From assembly GCA_944321435.1 (NCBI GenBank), contig CALULH010000012.1, positions 1 through 64,000 of the forward strand: a stretch of 64,000 nucleotides of DNA, in the 5' to 3' direction. A program made the translations under genes and the position numbers. A model generated the notes under the pieces. The model did no database searches. It saw only the letters and a list, made by a program, of their open reading frames with translations, and was not told the DNA's origin. Of the stretch, positions 1-64,000 are shown piece after piece; the stretch's first letter is position 1, and the number at the start of each line of letters is the position of its first letter. Source of the stretch: an uncultured Coriobacteriaceae bacterium. Lineage in GTDB: Bacteria > Actinomycetota > Coriobacteriia > Coriobacteriales > Coriobacteriaceae.

Positions 1-1
1 C

Positions 2-194
2 GAGGGGCTCCGCGAGAGCAGGCGCGGCGTGGACGAGACCGAGGAGTCCACGGCCACCAAGCTCGACGCGATACGGGGGTGCCTGCGCCGGGGCCTGTCG
101 CCGGCGCAGATAGCGGCCACGCGGCCGGACCTCGGACTCTCCGCGAGCACGGTGTACCGCCGGGTCGACGCCGGCTACGCGGAGATGACCAACA
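2..194 (+). pseudogene. IS30-family transposase fragment, 3' part lost
   Basis: An open frame enters from the left edge of the window and is cut at 194 by the IS3-type element. The readable part ends in a helix-turn-helix region (SPAQIAATRP, then SASTVYRRVDAGY and MTNM) that matches the N-terminal DNA-binding segment of IS30-family transposases, where the next residues are normally a basic stretch (RRK-type). The catalytic DDE domain is absent, so it cannot be functional. The 5' end lies outside the window. The family assignment rests on motif resemblance only. Confidence 0.6.
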
Positions 195-225
195 TGAATT
201 TGAATCTGCCCCATTCCCGTTGACA
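195..225 (+). repeat. IS3 left terminal inverted repeat
   Basis: Positions 195-225 pair with the reverse complement of 1478-1508 at most positions. The outer 18 bases differ at only two places. Confidence 0.8.
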
Positions 226-275
226 CACGGACTTCCGTTTCGGCATGATGCCGTAAACGGGGAAAGGGGGCGGGG

Positions 276-563
276 ATGGGGAAACCGTCACCGAAGTACA
301 CCGCGGAGTTCAAGCAGCAGGCGGTGAGGCTGTGCAGGGAGAGGGGCGGCACCTACGCCGAAACCGCCCGCGAGCTTGGGGTCGACCCGGGGAGCCTGTC
401 GGACTGGGCCAGGAGGGCCGACGCCGCGCAGGCGCCGGCAGGGGACAACCCGTTCCAGATGGCGGAGGACCTCAGGCGCCTCAGGCGCGAGAACGAGCGG
501 CTCAAGAGGGAGAACGAGATACTTTTAAAAGCGAGCGCCTTCTTCGCCAGCAGGCGGCTGTAG
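276..563 (+). CDS. IS3 orfA, helix-turn-helix transposase subunit
   Basis: A 95-aa protein with the IS3 OrfA layout: an N-terminal HTH (YTAEFKQQAVRLCRERGG, then ETARELGV and LSDWARR), followed by a leucine-zipper-like helix (RRLRRENERLKRENEILLKA) used for multimerisation. It binds the element ends and is made alone or as the N-terminal half of an OrfAB fusion. The frame overlaps orfB, and a T TTA AAA heptamer at 524-530 sits in the right register for -1 frameshifting. Length and domain order are normal for the family. The protein looks intact, though its orfB partner does not. Confidence 0.85.
   Translation: MGKPSPKYTAEFKQQAVRLCRERGGTYAETARELGVDPGSLSDWARRADAAQAPAGDNPFQMAEDLRRLRRENERLKRENEILLKASAFFASRRL
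524..530 (+). promoter_or_regulatory. Programmed -1 ribosomal frameshift site of the IS3 element
   Basis: The heptamer T TTA AAA is aligned with the orfA codons TTA (525-527) and AAA (528-530). Slipping back one base lets translation continue as FKSERLLRQQ..., the known start pattern of an OrfB. It fits the X XXY YYZ rule. Confidence 0.7.
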
Positions 564-1474
564 GCTCGCGGGCGGAGGGGGCGAGGTTCGCTTCCATCCT
601 GCTCAACGAGGGCGCCTGGAGCATATCCGAGATGTGCGCGGCCCTCCATGCCACCAGGCGGGGCTGCCACGCGTGGAGGAAGAGGCCGCCGGGCGCGCAC
701 GACCTGCGCGACGCCGAGCCCGCGGCGAAGATCTCCGAGATATACGGGGCGAGCCGGGGAAACCACGGGGCGCCGAAGGTCTTCGCCGAGCTCAAGAGGG
801 CCGGCGAGCGGACCTCGCGCAAGCGCGCGGCGCGCATCATGCGCGAGGAGGGCCTGTCCGGCATCACGTGCGGCTGCGCCAGGAGGCCGAAGGGCGCGGC
901 CAAACCGGCCGCGCCGCAGGCGAACGCGGCTCCCGACCTGGTCAAGCGAGACTTCTCGGCGGACGGGCCGAACCGCGCATGACTCGCGGACATCACCTAC
1001 GCGCGCACGCACCGGGGATGGCTCCACCTCGCCGTGGTCATGGACATATGGTCGAGGATGATAGTCGGTTGGTCGATGTCCCCGCACATGACGGCCGACC
1101 TTGCCGACGACGCGCTCAAGATGGCGATGGCGAGGCGGCGCCCGAAGAGGGGGTGCGTCCACCACAGCGACCACGGCTCCCAGTACGTGTCGCCGCTGCT
1201 GGGCAAGACGATGCGCGAAGCCGGCATCGGGCCCTCGATGGGGTCGGCCTCGTCCCCGTGGGGCAACGCCGCGACGGAGTCGCTGATGGGCCTCATCAAG
1301 TCCGAGCGCGCGCACGCCCGCACGTTCGAGACGCGCGAGCAGGCGGCGCTGGAGATCTTCGAGTACATCGAGCGCTCCTACAACCGGGTGCGGATCCACT
1401 CGGCGCTGGGGCACCTCAGCCCCGAGGAGTTCGAGGCGAGGCATATGGAGGGCGCCGCCAAAACGGCGGCGTAA
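530..1474 (+). pseudogene. IS3 orfB DDE transposase with in-frame stop
   Basis: Reading on from the frameshift site gives a typical OrfB: an HTH_21-like region (YGASRGNHGAPKVFAELKR), then the rve/DDE integrase domain with ADITYARTHRGW (first Asp), HHSDHGSQY (second Asp), ATES (Glu), and the C-terminal RIHSALGHLSPEEFE box. The codon at 980-982, just before the first catalytic Asp, is TGA where family members have TGG (Trp). The frame is otherwise open from 530 to 1474. A single base change therefore splits the enzyme, separating the HTH part from the whole catalytic core. Unless the stop is suppressed, the element is dead in cis. Confidence 0.8.
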
Positions 1475-1477
1475 GGA

Positions 1478-1508
1478 TGTAAACGGAATCGGGGCAAATT
1501 CAGATTCA
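1478..1508 (-). repeat. IS3 right terminal inverted repeat
   Basis: Partner of the repeat at 195-225. It lies four bases beyond the orfB stop codon. Confidence 0.8.
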
Positions 1509-1986
1509 TCGCGCCGGTGAGGCGGTCCGTCAGCCAAGCCGTGTCCCCGGCCCAGTCGATGTAGGCTTTCGCACCCGGCTCGTGGGCGAGCCTCCTGGTC
1601 GCCCCGGCCCTCTCGGCGGCGTCGGCGAACATCTCGCAGAAGGCCTGGTAGGAGTACGCGCGCTTCCCGGCGGCCTCCGCCGCCACGCAGTGCTCCATCC
1701 AGAACATCTTCACCGTGAGCTTGCGGCTCCTCTTCTTCCGTGCGATCAGCGGCCCCATGTCGGGAGCCAGGTAGGCGCTCTCGCGCGGACCCCGGGGCGG
1801 CGCGAGCATCCCGTCCACCTCGGCGGCGCCCATCGCGGCGACGTCGTCGAACGTCAGGCCGTGCTCGCGGATCGCCTTGGCGCACGCCGAGACGTCGCGC
1901 TTGCTCGCGTGCAGGGCGGCGGCGACCCCGGCCTGGGAGATCCCTCCCTTCGCCAGCATCAGGAGGATCTTCTTTCTCTTGGACAT
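1509..1986 (-). pseudogene. istA: IS21-family transposase IstA, truncated by IS3
   Basis: On the minus strand, ATG at 1984-1986 (ribosome site AAAGGGG about 9 nt upstream) opens a frame with the IS21 IstA N-terminus. It has the HTH (MLAKGGISQAGVAAALHASKR) and later the start of the DDE core (AKAYIDWAGDTAWLTDRLTG). It is cut at 1509 by the IS3 right end after about 159 residues, removing the rest of the catalytic domain and the istB helper gene. It is non-functional. Its 5' side still has the IS21 end repeats at 2068-2126. Confidence 0.8.
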
Positions 1987-2067
1987 GGGCACCAGCCCCT
2001 TTCCGTTTCGCGGCGCCCGCCCTTCGGGCGCCCTCCCCACGGATTCTAGGAGCGGTACTATGCGAGC

Positions 2068-2126
2068 CGATTCCCGGTACCACCGGCGCTGACCGCTGGT
2101 ACCAAAAATCGCTGACCCGCGTTACC
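2068..2126 (-). repeat. IS21-type multiple end repeats
   Basis: Two 17-bp direct copies of CGCTGACCG-type sequence stand at 2087-2103 (ending GGTACC) and 2110-2126 (ending GTTACC). A weaker copy (CGATTCCCGGTACC) is at 2068-2081. Tandem subterminal repeats of this type are a hallmark of IS21 ends, where IstA binds. They mark the right limit of the insertion-sequence cluster. Confidence 0.6.
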
Positions 2127-2326
2127 AGATTGGGTTACTACTCACTTTGCGCATAAAACCGTTGCACCAAGTGTAAAAACGCCCAACCAGCCAAAAGTGT
2201 TGCGATAAGGTTGGAAATCAACCTGTCGGCTTTTTGTTGGTACGGTGATTTCAAAATACAGTGTTGTTGGCATTGGCAAGCTTAAGTGAGTGCAATATAC
2301 CAATTGTAATTGTGAGCAATTCGGAG

Positions 2327-3640
2327 CTAGGTAGTTTGAGCATTGCCTGTATCTGCTGGCGAAATCACGTCAATCATATTTTCGAGACGCTGCAGCAAGT
2401 CGGTGTAGGTAATGATATCGGTGATGTGTGCGTATTGACGGCGTATCAGGTCGAAGTCACGCTGCTCGGTTTCATTGAACTTGCAGTTTCCGATGAGGAG
2501 GAGTCCGTGGGGAGTGAGAAATCTTATTTTGAGTCCTTTGGGGAGAAGGGACGAGTATCGCTCGGTAAGTTTCTTCTCCCCATCCACACTCCAGTTGAGA
2601 AGCAAATGAATGTACTTTTCAATTTGAGAGATGCCACCGCTTAGCTCCCGCGCTGGTATGCAATTGTCGCGATATGTCCTGAGCATAAGCAAATGGTTCT
2701 TCGGAAATGCTCTCTTTATTTCTAGTACGTCTACATTACCAGATGCATCCACCAGTAAGAAGTCAATCTGCCTGCTTTTGCCCGTAAGCCGGTCTTCAAT
2801 CGCTACTTTTGGAATCACGGCTACATATTGGGGAAAAAGAACAGGCAAAATGTCCAGCACTCCCTGTTGCCAAGATTCCTCTGGCGTTGTATCGCTCTTG
2901 TTCAGCAAATCTTTAAGCTGCTGCTGAGCAGCGTTAAGATTCTCGACGCGGTTTCTGTCGAAAGCCGGGTTACCTAATCTGTATTGCAGCGTCTGTTGCT
3001 TTCTTGCCAGATTGCAATGGAGCTGTGCACCGTAGTCCTTCCTTGGAAGTAGGTATTCCTGTATGTAGCGTTCTATCAGGGCTTCTCCATATTGTTCGAG
3101 ACTTAACGTTGTTGGGAACCTATCAACGAGATCCTTAAACACATCTATGGGAATGGCTTTTTCGTTATCTCCGCCTATGATAATTTGATGTTCAGACTCG
3201 TCCAAAATCGAGGATATTTTCTTTATCACAGAGGTACGACGCTCGTAACCAACACAGAACAGCCTCCAATCAAGATCAAAGTCTTTTACAAGGAGAAGGT
3301 CTTGGGTACAGCTGAATATGCGGCCTTTGACCTTAAAGTATCCAGGGATTCTATCGTCTAAGTACGCAAACCTGAAAACCAGGGTATCTCCGTCACATTC
3401 CTTATCGACTAGGTCGCTTTGAAGAAAAGTGAACACTTTCTTTATCCAAAGGCTTGCATCTGGATATGTCGCCGGCCGTGTTTCCCTGAGTCGTTTGGGA
3501 AGTGTTTCAGGTGAATATCGGATGAGATTGTTTTCACTGTCAAAGTCAATGCATAGTTTGGACAGGATGGTGTCATCAAGTGAATATGGTTGGTAAATCA
3601 ACCATATTTCTCTTTCGTTCTTAATAAGCTTGAGCGACAT
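2327..3640 (-). CDS. sduA: Shedu-type anti-phage nuclease SduA (DUF4263)
   Basis: A 437-aa protein. The C-terminal half is a PD-(D/E)XK nuclease of the Shedu/DUF4263 type: Glu254/255 near ESWQQG, core QIDFLLVD with Asp293, then VLEIKRA with Glu307 and Lys309, and GGISQIEKY with Gln339 further on. Residues 1 to about 230 form a variable sensor region, as is usual in Shedu proteins, where the N-terminus differs between lineages. In characterised Shedu systems a single SduA protects against phage by cutting DNA, acting in the cytoplasm. Here it is the last of three minus-strand genes in an AT-richer block beside insertion sequences, the usual setting of a defence island. Nuclease family assignment is firm. 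The activating signal is unknown. Confidence 0.85.
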   Translation of the reverse strand: MSLKLIKNEREIWLIYQPYSLDDTILSKLCIDFDSENNLIRYSPETLPKRLRETRPATYPDASLWIKKVFTFLQSDLVDKECDGDTLVFRFAYLDDRIPGYFKVKGRIFSCTQDLLLVKDFDLDWRLFCVGYERRTSVIKKISSILDESEHQIIIGGDNEKAIPIDVFKDLVDRFPTTLSLEQYGEALIERYIQEYLLPRKDYGAQLHCNLARKQQTLQYRLGNPAFDRNRVENLNAAQQQLKDLLNKSDTTPEESWQQGVLDILPVLFPQYVAVIPKVAIEDRLTGKSRQIDFLLVDASGNVDVLEIKRAFPKNHLLMLRTYRDNCIPARELSGGISQIEKYIHLLLNWSVDGEKKLTERYSSLLPKGLKIRFLTPHGLLLIGNCKFNETEQRDFDLIRRQYAHITDIITYTDLLQRLENMIDVISPADTGNAQTT

Positions 3641-3769
3641 CGAATCATCCTCTACTTACCGGTGTCAGCGCTAAACGGAATCGGCAACGGGCACGATAAC
3701 CTTCAGTAAATGCTGGAAATCAGGGAGTCATTTTTTAATCATGTGATTTTCGAAGATTGGCGTTTTTCC

Positions 3770-4954
3770 TCATAAGCTCATTAGCTGGTTGTTTTGCCGG
3801 TAGGATCGTTGAAAAGAATCTTCTAAGTTGTGGCATAGAAGCGTATTGAGCATTTCAGAGTGAGATGTGCCGTGTATGTCAGGACTCCTTCTCAATTCTT
3901 CAACAGTTTGATACCGGTGAAAGTATTCCAGGAGCCCGAGTAGGGCTACAAGATTGTCCGAGTACGTGCTTGCATACGCTTTGTACCAGCAAGCGTCATT
4001 TTCAACAAGTATTCGGTAAAGCTTATGGTAGAGTTGCAACCGATTGTTATCGATGCGGAACCATTGATCCGGTAGTAGTCGTTTCTCGATTCTGCTTTTG
4101 TTGTCTGTATACTGCGTGGCGGATGAAAAGGCTTTCATTAATTTAGCAATAAGCCCCGCAATCATGTCTGCAGCACGTAATCCGAAGTGGTTTATGGAAT
4201 CGCCCTCATCTACCGGAGAAAGCCCCACACTTCTCGCTGCGTCTGCTGTGCTGGTTTCTTTGTCTATGAGAAGTGAGTACTCGTTGATATTGTGCTGGTT
4301 AAGGTAAAGAGTAAACCCATCAAAAGGGGGCCTGTAGTTCCAGTCAAGCTTTGTTGGCAGATCTACTCTATCGAGCATGAATAGAATTACGCGAAAAGCT
4401 TCTATCTCTCGATGTTTGAGCGGGTAATTTGCCTTATCCTGATTTACCTGATTTTGAAAAAAGTGACGGAGCGCCGTTAACAATTCAATTGGTGTGCCGT
4501 ATAACGCTGTGATTACTTCGGTTGGCCTGTATAGAACAATGGCTTTCGTGATGGAATAAACTATGTCATTGAACATTGGGCCCATGCTTACGGAGTGGCT
4601 GACAAGTACTTGGCGAATAATAAATTCCAATTTGCTTGCATGCGAATAGTAAAGAAGAGTCCGCTCATCAAAGATACTTAGAAGATCCCCAACAAGGGCA
4701 ACAGTATTTTTAGAGGAAGAGGCGAAGCCATTTTTTAGCTGACTGTTGTTGATCGAGGTGCTTTTTAATTCGAGCGCTTTCGGTGACTTATATCTGCTTT
4801 CAAAATCGAGATACTCGTTTTCTAGCTGCTCTTCATCGCTGTCTTTCCAACCGACCGTGGTGGCAATAAATCCATCAAAGAAATTCTCTGCTTTAACGGT
4901 ATTTTTTGTAATAGAGCGACTGTGCTCCGATTCGTCGTAGTAAAAAACATACAT
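3770..4954 (-). CDS. DUF3800-like protein, RNase H-fold candidate
   Basis: A 394-aa protein, taken from ATG at 4952-4954 because AGGAAAGGAG stands 7 nt upstream; a longer frame would put that ribosome site inside the gene. The N-terminus MYVFYYDESEHS (Asp7, Glu8, Ser9), a LELKST segment near residue 61, and GLRAADMIAGLI near residue 258 (Asp263) match the three acidic blocks of DUF3800. That family is predicted to have an RNase H-like fold and is often found in mobile and defence regions. Its substrate is not known. It lies 129 nt upstream of sduA on the same strand and shares its low GC content, so the two probably moved together. Function is inferred from fold and context only. Confidence 0.65.
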   Translation of the reverse strand: MYVFYYDESEHSRSITKNTVKAENFFDGFIATTVGWKDSDEEQLENEYLDFESRYKSPKALELKSTSINNSQLKNGFASSSKNTVALVGDLLSIFDERTLLYYSHASKLEFIIRQVLVSHSVSMGPMFNDIVYSITKAIVLYRPTEVITALYGTPIELLTALRHFFQNQVNQDKANYPLKHREIEAFRVILFMLDRVDLPTKLDWNYRPPFDGFTLYLNQHNINEYSLLIDKETSTADAARSVGLSPVDEGDSINHFGLRAADMIAGLIAKLMKAFSSATQYTDNKSRIEKRLLPDQWFRIDNNRLQLYHKLYRILVENDACWYKAYASTYSDNLVALLGLLEYFHRYQTVEELRRSPDIHGTSHSEMLNTLLCHNLEDSFQRSYRQNNQLMSL

Positions 4955-5083
4955 TGTTAAAACTCCTTTCCTCACCACCTGATAGGGTCTGCATGGGTTT
5001 TATGGAGTTGCTTGTCTAATTAATTTGTTTAGGCAGTGGGCATAGGAGCTTCAAACACGTCTCGTCAACATTAATATATTGTC

Positions 5084-5917
5084 CTATGCCCCTTGCGTGG
5101 CAAAGTACACCGCAAGCGCTGCGGCGAAGGCTGCAACGGTGATGATCCACGGCATGGCTTTGGCATTCTCGTCTTTTGGCTTGAGCGCCTGTCCAATGGC
5201 AGCAGCTAAAAACGCAAAGCTGCCGATGGTAGTGAGATTTGCAACAATAACGATGCTGCCGGTTACTTTTGACATGAACGCCATCAGGTTGACGTTTACC
5301 AAGCTGAAGATAGCGGCAAAAATGGCCATAATCGCCAACATGTTGGCGTAGACGTTCTTTTCGAGTGAGAGCAGAAGAACGTCCGACTTGTCAGAAAACT
5401 TCTTAAGCTCCTTGTTGTAGGAACTTTCATAGTCGCCCATGCCCTTGAAGTTGAACTCTTGGGCAAAGGTACCGTGATAGGGATTCTCAACAGGGGAGAC
5501 CTGTTGGAAAGCGATCTGGGCTATAGGCTTTTGGGTGTCGAGCACAATCTCATTGCTGCTTACGTTGGTGATGCGGAAGAACACACGCGTTTCGTGTCCA
5601 GGGAAGTAAAGCGGCGCGTCCAAGCTTAAACCTTGGCGCATGCGCGAGTTTTTGAGCAGTACGGTGGCGGCGAGATTGTTGGGAAGCTTGACGATCTCTT
5701 CAGTGTCTACAAAAACCGAGGCATTGGGCTCAAGCGTATAGGAGTCAGTCTCGCTGTAACGCTCAATAAAGAAGTGGCGCGTGGTAAGATCGTAAGTAAC
5801 GGGGCCGTCAACGCGCGCATACAGCTTCTTCGGCGCTACCGCAGTTCCGTTTTCATCCTCGACGCGAATAATTCCGGTATCGATCAGCTCTTTGATGGCT
5901 ACGTCGCCCAACAGCAT
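5084..5917 (-). CDS. Membrane-anchored dCTP deaminase/dUTPase-fold protein, catalytic Glu missing
   Basis: A 277-aa protein; ATG at 5915-5917 has GGAGGAGG just upstream. Residues 35-140 have the beta-rich dCTP deaminase/dUTPase pattern (NLAATVLLKNSRMRQGLSLD, PGHETRVFFRITN, KPIAQIAFQQV). The position that is the catalytic Glu in dCTP deaminases (VLEFYN in E. coli Dcd) is Arg115 here (FFRITN), so deamination is unlikely. Three membrane segments follow at about 190-215, 219-244 and 255-273, which no ordinary Dcd has. It is upstream of and co-oriented with the DUF3800 gene and sduA, separated by 129 nt. A nucleotide-sensing, membrane-located role is possible but not shown. Confidence 0.6.
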   Translation of the reverse strand: MLLGDVAIKELIDTGIIRVEDENGTAVAPKKLYARVDGPVTYDLTTRHFFIERYSETDSYTLEPNASVFVDTEEIVKLPNNLAATVLLKNSRMRQGLSLDAPLYFPGHETRVFFRITNVSSNEIVLDTQKPIAQIAFQQVSPVENPYHGTFAQEFNFKGMGDYESSYNKELKKFSDKSDVLLLSLEKNVYANMLAIMAIFAAIFSLVNVNLMAFMSKVTGSIVIVANLTTIGSFAFLAAAIGQALKPKDENAKAMPWIITVAAFAAALAVYFATQGA

Positions 5918-6132
5918 GGAGCTTCCTCCTCCGATTGCCTATTGCGGCAGTATAGCACTCCGGGCCTTGAGCGCGCGTTGTTGGTTGGCTTCTGTTAGCG
6001 CTCAGGGCGTGTGGCGATGGTTGAGCTCTTGCGTTCAGCTGCGCAAAGATTGCGCCAGCATTAAGCTGCGGCTTAAAGCCTACATGGTGCATACTAGAAT
6101 CCATCCTGATGACGGCGCAACGGGAGGCTCCC

Positions 6133-7971
6133 ATGGATGCGAACCATCAGCTTGACCCCAACTGGCGTACCGGCTTTCCGTCGACGGCGCTTACGCGTGG
6201 CGCGGGGTATGCGCGCAACGGGTTGGTTGGTGTCGTGCGATCTGTTGGTGCGGGCTGGGAAGCGACGGTCGATGGGTCGGAGCCGTATTACGTGTTCGTG
6301 CCCGATGTCTCGCACGGTTCCGTTGCGGACGGTGCGCGTTGCACGTGCCCGTGGTTTGCGAAGGGTCATCTCTGCAAGCATATCGCCGCGGTGTGTATAG
6401 CGCTTGAGCAGGAGCGAGTGGCACTCGATGCGGCGGAGGATGGCACGCCCAACAACGGTGCAAGCACGGCAAACGTGGGAAGCAACCACACCCCAACCAT
6501 TCCCGAGCTTCTCGCACGGGCAAGCGATGAGGAGGTTCGTTCTTTTCTCGCCGATCTTCTCGCTCACGACGACCGGCTGGCGTACCGCTTCAGGATGCGC
6601 GTGGGCGCTCCTGACGCCAATGCCGCCAAGAGGGCCTTGTCCCACGAGCTGTCGCAGATCGTCCGGGTGCATGCTCATCGAGGGTTCATAGACTACCGCG
6701 CAGCATACGATTTTGAGCGGGATTACCTTGACGCGGTTGAGGACGCGCTGGCGCCTTTTGAGCTTCGCGCGGATGCGGAAGCGCTCTTTTCTCTGACGGA
6801 TACCGTGCTCACCAGCTTGCGGCGCGTGCGCATCGATGATTCGGACGGCTTCTTTATGACGGCGCTGTCGGTGTTGCGCACGTACTGGGACGCGGCGTTC
6901 GACGCACTGCCCAATGCCAAAGCGATGACAGCGTATGTGAAAAAGCTGCTCGCGCAGGCGGAGGGCATCCAGGCCGCCGAGCAGGAGGCTGATATCGACT
7001 GGTTCTTGGTTGACCAGATCGAGGAGTACGTGGTGGAGCGTTTTGCCGACAGTCCGGATCAGGCAGGCCTGGTGCTCGGCTTGGCTGATGCGCGCATTGC
7101 CGCGTGCCGGCGCGCGTTTGAGCGCAGGCAGAAAGAGGAGCGCGACCGTGCGGCACGGGCAGCGCAAGCGGGGCGAGCGTGGGGCGCCGTGCCGATGTAC
7201 GACATCCATACGCCGCGGTGGGTTGCCGTGCGCCTGCGAGCCATGCGGGCGTCAGGCGCTTCGACCGACGAGGTGCTGGCGTATGCGGATCCGTATCTGC
7301 AGAGCCAAACGGTCGCAGAGGCGGCCGCCGACCTACTGGACGAGGCGGGGGAGACTGAGCGAGCCGTGCGCCTGTACGAGCGTTTGCTTACGCGCGAAGG
7401 GGTTGAGAAGCACGTGCGCCGCTTCCTCTTGCAGCGCCTGAAGGACTGGTACGCGGTGCTGGGCGAGAACGAGAGCCTCGTCGCGGCGTTGCGCACGCTG
7501 CTGGTTGAGGCCGACGGTTACGAAGGCAGCGGCGTGGTGGCGGCGCTTTGGAACGAGCTCAAGGCAACGGTTGTCTCGGCGGACTGGCCTCAAGTGAGCA
7601 ACAACGTGCTGGCTCACATGCAGTCGGCGGCGGCACGTTGTGATTGCCTGGCGGCAGAGGGAAGAATTGATGAACTTGCTGCCGCGTTGGAGGGCGGGGA
7701 TTGCGGTTATCGCACGCCGGCCTCATATGAGGATCAGCTGCTTGGCGAGCATGCGGACGTGCTGGTGCGGTGGTACGCCACGTGCGCAGAGGATAACATG
7801 GCGGGGCATGTTTCCGGCCGTAAGGCGTACCGCAAGAGCATCGAGATCCTGGCGCATCTGGCTGACCTGCCCGGTGGAGCTGAGGAGGCCAATCGCATTG
7901 CGGCTTCGTGGCGCGAGAAGTACTCCCGCCGCCCGGCGCTTTTAGAAGAGCTTGCAGCAGCAGGGTTCTAG
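6133..7971 (+). CDS. SWIM zinc-finger protein
   Basis: A 612-aa protein. Near the N-terminus the SWIM motif is clear: Cys70-x-Cys72-x8-Cys81-x-His83 (CTCPWFAKGHLCKH). SWIM domains bind DNA or protein partners and occur with Swi2/Snf2 ATPases, but no helicase lies next to this gene. The remaining 500 residues are helical, repeat-like and rich in Ala, Glu and Arg, without an obvious enzyme motif. ATG at 6133 is preferred (GGGAGG 7-8 nt upstream); an ATG at 6109 would add eight residues. A TACTAGAAT-like -10 lies near 6090. A decayed relative of its first 80 residues stands at about 8745-8945, so the locus has been duplicated. Confidence 0.7.
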   Translation: MDANHQLDPNWRTGFPSTALTRGAGYARNGLVGVVRSVGAGWEATVDGSEPYYVFVPDVSHGSVADGARCTCPWFAKGHLCKHIAAVCIALEQERVALDAAEDGTPNNGASTANVGSNHTPTIPELLARASDEEVRSFLADLLAHDDRLAYRFRMRVGAPDANAAKRALSHELSQIVRVHAHRGFIDYRAAYDFERDYLDAVEDALAPFELRADAEALFSLTDTVLTSLRRVRIDDSDGFFMTALSVLRTYWDAAFDALPNAKAMTAYVKKLLAQAEGIQAAEQEADIDWFLVDQIEEYVVERFADSPDQAGLVLGLADARIAACRRAFERRQKEERDRAARAAQAGRAWGAVPMYDIHTPRWVAVRLRAMRASGASTDEVLAYADPYLQSQTVAEAAADLLDEAGETERAVRLYERLLTREGVEKHVRRFLLQRLKDWYAVLGENESLVAALRTLLVEADGYEGSGVVAALWNELKATVVSADWPQVSNNVLAHMQSAAARCDCLAAEGRIDELAAALEGGDCGYRTPASYEDQLLGEHADVLVRWYATCAEDNMAGHVSGRKAYRKSIEILAHLADLPGGAEEANRIAASWREKYSRRPALLEELAAAGF

Positions 7972-8412
7972 CCTGATGTGGATTTGCGGGGCTGATTCCC
8001 CCATGGCACTGTCCGAGGAGTGATAACGCGATTAAGGCTTGGCAATATGGCCCCGTTGAGCCAGCGGTGTAACGCGGGTTGATTGGCGTCGGCTTGGTTT
8101 GACCGGGTAAGTCGCTTTGCGTTTATTTGGTAGTTGGCCACTGCTTTTACTGCGAGGACGCGCGCATAAACTGTGGAAAATGCATATTTCGCAGCGGGGA
8201 TAGTAATGTGGTGGACAGCAATTGGGGGTTCTAGTGAATTACCAAATGGTAGACCTTGTAATCCAAGGTATTGTTGGGGTTGCAACTTGGGTTGCCGTTA
8301 CTATCTCTCTACCAGGTTCATCTAGAGCGAAAGAAGCGCCGAGAAGAAGAGCAGCGTGACCGGGCAGTTCGTTATGTGACGCGGCTTTTAGTGGGTGAGC
8401 CTGCGGTCGCGA
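7972..8412. other. Intergenic stretch after the SWIM gene
   Basis: No full gene is seen. The right half (8234-8420) holds a frameshifted small membrane-protein frame listed separately. A minus-strand open frame at 7968-8285 has no ribosome site and no recognisable protein character. Confidence 0.5.
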
Positions 8413-8420
8413 TCAGTTAG
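8234..8420 (+). pseudogene. Small membrane protein, +1 frameshift
   Basis: GTG at 8234 (GGGGG just upstream), or ATG at 8246, starts VDLVIQGIVGVATWVAVTIS, a good membrane helix. At about 8298-8305, within a CTCTCT run, the protein-like frame shifts by +1 and continues LYQVHLERKKRREEEQRDRA to a stop at 8418-8420. A hydrophobic helix followed by a charged cytoplasmic tail makes a sensible protein of about 55-60 residues only if the two frames are joined. The single-frame product stops at 8357-8359 with an unlikely tail. It could be a recent pseudogene or a sequencing indel. No family is recognised. Confidence 0.4.
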
Positions 8421-8712
8421 CTGCATAAAGCATCACTTCATCATCTTTGATGCTGTCGTAAAAGCTTGGCCTGAGTTTCTCGGGCTTGCAGGTGAGGATG
8501 TCGACCTCGGTGCCGAGTGTCTTCTTCAGCTCGTTGCTAATGCGGTGCAGGTCACCGTACGTAATGCTGCCTCCGCAAAGGAAGCGCAGGTCAATATCGC
8601 TTTCCGGAGTCTCGTCTCCGCGTGCGTATGGGCCGTACACATACGCTTCTCGCACGTCATAGGGACGCAGAACTCGTTCCAAAGCCTTTCGAATGGCATC
8701 GTGTGTGGGCAT
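8413..8712 (-). CDS. Minimal nucleotidyltransferase (MNT/MntA-like)
   Basis: A 99-aa protein with the pol-beta-type nucleotidyltransferase core: YVYGPYARGDETPESDIDL, that is G-(S/P)-x-RG followed by DID metal ligands, and a third acidic strand at TEVDIL. In HEPN-MNT toxin-antitoxin pairs such proteins add AMP to the HEPN toxin and silence it. The motif Ser is replaced by Pro (GPY rather than GSY), which may or may not matter. No HEPN gene is adjacent, so it is either an orphan or acts on a distant partner. Its stop overlaps the end of the frameshifted frame on the other strand. Confidence 0.7.
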   Translation of the reverse strand: MPTHDAIRKALERVLRPYDVREAYVYGPYARGDETPESDIDLRFLCGGSITYGDLHRISNELKKTLGTEVDILTCKPEKLRPSFYDSIKDDEVMLYAAN

Positions 8713-8744
8713 GCGTACCTCCCGTGCCGTCTACGTTTATGAGA

Positions 8745-8945
8745 GTACCCGTTGAACGGGTGCCTTCTACCAGAGTTTTTGTGCGGAACAGGGTGCGTGC
8801 GCAATGGGCTGCCAGACTGCGTGTCTGCCATGAACTGCGGTTGGGAAGCCATGGTTAGCGGTTCGGAGCCGTAATTACGTGTTCGCGCCCGACCAGGCGT
8901 ACGGCTCGGTAGTGGCCGTCATGCGTTACACCTGCGCGTGGCGTA
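8745..8945 (+). pseudogene. Decayed copy of the SWIM gene N-terminus
   Basis: Translated piecewise, this stretch matches residues about 14-75 of the SWIM protein at 6133: VPST..., VRNGL..., NCGWEAMVSGSEP, then YVFAPDQAYGSV and RYTCAWRS, against FPST, ARNGL, GAGWEATVDGSEP, YVFVPDVSHGSV and RCTCPWFA. The frame breaks near 8790, and a one-base insertion after GSEP (about 8872) breaks it again. The second Cys of the SWIM motif region is lost after TCAW. It is a relic of a tandem paralogue and carries no usable coding sequence. Confidence 0.6.
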
Positions 8946-9091
8946 GCCTCCCGAGACGTGTCCTTCTAACCGCGCGGGAAACGCCGGAATCGGCCCGCGT
9001 TACGGCAAGAAGCGGACCGTTGGCGTGAGAGCCAGCAGGTGTGACCTTACGTGTTAATGCTCCATAAGATGCCTGGAGCGTCCCCGGCTCT

Positions 9092-10159
9092 CTAGAAGCA
9101 GCGTGAGCACGGCGTGTAGCCGAGGGCTTCGGCGTCGCTCAAGGAAATAGCATGCTTACTCTTGCGCAGGTACTGGCAACCGTCGCGATGGTACTTCTCG
9201 CCCGTGTCGTTGATGTAGACGGTCTGCTCGTTTTGCTGGGATTGCTGCTGGGCCTGAGCGGCTGCGGCGGCATCGGCTTGCCGTTGGGCCTCCGCAGCGG
9301 CCTCTGCCTGCCGCTGAGCCTCCTGGGCGGCCGCCTCCTCGGCTTGACGCTGGGCTTCTTGTGCAGCTGCTTCCTCTGCTTGCCGTTGCGCCTCCTCGGC
9401 GGCGGCCTTCTCGGACTGTTTGGCGGCTATGGCCTCGTCGTCCTTCTCGATCGCCAACGCAACGGCAAGGTCATTATTGCTTACGGTAATCGTGCGGGTG
9501 GCTGCCGCATAAATCACGTCTTCCGTCGAGAAGGGCGCGCCGTCGACGCTCAGCGTGTACGAGCCGGGCTCGTAGTACAGAAGCCGCTCGTCGCCCGGGG
9601 CAAGCGCGATGCTGTCCTGCGCCGTGTCGCCATCATTCGTCGTTCCGGATATGGTGATGGTGCCCGACGTGTCAGCGCCGGTCCAATCCTCAACGCTCAG
9701 GCTGACGGTGACCATGCCGCCCTCAAGGTCGGGCTCGTCCTCTTCATCCTTTGCTGCCGGCTCGGTCTTATTCTCCGTGGTGGTAGCGGGCTCGCTTTGC
9801 GACGCGGTGTCAACGGGCGCGCTGCTGCCGGTCGGCGTAGCGGCCAATGCGCATACGCTGCAGGAGGCAACGATAACCGCGCAGATCAGGGTTGCGCTGC
9901 CGCGGGTCAGCAATCTCTGGCGCCGTTCCTTGTCGCGGAAGATCAGCACCAACGCCGCAACACTGAAAATCAGTGCCAGAGGAGTTGCGGATATCACCAA
10001 GCACAGGATGCCGAGAATCGCAAGCACCAGGGGCAGCCGGTTCGCCAGCCCTGCGGGTAGGTGCTTTTTGGCACGTTTTCCGTTCTTCTCACCTGCGGCT
10101 GGTTCTTGCGGCGCGGCTTTTTGACCTGTCTCTTCCTTTGCCTTCTTGTCTTTTGGCAT
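9092..10159 (-). CDS. Membrane protein with coiled-coil repeats and C-terminal Ada-like metal-binding motif
   Basis: A 355-aa protein, started at ATG 10157-10159 (AGGAG 6 nt upstream). It has a charged N-terminus, then two or three hydrophobic helices (LPLVLAILGILCLVISATPL; ALIFSVAALVLIF; SATLICAVIVASCSVCALAA). An extracellular-looking beta domain with PEGA-like features follows (GTITISGTTN, PGSYTLSVDG), then an Ala/Glu/Gln repeat region and the C-terminal motif YHRDGCQYL...ISLSDAEALGYTPCSRC. That Cys/His pattern is the Ada-type metal-binding domain often found at the end of secreted nucleases and surface proteins. The role is unknown; a cell-envelope protein is likely. It is a single gene with no operon partner. 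Confidence 0.7.
   Translation of the reverse strand: MPKDKKAKEETGQKAAPQEPAAGEKNGKRAKKHLPAGLANRLPLVLAILGILCLVISATPLALIFSVAALVLIFRDKERRQRLLTRGSATLICAVIVASCSVCALAATPTGSSAPVDTASQSEPATTTENKTEPAAKDEEDEPDLEGGMVTVSLSVEDWTGADTSGTITISGTTNDGDTAQDSIALAPGDERLLYYEPGSYTLSVDGAPFSTEDVIYAAATRTITVSNNDLAVALAIEKDDEAIAAKQSEKAAAEEAQRQAEEAAAQEAQRQAEEAAAQEAQRQAEAAAEAQRQADAAAAAQAQQQSQQNEQTVYINDTGEKYHRDGCQYLRKSKHAISLSDAEALGYTPCSRCF
9265..9405 (-). repeat. 33-bp coding repeats (EAQRQAEEAAA)
   Basis: About four copies encode 11-residue units EAQRQAEEAAA or QEAQRQAEAAA inside the gene at 9092-10159. They form a long alpha-helical, probably coiled-coil rod. Copies differ at synonymous sites, so the array is not very recent. 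Confidence 0.7.
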
Positions 10160-10281
10160 GGCCTCTCCTTTACGCATATGAACAGATATTCGCCTGGATT
10201 GCGTCTTACGTTAATACTGCAAAGGAACTGAAAACCTTCCGCCCGGTCCTATTCGGCGAATGGCGCGTCGCATACTGCAGG

Positions 10282-10311
10282 CAAAAGTGCAGCAAAATCG
10301 AGATGCTGGGA
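10282..10311 (+). repeat. 30-nt inverted repeat, copy 1
   Basis: Begins CAAAAGTGCAGCAAAATCG and ends GATGCTGGGA. It is identical to the reverse complement of 10490-10519. Confidence 0.8.
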
Positions 10312-10489
10312 AGGTCTTGCGTGCCCATGTGGCAGGTGGTGGTGGGCGAGAGCGCTCTTTGCGTGACAGTTTTCGGGGAATGCGTGCCTGTAATGCATGG
10401 AATTAGCGCTGCCATGCGATGGGCAAATGGCTAGAGGACTTTCATCGACGCGTAGCGCCTCTGCTACCATGCTTCTCGCCTAAGTGGGT

Positions 10490-10519
10490 TCCCAGCATCT
10501 CGATTTTGCTGCACTTTTG
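10490..10519 (-). repeat. 30-nt inverted repeat, copy 2
   Basis: Perfect reverse complement of 10282-10311, with 178 bp between the copies. In RNA the pair could form a very long hairpin, but independent insertion of a repeat unit in both orientations is as likely. Confidence 0.8.
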
Positions 10520-10871
10520 GTGGGGAGAATGAGCGCGGACGTTTCGTTCTGCTTCACCAAGCTTTGACAGAAGCTGCGCTTGATGGTTCCAGACGAGAAA
10601 AACGTGCAATGACGGGCGAGATGTACGGGCGGTGGAGCGGCAAGAACGTGCGCTGGTATCGCCGGCTGGCATCGGCACGTGAAAGGCGGCATCCAGTGTT
10701 CTATGCTTCTCGCCCCGCAAGCATCCCCGCCTCCGCTCCGTGTGCTTATCGTGTGGGTGGTTAGCGGCAGGAGGCTTGGGGCAGAATAACCATCGCTGCG
10801 ACACCGCGGGCACGCTCCGCGCGGCGCGGCCACCAAGATTAGCCGGATCCACCTAGAGGAGAGGAACCGAT

Positions 10872-11249
10872 ATGGCTCAGTTTTATAAGTGCGCCCACTG
10901 CAAGAACCTCGTCGCCACCATCACCGACGGCGGCGTGACGCCCGCCTGCTGCGGCGAGCCTATGATCAAGCTCGAGGCCAACACCACCGACGCCGCCACC
11001 GAGAAGCACGTGCCCGTGGTGGCGCTCGAGCGCGACGGCCACGTGGTGCGCGCTACGGTCGGCGAGGTCGAGCATCCCATGACCGAGGAGCACTACATCG
11101 AGTTCATCGCGCTCGAGACGGCCGACCGCCTTGAGGTCCACAAGCTCAAAGCCGGCCAGACCCCCACGACGTTCTTTGCGGGCGGGGCCGACCACGGTAC
11201 GGTGTACGCCTACTGCAACCTGCACGGTCTGTGGAAGGCGGAGTTTTAG
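10872..11249 (+). CDS. dfx: Desulfoferrodoxin / superoxide reductase
   Basis: A 125-aa protein of normal length. The N-terminal desulforedoxin-like centre has Cys7, Cys10, Cys26 and Cys27 (YKCAHC, PACCGEP). The superoxide reductase centre has Glu44-Lys45-His46, His68, His74, Cys115 and His118 (EKHVPV, EHPMTEEH, YCNLHG), the His4-Cys iron site. It reduces superoxide to hydrogen peroxide without making oxygen, a strategy of strict anaerobes. Its electron donor (rubredoxin or similar) is not in the window. The ribosome site AGGAGAGGAA lies just upstream of ATG 10872. It appears monocistronic. Confidence 0.95.
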   Translation: MAQFYKCAHCKNLVATITDGGVTPACCGEPMIKLEANTTDAATEKHVPVVALERDGHVVRATVGEVEHPMTEEHYIEFIALETADRLEVHKLKAGQTPTTFFAGGADHGTVYAYCNLHGLWKAEF

Positions 11250-11357
11250 CTCGGGCGCTCTGCGCAACTCTGTGAAAAGCGCGCCTGCCTGCGGATGACT
11301 CGGCCGCAGCGCCGGCGCGGTTTCCGAAGTCCTCGCCTGTTCCCGGCGCCGACTTCG

Positions 11358-11363
11358 TATAAT
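11358..11363 (+). promoter_or_regulatory. Candidate -10 box
   Basis: TATAAT, a perfect sigma-70 -10 hexamer in GC-rich surroundings. No convincing -35 lies 16-18 bp upstream. Confidence 0.4.
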
Positions 11364-11380
11364 AGAAGGGAACGAAGGCG

Positions 11381-11410
11381 ACCGCCCCGATGGCTACCCA
11401 TCGGGGCGGT
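11381..11410 (+). terminator. Stem-loop in the 5' leader (attenuator or stabiliser)
   Basis: ACCGCCCCGATGG (11381-11393) pairs perfectly with 11398-11410 around a CTAC loop. The tail is TGTTC rather than a true U-run, so termination would be weak. It starts 17 nt after the TATAAT box, so it would be at the very 5' end of the transcript. Confidence 0.45.
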
Positions 11411-11606
11411 TGTTCAAACGGGCGAGAAACGCAGGCAAGCGGGAGGCGCCCATCCGGTTGAGGCTGGCGGGCGAGAAACGCAGGCGGCCGCGGGCGCCGT
11501 TGCAGGCGGGTGAGAGGCGCGATGCCGGTTGCGGTGCAAATCCCGCCGGGCAACGCGTCCCGCGGACCGCATGGCCGGTCCCACGGCAAGAGGAAGGGCG
11601 GAGCAG

Positions 11607-13574
11607 ATGATCATCGCATTGGCGCAGATCGACGGTCGCTTGGGCGACATCGAGGGCATCTGCGACCGCATCGTGGAGCAGGCGCGCCTTGCCGAGGAGG
11701 CCGGCGCGCACGTCATGTGCACCCCGGCGCCCCTCTTCGCGGGCATCCTGCCCGGCTCCCTGGTGGATTCTCCCGATTACCTGGGAGACTTGCTCGCCGC
11801 GCTGCAGCGCACGGCCCAGGAGGTCGGCATAACCTGCCTGGTGCCGGCGGTCATTCCCTGCGCGGGCTCCCAGCTCTTCGAGGTCTTCATGCTCAAGGAG
11901 GGCAGGCTCATCCCCACGCGCACGCTGGTGGCCAGCCGTCGCTCGGGCGATCTCGACGAGGTGTGGGCGCCACCGGTCTTCGACGTGGACGGCGTGCGCA
12001 TGGGCCTCACCTTCGACCTGGAGCGCGATATCGACCGCGTGCCCACGGGCACGGACCTCATCGTCTATTTCCAGGTTAGCGGCTTCGACCCCACGGACAT
12101 GGCCACGGCGGCGGTGGCGGCGGTGCCCGACGGGCATTTCCGCGACCTAGCCGTGAACTCGCGCCGCTGGATTGCCTGCATGGCGCCCGTGGGGGCGTTC
12201 GACGAGGCCGCCTACACGGGCGGGTCGTTTGTCATGGACGATAACGGCCGCGTGGTTGCGGCCGCCCCGTGCTTTGAGGAGGGCTTGGTGGCGCAGGAGA
12301 TCCTGCGCGGGCAGATGCCGCCAGCCGTGCCCCAAAACGAGCTGCCGGTTTTCCACCAAGACGCCTGGCTGTGGGAGGCGCTCGTCATCTACCTGCGCGA
12401 CAACCTGGCCGCGCGCGGGTTCACCCGCGCCGCAGTGCTGCTTGCGGGCGACCTGCCGAGCTCCCTTGCCGCCGCCCTGGCGGTGGACGCGCTGGGGTCG
12501 CGCAACGTGACAGGTGTCCTCGTCGAGCGCGGGCGCATCTTCACACCGCAGCAGCAGGCGTCCGAGCAGGAGCGCCTGAGCGCGGTGCGCGCGCTTGCGG
12601 CTAACCTGCATATCGAGCTCGCGGAGCATGCCGCCCCGCGGGCCGACTGGCTTTTCCAGAGTGGCGTCCCGGCGGACGAGTCCGCGTTTATCGCCCAGGC
12701 GGAGCAGCTCATAGCGCGTACGGAGGCGCAAGCGCGCGGCGCGTGCTTGGTGAGCTCGCTTACCAAGACCGACTATGCGCTCGCGGGGGAGGTTCTCCCC
12801 ATGCCCTACCTGGGGTCCGTTGCGCCCTTTGGCGACGTCTACCTGACGCATCTGGAGTTTTTGGCGCGCTACCGCAACGGCGTGTCACCGGTGGTGCCCG
12901 CGCGGTTGGTGACGCTCAACGCGGTCGAGGCGCGCATGGCCGAGGCGCTCGCGGCGGTGCGGCGCGGCATGTCCGCCCTGCCGACCTACGCCGATCGCGT
13001 GGCCGCCTGCTTGGAGCGTCTTGAGGCCACGCAGGTGGACAGCATCTTGGACGCGCATGTCGACCGCAACCGCGGCGCTGCGGACATCGCCTCGGCGGCC
13101 CTTCCGGCCGAGGCGGTGCGCCTGTTGCTCATGCAGGTGCGACGCGGCGAGGCAACGCGGCGCATGCTCCCGCCGGCCGCCATCGTTTCGGCCCGGTCCT
13201 TTGCGGAGCGCGCTTGGCCGCAGGCGCTCGCCTGGTCCGATCTCGGCCACGAGGACGATGAGGAACGTCCCACGGTGGAAGGCCTGGTCAAGGCCGAGGT
13301 CGAGCGGTTCGAGCGCAATGCGCCCGATGCCGGCGAGCGCATTCGCGGCGAGATCATCGGGTTGCTCGGCGACATCCTGGGCCTCGATCCCGACGAGCAG
13401 GAGCAACTGCAGAGCGAGGAGGGCCGCCGGCGCCTGCAAGAGGGCTTCGAGCGCTTTGAGCAGGAGCTGCGCCGTGCCATGGGCTCCGGCGGGGGCATGC
13501 GTCCCCCCATGGGCCCCGGCCCCATGCTGCCCGGTGCGGACGGGGAAGGGTACCCGTTCTTCTCGCAGAACTAG
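11607..13574 (+). CDS. Degenerate glutamine-dependent NAD+ synthetase-like protein
   Basis: A 655-aa protein, with ATG at 11607 and GGAG 5-6 nt upstream. It has the two-domain layout of glutamine-dependent NadE: a nitrilase-like amidase (residues 1 to about 235) and an NAD synthetase domain (about 250-470). Both active sites look broken. The nitrilase Glu is replaced (TPAPLFAGILPG, residues 39-50) and the nucleophilic Cys position reads LTFDLE (Phe136). The ATP-binding SGGxDS loop reads LAGDLPSS (279-286). The tail ends in Gly/Pro/Met-rich sequence. It therefore probably does not make NAD+; a regulatory or structural role is possible. It is followed by ruvCAB, which has its own promoter. Confidence 0.65.
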   Translation: MIIALAQIDGRLGDIEGICDRIVEQARLAEEAGAHVMCTPAPLFAGILPGSLVDSPDYLGDLLAALQRTAQEVGITCLVPAVIPCAGSQLFEVFMLKEGRLIPTRTLVASRRSGDLDEVWAPPVFDVDGVRMGLTFDLERDIDRVPTGTDLIVYFQVSGFDPTDMATAAVAAVPDGHFRDLAVNSRRWIACMAPVGAFDEAAYTGGSFVMDDNGRVVAAAPCFEEGLVAQEILRGQMPPAVPQNELPVFHQDAWLWEALVIYLRDNLAARGFTRAAVLLAGDLPSSLAAALAVDALGSRNVTGVLVERGRIFTPQQQASEQERLSAVRALAANLHIELAEHAAPRADWLFQSGVPADESAFIAQAEQLIARTEAQARGACLVSSLTKTDYALAGEVLPMPYLGSVAPFGDVYLTHLEFLARYRNGVSPVVPARLVTLNAVEARMAEALAAVRRGMSALPTYADRVAACLERLEATQVDSILDAHVDRNRGAADIASAALPAEAVRLLLMQVRRGEATRRMLPPAAIVSARSFAERAWPQALAWSDLGHEDDEERPTVEGLVKAEVERFERNAPDAGERIRGEIIGLLGDILGLDPDEQEQLQSEEGRRRLQEGFERFEQELRRAMGSGGGMRPPMGPGPMLPGADGEGYPFFSQN

Positions 13575-13659
13575 CCGCCGCCTTTGGGCGATAAACGCAT
13601 GTCGACGCGTCTGCCGCAGCACGGCGGGCGCGCCGTTTTCAGCGAGAGGGCGCAAGCGC

Positions 13660-13689
13660 TTGCCATGCCGTCTCCGAACCGCTATAGTA
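13660..13689 (+). promoter_or_regulatory. ruvCAB promoter
   Basis: TTGCCA at 13660-13665, an 18-bp spacer and TATAGT at 13684-13689, 36 bp upstream of the ruvC start codon. Confidence 0.65.
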
Positions 13690-13701
13690 GAACAAACGTT
13701 C
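13690..13701 (+). promoter_or_regulatory. LexA (SOS) box of ruvCAB
   Basis: GAACAAACGTTC matches the Gram-positive/actinobacterial LexA pattern GAAC-N4-GTTC exactly. It starts directly after the -10 box, so bound LexA would block the transcription start. This predicts DNA-damage induction of ruvCAB. Confidence 0.8.
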
Positions 13702-13725
13702 GTAGATGAGGGCGAGGAGGGCCGC

Positions 13726-14250
13726 GTGATCATCTTGGGGATCGACCCAGGGCTTGCCAACACCGGCTGGGGCATTGCGGAGACCCGTGGCGGGGACATG
13801 CGCGCTCGTGCTTACGGCTGCATTCACACGCCCGCCGGGGGAGAGATGGCCCCGCGCCTGCGGCGCATCGCCGACGAGCTCACGGCCGTGGTCAGGCGTT
13901 ACCATCCCGATGCCGCGGCAGTCGAGGGGATTTACTTTGGCGCCAACGTGCGCTCGGCCATCCCGACGGCGCACGCGCGCGGCGCGGCGTTGGTGGCCCT
14001 GTCGCTTGCTGGCGTGGAGATAGGCGAGTACACGCCCATGCAGATCAAGCAGGCGGTGGTGGGTACGGGTGCTGCCGATAAGCGCCAGGTCGCCTACATG
14101 GTGCGCACGCTGCTGCACTTGGACCACGACCCGCGGCCGGATCATGCGGCCGACGCCCTTGCCTGCGCCGTCTGCCATGCGCACCTGTATCAGACCAAAC
14201 GGCTTTCGTACGGCGCGAACGCCCAGACCAAGGAGGGCCTGCACGCATGA
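13726..14250 (+). CDS. ruvC: Holliday junction endonuclease RuvC
   Basis: A 174-aa protein starting at GTG 13726 (AGGAGG 7 nt upstream). It is the RNase H-fold resolvase that cuts Holliday junctions symmetrically at RuvAB-processed recombination intermediates. Catalytic acidic residues are visible: Asp7 (ILGIDPGL), Glu67 (AAVEGIYFG), and His140/Asp143 (DHAADALA); His in place of the third Asp occurs in other RuvC proteins. The stop overlaps the ruvA start by four bases (ATGA), so the two are translationally coupled. The gene is first in an SOS-regulated operon. A longer upstream open frame is a shadow of the preceding gene. Confidence 0.95.
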   Translation: MIILGIDPGLANTGWGIAETRGGDMRARAYGCIHTPAGGEMAPRLRRIADELTAVVRRYHPDAAAVEGIYFGANVRSAIPTAHARGAALVALSLAGVEIGEYTPMQIKQAVVGTGAADKRQVAYMVRTLLHLDHDPRPDHAADALACAVCHAHLYQTKRLSYGANAQTKEGLHA

Positions 14251-14870
14251 TCGTTCAGCTACGCGGTACCGTGGTGGAGTCCACGCTTAACTCTGTGGTG
14301 ATCGACGTGTCGGGGGTCGGCTTCGAGCTCGGCATATCGGGGAGCACGGCTGCGGCGCTGCCCCCCGTGGGGGCCGAGGCGCTGCTTTTCGTGCGCATGG
14401 TGGTGCGCGAGGACGCCATGACGCTCTACGGCTTCTCCTCTCGCGAGGAGCGCGCGCTCTTTGACCACCTGGTGTCGGTGACGGGGGTGGGCCCGCGCGT
14501 GGCGCTCTCGGTGCTGTCGACGTTTTCCGTTGCGGATCTCTACACCGTGGTGATGACCGAGGACGCCAAGCGCATGTCAACGGTTCCCGGCGTGGGCAAG
14601 AAGACCGCGCAACGCCTCATCTTGGAGCTCAAGGGCACCTTTGCCAAGGACAAGAGCCTCGGGACCCTCGCGACGGCCCTGCCCGAGCAGCTGCCGCTGA
14701 CGAGCTCTTCCGCGCATCCCACGGCGCGGGCCGACGCCCAGGCGGCCCTGCTCTCCATGGGCTTCACGCCGCAAGAGGCGGAACTTGCGCTGGCGGGGTA
14801 TGATGATGACCAGACCAGTACCGAGGACATGCTGACCGGCGCGCTCAAGCGCTTGGGGATGGGTGCGTAA
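14247..14870 (+). CDS. ruvA: Holliday junction branch migration subunit RuvA
   Basis: A 207-aa protein. Domain I is an OB-fold (MIVQLRGTVVESTLNSVVID). Domain II has two helix-hairpin-helix motifs (VTGVGPRVALSVLS and VPGVGKKTAQRLILELKG). Domain III is a small UBA-like helical domain at the C-terminus (ADAQAALLSMGFTPQEAELAL) that contacts RuvB. It forms a tetramer that holds the four-way junction flat. It overlaps ruvC by 4 bp and is 3 bp from ruvB. Confidence 0.97.
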   Translation: MIVQLRGTVVESTLNSVVIDVSGVGFELGISGSTAAALPPVGAEALLFVRMVVREDAMTLYGFSSREERALFDHLVSVTGVGPRVALSVLSTFSVADLYTVVMTEDAKRMSTVPGVGKKTAQRLILELKGTFAKDKSLGTLATALPEQLPLTSSSAHPTARADAQAALLSMGFTPQEAELALAGYDDDQTSTEDMLTGALKRLGMGA

Positions 14871-14873
14871 CAC

Positions 14874-15923
14874 ATGTGGGAGTTGGACGAGTCGCAGGAT
14901 CCGTGGGCGGAGCGCGCCGCGGGCCGCGATCGCATGATGACGGCCGATCTCACGGCCGATGACATAGACGTTGAGCATACGCTGCGCCCCCAGACGCTCG
15001 CGGACTACTGCGGCCAGGACCGCATCAAGCAGAACCTGCGCGTGCTCATAGATGCGGCCAAGGCTCGTGGCGAGGCGCTCGACCACGTGATCTTCTCGGG
15101 TCCTCCGGGCTTGGGCAAGACCACGTTGGCGGCGGTAGTGGCCAACGAGCTGGGAGCCAACATCAAGACCACCTCGGGCCCCGCCATCGCCCGAACCGGC
15201 GACCTCGCCGCCATCCTCACCAACCTGCAGCCCGGCGACGTGCTCTTCATCGACGAGATCCACCGTCTCAACCACGCGGTTGAGGAGATCCTCTACCCGG
15301 CGATGGAGGACTTCTCGCTCGACATCGTCATCGGAAAGGGCCCGGCGGCGCGCTCCATCCGCTTGGACATCCCGCGCTTCACCCTCGTCGGCGCCACCAC
15401 GCGCTCGGGCATGCTCACCGGCCCTTTGCGGGACCGCTTCGGCATATCGTTCCGTCTGGACTATTACTCCATCGACGATCTGGTTCAGATCATCGAGCGC
15501 TCGGCGCGCATTCTGGGCGTCGGCATAGACCGGGAGTCCGCCGCCGAGATCGGTTCGCGCTCGCGCGGCACGCCGCGCCTCGCCAACCGCCTGCTCAAGC
15601 GCGTGCGCGACTACGCGCAGGTGAAGGGCGGCGGCGCCATTACCCTTCCCGTCACCATGGACGCGCTCACGTTCTTCGAGATCGACGAGCTGGGCCTGGA
15701 CTGGCTCGACGTGCGCATTTTGGAGACGCTTGCCAAGACGTTCCGCGGCCGCGCCGTGGGCCTCTCGACGCTTGCGAGCGCCGTGGGCGAGGATCCCGGC
15801 ACCCTGGAGGACGTCTACGAGCCGTACCTCCTGCAATGCGGCCTTATCGTCCGCACGCCCCAGGGCCGCGTGGCCACCCACGCCGCGTTCGAGCACTTGG
15901 GGATCGAACCGCCTACTACGTAA
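14874..15923 (+). CDS. ruvB: Holliday junction branch migration motor RuvB
   Basis: A 349-aa AAA+ helicase subunit. Walker A is GPPGLGKTT, Walker B is LFIDEIH, sensor 1 is GATTRSG, and the arginine region is GPLRDRFG. The C-terminal winged helix ([26 protein letters not shown]) binds DNA. As a hexamer it drives DNA through RuvA. The start is at ATG 14874, right after ruvA; a start at ATG 14934 would lose 20 residues, but the adjacent position favours the first. Third gene of the SOS operon. Confidence 0.97.
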
Positions 15924-15932
15924 ACGCGTGCT

Positions 15933-16008
15933 GGAGGGTGGCCGGGCTTATCTGCAACGCTCCCCTGCAAGCAAGAATCGCTCATGCAGATAAGTCCGGC
16001 CACCCTCC
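15933..16008 (+). repeat. Long hairpin, conserved-loop family A, copy 1
   Basis: Arms 15933-15956 and 15985-16008 form a 24-bp stem with one G-U pair. The 28-nt loop (15957-15984) begins ACGCTCCCCTGCAAGCAAG and is shared, inverted, with the hairpin at 16091-16163. It sits just after ruvB and has no U-run, so it is not a standard terminator. Confidence 0.75.
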
Positions 16009-16090
16009 TCGTTGCTGTATTGTATTCTGCTCGTGCGTAGTGCTCTCACACGCCGTATTGGTGTTGAGATCATTTTTGAAGTGCGGGGCG

Positions 16091-16163
16091 GCCGGGGGGC
16101 GGGTGTATGCGTATAAGCGATTCTTGCTTGCAGGGGAGCGTTACGCATACACCCGCCCCCGGC
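16091..16163 (-). repeat. Long hairpin, conserved-loop family A, copy 2 (inverted)
   Basis: Arms 16091-16113 and 16142-16163 pair over 22 bp with a one-base bulge. The stem sequence is unrelated to copy 1, yet the loop equals the reverse complement of the copy 1 loop at 27 of 28 positions. Confidence 0.75.
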
Positions 16164-16303
16164 TGTTGCACCCGTGAGATGCTCCTGCACGCGGCGGCAC
16201 CGGCCGTCAACGTGCGGTATCGTCACGTTGGCAAAGTAAGGCTGACGCAGATGATGGTTTTGCCGTAGGATAGAGACCTGGTCGCCGTCTGAGAGGAGTG
16301 CCT

Positions 16304-17971
16304 ATGCTGTCCGATATCGAGATCGCGCAAGCTGCTACGCCGTTGCCCATCACCGAGGTTGCCAAGCGGGCGGGCGTGGATGAGCGCTACGTCATTCCGT
16401 ACGGCTTCGACAAGGCCAAGATCGACTACGCCCTGCTGAACGAGCCTACCGACCACGCCGCCAAGCTGGTGTTGGTCACGGCCATCAACCCCACCCCGGC
16501 GGGCGAGGGCAAGACCACTACCACCATCGGCCTGGCCGACGCCCTGCAGCGCAAGGGCGTGCGGAGCGCCGTTGCGCTGCGCGAGCCGTCGCTCGGCCCG
16601 GTCTTCGGCGTGAAGGGCGGCGCCGCCGGCGGCGGGTACGCCCAGGTCATTCCCATGGAGGACATCAACCTGCACTTCACGGGCGACTTCCATGCCATCG
16701 GCGCCGCCAACAACCTGCTGGCCGCTATGCTCGACAACCACATCCAGCAGGGCAACGAGCTCGGCATCGATCCCAAGCGCATCACCTGGAAGCGCGCGGT
16801 CGACATGAACGACCGCCAGCTGCGCCATATCGTCGACGGTTTGGGCGGCCAGGCCCAGGGCGTCCCGCGCGAGGACGGCTTTGACATCACCGTGGCCTCC
16901 GAGATCATGGCCATCCTCTGCCTGTCCACCTCGATCCCGGATCTCAAGCAGCGCCTGGGCGATATCGTCGTGGGCTACACCTACGCCGGCGAGCCCGTGC
17001 GCGCCCGCGACCTCAAGGCCCAGGGCGCTATGACGGCCCTGCTCAAGGACGCCCTCAAGCCCAACCTGGTGCAGACGCTGGAGCACACGCCCGCCTTTGT
17101 GCACGGCGGCCCCTTCGCCAACATCGCCCATGGCTGCAACTCCGTCATGGCCACCCGCATGGCCATGCGCTTCGGCGACATCGCGATTACCGAGGCGGGC
17201 TTCGGCGCGGACCTGGGCGCGGAGAAGTTCTTCGACATTAAGTGCCGCATGGCCGGCCTCAAGCCCGACGCGGTGGTGGTTGTCGCCACGGCGCGCGCCC
17301 TCAAGTACAACGGCGGCGTGGCCAAGGCGGACCTCAACGAGGAGAACCTGGAGGCTCTCCGCGCGGGCCTTCCCAACCTGCTGCGCCATGTGGACAACGT
17401 TCAGTCGGTCTACGGCCTGCCCTGCGTGGTTGCCATCAACCGCTTCCCGTCCGATACCGAGGCGGAGCTTGCGCTCATCGAGGACGAATGCAAGAAGCTC
17501 GGCGTCAACGTGGCGCTGTCCGAGGTCTGGGCAAAGGGCGGCGAGGGCGCTCTGACGCTGGCCGACGAGGTCATGCGCCTGGTCGACGCCCCCAACGAGT
17601 TCCGCTTCTCCTACGAGGACGGCACGCCCATTGACGAGGCCATCGAGGCCGTGGCGACCAAGGTCTACCGCGCCGACGGCGTGGACTTCACGGCGGCGGC
17701 GCAAAAGCAGCTCGCCACGCTCAAGGCGAACGGCTTCGGCAACCTGCCGGTCTGCATTGCCAAGACCCAGTACTCCTTCTCCGACGATGCCTCCAAGCTG
17801 GGCGCGCCCGAGAACTTCCGCATCACGGTCCGCGAGCTCAAAGTTTCGGCCGGCGCCCGCTTCGTGGTTGCGCTCACGGGCAACGTGCTGACCATGCCCG
17901 GCCTGCCCAAGGTTCCCGCGGCCGAGAAGATCGACGTGGACGAGAACGGCAACATCACGGGGCTGTTCTAG
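16304..17971 (+). CDS. fhs: Formate-tetrahydrofolate ligase
   Basis: A 555-aa protein of normal length. ATG at 16304 has GAGGAG 5-6 nt upstream; a GTG two codons earlier overlaps that site. It joins formate, ATP and tetrahydrofolate to give 10-formyl-THF, feeding purines, fMet and, in some anaerobes, acetogenic or glycine metabolism. The P-loop [11 protein letters not shown] and the substrate region [19 protein letters not shown] are well conserved. It is followed by a terminator and then folD, the next enzyme of the one-carbon pathway. Confidence 0.97.
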
Positions 17972-18021
17972 TATCAGCTGGTCGGTCAGAGGGTATACGG
18001 GCATCCGTTCCGGAACAAGCG

Positions 18022-18053
18022 GGAAGCCCCGGGGCAACCGGGGCTTCCTTTTT
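18022..18053 (+). terminator. Intrinsic terminator between fhs and folD
   Basis: GGAAGCCCCGG pairs with CCGGGGCTTCC around GGCAA and is followed by TTTTT. It lies 50 nt after fhs. folD begins only 15 nt beyond it, so folD depends on read-through. Confidence 0.85.
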
Positions 18054-18067
18054 CAGAAAGGCTGGCT

Positions 18068-18916
18068 ATGGCAACGATCATCGACGGCAAGGCGCTTGCG
18101 GCCAAGATCAGGCGGCAGGCGAAGGAGGAGGCGGCCGCCCTGCGCGCGCAGGGTGTTGAGACGGGCCTGGCGGTCGTTCTCGTGGGCGACGATCCCGCGT
18201 CCCAGACCTATGTGCGCGCCAAGCACCGCGACTGCGAGGAGTGCGGCATCACCTCGTTTGACTACACGCTTCCCGCGGACACCTCCCAAGACGAGCTTCT
18301 CGCGCTTATCGCACGGCTGAACGCCGATACGGCGGTGGCCGGCATCCTGGTGCAGATGCCGCTACCGGCCCATTTGGACGCCGAGCGGGTGATCGCCGCC
18401 ATCGACCCGGCCAAGGACGTGGACGGCTTCCACCCCATGAACCTGGGAAAGCTGGTGCGCGGCCTGCCGGGGCTCAGGCCCTGCACGCCTGCGGGCATCA
18501 TGCGCATGCTCGAGGAGTACGGCATCGACCCACGCGGCAAGCGCGCCGTCATGGTGGGGCGCTCGTCCATCGTGGGCAAGCCCATGTCGCTCATGCTCCT
18601 GGCGGCCGATGCCACCATCACCATCGCGCATTCCTCCACGGCCGAGCTGGAGGAGGCTTGCCGCGAGGCGGACATCCTGGTGGTGGCCACGGGCAGGGCC
18701 CGCATGGTGCGCGGAAGCTGGGTTAAGCCGGGCGCGGTGGTGATCGACGTCGGCATGGACCGCGACGAGAACGGCAAGCTCTGCGGCGACGTGGCCTTTG
18801 ATGAGGTCGCTCCCGTGGCGTCGGCCATCACGCCGGTTCCGGGCGGCGTGGGCCCCATGACGCGCGCCATGCTCATGGAGAACGTGGTCTTTGCGGCGCG
18901 GAGCCAGGCGCGGTAA
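18068..18916 (+). CDS. folD: Bifunctional methylene-THF dehydrogenase / methenyl-THF cyclohydrolase
   Basis: A 282-aa FolD of normal length. Family signatures are visible: [20 protein letters not shown] near residue 40 (the catalytic Lys region), GILVQMPLP, and the Rossmann part with [14 protein letters not shown] and [15 protein letters not shown]. It interconverts methylene-, methenyl- and 10-formyl-THF with NADP(+). It continues the pathway of the upstream fhs gene; the strong terminator between them may set the fhs:folD ratio. AGAAAGG lies upstream of the ATG. Confidence 0.97.
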
Positions 18917-19123
18917 GCGAGGTAGGGATCGCGGCGGATGGGTGCAACGAATTGCCGCCTGCTCTTTTTTCCGCACAATCCCACCGTTTGGGGTGAGAAA
19001 TCGGCATTTCTCGACCTTGCGTTCAGCTTAATGGAGTATGATACCCCTCGGCGGCAGTCTCGCCGCATGTTGTCGCGCGCAAGCGCAATGGTTTGCCCCT
19101 AGGGCAAGAAGGAAAGGCACGTC

Positions 19124-19327
19124 ATGGCACAGGGTACGGTTAAGTGGTTCAATCCTGACAAGGGCTACGGCTTCATCTCTCGCGAGGACGGCGACGATCT
19201 GTTCGTCCACTTCTCCGAGATCCAGATGGACGGCTACAAGACCCTTGACGAGGGTCAGGCCGTCGAGTTCGACATCACCACGGGCCAGAACGGCAAGCTG
19301 CAGGCTTCCAACGTCCGCAAGCTCTAA
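19124..19327 (+). CDS. cspA: Cold-shock protein
   Basis: A 67-aa single OB-fold cold-shock domain with both RNA-binding motifs (KGYGFIS and DLFVHFS). It binds single-stranded nucleic acid and acts as an RNA chaperone. AGAAGGAAAGG stands upstream of the ATG. A long untranslated stretch precedes it (a TATGAT box lies at 19037-19042), as is common for csp genes with structured leaders. It is monocistronic, with its own terminator. Confidence 0.95.
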
Positions 19328-19361
19328 ATCCGAGCTTACCAACGCACGAACTTGCGCTTAA

Positions 19362-19394
19362 GGGGCGCCCTTCCTCACGGAGGGCGCCCCTTTT
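19362..19394 (+). terminator. Intrinsic terminator of the cold-shock gene
   Basis: GGGGCGCCCT (19362-19371) pairs with AGGGCGCCCC (19381-19390), followed by TTTT. Confidence 0.9.
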
Positions 19395-19502
19395 CCGTAT
19401 CCCGCTTGCCGAACAGGCGGTATGCCCGACCGTGGTAGGGGTACCATAGACCCAACTGCGGGCGCGCCACGCTCATGCCCGCTTGATGCAAAGGAGTTCG
19501 CA

Positions 19503-19961
19503 ATGGCTGTGAAATTCGACGAGCTGGTCAACGGCATGGTGAACGTGGGCTTTGGTGCGGCCGCGGTGATGGGCGAGAAGGGCCGCGAGGTTCTCGAGGG
19601 TCTCAACGCCAAGGGCGCCGAGGTGCGCAGCGACGCCGACGCCTCCGACTTCACGCGCTCCATGTCCGACATCTTCGCGCGTGCGGGCGGCGTCATCAGC
19701 GACGCTACCGAGCGCCTGTCCGCAACCGGCGCCACTACGAGCGAGAAGATCCTGGACGAGCTGATCCGCGCCCGCGTGGCCGCCATGACCGAGTCCGAGC
19801 GTGTCGCCTTCGTGGAGCACGTGCGCGATCTGGTTGACTCCGTGGCCGCCGGCCCCACCGTGGTGGACGTCGAGGTCGAGGTGGTCGAGAAGGACGAGTG
19901 TGCCGAGAAGGACGCGGACGCCGCCGCGGCCGAGGCGTCGGACGCCAAGGACGAGGCGTAA
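19503..19961 (+). CDS. Phasin-like helical protein
   Basis: A 152-aa protein started at ATG 19503 (AAAGGAG 7 nt upstream). It is helical and acidic, with FDELVNGMVNVGFGAAAVMGEKGREVLEGLNAKG near the start and an Asp/Glu/Ala tail (KDADAAAAEASDAKDEA). The pattern resembles phasin-like proteins that often precede AarF/UbiB kinases in Gram-positive genomes, but no signature residues settle it. It is 9 nt upstream of the kinase gene and surely cotranscribed, which suggests a shared envelope or lipid-related role. Confidence 0.55.
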   Translation: MAVKFDELVNGMVNVGFGAAAVMGEKGREVLEGLNAKGAEVRSDADASDFTRSMSDIFARAGGVISDATERLSATGATTSEKILDELIRARVAAMTESERVAFVEHVRDLVDSVAAGPTVVDVEVEVVEKDECAEKDADAAAAEASDAKDEA

Positions 19962-19970
19962 AGGATCCGC

Positions 19971-21710
19971 ATGCGCGCTGATACGCCCCATCAGGACTTC
20001 CGCATAGACGAGGACGCACCCGCCGAGGAAACGGCGGGCGCGTTCTTCCATCACGAGCGCGCGCAGGACGCCGTGCCCGAGGAGCCCGACGTGATGGCTC
20101 CTTCCGAGAAGTACCAGCTCACGTTTGCCGGCAAGCGCCAGCGGGTTTCGGACATCTTCAAGGTGCTGCGCAAGTACGACTTCCTGCGCGGCATGACCCC
20201 GCAGCGCCTGCGCCGCATGTTCGAGGAGCTTGGTCCGACCTTCGTGAAGGTGGGGCAGATCCTCTCCACGCGCTCGGAGGTCCTCCCGCAGCGTTACTGC
20301 GACGAGCTCACCAAGCTGCGCACCGACGTGGAGCCGGTGCCCTTCGCGGTGGTGCGCGAGTGCCTGGAGGCCGAGTACCACCGTCCGCTGGGCTCGATCT
20401 TCTCGCGCATAGACGAGAAGCCCCTGGGAAGCGCCTCTATTGCGCAGGTGCACCGCGCGACCTTGGTCAACGGCACCGACGTTGCGGTGAAGGTGCAGCG
20501 CCCCGGGGTGCAGCAGGTCATGGCGCGCGATATCGACATCCTGAGGACCATCGCGCGCGTCGCGTCGCGCTTCCTGGGGTCCGATCAGATCATGAACCTG
20601 CAGGGCGTGGTGGACGAGCTGTGGCTCTCCTTCAAAGAGGAGACCAACTTCCTCATGGAGGCCAAGAACCTCAGCGAGTTCTACGATATGACCCGCCGGG
20701 TGGCGCACGTGTCGTGCCCGCGCCCGTATCTGGCCCTCTGCACCGAGCACGTGGTGGTGATGGAGTACATCGAGGGCATCTCCATCAGCAAGCCCGACAA
20801 GCTGTCCGCCGCCGGCTACCACCTGGAGGAGATCGGTCGCACTATTGTGGACAACTACTCCACGCAGGTGCTCGACGAGGGCTTCTTCCACGCCGATCCG
20901 CATGCCGGCAACATCATCGTGCGCGCGGACACCGTCTACTTCATCGACCTGGGCATCGTGGGGCGCATATCCAGCCAGGACCGCGCTATCCTGCGCGACA
21001 TCATCTACGCCGTGGCCGAGGGCGATACTCCCAAGCTCAAGGACGGCCTGACGCGGTTCAACGTCTCGCGCGACACGGCGGGCGTGGACCATGCGGCCTT
21101 CCTCGCCGACCTCGACATCATCGTGGAGTCCTTCGGCGGCATCGACCTGGCCGACCTCAACATCGGCGACTTCCTCATGTCCATCATCAACCTGGCGCAC
21201 AAGCACAAGGTCGAGCTCCCGAGCGTCATCACCATGGTCGCGCGCGGCATGGTGACCTTGGAGGGCCTGCTCTCCGAGTACATGCCCCAGGTCAACATGA
21301 TTCAGATCATCTCCGAGCACATCAAGCGCGAGAAGTCCTCGTACCAGCGCTTCGAGGACGCGCTGACCGCCACGGCCTCCCATGGGCGCCGCGCCTTCAA
21401 GGGCTCGCTCGAGGCCGCCGAGCATTTGGGGTTGGCGGCGCGCATGCTCACGCGCGGGCAGCTCAAGATGAACACCGAGTTCGTGGGGTCCGAGAAGATC
21501 CTCCAGCAGCTGGGCTTCATCTTCGACCGCCTCTCCATGGCGGTCATCATAGCCGGCCTCTTCATCGGGTCGTCGGTGGTGTACTACGCGGGCATCCAGC
21601 CGGTTATCTTCGGCATCCCGGTGCTGGGCTTCCTCGGCTACGCCTCGGCGCTCGTCATGGCTGTCATGGTCGGCCGCGATATCTGGCGCAACGGGCACCA
21701 CAAAAAGTAA
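19971..21710 (+). CDS. UbiB/AarF (ABC1/ADCK) family atypical kinase
   Basis: A 579-aa protein. The UbiB family KxGQ motif is present (VKVGQILSTR), with the Ala-rich nucleotide loop (LGSASIAQVH in place of a Gly-rich loop), the VAIK-type Lys (DVAVKVQRPG), the catalytic region FFHADPHAGNI and metal motif FIDLGIVGR. Two C-terminal membrane helices (residues about 520-570) anchor it. UbiB proteins act as ATPases in quinone or isoprenoid lipid handling. No ubiquinone genes are nearby and the likely host is anaerobic, so the substrate is open. It is cotranscribed with the upstream phasin-like gene. Confidence 0.85.
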   Translation: MRADTPHQDFRIDEDAPAEETAGAFFHHERAQDAVPEEPDVMAPSEKYQLTFAGKRQRVSDIFKVLRKYDFLRGMTPQRLRRMFEELGPTFVKVGQILSTRSEVLPQRYCDELTKLRTDVEPVPFAVVRECLEAEYHRPLGSIFSRIDEKPLGSASIAQVHRATLVNGTDVAVKVQRPGVQQVMARDIDILRTIARVASRFLGSDQIMNLQGVVDELWLSFKEETNFLMEAKNLSEFYDMTRRVAHVSCPRPYLALCTEHVVVMEYIEGISISKPDKLSAAGYHLEEIGRTIVDNYSTQVLDEGFFHADPHAGNIIVRADTVYFIDLGIVGRISSQDRAILRDIIYAVAEGDTPKLKDGLTRFNVSRDTAGVDHAAFLADLDIIVESFGGIDLADLNIGDFLMSIINLAHKHKVELPSVITMVARGMVTLEGLLSEYMPQVNMIQIISEHIKREKSSYQRFEDALTATASHGRRAFKGSLEAAEHLGLAARMLTRGQLKMNTEFVGSEKILQQLGFIFDRLSMAVIIAGLFIGSSVVYYAGIQPVIFGIPVLGFLGYASALVMAVMVGRDIWRNGHHKK

Positions 21711-21740
21711 CGCTGCTTGTTCCGGATTCATAAACGCCCG

Positions 21741-21853
21741 GGCCGGACGGGGCATACCCTCCGCGCTCAAACAGTTTCGGCAAGACGAAGGCCACATTTA
21801 GTAGCCTCTTTTGCCTGCAAAGCTGCGCGCGGAAGGTACGTTCCCGTTCGGCC
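21741..21853 (-). repeat. Structured repeat family B, copy 3 (diverged)
   Basis: On the minus strand this matches the elements at 54960-55059 and 60248-60362: GCGCAGCTTTGCAGGC near one arm and GTCTTGCCGAAACTGTTTGAGCGC near the other, read against GCGCAGTTCTGCAGCC and GTCTCGGCGAAGCTGTTTGAG. The outer arms (21741-21760 and 21833-21853) can still pair at about 16 of 20 positions but have a sequence of their own. Confidence 0.55.
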
Positions 21854-21887
21854 TCCTATGTACGGTCTTCGCAAAAGCCGGGCTTTC

Positions 21888-22439
21888 CTAGAGCAGCTTC
21901 TCGTAGCCCACGCGGATGATGTCGGGCTCGCCTGCCTTGGGCGTGTACTCATGCTGGCCGCAGAAGGCGTAGCCCAGGTGCTCCAGCATGCCGCGCTGGT
22001 TGGTGTTGCGGGGATGGGTGTCCACACGCACGCTCGCGCGCCCCGCATCCCGTGCGGCCTTCTCGGCCGCTGCAAAGAGCGCGCGCATCACGCCGCGCCC
22101 TATGGCGGCGTGCGCTACGGCGTTGCGGTGCACCACGGCGTAAACGGGCTCCTCGCCGGGCTTCGGGTCGGGGGTGAGCCAGTGCTCGGTGGGGGAGGCA
22201 TAGTCGTCCTCGGCGTCGAAGGTCACGGCGAGCGTGCCGAGCTTCTCGCTCGTCTCGGCGTCCTCGGCTACGTAGGAGACGCCCCGTTCGATATCCCGCT
22301 CGACTACGGCGCGGTTGGGGTAGCCGTGCTGCCATTGGCTGATGCCCAGCGACCCGACGGTGGCGATGCCGTCCTGGATGACGGACCACACGGCGTCAGC
22401 GTCCGACGGGTTGGTCTTGCGCACGATGATGGCGCCCAT
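21888..22439 (-). CDS. GNAT-family N-acetyltransferase
   Basis: A 183-aa single GNAT domain. The acetyl-CoA loop is visible as AAIGRGVMRALFAAAEKAAR, followed by ASVRVDTHPRNTNQRGMLEHLGYAFCGQHEY, the usual final strands. GNAT enzymes move an acetyl group from acetyl-CoA to an amine; the substrate here cannot be told. It stands alone on the minus strand, with the family B repeat at its 3' side. Confidence 0.85.
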   Translation of the reverse strand: MGAIIVRKTNPSDADAVWSVIQDGIATVGSLGISQWQHGYPNRAVVERDIERGVSYVAEDAETSEKLGTLAVTFDAEDDYASPTEHWLTPDPKPGEEPVYAVVHRNAVAHAAIGRGVMRALFAAAEKAARDAGRASVRVDTHPRNTNQRGMLEHLGYAFCGQHEYTPKAGEPDIIRVGYEKLL

Positions 22440-22745
22440 GGGTGCCTCCTTACGATCCGGTCAGCGCGGCCCCAGCGCATGGGCGCCGGGGCCGCGAGAA
22501 GACTGCGTTGCGAAATGCCGACATAGGATACCCCAAACGGACTGCGCCATGCGTATGTGTTTTGTTTTGTTTTGGTAAGGCCGCAACCGGGCGGGCGCGC
22601 TCGGCCGGGCAGGCGCGCCGCACGAAAACGCCCCCGCATCCGGTTGGGACGCAGGGGCGAGAAGTGCGCGAAGAAAGGATGCGCAGAGGAGGGGGCACGC
22701 ATGCGAAGGCGCGGCCGGTCCCCGCGCTCGGCGTTCTCCGAACGG
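22440..22745. other. Intergenic region between GNAT and metG
   Basis: 306 bp downstream of metG and upstream of the GNAT gene (both on the minus strand). It has a T-rich run (TTTTGTTTTGTTTTGG, about 22560) and GC-rich inverted blocks (GCGCGC...GCGCGC around 22598-22620). Nothing decisive is seen. Confidence 0.3.
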
Positions 22746-24806
22746 TTAGTACTGGCTCTCGTGCTTGGCGAAGAAGTCAAAGCGCGGCGGCAGCGGCCTG
22801 ACGGCGTGGGAGCCGGGCTTCTCGCCCAGCTTCTCCACCAGCTCGTCCGTGGAGAGGAAGAGGTTGTCCCACGAGAAGAACGCCTCCGGATCCATGCCGA
22901 AGTGCTCGCAGATGAGCTCGCAGCCCGCCGGCACGATGCCGTGCATGAGCACGGTGGCCACGCGCAGCTCCGCAAAGGCGTTCACCAGCGCCTGCGTCAT
23001 GGCAGCGCCGGCCTCGGCGCCCTCGAGCGCCTTGGCGGCCTTGCTCGCGTCGCTCCAGCGCTTGTTGGCGGCGCGCAGGTAGCCGTCGCAGATGCTCAGG
23101 GCGCGGTGCAGCTCAAAGCGCCACATGGCGTCCTCGAAGGCCAGGGCTGCCTGCTCGGCGGCCTCGAGCACCTCGGGCGCGGGCGCGCCCGCCGGGATGC
23201 GGCCGGTGCGGTAGGGGGCCGGATCGCCGTCCTTTTCGGCCACGCCGTAGAAGCACGAGCGGGCCAGGCGGTTGAAGACGCCGGTCAGAAGCGCGCCCTC
23301 CTTGAGGGCCGGGTCGATCACGCGCTTGTCGTCGCGCGCCAGAAGCTCGCTGCCGTCGGGGTTCTTGCCGGTCACGCGCGTGTCGTAGGCCTTCGGGCTG
23401 AACGACACGGGCTTGTCGCCCAAGCCCAGGCTCACCCAGTGGGCGCGCAGCTGCTCGGCGGTGTAGTGGTTCAGCAGGTCGTCGGCCGGCGGCGGCGGGG
23501 TTTGGCTGGACGAGCTAGCCTTCTTGCCCATGTAGAGCAGGTGGTAGTTGGCCACCAGCGTGGACTGCTCCAGGTCCCAGCCGAGCGCCTCCCACAGCGG
23601 CGCCTGCGCGATGCCGTAGAAGTAGATGTTGTCCTGGCCGATGAACTGGTAGGCGTGCGCGTCGGGGCTGGCCCACCAGTCGCGCCAATCCTGTCCGCTG
23701 TAACGGCCAGGCTCGGCGTTCTCCAGTACGGTCTGGGTGTAGCTGATGGGCGCCCAGAGGCTCTCGGGCCAGCACCAGCAGGTGAGGTCCCGGCAGCCGT
23801 CGATATCGGGCACGGGGACGCCCCACGGGATGTTGCCGGTGATGCGGAACGGCACGAGCGCCTTGCCGGAGCGGAAGCGCACGCCGGCCGCGGTCAGCGC
23901 GTCGCGCGCGACATCGCGGTCCTGCCAGCTCTCGAAGGTGAGCGCAAAGGAGCTCTTGCCCTTCTCGGGCTCGCCGGCGGTATGGGCGGGGAGCGTCTGG
24001 GCGACGGCCTCGTAGTCGGCGCGGAACTTCTCCTGCACGTAGATCTGCGGGGCGCTTAGCCACTCGCGCATGGTGGTCTTGACCACGGAGCGGACCCGGT
24101 CGTCATCGTCCCAGCCGCCCACGAGCTCCCTCAGGAAGTCCAGGTACGCCGGCAGGTCAAAGTAGAGGTTGTCCACCGGGCGCAGTTCGGGCGTGGTGCC
24201 GGTGAGCTGGCTTTTGGGGGCGATAAGCTCCTCGGGCTCGTACTGGTGCCCCAGGTCGCACTCGTCGGCGTAGGCCTTCTCGGACTTGCAGCCCTGGATG
24301 GGGCAGCGGCCCACCACCTGGCGGCCGTTCAGGAACTGGCCGGCCTCGGGGTCGTAGAACTGCTTGGTGGAGAGCTTCTCCAGCACGCCGCGCTCGTGCA
24401 GGCGCCGCACGATCTCGGCGGTGATGCGCTCGTGCACGCTCTTGGCCGGCTCGATGGCGCTGCCCTCGTAGATGTCGCAGCTTATCTCGTAGTTCTCAAG
24501 CGTCCGCGCCTGCAGATCGTGGTAGCCCTGCACGTAGTCGGAGATGCTCCGGTCGTAGCCGTCCTGCTCCACGCGCTTGCGGTAGCCCTCCATGATGGGG
24601 GAGCCGTAGCAGTCGGTGCCCGAGGTGAAGATGACGTTCTGGCGTCCCAGCAGGTCGCGCAGGAAGCGCGCGTAGAAGTCGGCCGGGACGAAGACGCCGC
24701 CCACGTGGCCGAAATGCAGGCCCTTGTTGCCGTAGGGCTCGCCGGCGGTGACGACGGCGCGGCGGGGCCAGTGCGGGCGGTTCTCTTGGGAAAAAGTGCG
24801 TGCCAT
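22746..24806 (-). CDS. metG: Methionyl-tRNA synthetase
   Basis: A 686-aa class I synthetase. ATG at 24804-24806 has AAGGAG 6 nt upstream; a much longer open frame upstream is a shadow of the divergent gene. The HIGH box appears as GLHFGHVGG. The zinc knuckle is CPIQGC...CDLGH, and the KMSKS loop has the variant form MGKKASSSS followed by QTPPPP, as in some bacterial MetRS groups. The anticodon-binding helical domain follows (residues about 490-640). There is no C-terminal tRNA-binding (Trbp111-like) domain. It charges tRNA-Met for initiation and elongation. Confidence 0.93.
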   Translation of the reverse strand: MARTFSQENRPHWPRRAVVTAGEPYGNKGLHFGHVGGVFVPADFYARFLRDLLGRQNVIFTSGTDCYGSPIMEGYRKRVEQDGYDRSISDYVQGYHDLQARTLENYEISCDIYEGSAIEPAKSVHERITAEIVRRLHERGVLEKLSTKQFYDPEAGQFLNGRQVVGRCPIQGCKSEKAYADECDLGHQYEPEELIAPKSQLTGTTPELRPVDNLYFDLPAYLDFLRELVGGWDDDDRVRSVVKTTMREWLSAPQIYVQEKFRADYEAVAQTLPAHTAGEPEKGKSSFALTFESWQDRDVARDALTAAGVRFRSGKALVPFRITGNIPWGVPVPDIDGCRDLTCWCWPESLWAPISYTQTVLENAEPGRYSGQDWRDWWASPDAHAYQFIGQDNIYFYGIAQAPLWEALGWDLEQSTLVANYHLLYMGKKASSSSQTPPPPADDLLNHYTAEQLRAHWVSLGLGDKPVSFSPKAYDTRVTGKNPDGSELLARDDKRVIDPALKEGALLTGVFNRLARSCFYGVAEKDGDPAPYRTGRIPAGAPAPEVLEAAEQAALAFEDAMWRFELHRALSICDGYLRAANKRWSDASKAAKALEGAEAGAAMTQALVNAFAELRVATVLMHGIVPAGCELICEHFGMDPEAFFSWDNLFLSTDELVEKLGEKPGSHAVRPLPPRFDFFAKHESQY

Positions 24807-24975
24807 GAATGCTCCTTGGTCGATCGCGGGGCGCGGCGGCAGCGGGGCCGACCGGCGCGCGTTGCGGGCGCCGTGTTCCGCCCGGTCGTGTGCGTTATGC
24901 GATGATGCGCGGCGTTCAGCTTCTTGCAATGCCCCATTATTGCACACCCCGCCGCCGGTCGGATAAGCTTTGGCT

Positions 24976-25770
24976 ATGAAACGTTGCAGTAAAACATACG
25001 GGGATGCCGCGGCGTCTGCTGAGGCGGCGCTTGCGGGCGATAAGCGCGTTCCCGCGCCGGGGGCCGGCGGGGGGCCGCTGGCCGCTGCGCCGCCGGCCGC
25101 GCAGGGGCCGCATGGTGAGCGCGTGCGGCTCGTCGGCGAGATCGATACGTTGGAGGACCCGGCGTTTCTCTCGCGCATCACGCGGATGTCCGCATGGATC
25201 GCAGGGGCGGGCACTGCGGTGGGCGCGCTGGCGTTTGCCCTGGTGCCTTTCGCGTTGGGCATGCCGTCGCCTGTCGAGGCGGCGTTTCCCTCGCTTTGGT
25301 GGTTCTGCTCCTTGGCGCTTGCCGCCGCGCTCTCGCTTTTGGTGCACGAGGCGGTGCACGGCCTTTTCTTCAAGGCGTTTGCGCCGCGGTCGGTGCGGGT
25401 GACCTTTGGCTTCAAGCCCTCCCGGGGGATGCTCTACGCATGCTCCGAGGGCGTGGTCTACACGCGCCGGCAGTACGCGGTGGTGGCCGCGGCCCCCGCC
25501 GTTGTCGTGACGGCGCTCTTCGCCGTGGCGGGCGCCGCGTCGGGCTGGTGGCTCTGGGCGCTTTTGGCGGCCGTCTTTCACCTGTCCGGCTGTACGGGCG
25601 ATCTGGCGTACCTGGTGGACATCGCCCAGTCCCCGACCGTCCGCTGGTGCGAGGACACGCCGACGGGCGTGCGCTTCTACGAGCCGATGGGGGCGGACGC
25701 GCCGGGCTCCGGCGCCCGCTCCCGGCAGACGGGGAGCGCCGGGCGCGCTGACGGGAAAGGCGGGATGTAG
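24976..25770 (+). CDS. DUF3267-like membrane metalloprotease
   Basis: A 264-aa membrane protein. Four or so hydrophobic segments surround LLVHEAVHGLFFKAF, a HExxH zinc site (His124, Glu125, His128). A later CTGDLAYL segment (Asp209) could supply the third ligand, the pattern of DUF3267 and site-2-protease-like proteins. The N-terminal 60 residues are Ala/Gly/Pro-rich and disordered. There is no strong ribosome site before ATG 24976. It starts divergently from metG and ends one base before queH, so it is probably cotranscribed with queH. Substrate unknown. Confidence 0.65.
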   Translation: MKRCSKTYGDAAASAEAALAGDKRVPAPGAGGGPLAAAPPAAQGPHGERVRLVGEIDTLEDPAFLSRITRMSAWIAGAGTAVGALAFALVPFALGMPSPVEAAFPSLWWFCSLALAAALSLLVHEAVHGLFFKAFAPRSVRVTFGFKPSRGMLYACSEGVVYTRRQYAVVAAAPAVVVTALFAVAGAASGWWLWALLAAVFHLSGCTGDLAYLVDIAQSPTVRWCEDTPTGVRFYEPMGADAPGSGARSRQTGSAGRADGKGGM

Positions 25771-25771
25771 A

Positions 25772-26377
25772 ATGGGTGTGCCGTTGCTTTTGCACGCGTG
25801 CTGCGGGCCGTGCTCGTTGGAGCCCCTGCGCTTGCTGCGAGCCGAGGGGTTCGACCCCACCATCTGCTGGGTGAACCCCAACATCCAGCCGGCCGAGGAG
25901 CACGATCATCGCCTGCGCGTGCTGCGCGCCTGGGCCGAGGACGTGGCGCACGTGCCCGTGGTCGAGGGCGCCTGCGACCGCGCGGCGTGGGAACGAGGGC
26001 CCGCGCGCTTTGGGACCGACCGGCTGCGCCGCTGCCGGGCCTGCTACGCGCTGCGCCTGGCGGAGGCGTGCCGCATGGCCGAGCGCCTGGGCTTCTCGCA
26101 TGTGGCGACCACGCTGGCCGTGTCTCCGTACCAGCTGTTCGACACGTGCAATGACGTGCTGGAGGCGCTCTGCCGCGCGCACGGCCTGACGCCGGTCGTC
26201 CGCGACTTTCGCCCGTACTACCCGGAGGCCACGCGCCGCTCGCGCGAGCTCGGGATGTACCGCCAGAACTACTGCGGCTGCCGCTTTTCGGCCGCCGAGG
26301 CCGCCTTGGAGCGAGCCAGCGCCCGCGACGCGCGCAAGGCCGCCAAGGAGGCGGCCCGTTCGGCGGGCGGCGCGTAA
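25772..26377 (+). CDS. queH: Epoxyqueuosine reductase QueH
   Basis: A 201-aa DUF208/QueH protein. The metal- and cluster-binding cysteines are all visible: LLHACCGPCSLEPL, RRCRACYALRL and QNYCGCRFS. QueH carries out the last step of queuosine synthesis, reducing epoxyqueuosine in tRNA wobble position 34, and replaces the cobalamin-dependent QueG in many anaerobes. It starts one base after the DUF3267-like gene. queA and tgt of the same pathway lie 0.7 kb and 4.9 kb downstream. Confidence 0.93.
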   Translation: MGVPLLLHACCGPCSLEPLRLLRAEGFDPTICWVNPNIQPAEEHDHRLRVLRAWAEDVAHVPVVEGACDRAAWERGPARFGTDRLRRCRACYALRLAEACRMAERLGFSHVATTLAVSPYQLFDTCNDVLEALCRAHGLTPVVRDFRPYYPEATRRSRELGMYRQNYCGCRFSAAEAALERASARDARKAAKEAARSAGGA

Positions 26378-26517
26378 GGGGCGCCGCCATTGGCGGACAA
26401 ACGCCCCATGTCAAAGACTTTTGGCAGACATGTCCGTGCCTTTTGGCTACGCTGGTGTTGACAGGCGGAAAGGCGAGGGGAAGCACCATAGCGACCAGGG
26501 CCAAGCTGCCGAGCTCG

Positions 26518-26892
26518 ATGGGCGCGCCCTCGCACGTGGCCGAGCGCGTGCGGGAGCATCGCGCGGCGCTGGGGCTCAGCCAGGAGGAGCTGGCCCGCGC
26601 GTGCCACGTGAGCCGTCAGACCATCAGCAACTGGGAGACGGCCCTCTTGGCGGCGAGCGTGCTTGCCGTAGCTGCGGGTTTGCTGGTGCTGGGCGAGGCG
26701 CTTCCCCTTGCGCCCGAACCAGATATCGGCACGCGGCTCCAAAATCAGATGGCGCCCGCGCATCCGCACTGGTTTATCGAGCAGACGGATCCGTTTGGGT
26801 ACCTGATGCTGGTGCTGGGCATAGAGGTTGTTGCTGTGGTGTGGGCGGCGTTCTTTGACCGTCGGCGCCGCAAACGCGCTGCGCACAGGTAA
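26518..26892 (+). CDS. XRE-family HTH fused to membrane helices, probably shortened
   Basis: From ATG 26518, about 124 aa. An XRE helix-turn-helix (VAERVREHRAALGLSQEEL, then CHVSRQTISNWE) is followed at once by a membrane helix (ALLAASVLAVAAGLLVLG) and a second one near the C-terminus (YLMLVLGIEVVAVVWAAFF). In relatives the HTH continues for about 20 more residues (typically NGK-type after NWE) and a longer linker precedes the membrane part. The abrupt junction suggests an internal deletion, though the frame is intact. TTG at 26443 is an alternative start. It may be a membrane-tethered regulator of unknown targets. Confidence 0.5.
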   Translation: MGAPSHVAERVREHRAALGLSQEELARACHVSRQTISNWETALLAASVLAVAAGLLVLGEALPLAPEPDIGTRLQNQMAPAHPHWFIEQTDPFGYLMLVLGIEVVAVVWAAFFDRRRRKRAAHR

Positions 26893-27072
26893 GTCGGCGC
26901 CCGCGCGGGGGCACTTAGCGCGGCCGTCGCGTGCGTTCTTCTCGGGCGCAGCTCCGCGCTCCACGGCCTCTGCGGCGTTTCGTCCCTTGTCGCTTTTCGG
27001 GACATTGCCCGCCGCCCGTGCGCGCGCCGCGCGGGCGGTTTACCATAGACCGGATGAAAACCGGGTAAAGCT

Positions 27073-27093
27073 GCGCCGGGCGTGTCCCGGCGC
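27073..27093 (+). other. Leader stem-loop before queA
   Basis: GCGCCGGG (27073-27080) pairs with CCCGGCGC (27086-27093) around CGTGT. It is followed by the queA ribosome site GGGAGAGG. It is short, perfect and has no U-run. Confidence 0.4.
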
Positions 27094-27110
27094 GTGATGG
27101 GAGAGGCCGC

Positions 27111-28334
27111 ATGCGCACTGACGACTTTGACTACAACCTGCCCGAAGAGCTCATAGCCCAGGCGCCCGCCGAGCCGCGCGACTCGTGCCGCCTGCTGGTG
27201 CTGCACCGCGACGGCGGCGACGGCCCCACGGGCCGGGCCAAGGCCATCGCCGGCGGCGCCTCGGTCGAGCACCGCGTCTTCCGCGATATCGTCGACTACC
27301 TGGAGCCCGGCGATCTTCTCGTCGCCAACGAGACCCGCGTGCTGCCGGCGCGCCTGGTGGGGCACAAGGCCGGCACGGGCGGTGTGGGCGAGACGCTCCT
27401 GCTCAACCGCCGCGAGGACATGGATCCGCTGGGGCATGTGTGGGAGTGCCTGGTGAACCCCGGCAAGCGCCTGAAGCCGGGCGCGGTTTTGGAGTACCGC
27501 GCGGGGGGCCTGCACGCGCCCATGACGGCCGAGGTGGTGCTGACCGGGGAGATCGTCGACTTTGTGCCGGACAGCCGCGGCGGGCGCCTGGTGCGCTTCG
27601 AGCCACAAGGCATGGGCGCCGCGGGCGCGCCGCGCACGCTTGATGAGGCGATCCACGAGGCGGGGCGCGTGCCGCTACCGCCCTACATCACCGACTACCA
27701 GGGCGATCCGGAGAAGTACCAGACGGTTTACGCCATGCGCGAGGAGCATTCGGCCGCGGCTCCCACGGCGGGCCTGCACTTCACGCCGGAGCTTATCGAC
27801 CGGCTGAAGGAGAAGGGCGTGGGCTGGGCCGCCGTTGAGCTCGAGGTCGGCATCGACACGTTCCGCCTGGTTGAGGAGGACGACCCCACCCAGCACGTCA
27901 TGCACACCGAGCGCTACCATGTGCCGCAGAGCGTGGTGGACGCCGTGCACGCCGCCAAGGCCTCGGGGCACCGGGTGATCGCGGTGGGGACCACGGCCGT
28001 GCGCTCGCTCGAGAGCGCCTGGGATGCCTCCGCGCCGGTGGCCGACCCGCCGGTGACCGCGCGGCGCTTTGAGGGCGCACCGGACTCGGCCGCGCTGACG
28101 GGCGCGGGCGATATCGTCGCCCGCGCGGACGCCACCACCAACCTCTACCTCATGCCCGGCTCGACGTACCACGTGGTCGACGCGCTCATCACCAACTTCC
28201 ACGTGCCGCGCTCGACCCTCATGATGTTGGTGAGCGCGTTGGCGACGCGCGAGCAGATCCTGGCGGCCTACGAGGAGGCGGTGGGCGAGAAGTACCGCTT
28301 CTTCTCGTTCGGCGACGCCATGCTGATCGAGTAG
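27111..28334 (+). CDS. queA: tRNA preQ1(34) S-adenosylmethionine ribosyltransferase-isomerase
   Basis: A 407-aa QueA. The family start FDYNLPEELIAQ, the NETRVLPARL block, AAPTAGLHFTPEL and GTTAVRSLESAW are present, with FHVPRSTLMMLVSA near the end. It transfers the ribosyl part of SAM to preQ1 in tRNA, making epoxyqueuosine, the substrate of QueH. The protein is about 60 residues longer than the usual 340-350, from insertions around residues 30-50, 165-185 and 315-335. GGGAGAGG lies upstream of the ATG. Confidence 0.95.
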   Translation: MRTDDFDYNLPEELIAQAPAEPRDSCRLLVLHRDGGDGPTGRAKAIAGGASVEHRVFRDIVDYLEPGDLLVANETRVLPARLVGHKAGTGGVGETLLLNRREDMDPLGHVWECLVNPGKRLKPGAVLEYRAGGLHAPMTAEVVLTGEIVDFVPDSRGGRLVRFEPQGMGAAGAPRTLDEAIHEAGRVPLPPYITDYQGDPEKYQTVYAMREEHSAAAPTAGLHFTPELIDRLKEKGVGWAAVELEVGIDTFRLVEEDDPTQHVMHTERYHVPQSVVDAVHAAKASGHRVIAVGTTAVRSLESAWDASAPVADPPVTARRFEGAPDSAALTGAGDIVARADATTNLYLMPGSTYHVVDALITNFHVPRSTLMMLVSALATREQILAAYEEAVGEKYRFFSFGDAMLIE

Positions 28335-28436
28335 GGCGAAGCGGGGCGCCCGCCTGCGCGTGCGCGGCGCGGCGCCTTTTGCACGGGAGGACGGTTGCCG
28401 CCGCGGGCCTTTTCCGGGCGGCGGATAGGGGACGGC

Positions 28437-29642
28437 ATGCAGTATCGGGTGAACCCCCGCAACGGCGACCGCATCTCCGCGCTGGGCCTGGGGTGCATGC
28501 GCTTTCCGGGCGCAGCTCTGGGGCGGCCGGATGCGCGCGCGGCGCGCGGTCTTATCGCCCGCGCGGTGGAGCGCGGGATCAACTACCTTGACACGGCCTA
28601 CCTCTACCCCGGCAACGAGGCCGCGGTGGGCGCTGCTCTGGAGGACCTGGGCCTGCGGGGGAGCGTGCTTATCGCCACCAAGATGCCCCATGCCTCGGTC
28701 AAGCGCCCGGAGGACCTCGACCGCTACTTCGACGAGCAGCTCGAGCGTCTGCGCACCGACCATATCGACTACTACCTGATGCACAACATCACGAGCCCGG
28801 CCCAGTGGGAGCGCCTGCAGGAGCTGGGGGCGGGGGAGTGGCTGGCGCGCCAGAAGGCGGCGGGCCGCCTGCGGCAGGCGGGCTTCTCGTACCATGGCAG
28901 CGCCGGGGACTTTGCCCGCGTGCTCGACGCGTACGATTGGGATTTCTGCCAGATCCAGTACAACTACGCGGGCGAGCGCTACCAGGCGGGTACGGCGGGG
29001 CTCGAGGAAGCCGCCGCGCGCGGCATGGCCGTCTTTGTGATGGAACCCCTGTTGGGCGGCCGCTTGGCCGATAAGCTGCCCGATCGCGCGCGGCGCATCT
29101 TTGCGGAGGCCGCGGGGGCGCGCACCGCGGGCCCCGCGCCGGTATCGCCCGCCGACTGGGGGCTCGCCTGGGTATGGGACCATCCGGAGGTCACCATGCT
29201 GCTCTCGGGCATGAGCGCGCCGGAGCAGATCGACCAGAACGCCGCGCTTGCGGATCGCGCGCTGCCGGGGTGCCTGACGGACGGGCAGCATGCGGTCATC
29301 GCGCGGGTGGTGGATGAGTTCAACCGCGCCAACCGCGTGTCGTGCACGGGGTGCAACTACTGCATGCCCTGCCCGCACGGCGTCAATATTCCCGGGTGCT
29401 TTGCGGCGTACAACGCGAGCTTTGCGCACAGTTGGTTCACGGGGCTCTCGCAGTACTTCACGGCAAGCGCCGTGCGCACGAGCTTCCCCAAGCTTGCGAG
29501 CAACTGCGTGCGGTGCGGGGCCTGCGCGCGCAAGTGCCCGCAGCACATAGACATCCCCGCACGCCTGGGCGGTGTCTGCCGCCGCTTCCAGCCCGGCCCC
29601 GTCGGCGCCGCGCTCAAGCTCTGGGCCCGCCGCCACCGGTGA
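28437..29642 (+). CDS. Aldo/keto reductase with C-terminal 4Fe-4S ferredoxin domain
   Basis: A 401-aa protein; ATG 28437 is chosen because GGATAGGGGAC precedes it. The AKR barrel shows GLGCMRFPG, YLDTAYLYPGNE (Asp/Tyr), KMPH (catalytic Lys) and YYLMHNI (His). The C-terminus has CTGCNYCMPCPHGVNIPG and CVRCGACARKCPQHIDIPA, two clusters as in other anaerobe AKR-ferredoxin fusions, suggesting ferredoxin-linked rather than purely NADPH-linked reduction. It is a paralogue of the gene at 35108. Substrate unknown. Confidence 0.85.
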   Translation: MQYRVNPRNGDRISALGLGCMRFPGAALGRPDARAARGLIARAVERGINYLDTAYLYPGNEAAVGAALEDLGLRGSVLIATKMPHASVKRPEDLDRYFDEQLERLRTDHIDYYLMHNITSPAQWERLQELGAGEWLARQKAAGRLRQAGFSYHGSAGDFARVLDAYDWDFCQIQYNYAGERYQAGTAGLEEAAARGMAVFVMEPLLGGRLADKLPDRARRIFAEAAGARTAGPAPVSPADWGLAWVWDHPEVTMLLSGMSAPEQIDQNAALADRALPGCLTDGQHAVIARVVDEFNRANRVSCTGCNYCMPCPHGVNIPGCFAAYNASFAHSWFTGLSQYFTASAVRTSFPKLASNCVRCGACARKCPQHIDIPARLGGVCRRFQPGPVGAALKLWARRHR

Positions 29643-29840
29643 GCGAAGCCCGTCCGGATCAGCGTCCTGGTCGCGGTGCGCGGCGTTCCGGCGCCGCTGC
29701 GGGGCGCCCGCCCTTCTCGCCCATGTTCGCGCGGTATGGAGTCTCCAATGTTGGCTTCGCCTCCGGCGCGGGGCCTTATACTTACGTATTTACAGGAAAA
29801 CGAGCCCGAGCGGCCGCAACGGACTGACGAGGAGGCAAGC

Positions 29841-31166
29841 GTGCTTTCGGAACGCATGCTCACGAGCGTCATCAAGGTCATGACCAAGCACGAGCTTAAG
29901 ATGGAGCCCGCCGGCGAGCGGGCGCTGCCCGGCCCCAAGCCCGGCATGCGCTACATGCTCTACATGCACATCCCCTTCTGCCAGCGCCTTTGCCCGTATT
30001 GCAGCTTCAACCGCTACCCCTTCCGCGAGGAGATCGCGCGGCCGTACTTCCAGAACCTCCGCCGCGAGATGCTGATGCTCAAAGACCTCGGCTACGACTT
30101 CGAGAGCATCTACTGCGGCGGCGGCACGCCCACCATCATGATCGACGAGCTGTGCGAGACGCTTGACCTGGCGCGCGACAACTTCTCCATCAAGGAGGTC
30201 TCCAGCGAGACCAACCCCAACCACCTCACCAAGCCGTACCTGGAGAAGCTCAAAGGCCGCGTGCAGCGCCTCTCGGTAGGCGTGCAGAGCTTCGACAACG
30301 ACCTGCTGCGCCAGATGGACCGGTACGAGAAGTACGGCAGCGGCGAGGAGATCTTCGAGCGCATCGGCGAGGCGGCGCCGTACTTCGACATCCTGAACGT
30401 CGACATGATCTTCAACTTCCCCAGCGAAACCGAGGACGTGCTCATGCGCGACGTTGAGCTCATCGGAAAGTGCGGCTGCCAGCAGACCACGTTCAGCCCG
30501 CTGTACTTCTCGCGCGCCACCACCAGAAAGATGCTCGACACGCTGGGCCAGCCCGCCTACGACCGCGAGTACCGCTACTACCGGATGCTCGACCATGCGC
30601 TGGCCGAGGCGCCGGGGCACGCGTTCGAGCGCCGCACCGTGTGGACCTTCAACCGCCTGGGACAGGACCTGCACGCATGCGGCGAGGTGCCGGTCGACGA
30701 ATTCGGCGTGACCTACGAGGAGTACCCAGCCATCGGTTCGGGCGCGGTCACGCACCTGGACGGCACCATTTACGTCAACACGTTCTCGCTCAAGGAGTAC
30801 AACGAGGCCGTCGAGGGCGGGCGGATGTCGCTCATGGGCAAAACCAAGATGAGCAAGCGCGACCTCATGCGCTACCGCTTCATGCAGGACCTGTACGCGC
30901 TGCGCCTGGACAAGCGGCGCTTCGAGGAGGATTTCGGCGTGGGCGTGGAGCGCGGGCTGCCCGTCGAGATGGCCTTCATGCGCGCCAACGGCGCCTTTGC
31001 GACCGACAACGCCGACGAGCTCACCCTCACGGCCAAGGGGCGCTACTATGCGCTCGTCATGCAGCGGCAGTTCCTCTCGGGCCTCAACGAGCTGCGCGAC
31101 CAGGCGCGCGCCGCGCTGACCGGCGCCGAGCACGAGCTGCTCTTCGGCGACGGCACGCCGGCGTAA
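29841..31166 (+). CDS. HemN/HemW-like radical SAM protein
   Basis: A 441-aa protein from GTG 29841 (GAGGAGG 6 nt upstream). The radical SAM cluster motif is HIPFCQRLCPYCSF (CxxxCxxC), with YCGGGTPT and QRLSVGVQSF typical of the coproporphyrinogen III oxidase-like family. The C-terminal HemN domain has TAKGRYYALVMQRQFL. It could be an oxygen-independent coproporphyrinogen dehydrogenase, a HemW-type haem chaperone or another radical SAM enzyme; the sequence alone does not decide. hemH is 13 kb away in the same window. TATACT at 29777-29782 is a possible -10. Confidence 0.75.
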   Translation: MLSERMLTSVIKVMTKHELKMEPAGERALPGPKPGMRYMLYMHIPFCQRLCPYCSFNRYPFREEIARPYFQNLRREMLMLKDLGYDFESIYCGGGTPTIMIDELCETLDLARDNFSIKEVSSETNPNHLTKPYLEKLKGRVQRLSVGVQSFDNDLLRQMDRYEKYGSGEEIFERIGEAAPYFDILNVDMIFNFPSETEDVLMRDVELIGKCGCQQTTFSPLYFSRATTRKMLDTLGQPAYDREYRYYRMLDHALAEAPGHAFERRTVWTFNRLGQDLHACGEVPVDEFGVTYEEYPAIGSGAVTHLDGTIYVNTFSLKEYNEAVEGGRMSLMGKTKMSKRDLMRYRFMQDLYALRLDKRRFEEDFGVGVERGLPVEMAFMRANGAFATDNADELTLTAKGRYYALVMQRQFLSGLNELRDQARAALTGAEHELLFGDGTPA

Positions 31167-31261
31167 GGGCCTTGCCCGGACCGCCCTGCGCAACCCCGCG
31201 GAACCTCCCGCCCCGTAAGCAAGACCCGTGCGCCCCGCACGGACGGCAGACAAGGAGCCCC

Positions 31262-32401
31262 ATGGACCAGAAGCTCTTCACCTACGACATCGTTGCCGAG
31301 GACCCCAAGACCCACGCGCGCGCCGGCGTGCTGCACACCCCCCACGGAGACATCGAGACGCCCATCTTCATGCCGGTGGGCACGCGCGCCACGGTGAAGG
31401 GCATTCCCTGGGAGACGGTCAGGGACCTCGGCGCGCAGATCGTGCTTTCCAACACCTACCATCTGGCCATGCGCCCCGGCGCCGACCTTGTCGCCGAGAT
31501 GGGCGGCCTGCACGACTTCATGAACTGGCACGGCCCCATCCTCACGGACTCTGGCGGCTTCCAGGTCTTCTCCCACGGCGACGCTGTCAAGCTCACCGAT
31601 GACGGGGTGCGCTTCATAGCCACCGACTACGACGGGTCCCATGTGTTCTGGACTCCCGAGGACAACATGGCCATAGCCCAGAAGCTGGGGTCGGACATCT
31701 GCATGCAGCTCGACCAGTGCCCCGGCTACCCGGCTACGCGCGCCTACGTGGAGCGCGCCGTGGAGCTCTCCAGCATGTGGGCCGAGCGATGCTATGCGGC
31801 CCATACCCGTCCTGACCAGGCGCTTTTCGGCATCGTGCAGGGCGGCATGCACTTGGATCTGCGCCTGCGCTCGCTCAGGCACTTGGAGGAGTGCGGCGAC
31901 TTCCCCGGTTACGGCATCGGCGGCTACTCGGTGGGCGAGAGCCACGAGACCATGTTCGAGACCCTGGCCCCGTTGGCGTCCGAGCACATGCCGCGCCACA
32001 AGCCCCGCTACCTCATGGGCGTCGGCAACCCCACCACGCTCGTGCGCGGCGTCGGCGTCGGCATCGACATGTTCGACTGCGTGCTGCCCACCCGCACCGG
32101 GCGCATGGGCACCGCCTTCTCCAGCGAGGGCCGCCTGAACTTCCGCAACGCCAAGTTCGCGCACGATCCGCGCCCCATCGACCCGGCCTGCACCTGCCCG
32201 GTTTGCACCGGCGGCTACACCCGCGCGCATATCCGCCACATGGTCAACATCAAGGAGATGCTCGGCGGCATCCTCCTCTCCATGCACAACATCTACTACC
32301 TGCTCGACCTCATGCGCCGCGCGCGCCAGGCCATCATTGCCGGCACGTACGCGGACTTTGTGGGCGACTGGATGGAAAGCCCCGCCGCGCAGGATTACTA
32401 A
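31262..32401 (+). CDS. tgt: tRNA-guanine(34) transglycosylase
   Basis: A 379-aa Tgt of normal length; AAGGAG lies 4 nt upstream of ATG 31262. It exchanges guanine 34 for preQ1 in GUN-anticodon tRNAs. The catalytic Asp is in ILTDSGGFQVFS, the second Asp in GIDMFDCVLPTR, and the zinc site CTCPVCTGGYTRAHIRH (Cys, Cys, Cys, His) is complete. With queA and queH it gives three of the later queuosine steps within 7 kb. No preQ1 synthesis genes are here, so preQ1 is made elsewhere or scavenged. Confidence 0.97.
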   Translation: MDQKLFTYDIVAEDPKTHARAGVLHTPHGDIETPIFMPVGTRATVKGIPWETVRDLGAQIVLSNTYHLAMRPGADLVAEMGGLHDFMNWHGPILTDSGGFQVFSHGDAVKLTDDGVRFIATDYDGSHVFWTPEDNMAIAQKLGSDICMQLDQCPGYPATRAYVERAVELSSMWAERCYAAHTRPDQALFGIVQGGMHLDLRLRSLRHLEECGDFPGYGIGGYSVGESHETMFETLAPLASEHMPRHKPRYLMGVGNPTTLVRGVGVGIDMFDCVLPTRTGRMGTAFSSEGRLNFRNAKFAHDPRPIDPACTCPVCTGGYTRAHIRHMVNIKEMLGGILLSMHNIYYLLDLMRRARQAIIAGTYADFVGDWMESPAAQDY

Positions 32402-32446
32402 GGCGAGAAGCACGCGGGGGCCGGCCGGGACGGAAGGGGAGGGTCC

Positions 32447-33361
32447 ATGGACATCCGTAAGCTTGAGCGGTTCCGCGCCGCCGAGGGGCTTCTTGCCTGC
32501 CCGGTCTGCGGGGCCCCGCTCGCGCTTGAGGGGAGGGCGCTCCGGTGCGCGGCGGGGCACGGCTTCGACGTCGCGCGCCAGGGCTACGTCAACCTCCTGC
32601 GCGGCGGCGTGCGGCTGGAGGGCTACGACCGCGCGTCCTTCATGGACCGCCGCCGGGTTTTCGCGGCGGGTCTCTACGAGCCCATCGCCGCGGCCCTGGC
32701 CGAGGCGGTGTCCGCCCATGCGCCCTCCGGGCAGCGCGTTTCCCCGCCGGCCGTCGGATCCGAGCCGGGCTCCGCGCCGCATGCGCCGGGTTCGTGCCTG
32801 ACTCCACGCGTACTCGACGCCGGGTGCGGCGAGGGCTACTTTGCGCGCGAGCTGCGCCGCCGCGTCGGCGCCCGCGTGGCCGCCTTCGACATCTCCAAGG
32901 ACTCGGTGCAGCTCGCCGCCGCTGCCGACGCGGGCGACGGCATCGTCTGGTTCGTGGCCGACCTGGCGTCGATTCCCGTGCGGCCCGCCAGCACGGACTG
33001 CGTCCTCAACGTCTTCTCGCCGGCGAACTACGCGGAGTTCCGCCGCGCGCTCGCCCCGGGCGGCATCGTGGTGAAGGCGGTGCCCACGTCCCGGCATCTG
33101 CAGGAGCTCCGCGCCGCGGCGGCGGGCCAGCTCGCGCATGCCGCCTACGAGAACGATCGGGTGCTGGGCCATTTTGCGGAGTCCTGTGCGCTTGTCGAGC
33201 GCCGTACGGCAGGAGGCGCGTTCCCGGTCGATGCCGAGACCGTGCGGGCGCTTGCGGCCATGACGCCGCTTTTCTTCCACGTTGATGCCGCGCGGGTCGA
33301 CCTGCGCGCGGTCCGCAAAGTCACGGTGGAGGCCGAGATCCTCGTCGGCCGCATGGCGTAA
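32447..33361 (+). CDS. RlmA-like 23S rRNA guanine-N1 methyltransferase
   Basis: A 304-aa protein. An N-terminal zinc finger (LACPVCGAPL...RCAAGHGFD), then QGYVNLLRG and a SAM-binding Rossmann domain (VLDAGCGEGYFARELRR; FDISKDSVQLAAA; NVFSPANYAEFRRAL) match RlmA(I)/RlmA(II), which methylate G745 or G748 in 23S rRNA helix 35. Which of the two cannot be told; in Gram-positive bacteria it is usually G748, which affects tylosin binding. A 30-residue Pro/Ser-rich insert interrupts the region before the SAM motif. It starts 45 nt after tgt. Confidence 0.8.
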   Translation: MDIRKLERFRAAEGLLACPVCGAPLALEGRALRCAAGHGFDVARQGYVNLLRGGVRLEGYDRASFMDRRRVFAAGLYEPIAAALAEAVSAHAPSGQRVSPPAVGSEPGSAPHAPGSCLTPRVLDAGCGEGYFARELRRRVGARVAAFDISKDSVQLAAAADAGDGIVWFVADLASIPVRPASTDCVLNVFSPANYAEFRRALAPGGIVVKAVPTSRHLQELRAAAAGQLAHAAYENDRVLGHFAESCALVERRTAGGAFPVDAETVRALAAMTPLFFHVDAARVDLRAVRKVTVEAEILVGRMA

Positions 33362-33381
33362 GGGGCCCGCGCCGTTCGCCG

Positions 33382-34731
33382 CTAGCCCAGCACGGTTGCC
33401 AGGATGACGATCAGGAGCACTACCGCCGCAACCGCCCCTGCCGCAAGGCCCAGGCGCACGCGCTCGGCGTGGGTGCGCGCGCGGATGCCCTGCTCCTGCT
33501 CGGCAAGCGCCGCCACCGCCTGCTGGCGCTTGTCGCGCTCGGCAGTCTGCGCCGCGAGCGTGCGCGCGAGCTCCTCGGTCTTCTCGGGATGCGCGTGGAC
33601 CTCCTCGGCCTCGGCTATGAGCGCCTCGGCGACCTCGCGGCGCGCTTGGGCGTCGCTTACGGCCTGCTCGTGGTCGCGCTGGGCCTTGCGTACGGCGGTG
33701 ATCTCGTCGCGCAGCGACCGCTGCCGGCGCTCCGCGGCATGGCGGGCGCTGTCCAGCTCGGCCTGCGCCGCCTCGACGGCCTCCTCGGTGCCGCGGTGGA
33801 ACTCCTCCGCTTGCTCCAGCGGCAGGCGCGCCTCGGCAACGGCGTCCTCGGCGCTCGCCACGGCCTTGGCCGAGGCCGTGGCGATGCGGGGGATATCCAG
33901 CTGCGCCTTGGTGCGCTTGGCGGCCGCGTCGGATATCTTGAGCTCCAGCTCCTCGCTTTTCACGCTGTACGCGGCCGAGTTAGCGGACGGAGTGCGCTGG
34001 ATGTTGGCGTACTCGGCGCGCAGCTGCGCCAGCTCCTCGGTCGCCTCGTCCAGCTCCTTCTGCGCGGCCGCGGCGGCGCGCTCCTGGGTTGCGCGCGCCT
34101 GGTCGAGCGTCTGTTGCGCCTCGGCGAGCCCGTGCTCGGCTATCTCCAGGCCGTCGCGGGCGCTGCGCTCGTTGGCGCGCGCCTCGTCCCATGCGTCGCG
34201 CAGGCGCTTCTCCGCCAAATCGTCCTCATCCTGCATGGTCTTGAGCCGGCGCTCCAGGTCGGCCAGGGTCTCGGCCACGCCCTCCTGGGCGCTTGCGGCC
34301 TCCGCGAGGTCGCGGGCGGCCTTGTCGCGCTCGGCCGTCTGCGCGGCGATGATGGAACCGTAGTTCTGCTCGACCTCGCGGCGATGGGCGAGAAGGTCGG
34401 TGTTCTCCTCGATCTGGGCGAGAAGCTCCTTGAGGGCGCTTCGCGCCTCGGCGTGCGCGCGGCGCGCTGAGCTGACTGCGCGCAGGGCCGACATGCCCTC
34501 GGAGAAGATGGCGCCCACGGTATGGGCGGCTCCGGACACGTCGGAAAGCGAAACGGGGCTCGTGCCGCTGTGCGCCGAGAGGGCTTCGTCAGCGGTCTGG
34601 GCGCGCTGCGGCTTGGGGGCGCCGGCGCCCGGCCGGGGCACGGCGCCCTGCGCGCCTTCCGTGGGCGCGGGGGATGTGCGCGCGGGATCGTGGTTGTCGT
34701 TCAAAGGGGTGCGGTTAGGTTCGGTATGCAT
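33382..34731 (-). CDS. Coiled-coil tail-anchored membrane protein
   Basis: A 449-aa protein. Residues 1-75 are Pro/Ala-rich and disordered. Residues about 85-420 are almost continuous Ala/Glu/Arg coiled coil (for example LAEAQQTLDQARATQERAAA). One membrane helix forms the C-terminus (LGLAAGAVAAVVLLIVILATVLG). There is no signal peptide, so the coil should face the cytoplasm. GAAGGAG lies 6 nt upstream of ATG 34731. No family is recognised. A scaffold role at the membrane is possible. It stands alone between genes on the other strand. Confidence 0.65.
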   Translation of the reverse strand: MHTEPNRTPLNDNHDPARTSPAPTEGAQGAVPRPGAGAPKPQRAQTADEALSAHSGTSPVSLSDVSGAAHTVGAIFSEGMSALRAVSSARRAHAEARSALKELLAQIEENTDLLAHRREVEQNYGSIIAAQTAERDKAARDLAEAASAQEGVAETLADLERRLKTMQDEDDLAEKRLRDAWDEARANERSARDGLEIAEHGLAEAQQTLDQARATQERAAAAAQKELDEATEELAQLRAEYANIQRTPSANSAAYSVKSEELELKISDAAAKRTKAQLDIPRIATASAKAVASAEDAVAEARLPLEQAEEFHRGTEEAVEAAQAELDSARHAAERRQRSLRDEITAVRKAQRDHEQAVSDAQARREVAEALIAEAEEVHAHPEKTEELARTLAAQTAERDKRQQAVAALAEQEQGIRARTHAERVRLGLAAGAVAAVVLLIVILATVLG

Positions 34732-35107
34732 GATCGCTCCTTCGGGGCAGCGATGATATCAAGGTTTCCGGCGCGGGCCGGCCCTTTAATCCTACGCCAG
34801 AAGCGCTCGCGCGGCTCCGGGCGCGAGCCGGCCACACGCCTTTTTGATATTGTCCTCAGGCGCGCGGCGTCGCCGCCAAACCGCCCTCCGGCGCGCTCCG
34901 CATGTTCTCGCCGAGGGGCGCGACGGTCCGGGCCCATGGCGCCTTCTCTTCTCGCAGAGAAACCATGGAGGCGCGAAACCGCATCGAAACGCCTTGACTT
35001 AAAGCCAGCTCTAACCGATATGATGCACTCATTATTGCCGGAGGGCCGCCTATGCCGGGCGGTTGCGCCCTGCGCGCCAAGCCGGCATGCGACTGAGAGG
35101 GGATCAC
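34732..35107 (+). promoter_or_regulatory. Intergenic region with candidate promoter at 34994-35024
   Basis: 376 bp between divergent genes. TTGACT (34994-34999) and TATGAT (35019-35024) are separated by 19 bp and point to the aldo/keto reductase gene. The rest holds the ribosome site of the coiled-coil gene and nothing else recognised. Confidence 0.5.
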
Positions 35108-36247
35108 ATGCTGTACAAGGACTTCAAGGGCCTCGAGCTCTCCGCGCTCGGCATGGGCTGCATGCGCCTGCCGCTCGTCGAGGGCGACGACACCCAGATC
35201 GACGAGGACGCCACGCGCCAGATGGTGGCCTACGTCATGGAGCAGGGCGTGAACTACTACGATACCGCCTGGGGCTACCACGGCGGCAACTCCGAGCTCG
35301 TGATGGGCCGCGTGCTCAAGGAGTACCCGCGCGAGAGCTTCTACCTTGCCACCAAGTTCCCGGGCTATGACGTCGCCAACATGCCCAAGGTCAAGGAGAT
35401 CTTCGCCGAGCAGCTCAATAAGCTCCAGGTGGACTACTTCGACTTCTACCTCATCCACAACGTGTGCGAGAAGAACATCAACGAGTACCTGGACGAGAGC
35501 TTCGGCATCATGGACCACCTGCTGGAGCAGAAAGCCGCCGGCCGCATCAAGCACCTGGGCTTCTCCGCGCACGGCGACATCGCCACCATGCGCCGCTTCC
35601 TGGAGAAGTACGGCGAGCACATGGAGTTCTGCCAGATCCAGCTCAACTACATGGATTGGAAGCTGCAGGATGCCGAGGGCAAGGTCAAGCTCCTTTCCGA
35701 GTACGGCCTGCCCGTGTGGGTCATGGAGCCGGTGCGCGGCGGCAAGCTCGCGCAGATCTCGGACGAGGACATGGCCAAGCTCAAGGCGCTGCGCCCCGAC
35801 GCCGATGCCCCGGAGTGGTGCTTCCGCTTCCTGCAGAGCATCCCCGAGGTGGTGGTCACGCTTTCCGGCATGTCCAACTTCGAGCAGCTCAAGGCCAACA
35901 TCGCCACGTTCTCCGAGGACAAGCCGCTCACGGCCGAGGAACGCGCGGCCCTGCTCGGCGTTGCCGACGACATGATCTCCCGCACGACGGTGCCCTGCAC
36001 GGCGTGCCATTACTGCACGAGCCACTGCCCCATGGGCCTGGACATCCCCAAGCTGCTTGAGCTCTACAACGAGGCCAGCGTGACGGGCGGCTCGGGCGGC
36101 TTCATCCCGCAGATGTACGTGAGCACCTTGCCCGAGGACAAGCGCCCCGACGCCTGCATCGGCTGCGGCAGCTGCGCGGCGGTGTGCCCGCAGGCCATCG
36201 ACATCCCCGGCGCGCTCGCCGACTTCGCGGCAAAGCTCGCAGGGTAG
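35108..36247 (+). CDS. Aldo/keto reductase with C-terminal 4Fe-4S domain (second copy)
   Basis: A 379-aa protein; ATG 35108 is preceded by GAGAGGGG. AKR-barrel signatures are GMGCMRLPL, YYDTAWGYHGGNSE, KFPGY and FYLIHNV. The C-terminus has CTACHYCTSHCPMGLDIP and CIGCGSCAAVCPQAIDIP, two 4Fe-4S-type Cys sets. It is related to, but clearly diverged from, the protein at 28437. The fusion implies electrons from ferredoxin or to a quinone-like partner. Its own promoter precedes it and a strong terminator follows. Confidence 0.88.
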   Translation: MLYKDFKGLELSALGMGCMRLPLVEGDDTQIDEDATRQMVAYVMEQGVNYYDTAWGYHGGNSELVMGRVLKEYPRESFYLATKFPGYDVANMPKVKEIFAEQLNKLQVDYFDFYLIHNVCEKNINEYLDESFGIMDHLLEQKAAGRIKHLGFSAHGDIATMRRFLEKYGEHMEFCQIQLNYMDWKLQDAEGKVKLLSEYGLPVWVMEPVRGGKLAQISDEDMAKLKALRPDADAPEWCFRFLQSIPEVVVTLSGMSNFEQLKANIATFSEDKPLTAEERAALLGVADDMISRTTVPCTACHYCTSHCPMGLDIPKLLELYNEASVTGGSGGFIPQMYVSTLPEDKRPDACIGCGSCAAVCPQAIDIPGALADFAAKLAG

Positions 36248-36270
36248 GCGGGAAGAGCTCCTTAAGCATG

Positions 36271-36314
36271 CGGCCCGTGGGCGAGCGAAGAGCTGCGTCC
36301 ACGGGCCGTTTTTT
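36271..36314 (+). terminator. Intrinsic terminator after the aldo/keto reductase
   Basis: CGGCCCGTGG (36271-36280) pairs with CCACGGGCCG (36299-36308) around an 18-nt loop and is followed by TTTTTT. Confidence 0.85.
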
Positions 36315-36338
36315 GTTCAAGCGCGGTTGCGAAGGCGT

Positions 36339-36400
36339 TGCATGCAGTCCTTATCGCCAAACGGCCTTTTTCGGGCTCCTGGCGATAAGGACTGCATGCA
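36339..36400 (+). repeat. Long perfect hairpin (21-bp stem)
   Basis: Arms 36339-36359 and 36380-36400 are perfectly complementary (TGCATGCAGTCCTTATCGCC...). The 20-nt loop begins AACGGCCTTTTTCGGG. A further ACTGCATGCAA half-arm lies at about 36419-36430. It follows a complete terminator, so it is not needed for termination of the upstream gene. Confidence 0.75.
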
Positions 36401-36506
36401 GGCTGTCGGAGCGAACAAAACTGCATGCAATGGCTGCGGCGTTGCGGTGCGCAGCGGCCGCCCGCGCGGTTTCGCCGCCAAGGCGCGCCTTGCCCGTGGG
36501 CCGGGG

Positions 36507-38180
36507 CTACGCTTCCAGGCCGTCCATGCGAGCGAGTGTGCCCATGAAGACGGGAACGGCGGTTTGCGTGTCCCAGATGAGGTAGGCGAAGGGCCGGTCG
36601 AGAATGACCTGCTTGGGCTCGTCCTCGGGAGCGGGCGCGGAGGCGGTCGAAATGCCCAGCGCGGTGGCGGCCGCCGCCTCGGTGCCCTGCTCGTCCACCT
36701 TGATGAAGGTTTCCTGCAGCACCTGGCTCACGGCGAGGCCGGAGCCGTCGCTCATGGTCCCGATGCCCGAAAGGTCGGCGAGCGCCGGGTCGAAGAGGTC
36801 CGTTGCGCCGAGTTTTCCGAGCGCCCCGGAGAGCTCGGTCCGGCAGCGGGCGGTGAAGCGCGGCATGCCGGCTTCGACCTCGGTTGCCTCGGCGCCGGCC
36901 ACGGCCTCGGAGAGCCGCGTGCCGGTGAGGTCGGCGACAAGCGAGCTGAGCGCCGTGCCCTCGTCGGGCAGCAGGGCGCAGAAGGCAAAGCGGCTGCCCG
37001 CATAGGGCTTCATGAAGCCGCGGGCGCCGTCGACCTCAAGGTAGGTTCCCTCGGTTGAGCGCATGAGCGTCATAGGCTGCTGGGTGCCGTCCTCGCAGGT
37101 GAAGGTGTGGTCCTCAACGCTTTCCTCATCGTAGGGGGCGGTCCAGGATCCCGTGAGGGCCAGGGCGTTCACCAGGTAGAGCAGGGCGTCGGCCGGCAGG
37201 GCGTCCAGCAGCTGCGTGATGCGGTCTTGGGTCTTGTCGGCCACCCAGGCGTTGAGGTCGGCGCAGGTCTGCTCGTCGAAAGCCCCCCTGAACACCTGCG
37301 CGTCGAAGGCGTCGACGCATCCTTGCAGGTAGTCGTCCTCCACGGTAAGCGCGGGGTCATCTTTGACCCAGAGGGACTCCGCCAGGTCGAGCACGGCGTG
37401 CGCGGCGTCGTCCTTCGTCTCGGCGGCTTCCGCATCGCTGCCGGCGGGGGCGCTTTGCGCGAGCGGGCTGTCGATCCACGTGTTGTCCCGGGCGGCGAGC
37501 GTCTGCGGGTCGATGCTGAGCGTGCGGGCGTAGGCGGCCAGGTAAGCCGTGAGCGTGTCGGCGTCCATCTCCAAGGCGTCCTCGAGCTGGGCGAGCGTGT
37601 CGCCCGCCGCTCCCTTCGCCAGCAGGCCGAGCGCGCGCACGAGCGACAGCGGCGAGACCAGCAGGTTGCGCGCCGCGGGGGCGTCGGGGTCCATCGTGCC
37701 GGTTGCGGGGGCCTCCGGATCCACCGCGCTAGTGGCCGGCGCCTCCGGGTCGGTGGCGCTGGTTGCCGGCGCATCGGGATCGACGGTGCTCGTTGCCGGC
37801 GCCTCCGGGTCCACCGTGCTCGTGGCTGCCTCGGCGCCGCCTTCGACCGCCCCCGCATCCTCCTCTGCGCTGTCGGGCGGTGCGACCGCAAGCCCGAGCT
37901 CCGCTTGGAGCAGGCGCACGGCGAAGGAGGCGGCTGCGGCGCTGTGCTGCGAGAGGACGGTGCCGTCGATCTCGGGCGCCGTCCGCTCGAAGTCCGCGGT
38001 GAGCTCGACGGTCGAGGTGGCGACGTCCGCCTCATCCGAGCCGGCGCCCTGGCTGCCCGGCGCCGCATTGCCCCCGCAGCCGGCGAGCGTCAGCGCCAGG
38101 GTTCCCGGCAGGGCGAGAAGCGCGCGTCGCGGGATGGGGGAGCGGATGCCGCGCTCGGGTGCTGTGGTGCTCTCGGCCAT
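36507..38180 (-). CDS. Serpin lipoprotein (serine protease inhibitor)
   Basis: A 557-aa protein; ATG at 38178-38180 has AAGGAGG 5 nt upstream. It has a lipoprotein signal with lipobox LAGC (Cys35), so it is exported and lipid-anchored. A DPEAPATSTV repeat linker follows. The serpin fold has NLLVSPLSLVRALGLLAKGA, LLYLVNALALTGSW, and a reactive-centre region near residues 490-520 with hinge EQGTEAAAATALGIS, followed by LDRPFAYLIWDTQT. The hinge small residues suggest an inhibitory serpin. In gut bacteria such proteins block host or microbial serine proteases. The exact P1 residue cannot be fixed without alignment. Confidence 0.92.
   Translation of the reverse strand: MAESTTAPERGIRSPIPRRALLALPGTLALTLAGCGGNAAPGSQGAGSDEADVATSTVELTADFERTAPEIDGTVLSQHSAAAASFAVRLLQAELGLAVAPPDSAEEDAGAVEGGAEAATSTVDPEAPATSTVDPDAPATSATDPEAPATSAVDPEAPATGTMDPDAPAARNLLVSPLSLVRALGLLAKGAAGDTLAQLEDALEMDADTLTAYLAAYARTLSIDPQTLAARDNTWIDSPLAQSAPAGSDAEAAETKDDAAHAVLDLAESLWVKDDPALTVEDDYLQGCVDAFDAQVFRGAFDEQTCADLNAWVADKTQDRITQLLDALPADALLYLVNALALTGSWTAPYDEESVEDHTFTCEDGTQQPMTLMRSTEGTYLEVDGARGFMKPYAGSRFAFCALLPDEGTALSSLVADLTGTRLSEAVAGAEATEVEAGMPRFTARCRTELSGALGKLGATDLFDPALADLSGIGTMSDGSGLAVSQVLQETFIKVDEQGTEAAAATALGISTASAPAPEDEPKQVILDRPFAYLIWDTQTAVPVFMGTLARMDGLEA
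37681..37830 (-). repeat. Five 30-bp coding repeats (DPEAPATSTV)
   Basis: Exactly five 30-bp units encode DPEAPATSTV, DPDAPATSAT, DPEAPATSAV, DPEAPATGTM and a diverged DPDAPAARN. They lie inside the serpin between the signal peptide and the body of the fold, interrupting the first serpin helix region and NLLVSPLS. They form a flexible, length-variable linker. Confidence 0.85.
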
Positions 38181-38332
38181 GGTTTCCTCCTTGGCGGGAA
38201 GGGCGTGCAAAGCATCGCCGCGCCGGATGGGCGCGGCGGGTGGTGTCTTGTCATCAGCATACCAAGGACGCGCGCCCTTACCTACGTTCGGTTGGGCGGG
38301 CGGCATGATGTCGCCGCGCGTCCGGTGCCGCG

Positions 38333-40051
38333 TTATGCGTCGGCGCGGTAGTGCGAACCGCAGCTTTCGGTGCGGGCGCGCGCCGCCTGAACGATGCGCC
38401 GCGCCAGGGACAGCTGCAGCTGCAAGCGCCTGAGCTGGGCGATAAGCGCCGCCCCGTCTCCGCCAGGGTCGCACTGGGCGCGTGCGGCGCGGGCGAGCTC
38501 GGCGCGGCGGGCCTCCAGGCTGTCGATCTCGGCGAGGGCGTCGGCAAGGCCGGCTTCCGTGCGCCGCACCAGGCAGTGCGCGCTCATCGTGCGCTGCAGC
38601 GCGCGGGTGATCTCGCCTGCGCGGGCGCGCATGCCGGCGCGGTCCCCTAGCGCCGCGGGTGAGGTCGGCTCCTCTCCCAGCGTGCGCGCGAGAAGGGCGT
38701 CGAGGGCGCCGGGGCCGCATGCTTCCCGCGCGTCCGCGCGCTGCGCCCATGCCGCCGCGCCCCGGCCCGCGCGCAGTCCGAAGACCAGGCCGTTGGCGCT
38801 TGAGAGGCCGCCCAGGCGGTCAGCGCCGTGCATGCCGCCCGTGCACTCGCCGCAGGCGAAAAGTCCTGACAGGGCGGTTGCGGCCCGGGCGTCGATGCGG
38901 ATTCCGCCGTTTGCGGCGTGGGCGAACTCCGCTACGCGCAGTTCGTCGTCCGGTCGCACGCCCTTCTCGTCCGCGAGCCAGGCGCTGAAGGTCCGCACGA
39001 ACTCGGGTAGGTCGGCTCCGCTCAGGCCCCCGGGGTAGCGCACGGCCATGCCGTCCGGCCCCGCGGCGTCGATGACCAGGTCCACGGCGCAGCCGGGAAG
39101 GCGCGCCGAGAAGGGTCCGTGCATGCTGCGCGCCTCGAGCAGGTCCGCGGCGGTGGTGCCGAGCTGTGCGGCTGTGCGCGCCAGCGCGTCGTCGCCCTGG
39201 TCGTTCAACAGCTGGGCGTAACGCCAGGTCTTCTCGTTGAACACCGTGCCGTACGCCTGCGCCGGCGCGACGAAGGTCGGCATGATCTGCATGAACTCGA
39301 GGTTCACCAGGTCGCAGCCGTGCTCGGCGGCCACGGCCTGCGCGCTGCCCAGCACGTCCGCCGCGGTGAGCCGCCGCTCGAAGAGGCCCCCGTACCCACC
39401 GCTGGCCAGCACGACGGCGCCGCAGCCGACCTCTTCGAAGCGCTGCGCATCGCGGTCGTAGAGCAGCGCGCCGGTGGCGCCCCGCGCCTGGTCGGGGCCC
39501 GCGCCCGCTGTCTCGAGGACGTCCATGAGCTCGCGGTGCTCAAGCACGGTTACGCCCGCGCGGTCCAGCGCCGCGCCCACAGCCTGCTCGAAGCTGCCGC
39601 GCGTGATGCCGCGCCAGGTGCGGTGCTTGTGGTCGAAGCAGGGTATGAACGCGCGCTCGCCCTCGTGGGCCGGGCGCATGAGCTCGACGCCCAGGCCCTC
39701 GAGCTCTGCGATGGCGGGGCGGATGCCGCCAACGAAGCTCCGGACGAGGGCGCGGTCCGCGGCGCCGCAGCCTATGGCGCAGATGGTGTCGACGAGCTCG
39801 GCCTCGTCGGCATCGTCTTCGGGGGCCACCAGGCCAAGTCCCCACGTGCCGGGGTAGAAGCTGGAGCCCGAGAAGAGCCTACCGGCGCATGCCAGCACCG
39901 TGCGGGCCCCGGCGCTCGCGGCGGCCCAGGCCGCCATGGTCCCCGCGATACCGCCGCCGACAACCAGGACGTCGCAGGGGATGGTCTCCGGGGCGGTGCC
40001 GGCGTCCGATCGCCGCTCGGTGTCGCGGGCTGTCTGGGTGCGTGCGTGCAT
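38333..40051 (-). CDS. FAD-dependent oxidoreductase of the L-aspartate oxidase/fumarate reductase family
   Basis: A 572-aa protein; ATG at 40049-40051 has AAGGAG 6 nt upstream. It binds FAD through DVLVVGGGIAGTMAAWAAA. The family's substrate and flavin region is visible as AANGGIRIDARAATALSGL, FACGECTGGMHGADRLGG and SSANGLVFG. A helical C-terminus follows, as in NadB and SdhA/FrdA. It could be NadB (aspartate to iminoaspartate for NAD synthesis), but nadA and nadC are not adjacent and the TxxPGLxAxGE signature is changed. A soluble fumarate reductase-like enzyme is the alternative. No signal peptide. Confidence 0.7.
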   Translation of the reverse strand: MHARTQTARDTERRSDAGTAPETIPCDVLVVGGGIAGTMAAWAAASAGARTVLACAGRLFSGSSFYPGTWGLGLVAPEDDADEAELVDTICAIGCGAADRALVRSFVGGIRPAIAELEGLGVELMRPAHEGERAFIPCFDHKHRTWRGITRGSFEQAVGAALDRAGVTVLEHRELMDVLETAGAGPDQARGATGALLYDRDAQRFEEVGCGAVVLASGGYGGLFERRLTAADVLGSAQAVAAEHGCDLVNLEFMQIMPTFVAPAQAYGTVFNEKTWRYAQLLNDQGDDALARTAAQLGTTAADLLEARSMHGPFSARLPGCAVDLVIDAAGPDGMAVRYPGGLSGADLPEFVRTFSAWLADEKGVRPDDELRVAEFAHAANGGIRIDARAATALSGLFACGECTGGMHGADRLGGLSSANGLVFGLRAGRGAAAWAQRADAREACGPGALDALLARTLGEEPTSPAALGDRAGMRARAGEITRALQRTMSAHCLVRRTEAGLADALAEIDSLEARRAELARAARAQCDPGGDGAALIAQLRRLQLQLSLARRIVQAARARTESCGSHYRADA

Positions 40052-40216
40052 GGGGGCTCCTTTTTGGTCGATGCGCCCGTGACGGGCATATTCCCACCAG
40101 CTAACCACAGCGGCGGGAAAGGCGCGTTGCGACGCGCTCGCTCCCCACATTCTTCATTATGGGGAGTCACGGGGCGTTGCGGGCGGCGGGGCTTGGGGCG
40201 AGGCCGCCCGTTGCCG

Positions 40217-42226
40217 TTATGCCGGCAGTTCGACCAGCGCGCCGGAGCAGGGGGCCAGCGCGCAGCGCAGGTAGCCGCCCTCGATGCGGCAGGGGTTCTC
40301 GGAGGCCGGCGTGGCGCCGCCGAAGGGCTGCCAGTCGGTGTAGAGGAGCGTCTTCGCGGGCTGCGCGGCCGGGGCGCCCGCACCGTCGCCCCCGTTTCCC
40401 CCGCGCGGGGCTTTCGTCGGCGTGCCGGCTCCCTCGCTGCCCGCGCCGTCCGCCTGGACCGCGCTATCGGGCTCCGCCCCGCCGCCCTCTGTTGCCGCGT
40501 CCTTGTCGCCCAGGGGGTCGCGCCCAATCGCCACGCGCCAATCCTGCGGCTCGTCGCCCAGGTTGAGCACGCAGGCCAGGCGTTCGCCGCCGCCCCGCCG
40601 CTCGAAGGCGAAGAGCACGCGTCCCTCCTCGTGGCAGTCGAGCCAGGCGAAGCCGTCCGGCGCGTAGTCGCGCTCCCAGAGCGCCGGATGCGCCGCGTAC
40701 GCCTGACCCAGGTCCCGCATGTAGCGCCAGAACGCGTCGTGCACGGGGTAGTCCAGAAGCAGCCAGTCCTGCTCGCGCTTCTCGTCCCACTCGCGCAGCT
40801 GGCCCAGCTCGCTGCCCATGAAGTTGAGCATCTTGCCGGGATGCGCCGCCATGTAGAGGTACAGCGCCCGCGCCTGGCCGAACTTCCCCTCGTAGGCGCC
40901 GTTCATCTTCTGAAGCACGGTCGCCTTGCCGTGCACCACCTCGTCGTGGCTGAGCGGCAGCAGGTAGCGCTCGTTGCCGTAGTACATCATGGAGAACGTC
41001 AGCTTATGGTAGTTGGCGCGCCGCTCGTCCGGCGGCATCTGGAAGAACGAGAGCGTGTCGTGCATCCAGCCCATGTCCCATTTGTAGTCGAACCCCAGGC
41101 CCCCGGACTCGGCTGCCCGCGTGACGCCGGGGAAGTTGGTGGAGTCCTCGGCCGCCAGCAGGCATCCTGGATGACGCGCCTTGAGCCCGGCGTTCATGGT
41201 GCGGATGAAGTCGACCGCGTTGCCGTTCACGCCGCGCCGCTCGTCGCCCTGCCAGTAGATGATGCGGCTGATGGCGTCCATCCGCAGCCCGTCGAAGTGG
41301 AACGCGCCGAGCCACCAGTTGGCGGCGGATTGCAGGAAGCTGCGGACCTCGCCGCGCGAGTGCATGAAGTTGGCGCTGCCCCACTCGGAGAGCCCCACGT
41401 CTTGGTTGGGGTACTCGTAGAGCGCCGTTCCGTCGTAGCGCGCGAGGCCCCATGCGTCGGCTGCGAAGTGAACCGGCACGAAATCCAAGATGGCCCCTAT
41501 GCCGGCCCGGTGCAGCTGGTCGATAAGGTACTTGAGCTGATCGGCGGTCCCGTAGCGGCTGGTGGGCGAGAAGAACCCGGTCGGTTGGTAGCCCCAGCTC
41601 TCGTCAGCGGGGTACTCGGTGAGCGGCAGGAACTCCACGTGCGTGAACCCGCCCGCGCGGCAGTGCGCGATGAGCGGCTCGGCCAGTTCGTCGTAGCGGT
41701 ACCAGAGGTCGGGCCGCTCCTCGCCGTCCTCGTCGCGGGGCTTGCGCCAGGATCCGGCATGGAGCTCGTAGATGTTGAGGGGCTTGTCCAGGCAGGCGCT
41801 GCGCCCGGCCATCCAGGCGTCGTCACCGAAGGCGTAGGAGCCGCGCTCCCGCACGATGGAGCGATGACGCGGGCGCAGGTCCGATCCTATGGCGAAGGGG
41901 TCCGCATGGTCGGTGAAGCTCCCGTCCGCATGGTGGATGCGGAACTCGTACGGGTCGCCGGGGAGGATGTTGTCGGCGCGGGCCTCCCATACGTTGCCGT
42001 CGTAGGCGCGGGCGAGGGGGATCTCGCGCACGGTGCCGGCGTCATCGTCGGCGCCGCGTTCGAGCAGCAGGGTTACCGCAGCGGCCCCGGGGGCGAAGGT
42101 CCTGAAGACGGCCCCGCCGGACGCGGCCCCTCCGCCCGCGCCGCCTGCTTCGTCCGCGTCGAGGTGCGCGCCGAAGTACGCGTGCGCGTCAAAGCTCTGC
42201 CCGCGGTAAAACGCCTGCATGTCCAT
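40217..42226 (-). CDS. glgB: 1,4-alpha-glucan branching enzyme
   Basis: A 669-aa GH13 enzyme. A CBM48-like N-terminal domain (residues about 30-130) precedes the barrel, with NIYELHAGSW, DFVPVHFA (region I), GLRMDAISRIIYW (nucleophile Asp), LAAEDSTNFPG (acid/base Glu) and PLSHDEVVHGK (third Asp). It makes alpha-1,6 branches in glycogen. The C-terminal beta domain carries a 50-residue Ala/Gly/Pro-rich insert after VAIGRDPLG, which is unusual. GGAGAGG lies upstream of ATG 42226. No other glg gene is adjacent. The tetR gene is divergent from it. Confidence 0.93.
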   Translation of the reverse strand: MDMQAFYRGQSFDAHAYFGAHLDADEAGGAGGGAASGGAVFRTFAPGAAAVTLLLERGADDDAGTVREIPLARAYDGNVWEARADNILPGDPYEFRIHHADGSFTDHADPFAIGSDLRPRHRSIVRERGSYAFGDDAWMAGRSACLDKPLNIYELHAGSWRKPRDEDGEERPDLWYRYDELAEPLIAHCRAGGFTHVEFLPLTEYPADESWGYQPTGFFSPTSRYGTADQLKYLIDQLHRAGIGAILDFVPVHFAADAWGLARYDGTALYEYPNQDVGLSEWGSANFMHSRGEVRSFLQSAANWWLGAFHFDGLRMDAISRIIYWQGDERRGVNGNAVDFIRTMNAGLKARHPGCLLAAEDSTNFPGVTRAAESGGLGFDYKWDMGWMHDTLSFFQMPPDERRANYHKLTFSMMYYGNERYLLPLSHDEVVHGKATVLQKMNGAYEGKFGQARALYLYMAAHPGKMLNFMGSELGQLREWDEKREQDWLLLDYPVHDAFWRYMRDLGQAYAAHPALWERDYAPDGFAWLDCHEEGRVLFAFERRGGGERLACVLNLGDEPQDWRVAIGRDPLGDKDAATEGGGAEPDSAVQADGAGSEGAGTPTKAPRGGNGGDGAGAPAAQPAKTLLYTDWQPFGGATPASENPCRIEGGYLRCALAPCSGALVELPA

Positions 42227-42307
42227 AGGGCCTCTCCTCCCGTTTTCGGGCCTGAGCGGTTGCGGACACGGGCGTTCGGTCGCAGCCGCCCCGGCTTCTG
42301 CAAATCT

Positions 42308-42437
42308 CTGGACAACAGAATGTTTATAGATAAGCGTCCAGTAATGTACTGCTATGATAATAACAAGCGCGCTGCGCGCTGCCCAGCGACATACCGACCA
42401 CAGCGTCTGATAATGGACCGATTGGGAGAACAGTCCA
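42308..42437. promoter_or_regulatory. Candidate operators between glgB and the TetR gene
   Basis: Two inverted repeats share arms TGGAC/GTCCA: 42308-42313 with 42336-42341 (22-nt spacer, arms CTGGAC and GTCCAG), and 42414-42418 with 42433-42437 (14-nt spacer). A TATGAT box lies at 42352-42357. They may be binding sites of the adjacent TetR protein. Confidence 0.3.
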
Positions 42438-42468
42438 AATCTGCAGATGCCTTCTGAAGGGGAACGAG

Positions 42469-43098
42469 ATGGATCTCAGGGAACGCAAGACCCGCGCCAG
42501 CGTCAAGCGGGCGTTTCTCGCCCTGCGGGCCGAGAAGGGCCTGGAGCGCATCACCGTGCGCGAGCTGGTGGAGCGCGCCGAGATCGGCAAGGCGACGTTC
42601 TACCTGCACTACCGCAGCGTGTACGACCTGGCGGAGTCCTTGCAGCGCGAGGCCATCGACGAGATCGTGGGGGCCATTCGCGAGCCCGAGGCCTACCTTT
42701 CGGCGCCGGACCGCGTGACACGTCAGCTTTTCGAGGCGTTCCGCGACCGCTCCGACCTCATCGACGTTCTCTTTGCCGGCGAGCAGGCGGGCGTGCTGTC
42801 CCAGAGCATCGAGGCCGCCCTGCGGCAGCGCATTGCCGAGCAGTTCCCGGTGGCCGAAGCCGATCCGTGGAACGACGCCCTGCTCACCTTTGAGATCCAA
42901 GGGGGGTTCTACGCGTACCGCCGCATGGTCCGGCGCGACGCGGGCGCCTCGGCCGGCGCCCGCGCGACCGAGGCGGCTCCGTTGGGCGAGAAGCCCGTCG
43001 CGCCCCTATCGCCTGAGGCGCGCGCCGCGGCAGGGCGGGAGGCGGTCGACGCCGTCTCGGCCGCCGTGCGCGCGGTGACCGACCTCATGCGCGAGTAA
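42469..43098 (+). CDS. TetR-family transcriptional regulator
   Basis: A 209-aa protein. The N-terminal HTH is plain: KTRASVKRAFLALRAEKGLERITVRELVERAEIGKATFYLHYRSVYDLAESL. The C-terminal ligand domain is short, with a disordered Ala/Pro-rich segment near residue 165-185. Regulators with this HTH (KATFYxHYxxxYDL) are close to the AcrR/DhaS-like group. It is divergent from glgB, so it may control itself and glgB. The ligand is unknown. Confidence 0.85.
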   Translation: MDLRERKTRASVKRAFLALRAEKGLERITVRELVERAEIGKATFYLHYRSVYDLAESLQREAIDEIVGAIREPEAYLSAPDRVTRQLFEAFRDRSDLIDVLFAGEQAGVLSQSIEAALRQRIAEQFPVAEADPWNDALLTFEIQGGFYAYRRMVRRDAGASAGARATEAAPLGEKPVAPLSPEARAAAGREAVDAVSAAVRAVTDLMRE

Positions 43099-43141
43099 GC
43101 CGTCTCTTCGCCGTTCGCGGACCTCTATCCAAGGAGCTTGC

Positions 43142-44026
43142 ATGCTGACCATCGGATGCCATCTTTCCATTGCCCAGGGCTATACCGCCCTTGGCCAAAC
43201 GGCGCTTTCCCTTGGCGCCAACACCTGCGCGTTCTTCACGCGCAATCCACGCGGCGGCAAGGCCCGCGCGCTCGACGAGGCCGACATGGCGGGGCTCGCC
43301 GACCTTATGGCGAAAAGCGGCTTCGGCGTGCTCGTGGCGCATGCGCCCTACACCTACAACCCCTGCTCGGCCAAGGAGCGCGCCCGCGACTTTGCGCTCA
43401 CGGCCATGCGCGAGGACCTGGAGCGGCTCGAGGCGCTGCCCGGGCAGCTGTACAACTTCCATCCCGGCTGCCATGTGGGCCAGGGCGCGCAGCGCGGCAT
43501 TGAGCTTATCGCCGACACGCTCTGCCAGGTTATGTGGCCCGAGATGCGCACACAGGTGCTGTTGGAGACCATGGCCGGCAAGGGGACCGAGGTCGGCGGG
43601 CGCTTTGAGGAGCTGGCCGCCGTCATCGCGCGCGTGGGCGATAAGCGCCCCGAGCTCGCGGACAGGCTCGGCGTGTGCCTGGACACCTGCCATGTGCACG
43701 ACGGCGGCTACGATATCGTGCACGACTTGGACGGCGTTCTGGACGAGTTCGACCGCGTGGTGGGGCTCACGCGCCTGCGCGCCGTGCATCTGAACGATTC
43801 CAAGAACCCGTGCGGGGCGCGCAAGGACCGCCACGAGGTCATAGGGGCGGGGTACTTGGGCAACGAGGAACTGGGCGGAGGTATGGACGTGTTCGCCCGC
43901 ATCGTGACGCATCCGGCGCTCCGCGACCTGCCGTTTGTCCTGGAGACGCCCAACGAGCTGCCGGGTTACGCGCGGGAGATCGCCATGCTGCGCGAGCTGG
44001 CCTCAAGGGGCGCGTCCTCCAACTGA
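43142..44026 (+). CDS. nfo: Endonuclease IV (AP endonuclease)
   Basis: A 294-aa Nfo of normal length. It is a zinc-dependent TIM-barrel enzyme that cuts at abasic sites in base-excision repair. Signatures are IGCHLSIAQGY, VAHAPYTYN, NFHPGCH, VLLETMAGKGTEVG, VCLDTCHVHDGGYD, HLNDSKNPCGARKDRHE and FVLETPNE; the His, Glu and Asp zinc ligands are all present. AAGGAG lies 6 nt upstream. It follows the TetR gene by 43 nt and may be cotranscribed. Confidence 0.97.
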   Translation: MLTIGCHLSIAQGYTALGQTALSLGANTCAFFTRNPRGGKARALDEADMAGLADLMAKSGFGVLVAHAPYTYNPCSAKERARDFALTAMREDLERLEALPGQLYNFHPGCHVGQGAQRGIELIADTLCQVMWPEMRTQVLLETMAGKGTEVGGRFEELAAVIARVGDKRPELADRLGVCLDTCHVHDGGYDIVHDLDGVLDEFDRVVGLTRLRAVHLNDSKNPCGARKDRHEVIGAGYLGNEELGGGMDVFARIVTHPALRDLPFVLETPNELPGYAREIAMLRELASRGASSN

Positions 44027-44101
44027 CCGACGGCTTCTGCAAGGCGCGACGCACGGTTGCCGTGCTCACGCGATGGAGTCCCTGGGCGTGCATACTATTC
44101 T

Positions 44102-44122
44102 GAACATAGGATAAAGATGTTC
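44102..44122 (+). promoter_or_regulatory. Palindrome upstream of hemH
   Basis: GAACAT (44102-44107), 9-nt spacer, ATGTTC (44117-44122), flanked by TCT and CAGA that extend the symmetry. A CATACTAT -10-like box overlaps its left side (44091-44098). It looks like an operator; the protein is unknown. Confidence 0.45.
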
Positions 44123-44133
44123 CAGATAAGGGC

Positions 44134-44162
44134 TTACGGCCGGCAGTATCCTCCCGTATGAT
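44134..44162 (+). promoter_or_regulatory. Candidate hemH promoter
   Basis: TTACGG (44134-44139), 17-bp spacer, TATGAT (44157-44162). The -10 is good and the -35 poor, so activation or basal expression is likely. Confidence 0.4.
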
Positions 44163-44179
44163 AGGGAACGCGAACGGAT

Positions 44180-44210
44180 GCGGGCCCCGCTCTGCGCGGG
44201 GCCCGCTTTT
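44180..44210 (+). terminator. Intrinsic terminator or attenuator in the hemH leader
   Basis: GCGGGCCCCGC (44180-44190) pairs with GCGGGGCCCGC (44196-44206), followed by TTTT. It ends only 24 nt before the hemH start codon, too close for a promoter after it. hemH transcription must therefore pass this structure. Confidence 0.75.
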
Positions 44211-44234
44211 GCACGGGAAAGGCGGAGCTTGGAT

Positions 44235-45278
44235 ATGGGAAACGCCCCGGGTCGCGCAGGCGTGCTGCTCATCAACACCGGCTCGCCCGGGGCGCCGGAG
44301 CCCCGGGCGGTGGGGCGCTACCTCGCTGCGTTCCTCATGGATGCGCACATCAGGCCGCTGCCCGCGCTGCCCTGGTGGCTGATCCTGCACGCCTTCATCC
44401 TGCCCAAACGCAAGGTGGCGTCGGCCGAGAAGTACCGCGCCATCTGGACGGGGGAGGGATCGCCGCTTGTCGCCCGCATGACACACCTAGCCTCCGGCGT
44501 CGAGGCCGCGTTGGCGCGCGATGCGGGCATCGGCGGGGCGGCGCGCCCCCACGTGCCGGTGCGCGCCGCGATGGTCTACGGCGAGCCCTCGGCGCGCGCG
44601 GCTCTGGACGAGTTGCGCGCCGCGGGCTGCGACCGGGTGGTTGCCGTGCCGCTCTACCCGCAGAGCGCCCGCTGCACCACGGGCGCGGCGTTGGCGGGCG
44701 TGGAGCGCGCGCTGAGGCAGATGCGCTGGCAGCCGGATCTCATCGCGGTCGAGCACTATGCGGAGGAGGGGCGCTATCTCGGGGCGATCGCCGAGAGCGT
44801 CAGCCGCGCGGGGTTCGATCCCGCGCGCGACCAGCTGCTGTTCTCGTTCCACTCCGCTCCCGTGCCAGATGTGCGCGCCGGCGACACGTACCCCGCGCAG
44901 GCGGAGGCCACCGCGCGGCGCGTCTCCGAGCTGCTGGGCTGCGGGGAGAGCCGCTGGTCGGTGGCGTACCAGTCTCCCTTCGAGGACCGGCGCACATGGC
45001 TCGCGCCCTTCACCGTCGAGCGGATGGCGGCGCTGGGCCGGGAGGGCTGCCGCAGCCTCTACTTGGTGTGCCCCGGTTTTTCCTGCGACTGCCTGGAGAC
45101 CTTATGGGATGTGGAGCACGAGCTCAAGCCGGCCTTCCTTGGCGCGGCTCAAGACGCCGGTTTTGACGCGGCAGGTGATGCCCCGACCGTCACCTACGTC
45201 CCCTGCCTGAACGACAGCGCGGCCCACACCGACCTTCTCGCCCACGTCATAGCAAAGGCCCTGACCCTCAGGCGTTGA
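44235..45278 (+). CDS. hemH: Ferrochelatase
   Basis: A 347-aa protein starting at ATG 44235. Family signatures are GVLLINTGSPGAPEP, KYRAIWTGEGSPL, AMVYGEPS, VAVPLYPQSARCTTGAA, LLFSFHSAPV (the catalytic His region), YQSPF and YLVCPGFSCDCLETLWDVEHE (the catalytic Glu region). It inserts iron into protoporphyrin IX or coproporphyrin III; Gram-positive bacteria usually use the coproporphyrin route. Other haem genes are not adjacent. The long leader with a palindrome and a terminator-like hairpin implies regulated expression. Confidence 0.92.
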   Translation: MGNAPGRAGVLLINTGSPGAPEPRAVGRYLAAFLMDAHIRPLPALPWWLILHAFILPKRKVASAEKYRAIWTGEGSPLVARMTHLASGVEAALARDAGIGGAARPHVPVRAAMVYGEPSARAALDELRAAGCDRVVAVPLYPQSARCTTGAALAGVERALRQMRWQPDLIAVEHYAEEGRYLGAIAESVSRAGFDPARDQLLFSFHSAPVPDVRAGDTYPAQAEATARRVSELLGCGESRWSVAYQSPFEDRRTWLAPFTVERMAALGREGCRSLYLVCPGFSCDCLETLWDVEHELKPAFLGAAQDAGFDAAGDAPTVTYVPCLNDSAAHTDLLAHVIAKALTLRR

Positions 45279-45333
45279 GCAGCGGCGAAACGCCCCTGCG
45301 CAAGACGGCTGCGCGCGTAGCGAGACGGGTGAG

Positions 45334-45972
45334 CTAGAAGCCCAGGTCCTCGCCGACGAGAATGACCTTGATGCGACCGGTGTGGCGGCTGTGGCGCGTC
45401 ACCACGATCTGGCAGCACATGCACTTGGGCGCGTGGCATTCCGAGCACACGCCGGTGAGCTCGCAGGGGGTCTCGGTGTGCAGGCGCGCCGCGTTGGGCG
45501 GGCAGGCGTAGGTGCGGATGCGTTTGACGCCCTCGTCCACGTCGGCCACGATCTTGTTGGCGCCGACGAGCATGATGACGTGTTCCGGCCCGTGCAGAAG
45601 CAGGGACAGGCGGTCGGCGTTGCCGTCGATGTTGACGATCTCTCCGCCGGAGGTGAGGGCGTTGGCGCTCATGAAGTGGAAGTCGGCGGTTGCGCGCTCC
45701 TGCCAGATGGCGCGCTCCTCCTCGGGCGTGGTCGCCTTCGAACGGTCGATGATGCGGTAGTTGCCGGCGAGGAGCACGTCCTTCACGCCGGTTTCGGCAA
45801 ACGACTCGGACCCGCCCCAGGTGATGGAGGAGCCCTCGGGCACCAGCTGCCTCACCAGCTCGACGGCATCGGCGCTGCTCGCGCAGTAGTAGCCCTCCAT
45901 GTTGCGTTTCTTAAGGTTCTTGATGATGGTCTGGGCGGTCTTCTCGAACGCCGCCTGGCGCGCCTCGTGCAT
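45334..45972 (-). CDS. LUD-domain protein (LutC/YkgG-like)
   Basis: A 212-aa protein; ATG at 45970-45972 has GGGAGGA just upstream. The LUD domain is recognised by LKKRNMEGYYCASSADAVEL, ITWGGSESFAETGV, FHFMSANALTSGGEIVNIDG and PEHVIMLVGANKIV. A Cys-rich C-terminal piece (CELTGVCSECHAPKCMCCQ) could bind a metal or Fe-S cluster. LUD proteins take part in lactate utilisation (LutABC) or related redox steps; no lutA or lutB is adjacent. Stand-alone LUD proteins of this type are common in anaerobes and have no settled role. Confidence 0.8.
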   Translation of the reverse strand: MHEARQAAFEKTAQTIIKNLKKRNMEGYYCASSADAVELVRQLVPEGSSITWGGSESFAETGVKDVLLAGNYRIIDRSKATTPEEERAIWQERATADFHFMSANALTSGGEIVNIDGNADRLSLLLHGPEHVIMLVGANKIVADVDEGVKRIRTYACPPNAARLHTETPCELTGVCSECHAPKCMCCQIVVTRHSRHTGRIKVILVGEDLGF

Positions 45973-46077
45973 GGTTCCTCCCTGAGCGTTGCCGTCGCCG
46001 CTTCTTGGGCGGCGGCGTTGGTCGATGCCCCTACAGTATACGTCGGGGCCGCAGGGCATGCGCGTCCAGGGGCGCGC

Positions 46078-46902
46078 TCAGGCGCGCATGAAGACGAGCG
46101 TCTCGTTGCCCGTCCGGTCGGCGTGCGACAGCTCGGGGGCAAAGGCGTAGCCCACGTCGAAGCGCCTGAGCGCTTCCGGATCCTCTACCCCGTTCTCCGC
46201 CATCCAGCGCACCATGCTGCCGCGCGCGACCTTGCTCGCCGTGGCGCGCTGCACGGGCCGGCCGTTTCGCAGGCTCTCGCCGAAGACGCAGGTGACGCTG
46301 CGCGCGCTTTCGGGCAGGTGGGGGAGCACCGCCTTGGCGTACTCAACGCTGGCCAGGTTGACCAGGCAGCCTCCCCCGGGGCAGACCGCGCGCGCCGGAT
46401 CGGATCCCCAGTACGCGTAGAGGTCGCCCGTGGCGGGCCTTCCCGTCTTCGTATCCGCCGGCATGTTAAGCTTGGCCCCCATCTCAAGGCGGTACGGGGC
46501 AACGGCGTCAAACGGGCGGGCGCACCCGTAGAACCCCGAGAGGATCCATAGGTGCGCCTGCAGCCAGCCGAGCGCGTCGGCGTCCATGACGCCGGGCGCC
46601 ATGCTCTGGTACTGGATGCCCACGTACGAGAAGACCGCCGGCCCCACGCCCGCGGCAACGCGCGAATCGGCAAGGTCCCCAGCACGCTGCGGCACCGCCT
46701 CCAACGCGCGCAACGTGCCGTAGGCCTCGTCGGTCAGCCGGTCGCTCGTCTTCCACAGAGCCTGCAGCTCAGCGCGCTCCATGCCGCGCAGCCGGGCGAG
46801 AAGCGCCGCCGTCTTCTCGGGAAAGGGAGGGACGCCGACGGGCTCGAACGCATCGCGCGCCGCGACCATCTTCTTGGCCGGCGAGATTATGACTTGCAGC
46901 AT
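46078..46902 (-). CDS. yaaA: YaaA-family peroxide stress protein
   Basis: A 274-aa member of the YaaA/DUF328 family. It starts MLQVIISPAKKM, then has ALWKTSDRLTDEAY, AVFSYVGIQYQSM, WILSGFYG, PYRLEMGAKLNMP, YWGSDPARAV, VNLASVEYAKAV and ASKVARGSMVRWM, all typical. In E. coli YaaA lowers free iron and limits oxidative DNA damage under peroxide stress, and binds DNA. It lies 9 nt downstream of glnN on the same strand and may be cotranscribed. Confidence 0.92.
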   Translation of the reverse strand: MLQVIISPAKKMVAARDAFEPVGVPPFPEKTAALLARLRGMERAELQALWKTSDRLTDEAYGTLRALEAVPQRAGDLADSRVAAGVGPAVFSYVGIQYQSMAPGVMDADALGWLQAHLWILSGFYGCARPFDAVAPYRLEMGAKLNMPADTKTGRPATGDLYAYWGSDPARAVCPGGGCLVNLASVEYAKAVLPHLPESARSVTCVFGESLRNGRPVQRATASKVARGSMVRWMAENGVEDPEALRRFDVGYAFAPELSHADRTGNETLVFMRA

Positions 46903-46911
46903 GGGCCCGCG

Positions 46912-49020
46912 CTACACGTAGTAGAGCATCTTGTTGTAGCTGGGCACGGGCCAGTAATCGCGGCCGCAGATGGCCTCCATCTCGTCCACCGGCTTCCGCA
47001 GCGCCTCCATGGCGGGGATGACCTCCTCGGCGCAGGCGGTGCTGCGCTCCTTCATGTCGGAGATGCCGCGCACGCGGGCGTTGAGCTGCTCCAGCGCGTC
47101 GGTGGCCTCGGAGATGGCGCTCACGCCCTCGTTGATGCGCCGCGCCAGCCTGACCTCGGCGGGCGAGGCCTCGCCCAGGAGCTCCTTGCTGTTGAGCGCG
47201 GTGCGCATAATGTCGCGGCCGTAGCGCATGAGCGCGGGCAGGTACATGTGGCGCGCCATGTAGACCATGGTGTTGGCCTCGATGTTGATGAGCTTGGCGT
47301 ACTGCTCGAGCTTCACCTCGTAGCGGCTGGCCCACTCGGTGGGGGAGAGCACCCCGTAGCGCTCGAAGACCTCGACGTTGGCGGGGTTCTCGTAGGCGCG
47401 CTGCACGGCCTCGGGGGTGTTCTTGCAGTTCACCAGGCCGCGGCGCTCGGCCTCGGCCTCCCACTCGAAGGCGTAGCCGTCTCCGTTGAAGATGATGCGC
47501 TGGTGGTCGGTGAGGGTCTGCTTGACCCAGGCCATGGCCGCGTCCTTGAACGCATGGCGGTCGCCCGCGGCCGCCACCTCGCGCAGGGCCTCGTAGCAGT
47601 CGTCGAAGGCCTCGGCGACGATGGTGTCCAGCACCTTGTTGGCGTCCGACAGGTTCTGGTTGGAGCCGCACATGCGGAACTCGAACTTGTTGCCGGTGAA
47701 GGCGAAGGGGCTCGTGCGGTTGCGGTCGGTGGTGTCCTTGAGGAAGTCGGGCAGCGCCGGCACGCCCAGGTCCATGGTTTCGCGCTTGTGGCTCCGGAAG
47801 GGCTTGTCGTGGATGATGGCGTCGACGATGCCGCCCAGGTCGTCGCCCAGGAAGATGGAGATGATGGCCGGCGGCGCCTCGTGCCCGCCCAGGCGGTGGT
47901 CGTTGCCGCAGGTGGCGGTCACGGCGCGCAGGATGTCCTGGTGGCGGTCAACCGCGGCGATCACGCAGGTCAGCACGATGAGGAACCGCAGGTTCTCCTC
48001 GGGCGTGTCGCCGGGGTCGAGCAGGTTCTCGCCGTCGGCGGAAAGTGACCAGTTGTCGTGCTTGCCCGAGCCGTTGATGTACTCGAAGGGCTTCTCGTGC
48101 TGCAGGCACACCAGGCCGTGGTGGCTCGCCAGAAGCTTCATGAGCTCCATGGTCAGCAGGTTGTGGTCGATGGCCACGTTGGCCTTCTCGAAGATGGGCG
48201 CCAGCTCGTGCTGGCAGGGGGCCACCTCGTTGTGCTTGGTCTTGGCGGGGATCCCCAGCCTCCACAGCTCGTCGTCGAGCTCCTTCATGAACTCGTTGAC
48301 GGTGGGGCGGATGGCGCCGAAGTAGTGCTCCTCCAGCTCCTGGCCCTTCACCGGCTCGCAGCCGAAGAGCGTGCGGCCGCAGTGGATGAGGTCGGGGCGC
48401 GCCGCGTAGTCCTCCTCCTTGATGAGGAAGTACTCCTGCTCGGGGCCGACGGTGGGGATGACGCTGTGCGGCTCCTGGCCGAAGAGCGCCAGCACGCGCT
48501 TGGCGGCGTCGCCCACGGCCACGATCGAGCGCAGAAGCGGCGTCTTCTTGTCCAGCGCCTCGCCGGTGTAGGAGCAGAAGGCGGTGGGGATGCAGAGCAC
48601 CTCGTCCTTGATGAAGGCGGGGCTGGTGGGGTCCCAGGCGGTGTAGCCGCGGGCCTCGAAGGTGGCGCGCAGGCCGCCGTTGGGGAAGCTGGAGGCGTCG
48701 GGCTCGCCCTGCACGAGCTCCTTGCCGGAGAAGGCCAGGAGCGCGGTGCCGTCGTCCTTGGGCGTGATGAAGGCGTCGTGCTTCTCGGACGTGATGCCGT
48801 TCAGCGGCTGGAACCAGTGGGTGTAGTGCGTGGCGCCGTGCTCCACCGCCCACTCCTTCATGGCATGGGCCACCTCGTTGGCCACGTCGATGTCCAGTGG
48901 CACGTTGTCGTGGATGACGCGCATGAGCTCCTTGTACGTGGGCTTGGGCAGGCGCTCCTGCATCACCGCGTCGTTGAACACCAGGCTGCCGTATGAATGG
49001 GACGAGACCTTCTTGGGCAT
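46912..49020 (-). CDS. glnN: Glutamine synthetase type III
   Basis: A 702-aa protein, the length of GSIII (far longer than GSI). ATG at 49018-49020 has GAGAGGA upstream; a longer open frame has no ribosome site. Signatures are [77 protein letters not shown] and FRMCGSNQN. It makes glutamine from glutamate, ammonia and ATP, the main ammonia assimilation step. The intergenic region upstream contains an 11-bp-phased repeat array that may bind a nitrogen regulator. Confidence 0.95.
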
Positions 49021-49480
49021 GGGGATCCTCTCGCTTGTGGGCGCGCCGCGGGCGCCCGGCTTCCCTTGACCGTGCATAACCTGCCTAATAGTAGCGCAAC
49101 GCGCGCGATTTCCTGCGGTGCCTGCGATAAGAGCGGCGGATAAACACGCGCCGTGCGGCCTGGGCGGACGCCTTCTGGAGGGGGCGCCGACGCGCCGACC
49201 TCCACGGCGCCGCAGCGTTCCGGCCTGGAAACGGGGCACCGGGAGGCGCCGGCGGCCGGCGTAAGAGGCCGGTATGCGCTTCGTAAGCCCCCGATATGCG
49301 ACCGTAAAGGTTCAGCGCGCCTGTGTAAGGAAACCCCAGGGCTCCATAAGCGCTTTGCAAAGGAGCGGCGCGCACGGCGGGCCGCGCGCAGGGTCACCGT
49401 ATAGTTGCCAACCGTGCGCAGGGCCGGGCCGACGGCCCGCTTGCCCGGCGCGCGGTATCGTTGCTTGAAGGGAGCTTTAC
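49021..49480. other. Divergent promoter region between glnN and the ABC operon
   Basis: 460 bp without a gene. It contains the GTAAG array at 49261-49329 and, pointing right, a TATAGT -10 box (49400-49405) with no good -35. The remainder is GC-rich and featureless. Confidence 0.5.
49261..49329 (+). promoter_or_regulatory. 11-bp-phased GTAAG/GTATG array (possible GlnR-like operator)
   Basis: Starts of the boxes are 49261 (GTAAG), 49272 (GTATG), 49283 (GTAAG), 49294 (ATATG), 49304 (GTAAA) and 49325 (GTAAG): steps of 11, 11, 11, 10 and 21 bp. Alternating 5-mers with 6-bp gaps resemble the layout bound by OmpR-family GlnR in actinobacteria (GTnAC-N6-GAAAC). The position upstream of glnN and an importer fits nitrogen control. 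Consensus bases are only partly matched. Confidence 0.45.
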
Positions 49481-50638
49481 GTGAGCAAGAACATGGTTCG
49501 CCCGGCTGTCGGGCCCCAGATGTCCCGCCGTTCGTTCTTCGGCATGCTGGGCGGCATGGCCGGCCTCGCCTGCGTAGCGGGCCTCGGCCTCACCGGCTGC
49601 GACGACGGCGGCGCCGCTGCCGCCGAAACGGTCGACTACAACAGCATGTCGCTCGACGACATCATCGCTCAGGCCAAGGAGGAGGGCGAGGTCAATTCCG
49701 TCGGCATGCCCGACACCTGGGCCAACTGGGTGCAGACCTGGGAGGACCTCAACACCGAGTACGGCCTGCAGCACGCCGACCAGGACATGTCCTCCGCTGA
49801 GGAGATCGCCATGTTCAAGCAGGAGGGCACCGACGGCACCAAGGACATCGGCGATGTGGGCCAGCAGTGGGGCCCCACTGCCGAGGAGGAGGGCGTGACC
49901 CTCAAGTACAAGACCAGCTACTGGGACGAGATCCCCGACTGGGCCAAGGACGACGACGGCGACTGGGTCGTGGGCTACTACGGCACCATGTCCTTCATCG
50001 CCAATGACGAGCAGGTGCCGAACGCCCCCACCAGCTACCAGGACATCCTCGATGGCGACTACAAGGTCACCATCGGCGACGTGGTCGCCGGCGCCTCCTC
50101 GCAGTACGCCGTCCTCGCCGCCGCCTACGCGCTGGGCGGCAGCATCGACGACATGCAGCCGGCCTACGACTTCCTGACCCAGCTCGCCGAGGACGGCCGC
50201 CTGGACACCGGCGACCCCTCGATCGCGCGCCTGGAGAGCGGCGAGATCGCCGTCGCCATGCACTGGGACTACAACACCCTCAACTACCGCGCGCAGATTC
50301 TGGAGAACAACCCCGACGCCGCCTTCACGGTCACCATCCCGCAGGACGGCTCGGTCCGCTCGGGCTACTGCACCATCATCAACAAGTACGCCCCGCATCC
50401 GGCTGCCGCCTGCCTGGCCCGCGAGTACATCCTCTCCGATGAGGGCCAGATCAACCTCGCCCGCGGCTTCGCCACGCCCATCCGCGACGTGGAGCTGCCC
50501 GAGGACGTTCAGGCGATGCACCTGGACCCGTCCGCATACGGCGACAACGTGGTCGATGTCGACAACGACAAGTGGACCGACGTCTGCGCCGAGCTCATCA
50601 CCTGGTACCAGGAGAACATCATCCCGCTGATCGGCTAA
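49481..50638 (+). CDS. ABC transporter substrate-binding lipoprotein (PotD/Fe3+-binding-like)
   Basis: A 385-aa protein from GTG 49481 (GGGAG 6-7 nt upstream). The signal sequence has SRRSFFGMLGG, then a hydrophobic stretch and lipobox LTGC (Cys at about residue 40), so it is lipid-anchored outside the membrane. The twin Arg just before the core resembles a Tat signal. The body has the two-lobe type II fold: LDDIIAQAKEEGEVNSVGMP, DIGDVGQQWGP, YYGTMSFIAND, SGYCTIINKYAPHP. The ligand is not evident; relatives bind polyamines, ferric iron or phosphonate compounds. It is first in an ABC operon that ends next to two PHP phosphoesterases. Confidence 0.8.
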   Translation: MSKNMVRPAVGPQMSRRSFFGMLGGMAGLACVAGLGLTGCDDGGAAAAETVDYNSMSLDDIIAQAKEEGEVNSVGMPDTWANWVQTWEDLNTEYGLQHADQDMSSAEEIAMFKQEGTDGTKDIGDVGQQWGPTAEEEGVTLKYKTSYWDEIPDWAKDDDGDWVVGYYGTMSFIANDEQVPNAPTSYQDILDGDYKVTIGDVVAGASSQYAVLAAAYALGGSIDDMQPAYDFLTQLAEDGRLDTGDPSIARLESGEIAVAMHWDYNTLNYRAQILENNPDAAFTVTIPQDGSVRSGYCTIINKYAPHPAAACLAREYILSDEGQINLARGFATPIRDVELPEDVQAMHLDPSAYGDNVVDVDNDKWTDVCAELITWYQENIIPLIG

Positions 50639-50655
50639 GCCGCACGGGTGACAAG

Positions 50656-50692
50656 GCAGCGCGGGGCGGCCCAAGTGGTCGTCCCGCGCTGC
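50656..50692 (+). other. Intercistronic stem-loop after the binding-protein gene
   Basis: GCAGCGCGGGGCG (50656-50668) pairs with CGTCCCGCGCTGC (50680-50692), with one G-U pair and an 11-nt loop. There is no U-run. Such hairpins after a binding-protein gene usually protect its mRNA end and raise its level over the permeases. Confidence 0.6.
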
Positions 50693-50718
50693 GCATCGTT
50701 CGCTAAGGAGGTATCGCA

Positions 50719-51606
50719 ATGGCAGCACCTGCCCCTACGCCCGCGTCCCGGCGCCTCAAGACGCGCCGCTGGATGGGCTACGCGGCGCTCGTGCCGTTCT
50801 TGCTGGTGGTTCTCGCCTATGAGTTCCTGCCGCTCGCCCAGCTCCTCATCGACAGCCTGGTGGGCAAGGAGTCCGGGACCGTGGGCGTGGAGAACTTCAC
50901 CAAGATCTTCACGACCCCGCTCTACCAGCAGTCTATCGTCAACAGCGTGTGGATCAGCCTGCTTTCGGCAGTGGTGGGCATCGTGGTGGCGTTCCTCGCC
51001 GCCCGTTTCGCCTACGAGTCGAGCGCGCGCGTGCGCAACGCGTTCACGCTGGTCCTCAACATGATGTCCAACTTCTCCGGCGTGCCGCTGGCCTTTGCCT
51101 TCATGGTCCTCATGGGCAACTCCGGCGTGCTGACCATCTTGGGCCAGCGCTTCGGCATTCCGTTCCTGGCCGACTTCGACCTGTACAGCAGCCAGGGCCT
51201 CACGGTCCTCTACGTCTACTTCCAGATCCCGCTGGCGACCCTGCTCCTGCTACCGGCGTTCGCGGGGATCCGCAAGGAATGGCGCGAGGCGGCCACCATC
51301 CTCAAGGCCACCACGTTCGACTACTGGTTCAAGATCGTGATCCCCAACCTCATGCCGTCCATCCTGGGCACGCTTTCCGTGCTCTTCTCCAACGCGCTGG
51401 CGGCCTACGCGACGGCTTACGCGCTGGTGATGAACAACTTCGCGCTGCTGCCGCTGCAGATCACCTCCAAGTTCAAGGGCGACGTCCAGGTCGACGCCGC
51501 CACGGGCAGCGCCTTGGCCGTGGTCCTTATCGTGCTGATGGTCGTCTGCACGCTCGTCAACAACTACTTCACCAAGCGCGCCGCGAAGGGTCGTGAGATC
51601 GTATGA
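50719..51606 (+). CDS. ABC transporter permease (PotB-like)
   Basis: A 295-aa inner-membrane protein with six predicted helices, the first at YAALVPFLLVVLAYEFLPL. The ATPase-contact EAA loop is REAATILKATTFDYWFKIVIPNLMP. AAGGAGG lies 8 nt upstream of the ATG. It overlaps the next permease gene by 4 bp (ATGA), so the pair is translationally coupled. It forms the channel with the following gene. Confidence 0.9.
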   Translation: MAAPAPTPASRRLKTRRWMGYAALVPFLLVVLAYEFLPLAQLLIDSLVGKESGTVGVENFTKIFTTPLYQQSIVNSVWISLLSAVVGIVVAFLAARFAYESSARVRNAFTLVLNMMSNFSGVPLAFAFMVLMGNSGVLTILGQRFGIPFLADFDLYSSQGLTVLYVYFQIPLATLLLLPAFAGIRKEWREAATILKATTFDYWFKIVIPNLMPSILGTLSVLFSNALAAYATAYALVMNNFALLPLQITSKFKGDVQVDAATGSALAVVLIVLMVVCTLVNNYFTKRAAKGREIV

Positions 51607-52430
51607 GCAAGAAGGCAAGGACCGCGGGCGATAAGGGCGCGAAGACGCCGCTGGCGGCCAAGATCTTCCTGGGCGTCGTTGCCCTGTACCTGCTGATCCC
51701 GTTCGCCACCACCTTCGTCTACTCGTTGTTCGTCGAGTGGACCGATGTGCTGCCCTCCGGCTTCACGCTGCGCAACTACACCGAACTCTTCACCAACGCC
51801 ACGTTCTGGCTGTCCATCGGGCGCACGCTCATCCTGTGCCTGGTGAGCGTCATCATCACCATCGCCCTGCTGCTCTTGGCCATGTACGTGGTGGTGGCGG
51901 TCAACCGCAAGCTCGGCCGGTTCATGCAGTTCGCCTGCATGATCCCGTATGCGCTCCAGGGCGTGATCCTCTCCATCGGCATCATCTCGCTGTACACCGG
52001 CACCGGCACGCTGCTCTCCAACCGCATGGTGATGCTCTTCGGCGCGTACACCATCCTGGTGCTGCCCTACATCTACCAGGGCATCCGCAACGCGCTCAAC
52101 GCCATCGACGCCGAGATGCTCATCCAGGCGGCGGAGATGCTCGGCTGCGGGCGCTTCCGCGCCTACGTGCAGGTGGTGCTTCCCAACATCATCTCCGGCA
52201 TCCTGGTCTCGAGCCTGCTCGCCGAGAGCATCGTGTTCGGCGACTTCGTGCTGGCCAACAACATCGCCGGCACCAACTACCAGAACATCCAGGTGTTCCT
52301 GCAGGCCAACATGGACCGCTCCAGCGGCCTGTCGAGCGCCATCGTCGTCATCATCTTCCTGGTCGTGGGCGCGGTGACCGCCACCGTGCTCAAGCTGCAG
52401 AGCGGCACGCAGAAGTCTCAGAAGGAGTAG
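51603..52430 (+). CDS. ABC transporter permease (PotC-like)
   Basis: A 275-aa inner-membrane protein with six helices. The EAA loop is QAAEMLGCGRFRAYVQVVLPNIISG. The N-terminus (KKARTAGDKGAKTPLAAK) is cytoplasmic and basic. It pairs with the upstream permease, and its stop is 4 nt before the ATPase start. Confidence 0.9.
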   Translation: MSKKARTAGDKGAKTPLAAKIFLGVVALYLLIPFATTFVYSLFVEWTDVLPSGFTLRNYTELFTNATFWLSIGRTLILCLVSVIITIALLLLAMYVVVAVNRKLGRFMQFACMIPYALQGVILSIGIISLYTGTGTLLSNRMVMLFGAYTILVLPYIYQGIRNALNAIDAEMLIQAAEMLGCGRFRAYVQVVLPNIISGILVSSLLAESIVFGDFVLANNIAGTNYQNIQVFLQANMDRSSGLSSAIVVIIFLVVGAVTATVLKLQSGTQKSQKE

Positions 52431-52434
52431 CTCC

Positions 52435-53460
52435 ATGTCCTACATCGAGTTCCACGACGTCGTCAAGCGCTTTGGCGACAACACCGTCCTCGACCACATC
52501 AACTTCGGGATCGAGAAGGGCGACCTGGTGACGCTGCTGGGCCCGTCCGGCTGCGGCAAGTCCACGCTGCTGCGTTGCCTGTCCGGTTTGGAGCAGGTCT
52601 CCGAGGGCTCCATCATCCTGGACGGCACCGACATCACCAACGTTCCCGCCAGCAAGCGCAACATCGGCATGGTGTTCCAGCAGTACAGCCTGTTCCCCAA
52701 CATGACGGTCGAGCAGAACATCGCCTTCGGCCTCAAGATGCAGAAGGCCCCGGCCGACGTCATCGAGAAGAAGGTGCGCGACGCCATCGCCATGGTCGAG
52801 CTCTCCGGCAAGGAGCAGGCGTACCCGGCGAACCTCTCCGGTGGCCAGCAGCAGCGCGCCGCGCTTGCGCGCTCCATCGTGACCGAGCCGTCGGTGCTGT
52901 TGCTCGACGAGCCGCTGTCGGCCATCGACGCCAAGCTCCGCAAGGCGCTCCAGGCCCGTATCCGCGAGATCCAGCAGGAGCTGGGCCTCACCACCATCTT
53001 CGTCACGCACGATCAGGACGAGGCCATGGTCATGTCCGACGTGATCCAGCTGTTCCACGCCGGCCGCATCGAGCAGGCCGGCAGCCCGGTGGAGGTCTAC
53101 ACCAAGCCTGTCTCCGAGTTCGCCGCCAGCTTCATCGGCAGCTACAACCAGATGTCGCGCGAGGAGTTCCGCACCATGACCGGCGAGGTGGTGCCGGCCG
53201 GCAACATCGTCGCGATTCGCCCGGAGACCATCGGCATCTTCGGCGAGCTGCCCGAGGTCGACGGCGAGGGCTTCGTGCTCAAGGGCACGGTCGAGGGCAG
53301 CATCCCGCGCGGCAACGTGCTGCGCTACACGGTGCGCATCGGCCAGACCCGCCTGCGCGTGGACGCGCTCTTCCGCAGCTTCCACATGTTCGACATCGGC
53401 GACGAGGTCTTCCTGTTCATTCCCGAGCACGACTGTCTGCGCATCCCCGCGGTGGCCTAA
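52435..53460 (+). CDS. ABC transporter ATP-binding protein (PotA-like)
   Basis: A 341-aa ATPase. Walker A is LGPSGCGKST, the Q-loop is GMVFQQYSLFP, the signature is LSGGQQQRAALARS, Walker B is LLLDEPLSAID, and the H-loop is FVTHDQDEAMVMSD. The C-terminal TOBE-like domain (residues about 245-335) is typical of the PotA/FbpC/CysA importer group and may sense substrate. It is last in the four-gene importer operon. Confidence 0.92.
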   Translation: MSYIEFHDVVKRFGDNTVLDHINFGIEKGDLVTLLGPSGCGKSTLLRCLSGLEQVSEGSIILDGTDITNVPASKRNIGMVFQQYSLFPNMTVEQNIAFGLKMQKAPADVIEKKVRDAIAMVELSGKEQAYPANLSGGQQQRAALARSIVTEPSVLLLDEPLSAIDAKLRKALQARIREIQQELGLTTIFVTHDQDEAMVMSDVIQLFHAGRIEQAGSPVEVYTKPVSEFAASFIGSYNQMSREEFRTMTGEVVPAGNIVAIRPETIGIFGELPEVDGEGFVLKGTVEGSIPRGNVLRYTVRIGQTRLRVDALFRSFHMFDIGDEVFLFIPEHDCLRIPAVA

Positions 53461-53908
53461 GGCCGCGCGCGGACCTTCGCCAACGTCTCGCCCCGCGGCG
53501 CTGCGCTCCCTGCAGGCGCGGTGCCGCGGGGCCGCCTGTACGTGCCGCCCCGCAGGGGCGCGGCCTTTCGCGGGTCGCGCGCGAGGTTCTTCACGTTGGA
53601 GGATGGTATAGTGCGGGGACGGTTTTGCAGGCGTCGCCTTACCGTTGCCGCTTCCGCGGGTGTGGCCGCAGCCGCAGCTGAGGAGGCGCGCGCCGTTTGG
53701 TGTGGCTCGTTTTCGGTTCGGTGTGGTTGATCTTCTCGCCCGCAAGGCGAATCCAGGGGAAACGCTGCGACAAACCACACCAAACAGAATGTGGACCACA
53801 CCAAATAGTATGTAGGCCACACCAAACGGGAACGGGACCGCACCCAGCCCCATGGGGTGCGCCGCGGCGTGCCCGTTGCCGACTGAGAGATACGAAGAAG
53901 GAGTCGCC
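53461..53908 (+). other. Intergenic region holding a five-copy repeat array
   Basis: 448 bp between the importer operon and the first PHP gene. A TATAGT box lies near 53608-53613. The five CCACACCAAA copies occupy 53696-53826. The PHP ribosome site AAGGAG is at 53898-53903. No open frame here looks like a gene. Confidence 0.6.
53696..53826 (+). repeat. CCACACCAAA array with 21-bp phasing (2 reverse + 3 forward copies)
   Basis: Reverse copies at 53696-53705 (TTTGGTGTGG) and 53717-53726 (TTCGGTGTGG) start 21 bp apart. Forward copies at 53775-53784, 53796-53805 and 53817-53826 (all CCACACCAAA) also start exactly 21 bp apart. Two helical turns between copies put all sites in each half on the same DNA face. 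The two halves point toward each other across 48 bp. The layout suggests a cooperative operator. No known regulator is recognised. Confidence 0.7.
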
Positions 53909-54886
53909 ATGATCGCTGATCAGCTGGGGCTGCCCGAGGGCGGCCATCGCTACAAGGGGAACCTGCACGCCCATTCGACCAACTCCGACGGTCGCCACGC
54001 CCCCGAACGGGTGGCGGCCGATTTCAAAGCCCAGGGGTACCAGTTCCTCTGCCTGTCCGAGCACGACCTTTTCACCGACCTTTCGGCGGAGCTCGACGAC
54101 GAGGGCTTCATCATCCTGCCGGGTCTCGAGGCCTCGGCCTACCTTTACGCCGATGAGGCCCGCACGTCCCGCCTGCGCTGCCATCACATGCACGGCATCC
54201 TGGGCACCGACGAGATGCTGGCTGCGGCGCCCAAGCGCTTCGTCCACGGCGAGCGCCTTGAGCCCCTCGAGCGCTTCGGGTCGTGGGACGGCCTGGCCGT
54301 GGCGGAGGAGCTGCGCGACGAGCTTCTCGCGCGCGGCTGCATCGTGACGTACAACCACCCCATCTGGAGCCGGATCGAGCCCGAGGACGTGCTGGGGCTC
54401 ACGGGCGTCTTCGGCATCGAGGTCTACAACTACGACACCGAGAACGAGGGCGGTGACGGCGCGGATACCGTGTACTGGGATCTGCTGCTGCGCCGCGGCG
54501 AGCGTATCGGCGCCATAGCCGCGGACGACTCGCACAACGTGACGGAGTTCGACGACGTCTTCGGCGGATGGACAGTGGTCTGCGCACCGGAGCTCACGCG
54601 CAACGCGGTGGTCGGCGCGCTTGCGGCGGGGGAGTACTACTCCTCGGCCGGTCCGGAGGTGCGCCAGTTCGGTGTGCGCGACGGCGTGGCATGGGTTGAT
54701 TGCAGCCCGTGCGAGCGCGTGAACATGGTGGCCGGCGGCCCCATCGGCGGCAACCGCACCGTCGTGGCTCCCGAGGGCGAGCTTTTGGAGCACGTGGAGA
54801 TCCCGCTCAAGGGGACCGAGGCCTACGTCCGCTTTGAGTGCGTGGACGAGAAGGGCAAGAAGGCCTGGACCAACGCGCTGCGGTAG
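53909..54886 (+). CDS. PHP-domain phosphoesterase
   Basis: A 325-aa protein; ATG 53909 is 5 nt after AAGGAGTC. PHP metal-binding motifs are NLHAHSTNSDG (residue about 17), LCLSEHDLF, LPGLEAS, IVTYNHPIWSR and AIAADDSHN. Members of this family hydrolyse phosphoesters or cyclic phosphates. No signal peptide, so it is cytoplasmic. It follows an ABC importer operon with a repeat array between them, and a second PHP gene is next, suggesting breakdown of an imported phosphorylated compound. Substrate unknown. Confidence 0.8.
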   Translation: MIADQLGLPEGGHRYKGNLHAHSTNSDGRHAPERVAADFKAQGYQFLCLSEHDLFTDLSAELDDEGFIILPGLEASAYLYADEARTSRLRCHHMHGILGTDEMLAAAPKRFVHGERLEPLERFGSWDGLAVAEELRDELLARGCIVTYNHPIWSRIEPEDVLGLTGVFGIEVYNYDTENEGGDGADTVYWDLLLRRGERIGAIAADDSHNVTEFDDVFGGWTVVCAPELTRNAVVGALAAGEYYSSAGPEVRQFGVRDGVAWVDCSPCERVNMVAGGPIGGNRTVVAPEGELLEHVEIPLKGTEAYVRFECVDEKGKKAWTNALR

Positions 54887-54959
54887 GGCGGGTTGGCCGA
54901 AGCTTTGGGGAGGCTCGACTTCCGCATGCCAAGCGGTTTGGTAACCTGAGCGCGCGGGA

Positions 54960-55059
54960 GCGGGTATATCGTCCTGGCGCAGTTCTGCAGCCGAAGGAAG
55001 CACCGTTTCCGGCGCTTCCATCTCGGCAAAGCTGTTTGAGCACAGGATGATATACCCGC
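54960..55059 (+). repeat. Structured repeat family B, copy 1
   Basis: Outer arms 54960-54975 (GCGGGTATATCGTCCT) and 55044-55059 pair over 16 bp with one wobble. The conserved core is GGCGCAGTTCTGCAGCCGA, then a variable inner hairpin, then TCTCGGCAAAGCTGTTTGAG. It lies between the two PHP genes. Confidence 0.75.
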
Positions 55060-55163
55060 CGCCGCGCGCGGCGACGATGTTGCCCCCTGTTTCTAGTTTG
55101 TGCTTATCGCCTATACTTACCGCAAAACCTGCTCTTATCGCCTTGAGAGAAACGAGGAACCCC

Positions 55164-56003
55164 ATGGCCGCTCCGCTTCCCGCGAACTCCATCGTCGACA
55201 CCCACACCCACACCTTCTACTCCGACGGCGTGGGCACGTTCGAGCAGAACGCCCGCGCGGCGGCCGAGGCGGGGTGCAGGGTGATCGTCTCAACCGACCA
55301 CCTGACGTTGCCGCAGGTCATGAATCCGGCGGGCGACCTGCAGGTGGTCGAGGCGGATCTGCCGCGGCACCGCGCCGACTTCGAGGCGGCGCGCGATGCG
55401 CACCCCGAGATCGAGTACATCTACGGGTTCGAGTGCGATTGGTATCCGGGTTGCGAGGACAACATCCGCCGGTGGAGCGAGGGTGCCGTGGTGCGCCTGG
55501 GCTCCGTTCACTGGATCGGAAGCCAGGAGGACGGCGCGTGGATCGACGATCCCGAGGACCAGCGTATCTGGGAGCAGCTGGGCCCGGACGAGGTGTGGCG
55601 CCGCTACCAGCGGGCGTGGATCCAGGCGTGCCAGTGCGATCTCTTCGACATCATGGCGCATCCCGATCTGGCGCAGCGCTTCTCAGAGGCCGGCTACGCA
55701 CCCACGATCAACCTGGAGCCCCTTTGGGACGAGATGGCGGCGTGCGCCCGCGACTGCGGTAAGCGCGTGGAGCTTTCCACGGCGGCGTGGCGCAAGGGGC
55801 TGCGCGACTACTACCCGGCCGAGGGCCTGCTCGCGCGTTTCTTCCGCGCGGGCGTGCCCATCTCGGTGGGATCGGACGGGCATTACCCCGCGGATATCTG
55901 CGACGGCATTGCGAAGGCCTACGCACATGCGTACCGCATGGGGTACCGCGCAGTGGAGGTTCCGCGTGCCGACGGCTCCTGGGAGCAGATGCCCATCGGA
56001 TAG
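55164..56003 (+). CDS. Histidinol-phosphatase-like PHP protein
   Basis: A 279-aa protein; ATG 55164 has GAGGAA upstream. PHP motifs are DTHTHTFYSDG, IVSTDHLTLPQ, YGFECDWYPG, VVRLGSVHWIG, IMAHPDL and ISVGSDGHYPADI. It resembles HisK-type histidinol-phosphate phosphatases, but no his genes are nearby and relatives act on other phosphomonoesters. It is a different subfamily from the PHP gene upstream. TATACT at 55112-55117 is a possible -10. Confidence 0.75.
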   Translation: MAAPLPANSIVDTHTHTFYSDGVGTFEQNARAAAEAGCRVIVSTDHLTLPQVMNPAGDLQVVEADLPRHRADFEAARDAHPEIEYIYGFECDWYPGCEDNIRRWSEGAVVRLGSVHWIGSQEDGAWIDDPEDQRIWEQLGPDEVWRRYQRAWIQACQCDLFDIMAHPDLAQRFSEAGYAPTINLEPLWDEMAACARDCGKRVELSTAAWRKGLRDYYPAEGLLARFFRAGVPISVGSDGHYPADICDGIAKAYAHAYRMGYRAVEVPRADGSWEQMPIG

Positions 56004-56093
56004 GCGCCTGCCGTGCCCGCCCAAGCGCGGGATCGGGCGGCGCGCCCGCTTCTTGGGCACCGGCATCGCCGGCAGTGTGGTTTTGGAAGATGA

Positions 56094-56131
56094 GAAAAAA
56101 CGGCGGCGGCCAGGGATGGCACGCCGCCGTT
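56094..56131 (-). terminator. Intrinsic terminator of the aminopeptidase gene
   Basis: Read on the minus strand, AACGGCGGCG (56131-56122) pairs with CGCCGCCGTT (56108-56099) and is followed by a run of six T (56100-56095). Confidence 0.85.
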
Positions 56132-56169
56132 CGCTTGCGCGATGGCGCAGTGGCGCTCAACGCAGTGCG

Positions 56170-57564
56170 TTACGCGCGCTCGATGAAGGCCTTGTAACCC
56201 TTGTAGGCCTCGTAGACGTCGGCTTTGTTGGTGACCTCCCACAGCGAGTGCATGGAAAGCACGGCAACGCCGGAGTCGATCACGTCCATGCCGTACTCGG
56301 CGAGGATGTAGGCGATGGTGCCGCCGCCGCCTGCGCCGATGCGGCCGAGCTCGCAGGTCTGGAAGGCAACGCCGCCCTCGTCCATGATGTCGCGCACCAG
56401 CGCCAGGTACTCGGCGTCGGCGTCGTTGGAGCCGCTCTTGCCGCGGGCGCCGGTGTACTTGTTGAAGCACAGGCCGTGGCCCATGATGGCGGCGTTCTTC
56501 TTCTCAAAGCGGTCGGCGTAGAGCTGGTCGAAGCCGGCGGACACGTCCGAGCTGAGCATCCGGGAGTTGGCCAGGCAGCGGCGCAGCGCAAGCGGGCTGT
56601 CGTTGCCGGCGAGCGCCAGGATCTCGGCCATGGCGTTCTCGAAGAAACGGCTCGTCATGCCGGAGGCGCCCACCGAGCCGATCTCCTCCTTGTCCACGAG
56701 AAGCGTCACGGCCGTGCGCTCGACGTTCTCGACTGCGAGCTGCGCGGCCAGCGAGGTGTAGGCGCACACGCGGTCGTCCTGGCCGTAACCCAGGATCATG
56801 GAGCGGTCGAGGCCCATCTCGCGCGCCGCGCCGGCGGGCACGACCTCGATCTCGGCGGAGAGGAAGTCCTCCTCGGCAATGCCGTACTTCTCGGCCAAGA
56901 GGTCCAGCAGGTACTGCTTGACGGGCTCCTTGGGGGCGTCCTTCTCGTCATCGATAACCACGGGGCGGCCGCCCACGATAACGTCGAGGTTCTCGTGGTC
57001 CACGGCCTCGGCCGCGGGCTTCTTCATCTGGTCGGCGGCCAGGTGGATCAAGAGGTCCGAGACGCAGAAGACCGGGTCGGTCGGGTCCTCGCCAACTACC
57101 ACGTTGACCGTGGTGCCGTCTTTCTTGCACACCACGCCGTGAAGCGCCAGCGGAGTGGCCACCCAGTGGTAGGCCTTCACGCCGCCGTAGTAGTGGGTGT
57201 CCAGATAGGCCATGTCGCCGGCCTCGTAGAGCGGGTTCTGCTTGAGGTCCAGGCGCGGCGAGTCAATGTGGGCGCCCAGGATGTTCACGCCCTGCTCGAG
57301 CTCGGCGCAGCCCAGGTTCACGAGCATGAGGGTCTTGTTGTGGCTCACGGCGTAGACCTTGTCGCCCGCCTTGAGGGCACGGCCCTCGGCCACGGCCGCG
57401 TCGAGGCTCCGGTAGCCGGCGGCCTCCGCCAGCGCGATGCTTGCGGTCACGCACTCGCGCTCGGTCTTGTTTTGGCTGATAAAGGCGCGGTAGTCGGCGC
57501 AGAGCTTGTCAAGCTCGGCCAGGGCCGCGTCGTTATACGCTTTCCAAGCGTTCGGTCGCTCCAT
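56170..57564 (-). CDS. M18-family aminopeptidase
   Basis: A 464-aa M18 zinc aminopeptidase, from ATG 57562-57564; a TTG four codons earlier is the alternative. Metal-ligand and catalytic segments are NILGAHIDSPRLDLKQNPLY (His, Asp), LLVDKEEIGSVGASGM (Glu-Glu), HGLCFNKYTGARGKSGSND and SGVAVLSMHSLWEV (His). It cleaves N-terminal, often acidic, residues from peptides in the cytoplasm. It lies downstream of the thi operon and ends in a clear terminator. Confidence 0.92.
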   Translation of the reverse strand: MERPNAWKAYNDAALAELDKLCADYRAFISQNKTERECVTASIALAEAAGYRSLDAAVAEGRALKAGDKVYAVSHNKTLMLVNLGCAELEQGVNILGAHIDSPRLDLKQNPLYEAGDMAYLDTHYYGGVKAYHWVATPLALHGVVCKKDGTTVNVVVGEDPTDPVFCVSDLLIHLAADQMKKPAAEAVDHENLDVIVGGRPVVIDDEKDAPKEPVKQYLLDLLAEKYGIAEEDFLSAEIEVVPAGAAREMGLDRSMILGYGQDDRVCAYTSLAAQLAVENVERTAVTLLVDKEEIGSVGASGMTSRFFENAMAEILALAGNDSPLALRRCLANSRMLSSDVSAGFDQLYADRFEKKNAAIMGHGLCFNKYTGARGKSGSNDADAEYLALVRDIMDEGGVAFQTCELGRIGAGGGGTIAYILAEYGMDVIDSGVAVLSMHSLWEVTNKADVYEAYKGYKAFIERA

Positions 57565-57649
57565 GGGTGCGTCCAATCTCTCGTAGGGAACATGCCGTGC
57601 GCCATGGTAGCACGACGGCGGGGCGCGTCGACACCGACGGCACCTTGGC

Positions 57650-58459
57650 TTAGCGCTGCTGCCACATATGGTCTACGGGGCCGTTGCCGTGGCCGAGCGC
57701 GAGGCCAGAGGAAAGCGCGCCCGTGAGGTATCCCTTGGCGGTGCGCACGGCGTCTTCGAGCGCAAGCCCGCGCGCAAGCCCGCAGGCAATGGCTGTGGAA
57801 AGCGTACAACCGGTACCATGCGTGTTTTGCGTGTCAACGCGCGCGCCGGGAATCCACAGCGTAACCGCGTTGCCCTCTGCATCAAAGGCGGCAAGCACGT
57901 CGTTGGCGTCCTCTACGCGGTGGCCGCCTTTCACCAGCACGCCGCAGTCGTAGCGTTCGGCGAGCTCAAGGGCCGCGTCCTCCATGTCCTCGGCGCAGGC
58001 AACCTCATGGCCGACAAGCGCCTGGGTCTCGGGGATGTTGGGCGTGATCACCGCGGCGTGCTGAAAGAGCTCGGCCGCCAGCACGCCTACGGCGTCGTCG
58101 TCCGAAAGCGCCGCGCCGCTGGTGGCCACCATCACCGGGTCGAGCACGATGTTCTCGGCCTCGTGCGCGCGCAGCCGCTCGGCTATGGCGCGGGCGATCT
58201 CGGGCGTGGGCACCATGCCGATCTTCACGGCGTCAGGGCGGATGTCCTCGAAGCAGCGGTCGATCTGCTCGCCGACAAAGGCGGGGCTGGCGTTCTCGAT
58301 GCCGCTGACGCCCTGCGTGTTCTGCGCGGTAAGGGCGGTGATGGCGGTTTCCGCGTAGCAGCCGAGCTCGGTGGCGGTTTTGATGTCGGCCTGGATGCCC
58401 GCGCCGCCGCTCGAGTCTGAGCCGGCAATGGACAGCACAACCGGATACGTCTTGCTCAT
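57650..58459 (-). CDS. thiD: Hydroxymethylpyrimidine / phosphomethylpyrimidine kinase
   Basis: A 269-aa ribokinase-fold enzyme. The start VVLSIAGSDSSGGAGIQAD, DAVKIGMVPT, VLDPVMVATSGA, and the anion hole QNTHGTGCTLSTAIA are typical ThiD. It phosphorylates HMP and HMP-P to HMP-PP for thiamine. Fourth gene of the thiC-thiM-thiE-thiD cluster, 96 nt after thiE. Confidence 0.96.
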   Translation of the reverse strand: MSKTYPVVLSIAGSDSSGGAGIQADIKTATELGCYAETAITALTAQNTQGVSGIENASPAFVGEQIDRCFEDIRPDAVKIGMVPTPEIARAIAERLRAHEAENIVLDPVMVATSGAALSDDDAVGVLAAELFQHAAVITPNIPETQALVGHEVACAEDMEDAALELAERYDCGVLVKGGHRVEDANDVLAAFDAEGNAVTLWIPGARVDTQNTHGTGCTLSTAIACGLARGLALEDAVRTAKGYLTGALSSGLALGHGNGPVDHMWQQR

Positions 58460-58555
58460 AGGTTCCCCGTTCCTCTTACATCCCCAAGTGCCTCGAATAA
58501 GGGCAGGGGAGGATTGGCATGTTCTTGTTGCGCGTCGGGCGCTTGCCGGGCGCGC

Positions 58556-59296
58556 TTATCGCCCGCCCAAGACGCGCTCCACTTTTGCGCGCAGCTCCTG
58601 CGTGGCTTGTCGGGGGTTCTCTGCGGCAAAGATGGCGGAAACCACCGCCGCGCCATCGACGCCGGTGCCCGCCAGCACGTCTACCGTCTCGTAGTTGAGC
58701 CCGCCGATAGCCGTGACGGGAATCTGCACCGCGCGGCAAATCTCCGCGAGCTGCGCGGGCGTCACGATCTCAGCGTCCGTTTTAGTGGCGGTGGAGAAAA
58801 GCGCGCCCACGCCCAGGTAGTCGGCGCCGCCCGCCTCGGCGGCAAGCGCCTCTTCCACCGTGTGGGCCGACACGCCGATGATGGCATCGGGCCCCAGTAT
58901 GCGCCGCGCCTCGGCGAGCGCGGTGTCGCTTTGGCCCACGTGCACGCCGTCCGCGCCTGAGATGCGGGCGGCCTCGACGTCGTCGTCAATCAGGAAGGGG
59001 ACGCCGGCCGTCTGGCACAGGGGGATGAGCTCCGCGGCTTCGGCGGCAACCTCGGGCGTGGAGAGGTGCTTCTCGCGCAGCTGGATGCAGGTGGCGCCGC
59101 CCGCCAGCGCCTCTTGCACCATATCGGCGAGCGTGCGGCCTTCTAGCCACGCACGGTCGGTTACGCCGTAGGCGAGCATGGCGCGTCGTATATCGGCGGG
59201 CGAGAAGCGCCCGCGCTGGCAGGGGGCGGACGTTGCGGGCGTTGCGCCGCTGGCGTCTGCCGCGGCGGCGCGGCGGGCGTTGGCTGCTTCGGACAT
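58556..59296 (-). CDS. thiE: Thiamine-phosphate synthase
   Basis: A 246-aa TIM-barrel enzyme. It joins HMP-PP with thiazole phosphate to give thiamine phosphate. Signatures are CIQLREKHLST, FLIDDDVEAARISGADGVHVGQSD, IIGVSAHTVEEA, DYLGVGALFSTATKTDA and VTAIGGLN. An Ala-rich extension of about 35 residues precedes the barrel. Its start is one base from the thiM stop, so the two are coupled. Confidence 0.96.
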   Translation of the reverse strand: MSEAANARRAAAADASGATPATSAPCQRGRFSPADIRRAMLAYGVTDRAWLEGRTLADMVQEALAGGATCIQLREKHLSTPEVAAEAAELIPLCQTAGVPFLIDDDVEAARISGADGVHVGQSDTALAEARRILGPDAIIGVSAHTVEEALAAEAGGADYLGVGALFSTATKTDAEIVTPAQLAEICRAVQIPVTAIGGLNYETVDVLAGTGVDGAAVVSAIFAAENPRQATQELRAKVERVLGGR

Positions 59297-59297
59297 G

Positions 59298-60131
59298 CTA
59301 GGCCTCCTCGATGCGCGCGTTTTGCACGAGTTGCTCGGCGGTGAGGTTGAAGGCGGCGTCGAGCAGGTAGGTGCGGAAGCTGCCGTTGCCGTCGAGCGCG
59401 CCCATGCGGTCTGCGGCCACCTCGCCGGCGATGCCCCAGCCCGCGATGGCGGCTGCGGCGGCCTCGAGCGTGCGCGCGGGGTTGGCGGTTGCGTAGGCGG
59501 CGGTGATGCAGGTGAGCATGCAGCCGGTGCCCGTGATGCGGCCCATAAGCGGATGGCCGTTGTGGATGGCGAGCGCGCGCGTGGCGTCCGCCACCAGGTC
59601 TATGGCTCCTGTGACCGCGACGACGCAGCCGAGCTTCTGGGCGAGCTCGCGTGCAAAGGAGGCGGACTCGGCAAGGTTGGCGGGCGTTACGGCGTCGGCG
59701 GGGTTGGCATCAACACCGCGCGTGGCCGCCGCCGCGCCCGCAAGCGCCTTGATTTCGCTCATGTTGCCGCGCACCACGGCAAGCGGCAGCTCGTCGGCCA
59801 GCGAAGCGGCCGTCTGCGTGCGCAGCGGGCTTGCGCCGGCGCCCACCGGGTCCAGCACGATGGGGTGCCCGAGCTTGCCCGCGACCGCGCCGGCGGCGTG
59901 CATGGTGGCAACGGTGCGGGTGTTGAGCGTGCCGATGTTGAGGGCAAGTCCGCCGCAGATCTGCGTGATGGCGCAGGCGTCCTCCTCCTCGTCCGCCATG
60001 ATGGGCGAGCCGCCGCACGCCAGCAGCGCGTTGGCGCAGTCGTTCACGGTCACGTAGTTGGTGATGCAGTGCACAAGCGGCGTGGTTTGGCGCACCCGGG
60101 TGAGCATCTCGGCGAGAATCGCGGTGTCCAT
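59298..60131 (-). CDS. thiM: Hydroxyethylthiazole kinase
   Basis: A 277-aa ThiM, from ATG 60129-60131 because AAGGGAG lies 8 nt upstream; a start six codons earlier would cover that site. Signatures are PLVHCITNYVTVNDCANALLACGGSPIMADE, NIGTLNTRT, VLDPVGAGASPLRT, RGNMSEIKAL and RITGTGCMLT. It phosphorylates the thiazole alcohol, a salvage route; no de novo thiazole genes (thiG, thiS, thiH) are here. Confidence 0.96.
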   Translation of the reverse strand: MDTAILAEMLTRVRQTTPLVHCITNYVTVNDCANALLACGGSPIMADEEEDACAITQICGGLALNIGTLNTRTVATMHAAGAVAGKLGHPIVLDPVGAGASPLRTQTAASLADELPLAVVRGNMSEIKALAGAAAATRGVDANPADAVTPANLAESASFARELAQKLGCVVAVTGAIDLVADATRALAIHNGHPLMGRITGTGCMLTCITAAYATANPARTLEAAAAAIAGWGIAGEVAADRMGALDGNGSFRTYLLDAAFNLTAEQLVQNARIEEA

Positions 60132-60247
60132 GGTTGGTCTCCCTTTCAACTACGTAGTCCTTACATTCCGATCAAAAGTCCTTATCGCACCCCGTGTGAA
60201 CAAGGATATGCGCGCCGCGATCGACAGCGGCGGCGTGAGCCTTGCGA

Positions 60248-60362
60248 GGGGCTGGCCGGGCATATCGTCCTGGCGCAGTTCTGCAGCCGAAGGGGGCGAC
60301 TTGATGTCGCCCCCGTCTCGGCGAAGCTGTTTGAGCACAGGACGATATGACCGGCCAGCCCC
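60248..60362 (+). repeat. Structured repeat family B, copy 2
   Basis: Arms 60248-60271 and 60339-60362 form a 24-bp stem with one mismatch. Inside are GGCGCAGTTCTGCAGCCGA, an inner hairpin with arms GGGGGCGAC and GTCGCCCCC, and TCTCGGCGAAGCTGTTTGAG. It lies between thiC and thiM, so it is transcribed in the thi mRNA. Confidence 0.8.
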
Positions 60363-60374
60363 GCCGAACGACCC

Positions 60375-61898
60375 TTACTCGGTGCCGAGGTCGATCGTGG
60401 TGCCCTCGAACACCTTGTTGACCGTGCGGACCGCGCACATCTTGCCGCACATGGTGCAGGTGCCCTCGGTCGATGCCGGCGAGGCCTCGTAGCGGGCGCG
60501 GGCGGTCTCTGGGTCGAGCGCGTAGTTCCACATGTCGTTCCAGTCGAGCTTGCGGCGCGCTTGGCCCATGCGGTCGTCCACGTCGCGCGCGTGCGGCACG
60601 CTCTTGGCTATGTCGGCGGCGTGCGCGGCGATCTTGGTGGCGATGAGGCCCTCGCGCACGTCATCGGCATCGGGCAGGCACAGGTGCTCGGCGGGCGTCA
60701 CGTAGCACAGGAAGTCCGCGCCGGCGCTGGCGCTTATCGCCCCGCCGATGGCGGCGGTGATGTGGTCGTAGCCCACGCCGATGTCGGTCACGAGCGGGCC
60801 CAGCACGTAGTAGGGCGCGCCGTGGCACAGGCGCTTCTCCATCACCACGTTCGCGGCGATCTCGTTGATCGCCATGTGGCCCGGTCCCTCGATCATCACC
60901 TGCACGCCCGCGTCCCAGGCGCGCTTCGCGAGCTTGCCGAGCTCGATCATCTCGGCGGTCTCGGCAGCGTCGTTGGCGTCGTAGAGGCAGCCCGAGCGGC
61001 ACGAGTCGCCGAGCGAGATGGTGACGTCGTACTCGTGGCAGATCTTCAGCACCTCGTCGTAGTACTCGTAGAAGGGGTTCTCGTTGCCGGTGACCTCCAT
61101 CCAGCCGAAGAGCAGCGACCCGCCGCGGGAGACGATGTTCATGAGGCGGCCGGTCTCCTTGAAGGTTTTGATGACGGAGCGGTTGATGCCGCAGTGGATG
61201 GTCAGGAAGTCCACGCCGTCCTCGGCATGCGCGCGCACGGTGGCAAGCAGGTCGTCTTTCGTGAGCTTTACCAGGGGTTTCTCCATGTAGCCAATGGCGT
61301 CGTACATGGGCACGGTGCCTATCATGAGCGGGCACTCGTCCACCAGCTGCTGGCGGAAGAAACGCGTTTTGCCGGAGTTGGAGAGGTCCATGATGGCGTC
61401 GGCGCCCAGGCGCTCGGCGGTGTGGACTTTCTCCCACTCAACCTCGGCGTTAGCCACGTCGCCGGAGATGCCCAGGTTCACGTTCACCTTGGTGGAGAGG
61501 CCCTCGCCCACGCCCACGGGCTTGAGGCCTTTCGCAAGGTGGCGGATGTTGGCCGGGATGGCGATGGTGCCGCGCGCCACGCGCTCGCGGATGTACTCCG
61601 GGTCGCGGTGCTCGGCCTCGGCGACCGTGCGCATGGCGGGTGTGACGATGCCGGCGCGCGCAAAGTCCATTTGCGTGACGCACGGCGTGCCGTCCGGCCG
61701 CGTGGCGGCGGGGGAGAAGGACGTGCCGGTTGGGGGGACGTTGGCGTCGCCGGGCGTGCTGTGTGGCGCGCTGGTGCTGGTTTCGGCCGACGCGTTGGCG
61801 GCTGCGGCGGTTTCTGCGTTAGGCATGCTGGCGGCCTGCTTTTCTATGGCGTTGGATTCCGTTGTGCTGGGGTTTGGTGCTGCGTGCTGCGCTTCCAT
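60375..61898 (-). CDS. thiC: Phosphomethylpyrimidine synthase
   Basis: A 507-aa radical SAM-type ThiC. ATG at 61896-61898 is chosen because GAAGGGAG, the end of the riboswitch, is its ribosome site. The first 75 residues are Ala/Thr/Ser-rich and not conserved. The core has TQMDFARAGIVTPAM, VNVNLGISGD, IMDLSNSGKT, IHCGINRS, SRGGSLLFGWM, LGDSCRSGCLYDA, MIEGPGHMAINEI and the C-terminal cluster motif CTMCGKMC. It turns aminoimidazole ribotide into HMP-P. First gene of the thi operon, under TPP riboswitch control. Confidence 0.97.
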   Translation of the reverse strand: MEAQHAAPNPSTTESNAIEKQAASMPNAETAAAANASAETSTSAPHSTPGDANVPPTGTSFSPAATRPDGTPCVTQMDFARAGIVTPAMRTVAEAEHRDPEYIRERVARGTIAIPANIRHLAKGLKPVGVGEGLSTKVNVNLGISGDVANAEVEWEKVHTAERLGADAIMDLSNSGKTRFFRQQLVDECPLMIGTVPMYDAIGYMEKPLVKLTKDDLLATVRAHAEDGVDFLTIHCGINRSVIKTFKETGRLMNIVSRGGSLLFGWMEVTGNENPFYEYYDEVLKICHEYDVTISLGDSCRSGCLYDANDAAETAEMIELGKLAKRAWDAGVQVMIEGPGHMAINEIAANVVMEKRLCHGAPYYVLGPLVTDIGVGYDHITAAIGGAISASAGADFLCYVTPAEHLCLPDADDVREGLIATKIAAHAADIAKSVPHARDVDDRMGQARRKLDWNDMWNYALDPETARARYEASPASTEGTCTMCGKMCAVRTVNKVFEGTTIDLGTE

Positions 61899-61907
61899 AG
61901 CGCTGCT

Positions 61908-61997
61908 CCCTTCGTTGGCATTACCCATATCAGGTTCTACGGGTCGGGGCGGGCGCGCCCCCTCTCAGCCTGCCGTCCCATCCTGCAAGCTCCCCGT
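61908..61997 (-). promoter_or_regulatory. TPP riboswitch (THI element)
   Basis: On the minus strand: GGGGAGCTTGCAGG, then GGCTGAGAGGG (the CUGAGA box), a GC-rich variable arm, GACCCGTAGAACCTGATA (the ACCUGAU box) and GGGTAATGCCAACGAAGGGA. These are the conserved TPP aptamer elements in order. The ribosome site of thiC is the AAGGGAG at its 3' end, so TPP binding probably blocks translation start. Confidence 0.95.
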
Positions 61998-62389
61998 TGA
62001 TATGCAGTTGTTACCGGGTATTATAGCCGCTGAGCATGCAAGGCGCTCTAAAAAGGCGCATTCGTTTCGGATGCTCTCAGAGCGGACGCTCAAGCATATG
62101 TGTAGAGTATCGATCGGTGAGCTTATCGAGCGGATTAAGCGGGGATAGTACAGTACATTGGGGAGGGGAATCTCTCTCCATGTGTCGCTTCGAAGTCTTG
62201 TTAGACAAGATCTTGTGCTTGATGCGTTGGCTTATGCTGTTTTCAATGTTCCAACAACATCTCGGCACGCTAGGTACCGAGATGGGTGGGGCGCTAAATT
62301 GATACGGTCATTTTGAGTACAGGGGTTTACTCTTTTGCACCTCAGGTTATGTAGGTAAATAACGTGAGACGAAGAGAAGGAATCCTACA
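61998..62389. other. Intergenic region at the change from core to accessory DNA
   Basis: About 390 bp. It should contain the thi promoter on its left. It has a stem CATCTCGG...CCGAGATG (about 62258-62284) without a U-run. A plus-strand frame at 62036-62302 has no ribosome site and no family resemblance. GC content falls here. Confidence 0.4.
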
Positions 62390-63589
62390 ATGAAAAACGA
62401 GCGTGGAATCCGACTTCCGGATACCTTCGAAGAAGCAATTGACACTCTTGAGCGCTTCGTGGTCAGGGCACGCAGAGTTGAGGCACACTCGCTGGTCAAA
62501 AGCCAAAAAGTCAGGGAGTTCGTGCATCCGAAGTACGCCCTGGTATTCAACGGATCATCCATCTCAATGAGACTGGACAGCAGGCCAGAAGACGAGGAGG
62601 TCTTCGAGTCGCTGGCGGCAAGAATCCGTCCGTGCATCGTTGACAGCGAACCCATTCAACTCGAGAAGGTCGTAGCTGCCATTTGCATCCTCACGGAGAA
62701 CATCGAGCTGACCGAACGGCAGCTCAAGCTGTTGAACTCTGTAAATGCATGGTATGAGGAGCATCTGGCACCCCATTCCTATGCGCCGATTGCCTCACAC
62801 GAGGAGATAGGCAAGCTCGGCTCGGACGAAATCACGCCCGCGTCGGACACCCTGCTCGGTCTCGGCTGGTATTATGCCGACCTCGTTCATGCCGATCCCA
62901 AGCAGGAGAAAGAGGCGACACTTGAGTTCCCCTATGACGCCAGGTACAACCAAGGCGTGCTGCTCGTATCGTATCTGGCGCTCGTCATCTGCTCCCTGCT
63001 CAAGCTGATTCGAGAGATCAACGGGTCGCACGATCTCGGCCTATCGGCTGATGTATGGATCACGCAGGTCACGGCCGGAGGCGGGCCCTACGAGGTCGGC
63101 GTAGGGGCAGCCTACGTCGGTCCCGCCGGTAGTGTGCCAGAGCAAGGTGCCAGCATAGACCAAATGTCCGGGTTCAAGAAACTCGACCTTGTGACAGCAC
63201 GGCGCATGCAGTGCCCGAGCTGCGCAGTAGATGCCCAGCTTGTTGATGAAGACGGTAATCCTCTAGCCACATTCGAGGGCTTTTATGCAATCGACAAAAG
63301 AGATAAAAGCGTCAACATCAACATAAACGACGAGATCATCTTGAAAGGAAGGCCGAAGAGTGATGCTGGGCCTGTCGAAGAGCTTCCATTTGACCAAGCG
63401 TTTTTTGACAAAGCCGCCCAGCCAGTCGAAGGCAAGATAGACCAGTTTGTCAGTTTCTTAGCACGTGCAAAGGCTGCGGGCAAGGTCATCGTCACGATGA
63501 CGTGGCACGGGGCTGCCGTGGGAGGCGAAATCACCTTCCCGGAAAACCCGCCGGTCGGCGATGCTCCTTTGTCTGAGAGCACGAAATAG
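62390..63589 (+). CDS. Protein of unknown function, accessory region
   Basis: A 399-aa protein; AGAAGGAA lies 8 nt upstream of the ATG. No family is recognised. Residues 1-110 look mixed alpha/beta (TFEEAIDTLERFVVRARRVEAH, YALVFNGSSISMRLDSRPED). Residues 185-205 include a hydrophobic helix (GVLLVSYLALVICSLLKLI). A CPSCAVDAQLVDEDG segment near residue 265 has a lone CxxC. The C-terminal part is acidic. Codon use is more AT-tolerant than in the core genes. It lies upstream of a restriction-like gene on the same strand, which hints at, but does not prove, a defence-related role. Confidence 0.6.
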   Translation: MKNERGIRLPDTFEEAIDTLERFVVRARRVEAHSLVKSQKVREFVHPKYALVFNGSSISMRLDSRPEDEEVFESLAARIRPCIVDSEPIQLEKVVAAICILTENIELTERQLKLLNSVNAWYEEHLAPHSYAPIASHEEIGKLGSDEITPASDTLLGLGWYYADLVHADPKQEKEATLEFPYDARYNQGVLLVSYLALVICSLLKLIREINGSHDLGLSADVWITQVTAGGGPYEVGVGAAYVGPAGSVPEQGASIDQMSGFKKLDLVTARRMQCPSCAVDAQLVDEDGNPLATFEGFYAIDKRDKSVNININDEIILKGRPKSDAGPVEELPFDQAFFDKAAQPVEGKIDQFVSFLARAKAAGKVIVTMTWHGAAVGGEITFPENPPVGDAPLSESTK

Positions 63590-63859
63590 AAACTACCTGT
63601 TGTTCTCGCGTGATCTAATAACTCCTTGATGCATGCTGAGACCTTTTGAGGAGCTTCGAGATTTTGCTTAGCTGAGAAAAAAGCGTGGGCGTGAGTCCAT
63701 GCCTCAAGCAGCGATAACTCACGTCGTTTAGCTGGCAACTTACTCGATGCCGGCTAATGGCTCTCGCAATTTGCATTGAGCAAATAGCGAAAAAAGCTTT
63801 TGAAGTCATCTGCCTGTTGTTACCATTTTCTTATCTATCAAAGCGGCAGAGGAGCTTCT
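63590..63859. other. Gap before the restriction-like gene
   Basis: 270 bp. A minus-strand frame here (about 63595-63738) reads ELSLLEAWTHAHAFFSAKQN, which looks protein-like but has no good start or family match. It may be a gene fragment. Confidence 0.25.
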
Positions 63860-64000
63860 ATGCGGTCTGTATATGACGCACTTGATCCCATTGTCGGTTC
63901 GAGTATTTCTGAGAGAGAAAAGGGCGCCAAGTATGAGGCCGCTTGTGTTTGGTATTTGAATCATGATCCCTTTTGGTCTTCGTTTTTCTCACGTGTAGGA
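63860..64000 (+). CDS. Start of a probable type ISP / Mrr-helicase restriction protein (cut by window end)
   Basis: ATG 63860 (GAGGAG 5-6 nt upstream) opens a frame that runs off the window after 47 residues: MRSVYDALDPIVGSSISERE, then KGAKYEAACVWYLNHDPFWS. This start matches the N-terminus of large type ISP restriction-modification or DEAD-helicase proteins that begin with an Mrr-like nuclease domain (KGxxFE...FL..DP.W). With so little sequence the call rests on that short match. The nuclease, helicase and methylase parts would lie to the right. Confidence 0.5.
   Translation, partial: MRSVYDALDPIVGSSISEREKGAKYEAACVWYLNHDPFWSSFFSRVG

What the first reader, a model, noticed from the sequence alone, without database searches (positions are those of the whole stretch)
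2327..5917. Shedu nuclease beside a DUF3800 protein and a membrane dCTP-deaminase-like protein
Three minus-strand genes, all AT-richer than the rest, sit in a row with gaps of 129 and about 129 nt and border an insertion-sequence cluster. The last is a clear Shedu SduA (Asp293, Glu307, Lys309). The first has a dCTP deaminase/dUTPase fold with three membrane helices and Arg115 where the catalytic Glu belongs. Shedu is described as a single-gene system, so a conserved trio would be new: a membrane nucleotide sensor, an RNase H-fold protein and a nuclease. The grouping is inference; the SduA call is established family knowledge.
Basis: partly seen in the sequence, partly recalled or inferred. Interest (0 to 1): 0.72.

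Follow-up and report, generated by a model that had tools for sequence, protein, structure and literature searches.

The report
Shedu nuclease in a defence hotspot
A bacterium carries a Shedu gene, predicted to make a nuclease that cuts the ends of invading phage DNA, beside two unrelated genes that do not accompany it in the other genomes searched, so the trio is likely a chance grouping of mobile, probably defensive, genes rather than a new three-part system.

Summary
In detail: three minus-strand, AT-rich genes (SduA 2327-3640, DUF3800 3770-4954, membrane Dcd-like 5084-5917), each 129 nt apart. SduA is an intact relative of EcSduA, the single-gene DNA-end-sensing nuclease. The proposed conserved trio is not supported. 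In 396 genomes of the class only the window's own genome has even two of the three genes as close relatives. None of 98 Shedu loci carries a close relative of either partner in the fetched flanks. The genes lie in a variable, IS-bordered spot; a same-genus genome has different cargo there, including a 46% identical DUF3800 without Shedu. Beyond the trio: (i) this DUF3800 subfamily has an RNase HII-like predicted fold and lies directly upstream of unrelated defence genes (hsdR, a Hachiman-type helicase, AbiH, sduA and others) in 6 of 10 loci examined; (ii) the Dcd-like protein belongs to a family with Arg at the catalytic-Glu position (97 of 99) and mostly three membrane helices; (iii) Shedu has recurrent partners elsewhere: compact gajA-gajB-sduA operons (5 of 80 loci) and BREX operons. 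Most novel reading left open: DUF3800 is a mobile accessory nuclease that pairs with unrelated defence effectors, Shedu here.

The parts
2327..3640 (-). sduA: Shedu PD-(D/E)XK nuclease, EcSduA-like, 437 aa, Asp293/Glu307/Lys309 present
3770..4954 (-). DUF3800 protein, 394 aa from the ATG (402 aa from the GTG at 4978), RNase HII-like predicted fold; lacks the roughly 110-residue C-terminal part of most homologues
5084..5917 (-). Dcd-fold protein with three C-terminal membrane helices; Arg115 at the catalytic-Glu position
3641..3769 (-). 129-nt gap DUF3800 to sduA; no terminator-like site on this strand, folds no better than shuffles (z 0.77)
4955..5083 (-). 129-nt gap Dcd-like to DUF3800; no Rfam match, weak fold (z -1.72)
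1506..2148 (-). piece of an IS21-like element (istA side, inferred: no Pfam match of its own), 97.8 percent identical to DNA of G002 that lies in a frame with an IstB_IS21 domain
194..1509 (+). second insertion sequence (IS3-type by recall; HTH_Tnp_1 transposase part at 276-563) inserted in the IS21-like element; terminal repeats 194-212 and 1491-1509, 17 of 19 matching, read by eye; its second transposase frame is split by a stop
6109..7971 (+). SWIM zinc-finger protein, divergent neighbour and right flank of the three genes; part of the variable region
10736..16951 (.). conserved backbone (desulfoferrodoxin, NAD synthase-like and on), syntenic with G002; cargo starts left of 10736

Best explanation
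The gene at 2327-3640 encodes an intact relative of the Shedu nuclease EcSduA that is predicted to act alone by binding and cutting the ends of linear invading phage DNA, and its two neighbours are likely separate cargo that collected in the same variable, insertion-sequence-bordered spot. Shown: the family, the catalytic residues, the match to EcSduA over most of its length, the absence of the trio in the genomes searched, the different cargo in a sister genome. Inferred from EcSduA: a tetramer whose N-terminal clamp senses DNA ends and whose PD-(D/E)XK domain nicks at a fixed distance from them. Inferred for the neighbours: DUF3800 would be an RNase HII-like nuclease that travels with many unrelated defence genes; the Dcd-like protein would be a membrane-anchored nucleotide-binding protein without deaminase activity.
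For: SduA profile hits. EcSduA 8ps4 aligned over profile positions 54-429 at 1.2e-120. Invariant catalytic triad in 28 of 28. Close relatives in the class, 396 genomes: SduA in 3 (E <= 1e-70), DUF3800 in 4, Dcd-like in 13 (E <= 1e-20), with only the own genome shared. None of 98 Shedu loci carries either partner subfamily in the fetched flanks. Broad PF12686 was found in 11 of the 50 Shedu genomes searched (of 80); by coordinates it is never the next gene, nearest 4.3 kb away with four ORFs between. The sister genome G002 has the same backbone up to W10736 and the same IS21-like DNA, but other cargo: Fic, DUF6119 and a 46 percent identical DUF3800 without Shedu. In G001 and G003 the desulfoferrodoxin gene lies directly next to glmM. 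GC3 is 0.49, 0.46 and 0.65 for the three genes.
Against: All three genes share strand and a low GC, there is no terminator-like site on their strand between them, and both gaps are the same length, so co-transcription is possible. The closest metagenomic relatives of SduA (74-75 percent) and DUF3800 (68 percent) could not be seen in context. DUF3800 lies directly upstream of a defence gene in other loci, so a DUF3800-SduA pairing is not excluded. The DUF3800 profile used on the 98 loci finds only the near subfamily (it missed the divergent DUF3800 of L106), and the broad family was searched in 50 of the 80 genomes only.
Confidence: 0.83

Rival explanations
1. DUF3800 and SduA work as a pair: DUF3800 is a mobile accessory RNase HII-like nuclease that docks upstream of unrelated defence effectors, here Shedu.
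Against: This subfamily is not beside Shedu in any of 98 other Shedu loci, nor is any DUF3800 next to it in the 50 genomes searched with the broad family. The window copy lacks the C-terminal part present in most homologues. The partners are unrelated to one another, which also fits plain defence-island clustering. No background rate was measured.
Confidence: 0.15
2. All three genes form a lineage-specific three-part system: a membrane nucleotide sensor, an RNase H-fold protein and a nuclease.
For: Same strand, equal 129-nt gaps, shared low GC, no terminator-like site between them.
Against: No second genome with the trio or with any two close relatives. In the Dcd-like loci fetched, the only immediate neighbours that recur do so within one genus (L052 and L054 syntenic; a DUF3825 gene downstream in L052, L053 and L054).
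Confidence: 0.03
3. The Dcd-like gene is a stand-alone membrane protein whose trimeric Dcd domain binds a nucleotide (its deaminase lost) and signals or opens a pore when the pool changes, for instance during phage infection.
For: Family-wide Arg at the catalytic-Glu column (97 of 99) with Ser, Arg, His and Asn of the same region kept; three hydrophobic segments in 75 of 82 members of at least 240 aa; relatives on 11 contigs of the viral collection; one member beside an Abi-like gene (L053).
Against: Neighbours of other members are of many kinds or unknown; trimer and ligand are inferred from the Dcd family; the model is only moderate (pLDDT 74); five of the viral relatives stop after a 166-aa frame although the match runs on, so they look interrupted; no match in the named phage and plasmid collections.
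Confidence: 0.13

Closest known systems
EcSduA (Shedu effector protein, PDB 8ps4/8ps5), DNA-end-sensing nuclease
   Same: Aligned over profile positions 54-429 at 1.2e-120, including the N-terminal region and the PD-(D/E)XK domain; single gene
   Different: The window and its nearer relatives have about 30 residues (roughly 30-60) that the more distant relatives P0264, P0268, P0274, P0281, P0301 and P0323 lack; activity untested
DUF3800 (PF12686) proteins, including the Cas12a2-linked TPR-DUF3800
   Same: PF12686 over its cut-off; RNase HII-like fold; invariant Asp/Glu residues
   Different: No CRISPR or TPR partner seen; short C-terminus; no DUF3800-type RNA motif of Rfam nearby
dCTP deaminase / bifunctional dCTP deaminase-dUTPase (e.g. 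PDB 4xjc)
   Same: Best fold match and sequence profile match
   Different: Arg instead of the catalytic Glu; below the equivalog cut-off (54.2 against 92.8 bits); three membrane helices

Membership tests
Shedu (SduA) | C-terminal SduA/DUF4263 nuclease domain over the curated cut-off | tested here: met
   80.9 bits against 27; PADLOC 1.5e-116
Shedu (SduA) | PD-(D/E)XK catalytic residues | tested here: met
   Asp293, Glu307, Lys309 invariant in 28 of 28
Shedu (SduA) | EcSduA-like N-terminal part present | tested here: met
   8ps4 aligned from profile position 54; 8ps6 N-terminal fragment 53-215 at 2.7e-36; positions before 53 not aligned
Shedu (SduA) | anti-phage protection, DNA-end cleavage | not testable with these tools
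   needs a plaque assay and a cleavage assay
Conserved Dcd-like/DUF3800/SduA trio | the three families recur together in other genomes | tested here: not met
   0 other genomes with two close relatives among 396; 0 of 98 Shedu loci
DUF3800 | PF12686 over the cut-off | tested here: met
   24.3 against 21 bits
RNase HII-like fold | fold match standing above unrelated rows | tested here: met
dCTP deaminase | catalytic Glu | tested here: not met
   Arg in 97 of 99 sequences; NCBIfam equivalog cut-off not reached. The Glu position is recalled from E. coli Dcd E138 and agrees with a Glu in the Mtb and B. halodurans alignments, read by eye
dUTPase | dUTP diphosphatase activity and motifs | tested here: inconclusive
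   PF00692 14.1 bits against 22; Dcd-fold dUTPases are the best sequence matches among solved structures

The most novel reading that the evidence does not exclude
DUF3800 of this subfamily is a mobile RNase HII-like accessory nuclease that plugs in directly upstream of unrelated defence effectors (type I restriction, Hachiman-type helicase, AbiH, Shedu), and the window shows it paired with a Shedu nuclease.
Probability: 0.17. Interest if true: 0.65.

Novelty: new member of a known kind. Interest (0 to 1): 0.3.

Why it matters
It shows that Shedu in this lineage needs no trio hypothesis, and where recurrent Shedu partnerships are: compact gajA-gajB-sduA operons and BREX operons. It also points to two families worth testing on their own: an RNase HII-like DUF3800 that recurs beside unrelated defence effectors, and a membrane-bound Dcd-fold family with a lost deaminase residue.

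Tried and rejected
Trio as a system: rejected on co-occurrence. With weak matches counted too (E <= 1e-3), two more class genomes, G082 and G115, hold a Shedu-like and a Dcd-like match, but on different contigs, and those Dcd-like frames are about 190 aa, the length of ordinary Dcd.

A structured DUF3800-linked RNA in the gaps: in window 1500-8500 the only match with E up to 10 is a weak snoRNA, taken as chance; no DUF3800 RNA family reached its gathering score in nine distinct related loci (the one match, rli28 in L197, is unrelated); folds unremarkable.

An operon partner of the Collinsella Shedu (L047 151-1437): no family, and by its composition a spurious frame. The gene next to sduA in L079, first suspected to be DUF3800 by coordinates, is GajB.

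DUF3800 in the class of a Paenibacillus genome: 2 of 259 with partial matches only (loci L182 and L183, left out of the ten counted for neighbours), so the subfamily is rare there. Named phages: no match for DUF3800 or the Dcd-like protein (SduA was not searched there); plasmids: 6 records each for DUF3800 and SduA, none for the Dcd-like; of the 6 DUF3800 plasmid records I opened 3, of the 6 SduA records none. Loci L193 and L194 were fetched and not used.

Foldseek viral library for the Dcd-like model: mostly dCTP deaminases and dUTPases, or polyproteins, of viruses. Literature: DUF3800 in 11 papers, 10 listed (passages seen in PMC10910872, PMC11701678, PMC7657543); other searches were seen as listings, with passages seen in PMC12904381, PMC11706625, PMC12839542, PMC12407980 and PMC12137116. 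Loeff 2025 and Gu 2025 on Shedu are not held, so what I say of EcSduA comes from the review PMC12904381 (passages).
Full report
What is there. The window starts at base 1 of contig C12 (72,605 bases) of a 2.3-Mb genome. Its family also holds G050, whose contig C14 has the same length (156,559) as Collinsella sp. An307 contig NZ_NFIP01000006.1, fetched separately, so I infer a relative of Collinsella (Coriobacteriaceae). Three minus-strand genes lie at 5084-5917, 3770-4954 and 2327-3640. Most homologues of the middle gene start at the position of the ATG at 4954, not at the GTG at 4978, so both gaps are 129 nt. GC is 51, 43 and 45 percent; the next gene to the right has 64 percent.

SduA. The protein passes Pfam SduA_C (80.9 bits, cut-off 27) and PADLOC SduA (1.5e-116). 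Asp293, Glu307 and Lys309 are invariant in 28 of 28 aligned sequences, as are Glu254, Trp257, Arg290 and Gln339, Glu341, Lys342, Tyr343. The closest solved structure is EcSduA, 8ps4, aligned over profile positions 54-429 at 1.2e-120. A review states that EcSduA is a homotetramer whose N-terminal clamp binds DNA ends and whose nuclease nicks at a fixed distance from them (PMC12904381, passages). I infer the same mechanism here. On a tree of 95 Shedu proteins the window falls in a 12-row clade (support 100/100) with Collinsella L066, G332 of the same order, a Limosilactobacillus and database proteins of unknown host, apart from the rows linked to BREX and Gabija.

Dcd-like protein. PF22769 matches residues 42-140 (47.9 bits, cut-off 27); the dCTP deaminase equivalog cut-off is not reached (54.2 against 92.8). 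The model (pLDDT 74) matches dCTP deaminase-dUTPase 4xjc best. At the column of the catalytic Glu 97 of 99 sequences have Arg; 75 of 82 homologues of at least 240 aa have three hydrophobic segments after residue 150. So it is a family of its own, not a single decayed enzyme. Loss of deamination is inferred; a diphosphatase activity is not excluded, since the two Dcd-fold dUTPases aligned have Met in this column (read by eye).

Test of the trio. Family level, 65 genomes: Dcd-like at E <= 1e-20 in 5, SduA in 2, DUF3800 in 4, all counting the own genome, with no other genome shared. Class level, 396 genomes: Dcd-like at E <= 1e-20 in 13 (115 at E <= 1e-3, mostly matches of the length of ordinary Dcd), SduA at E <= 1e-70 in 3 (7 at E <= 1e-3), DUF3800 in 4; again only the own genome is shared. 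At the loose threshold G082 and G115 also hold a Shedu-like and a Dcd-like match, on different contigs. From the Shedu side, 80 genome loci (the best 80 of 165) and 18 viral loci, with flanks up to 10 kb where contigs allowed, were searched with profiles of the other two proteins: 0 of 98. One of the 80, L066, is the same contig as G050. These profiles find near relatives only: the divergent DUF3800 of L106 was missed. The broad DUF3800 family was therefore sought in 50 of the 80 genomes: 11 have one; by coordinates none is the next gene, one (L106) lies 4.3 kb away with four frames between.

The place. The backbone right of 10736 is 80-89 percent identical to G002, and the IS21-like DNA at 1506-2148 is 97.8 percent identical to a copy in G002 that lies beyond its own, different cargo (Fic, DUF6119, DUF3800). 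In G001 and G003 the desulfoferrodoxin gene at this point lies directly next to glmM; in G000 and G002 glmM lies on another contig. This is a breakpoint with exchangeable cargo; the far side of the cargo in the window is cut by the contig end. The DUF3800 proteins of the two genomes are only 46 percent identical, far apart for a backbone at 80-89 percent DNA identity, so I infer separate arrivals.

What DUF3800 keeps company with. I looked at ten loci of this subfamily: L049, L050, L051, L146, L147, L148, L195 (one of four equal-scoring Lactococcus plasmid hits), L196, L197 and the window. In six the next co-directional gene downstream is a defence gene: hsdR (L147; L195), a HamB-type helicase (L196), AbiH (L197), PDC-S45 (L051, where the DUF3800 gene itself is interrupted by a stop), sduA (window). 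In the other four it is a restriction-like protein below the Pfam cut-off (L146), a glycosyl hydrolase (L148), an unknown (L050, though AbiD and PDC-S06 are close by) and the DUF3800's own tail (L049). No background rate was measured, so this is a lead, not proof.

Where Shedu does have partners. Among the 80 genome loci, five (L079, L102, L131, L138, L144; Patescibacteria and Bacteroidota) show gajA-gajB-sduA with gajB and sduA 0-14 nt apart; GajA and GajB are confirmed by PADLOC in all five. The five lie in one nine-row clade (99/98), whose other four rows were not seen to have Gabija next to them. Others lie inside BREX operons between pglX and pglZ: L087 and L113 with both confirmed by PADLOC, L078 and L174 with one of the two confirmed and the other by clustering or a methylase domain; L089 and L092 have PglZ directly downstream. 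A Shedu-BREX link is already in print (PMC12839542, passage). I did not see a Gabija-Shedu operon in the passages read after searches, most of whose papers I did not open.

Verdict. An ordinary, probably functional Shedu nuclease in a defence hotspot; the trio is most likely accidental. The DUF3800 and Dcd-like families are the more open questions.

Noticed in passing
L079:6038-11158, L102:6040-11020, L131:2278-7429, L138:5585-10630, L144:6080-11041: Compact three-gene operons gajA-gajB-sduA (Gabija plus Shedu) in 5 of 80 Shedu loci, gajB-sduA gap 0-14 nt, GajA and GajB confirmed by PADLOC in all five, all in one nine-row clade of the Shedu tree.
   Followed up: partly
L087:6457-15830, L113:6424-13749, L174:6274-13749, L078:6368-13700; also L089, L092: sduA embedded in BREX operons between pglX-like and pglZ-like genes, often overlapping by a few bases; L089 and L092 have PglZ directly downstream.
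   Followed up: partly
L195:2560-10532, L147:992-6755: DUF3800 inserted between hsdS and hsdR of type I restriction loci.
   Followed up: partly
L052:10233-11042, L053:3140-3943, L054:10582-10989, L048:4674-5483: A DUF3825 gene lies downstream of the membrane Dcd-like gene in three loci of one genus, and also near the Shedu of G332.
   Followed up: no
window 8413-8712: Small stand-alone nucleotidyltransferase (PADLOC PDC-S09 1e-13) of intermediate GC in the same variable region.
   Followed up: no
window 6109-7971: SWIM zinc-finger protein with a PADLOC PDC-S62 match over its first 250 residues (1.3e-11), found in only 2 of 31 family genomes searched, the own one included.
   Followed up: no
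L048:9035-13405: An Avs2-like gene directly beside the Shedu gene of G332, a genome of the same order (PADLOC 3e-171).
   Followed up: no
L149-L159: Relatives of the membrane Dcd-like protein on 11 contigs of the viral collection; in five (L155-L159) the frame stops after 166 aa though the match runs on.
   Followed up: partly
window 62001-64000: The last 2 kb of the window have a GC of about 52 percent, unlike the rest.
   Followed up: no
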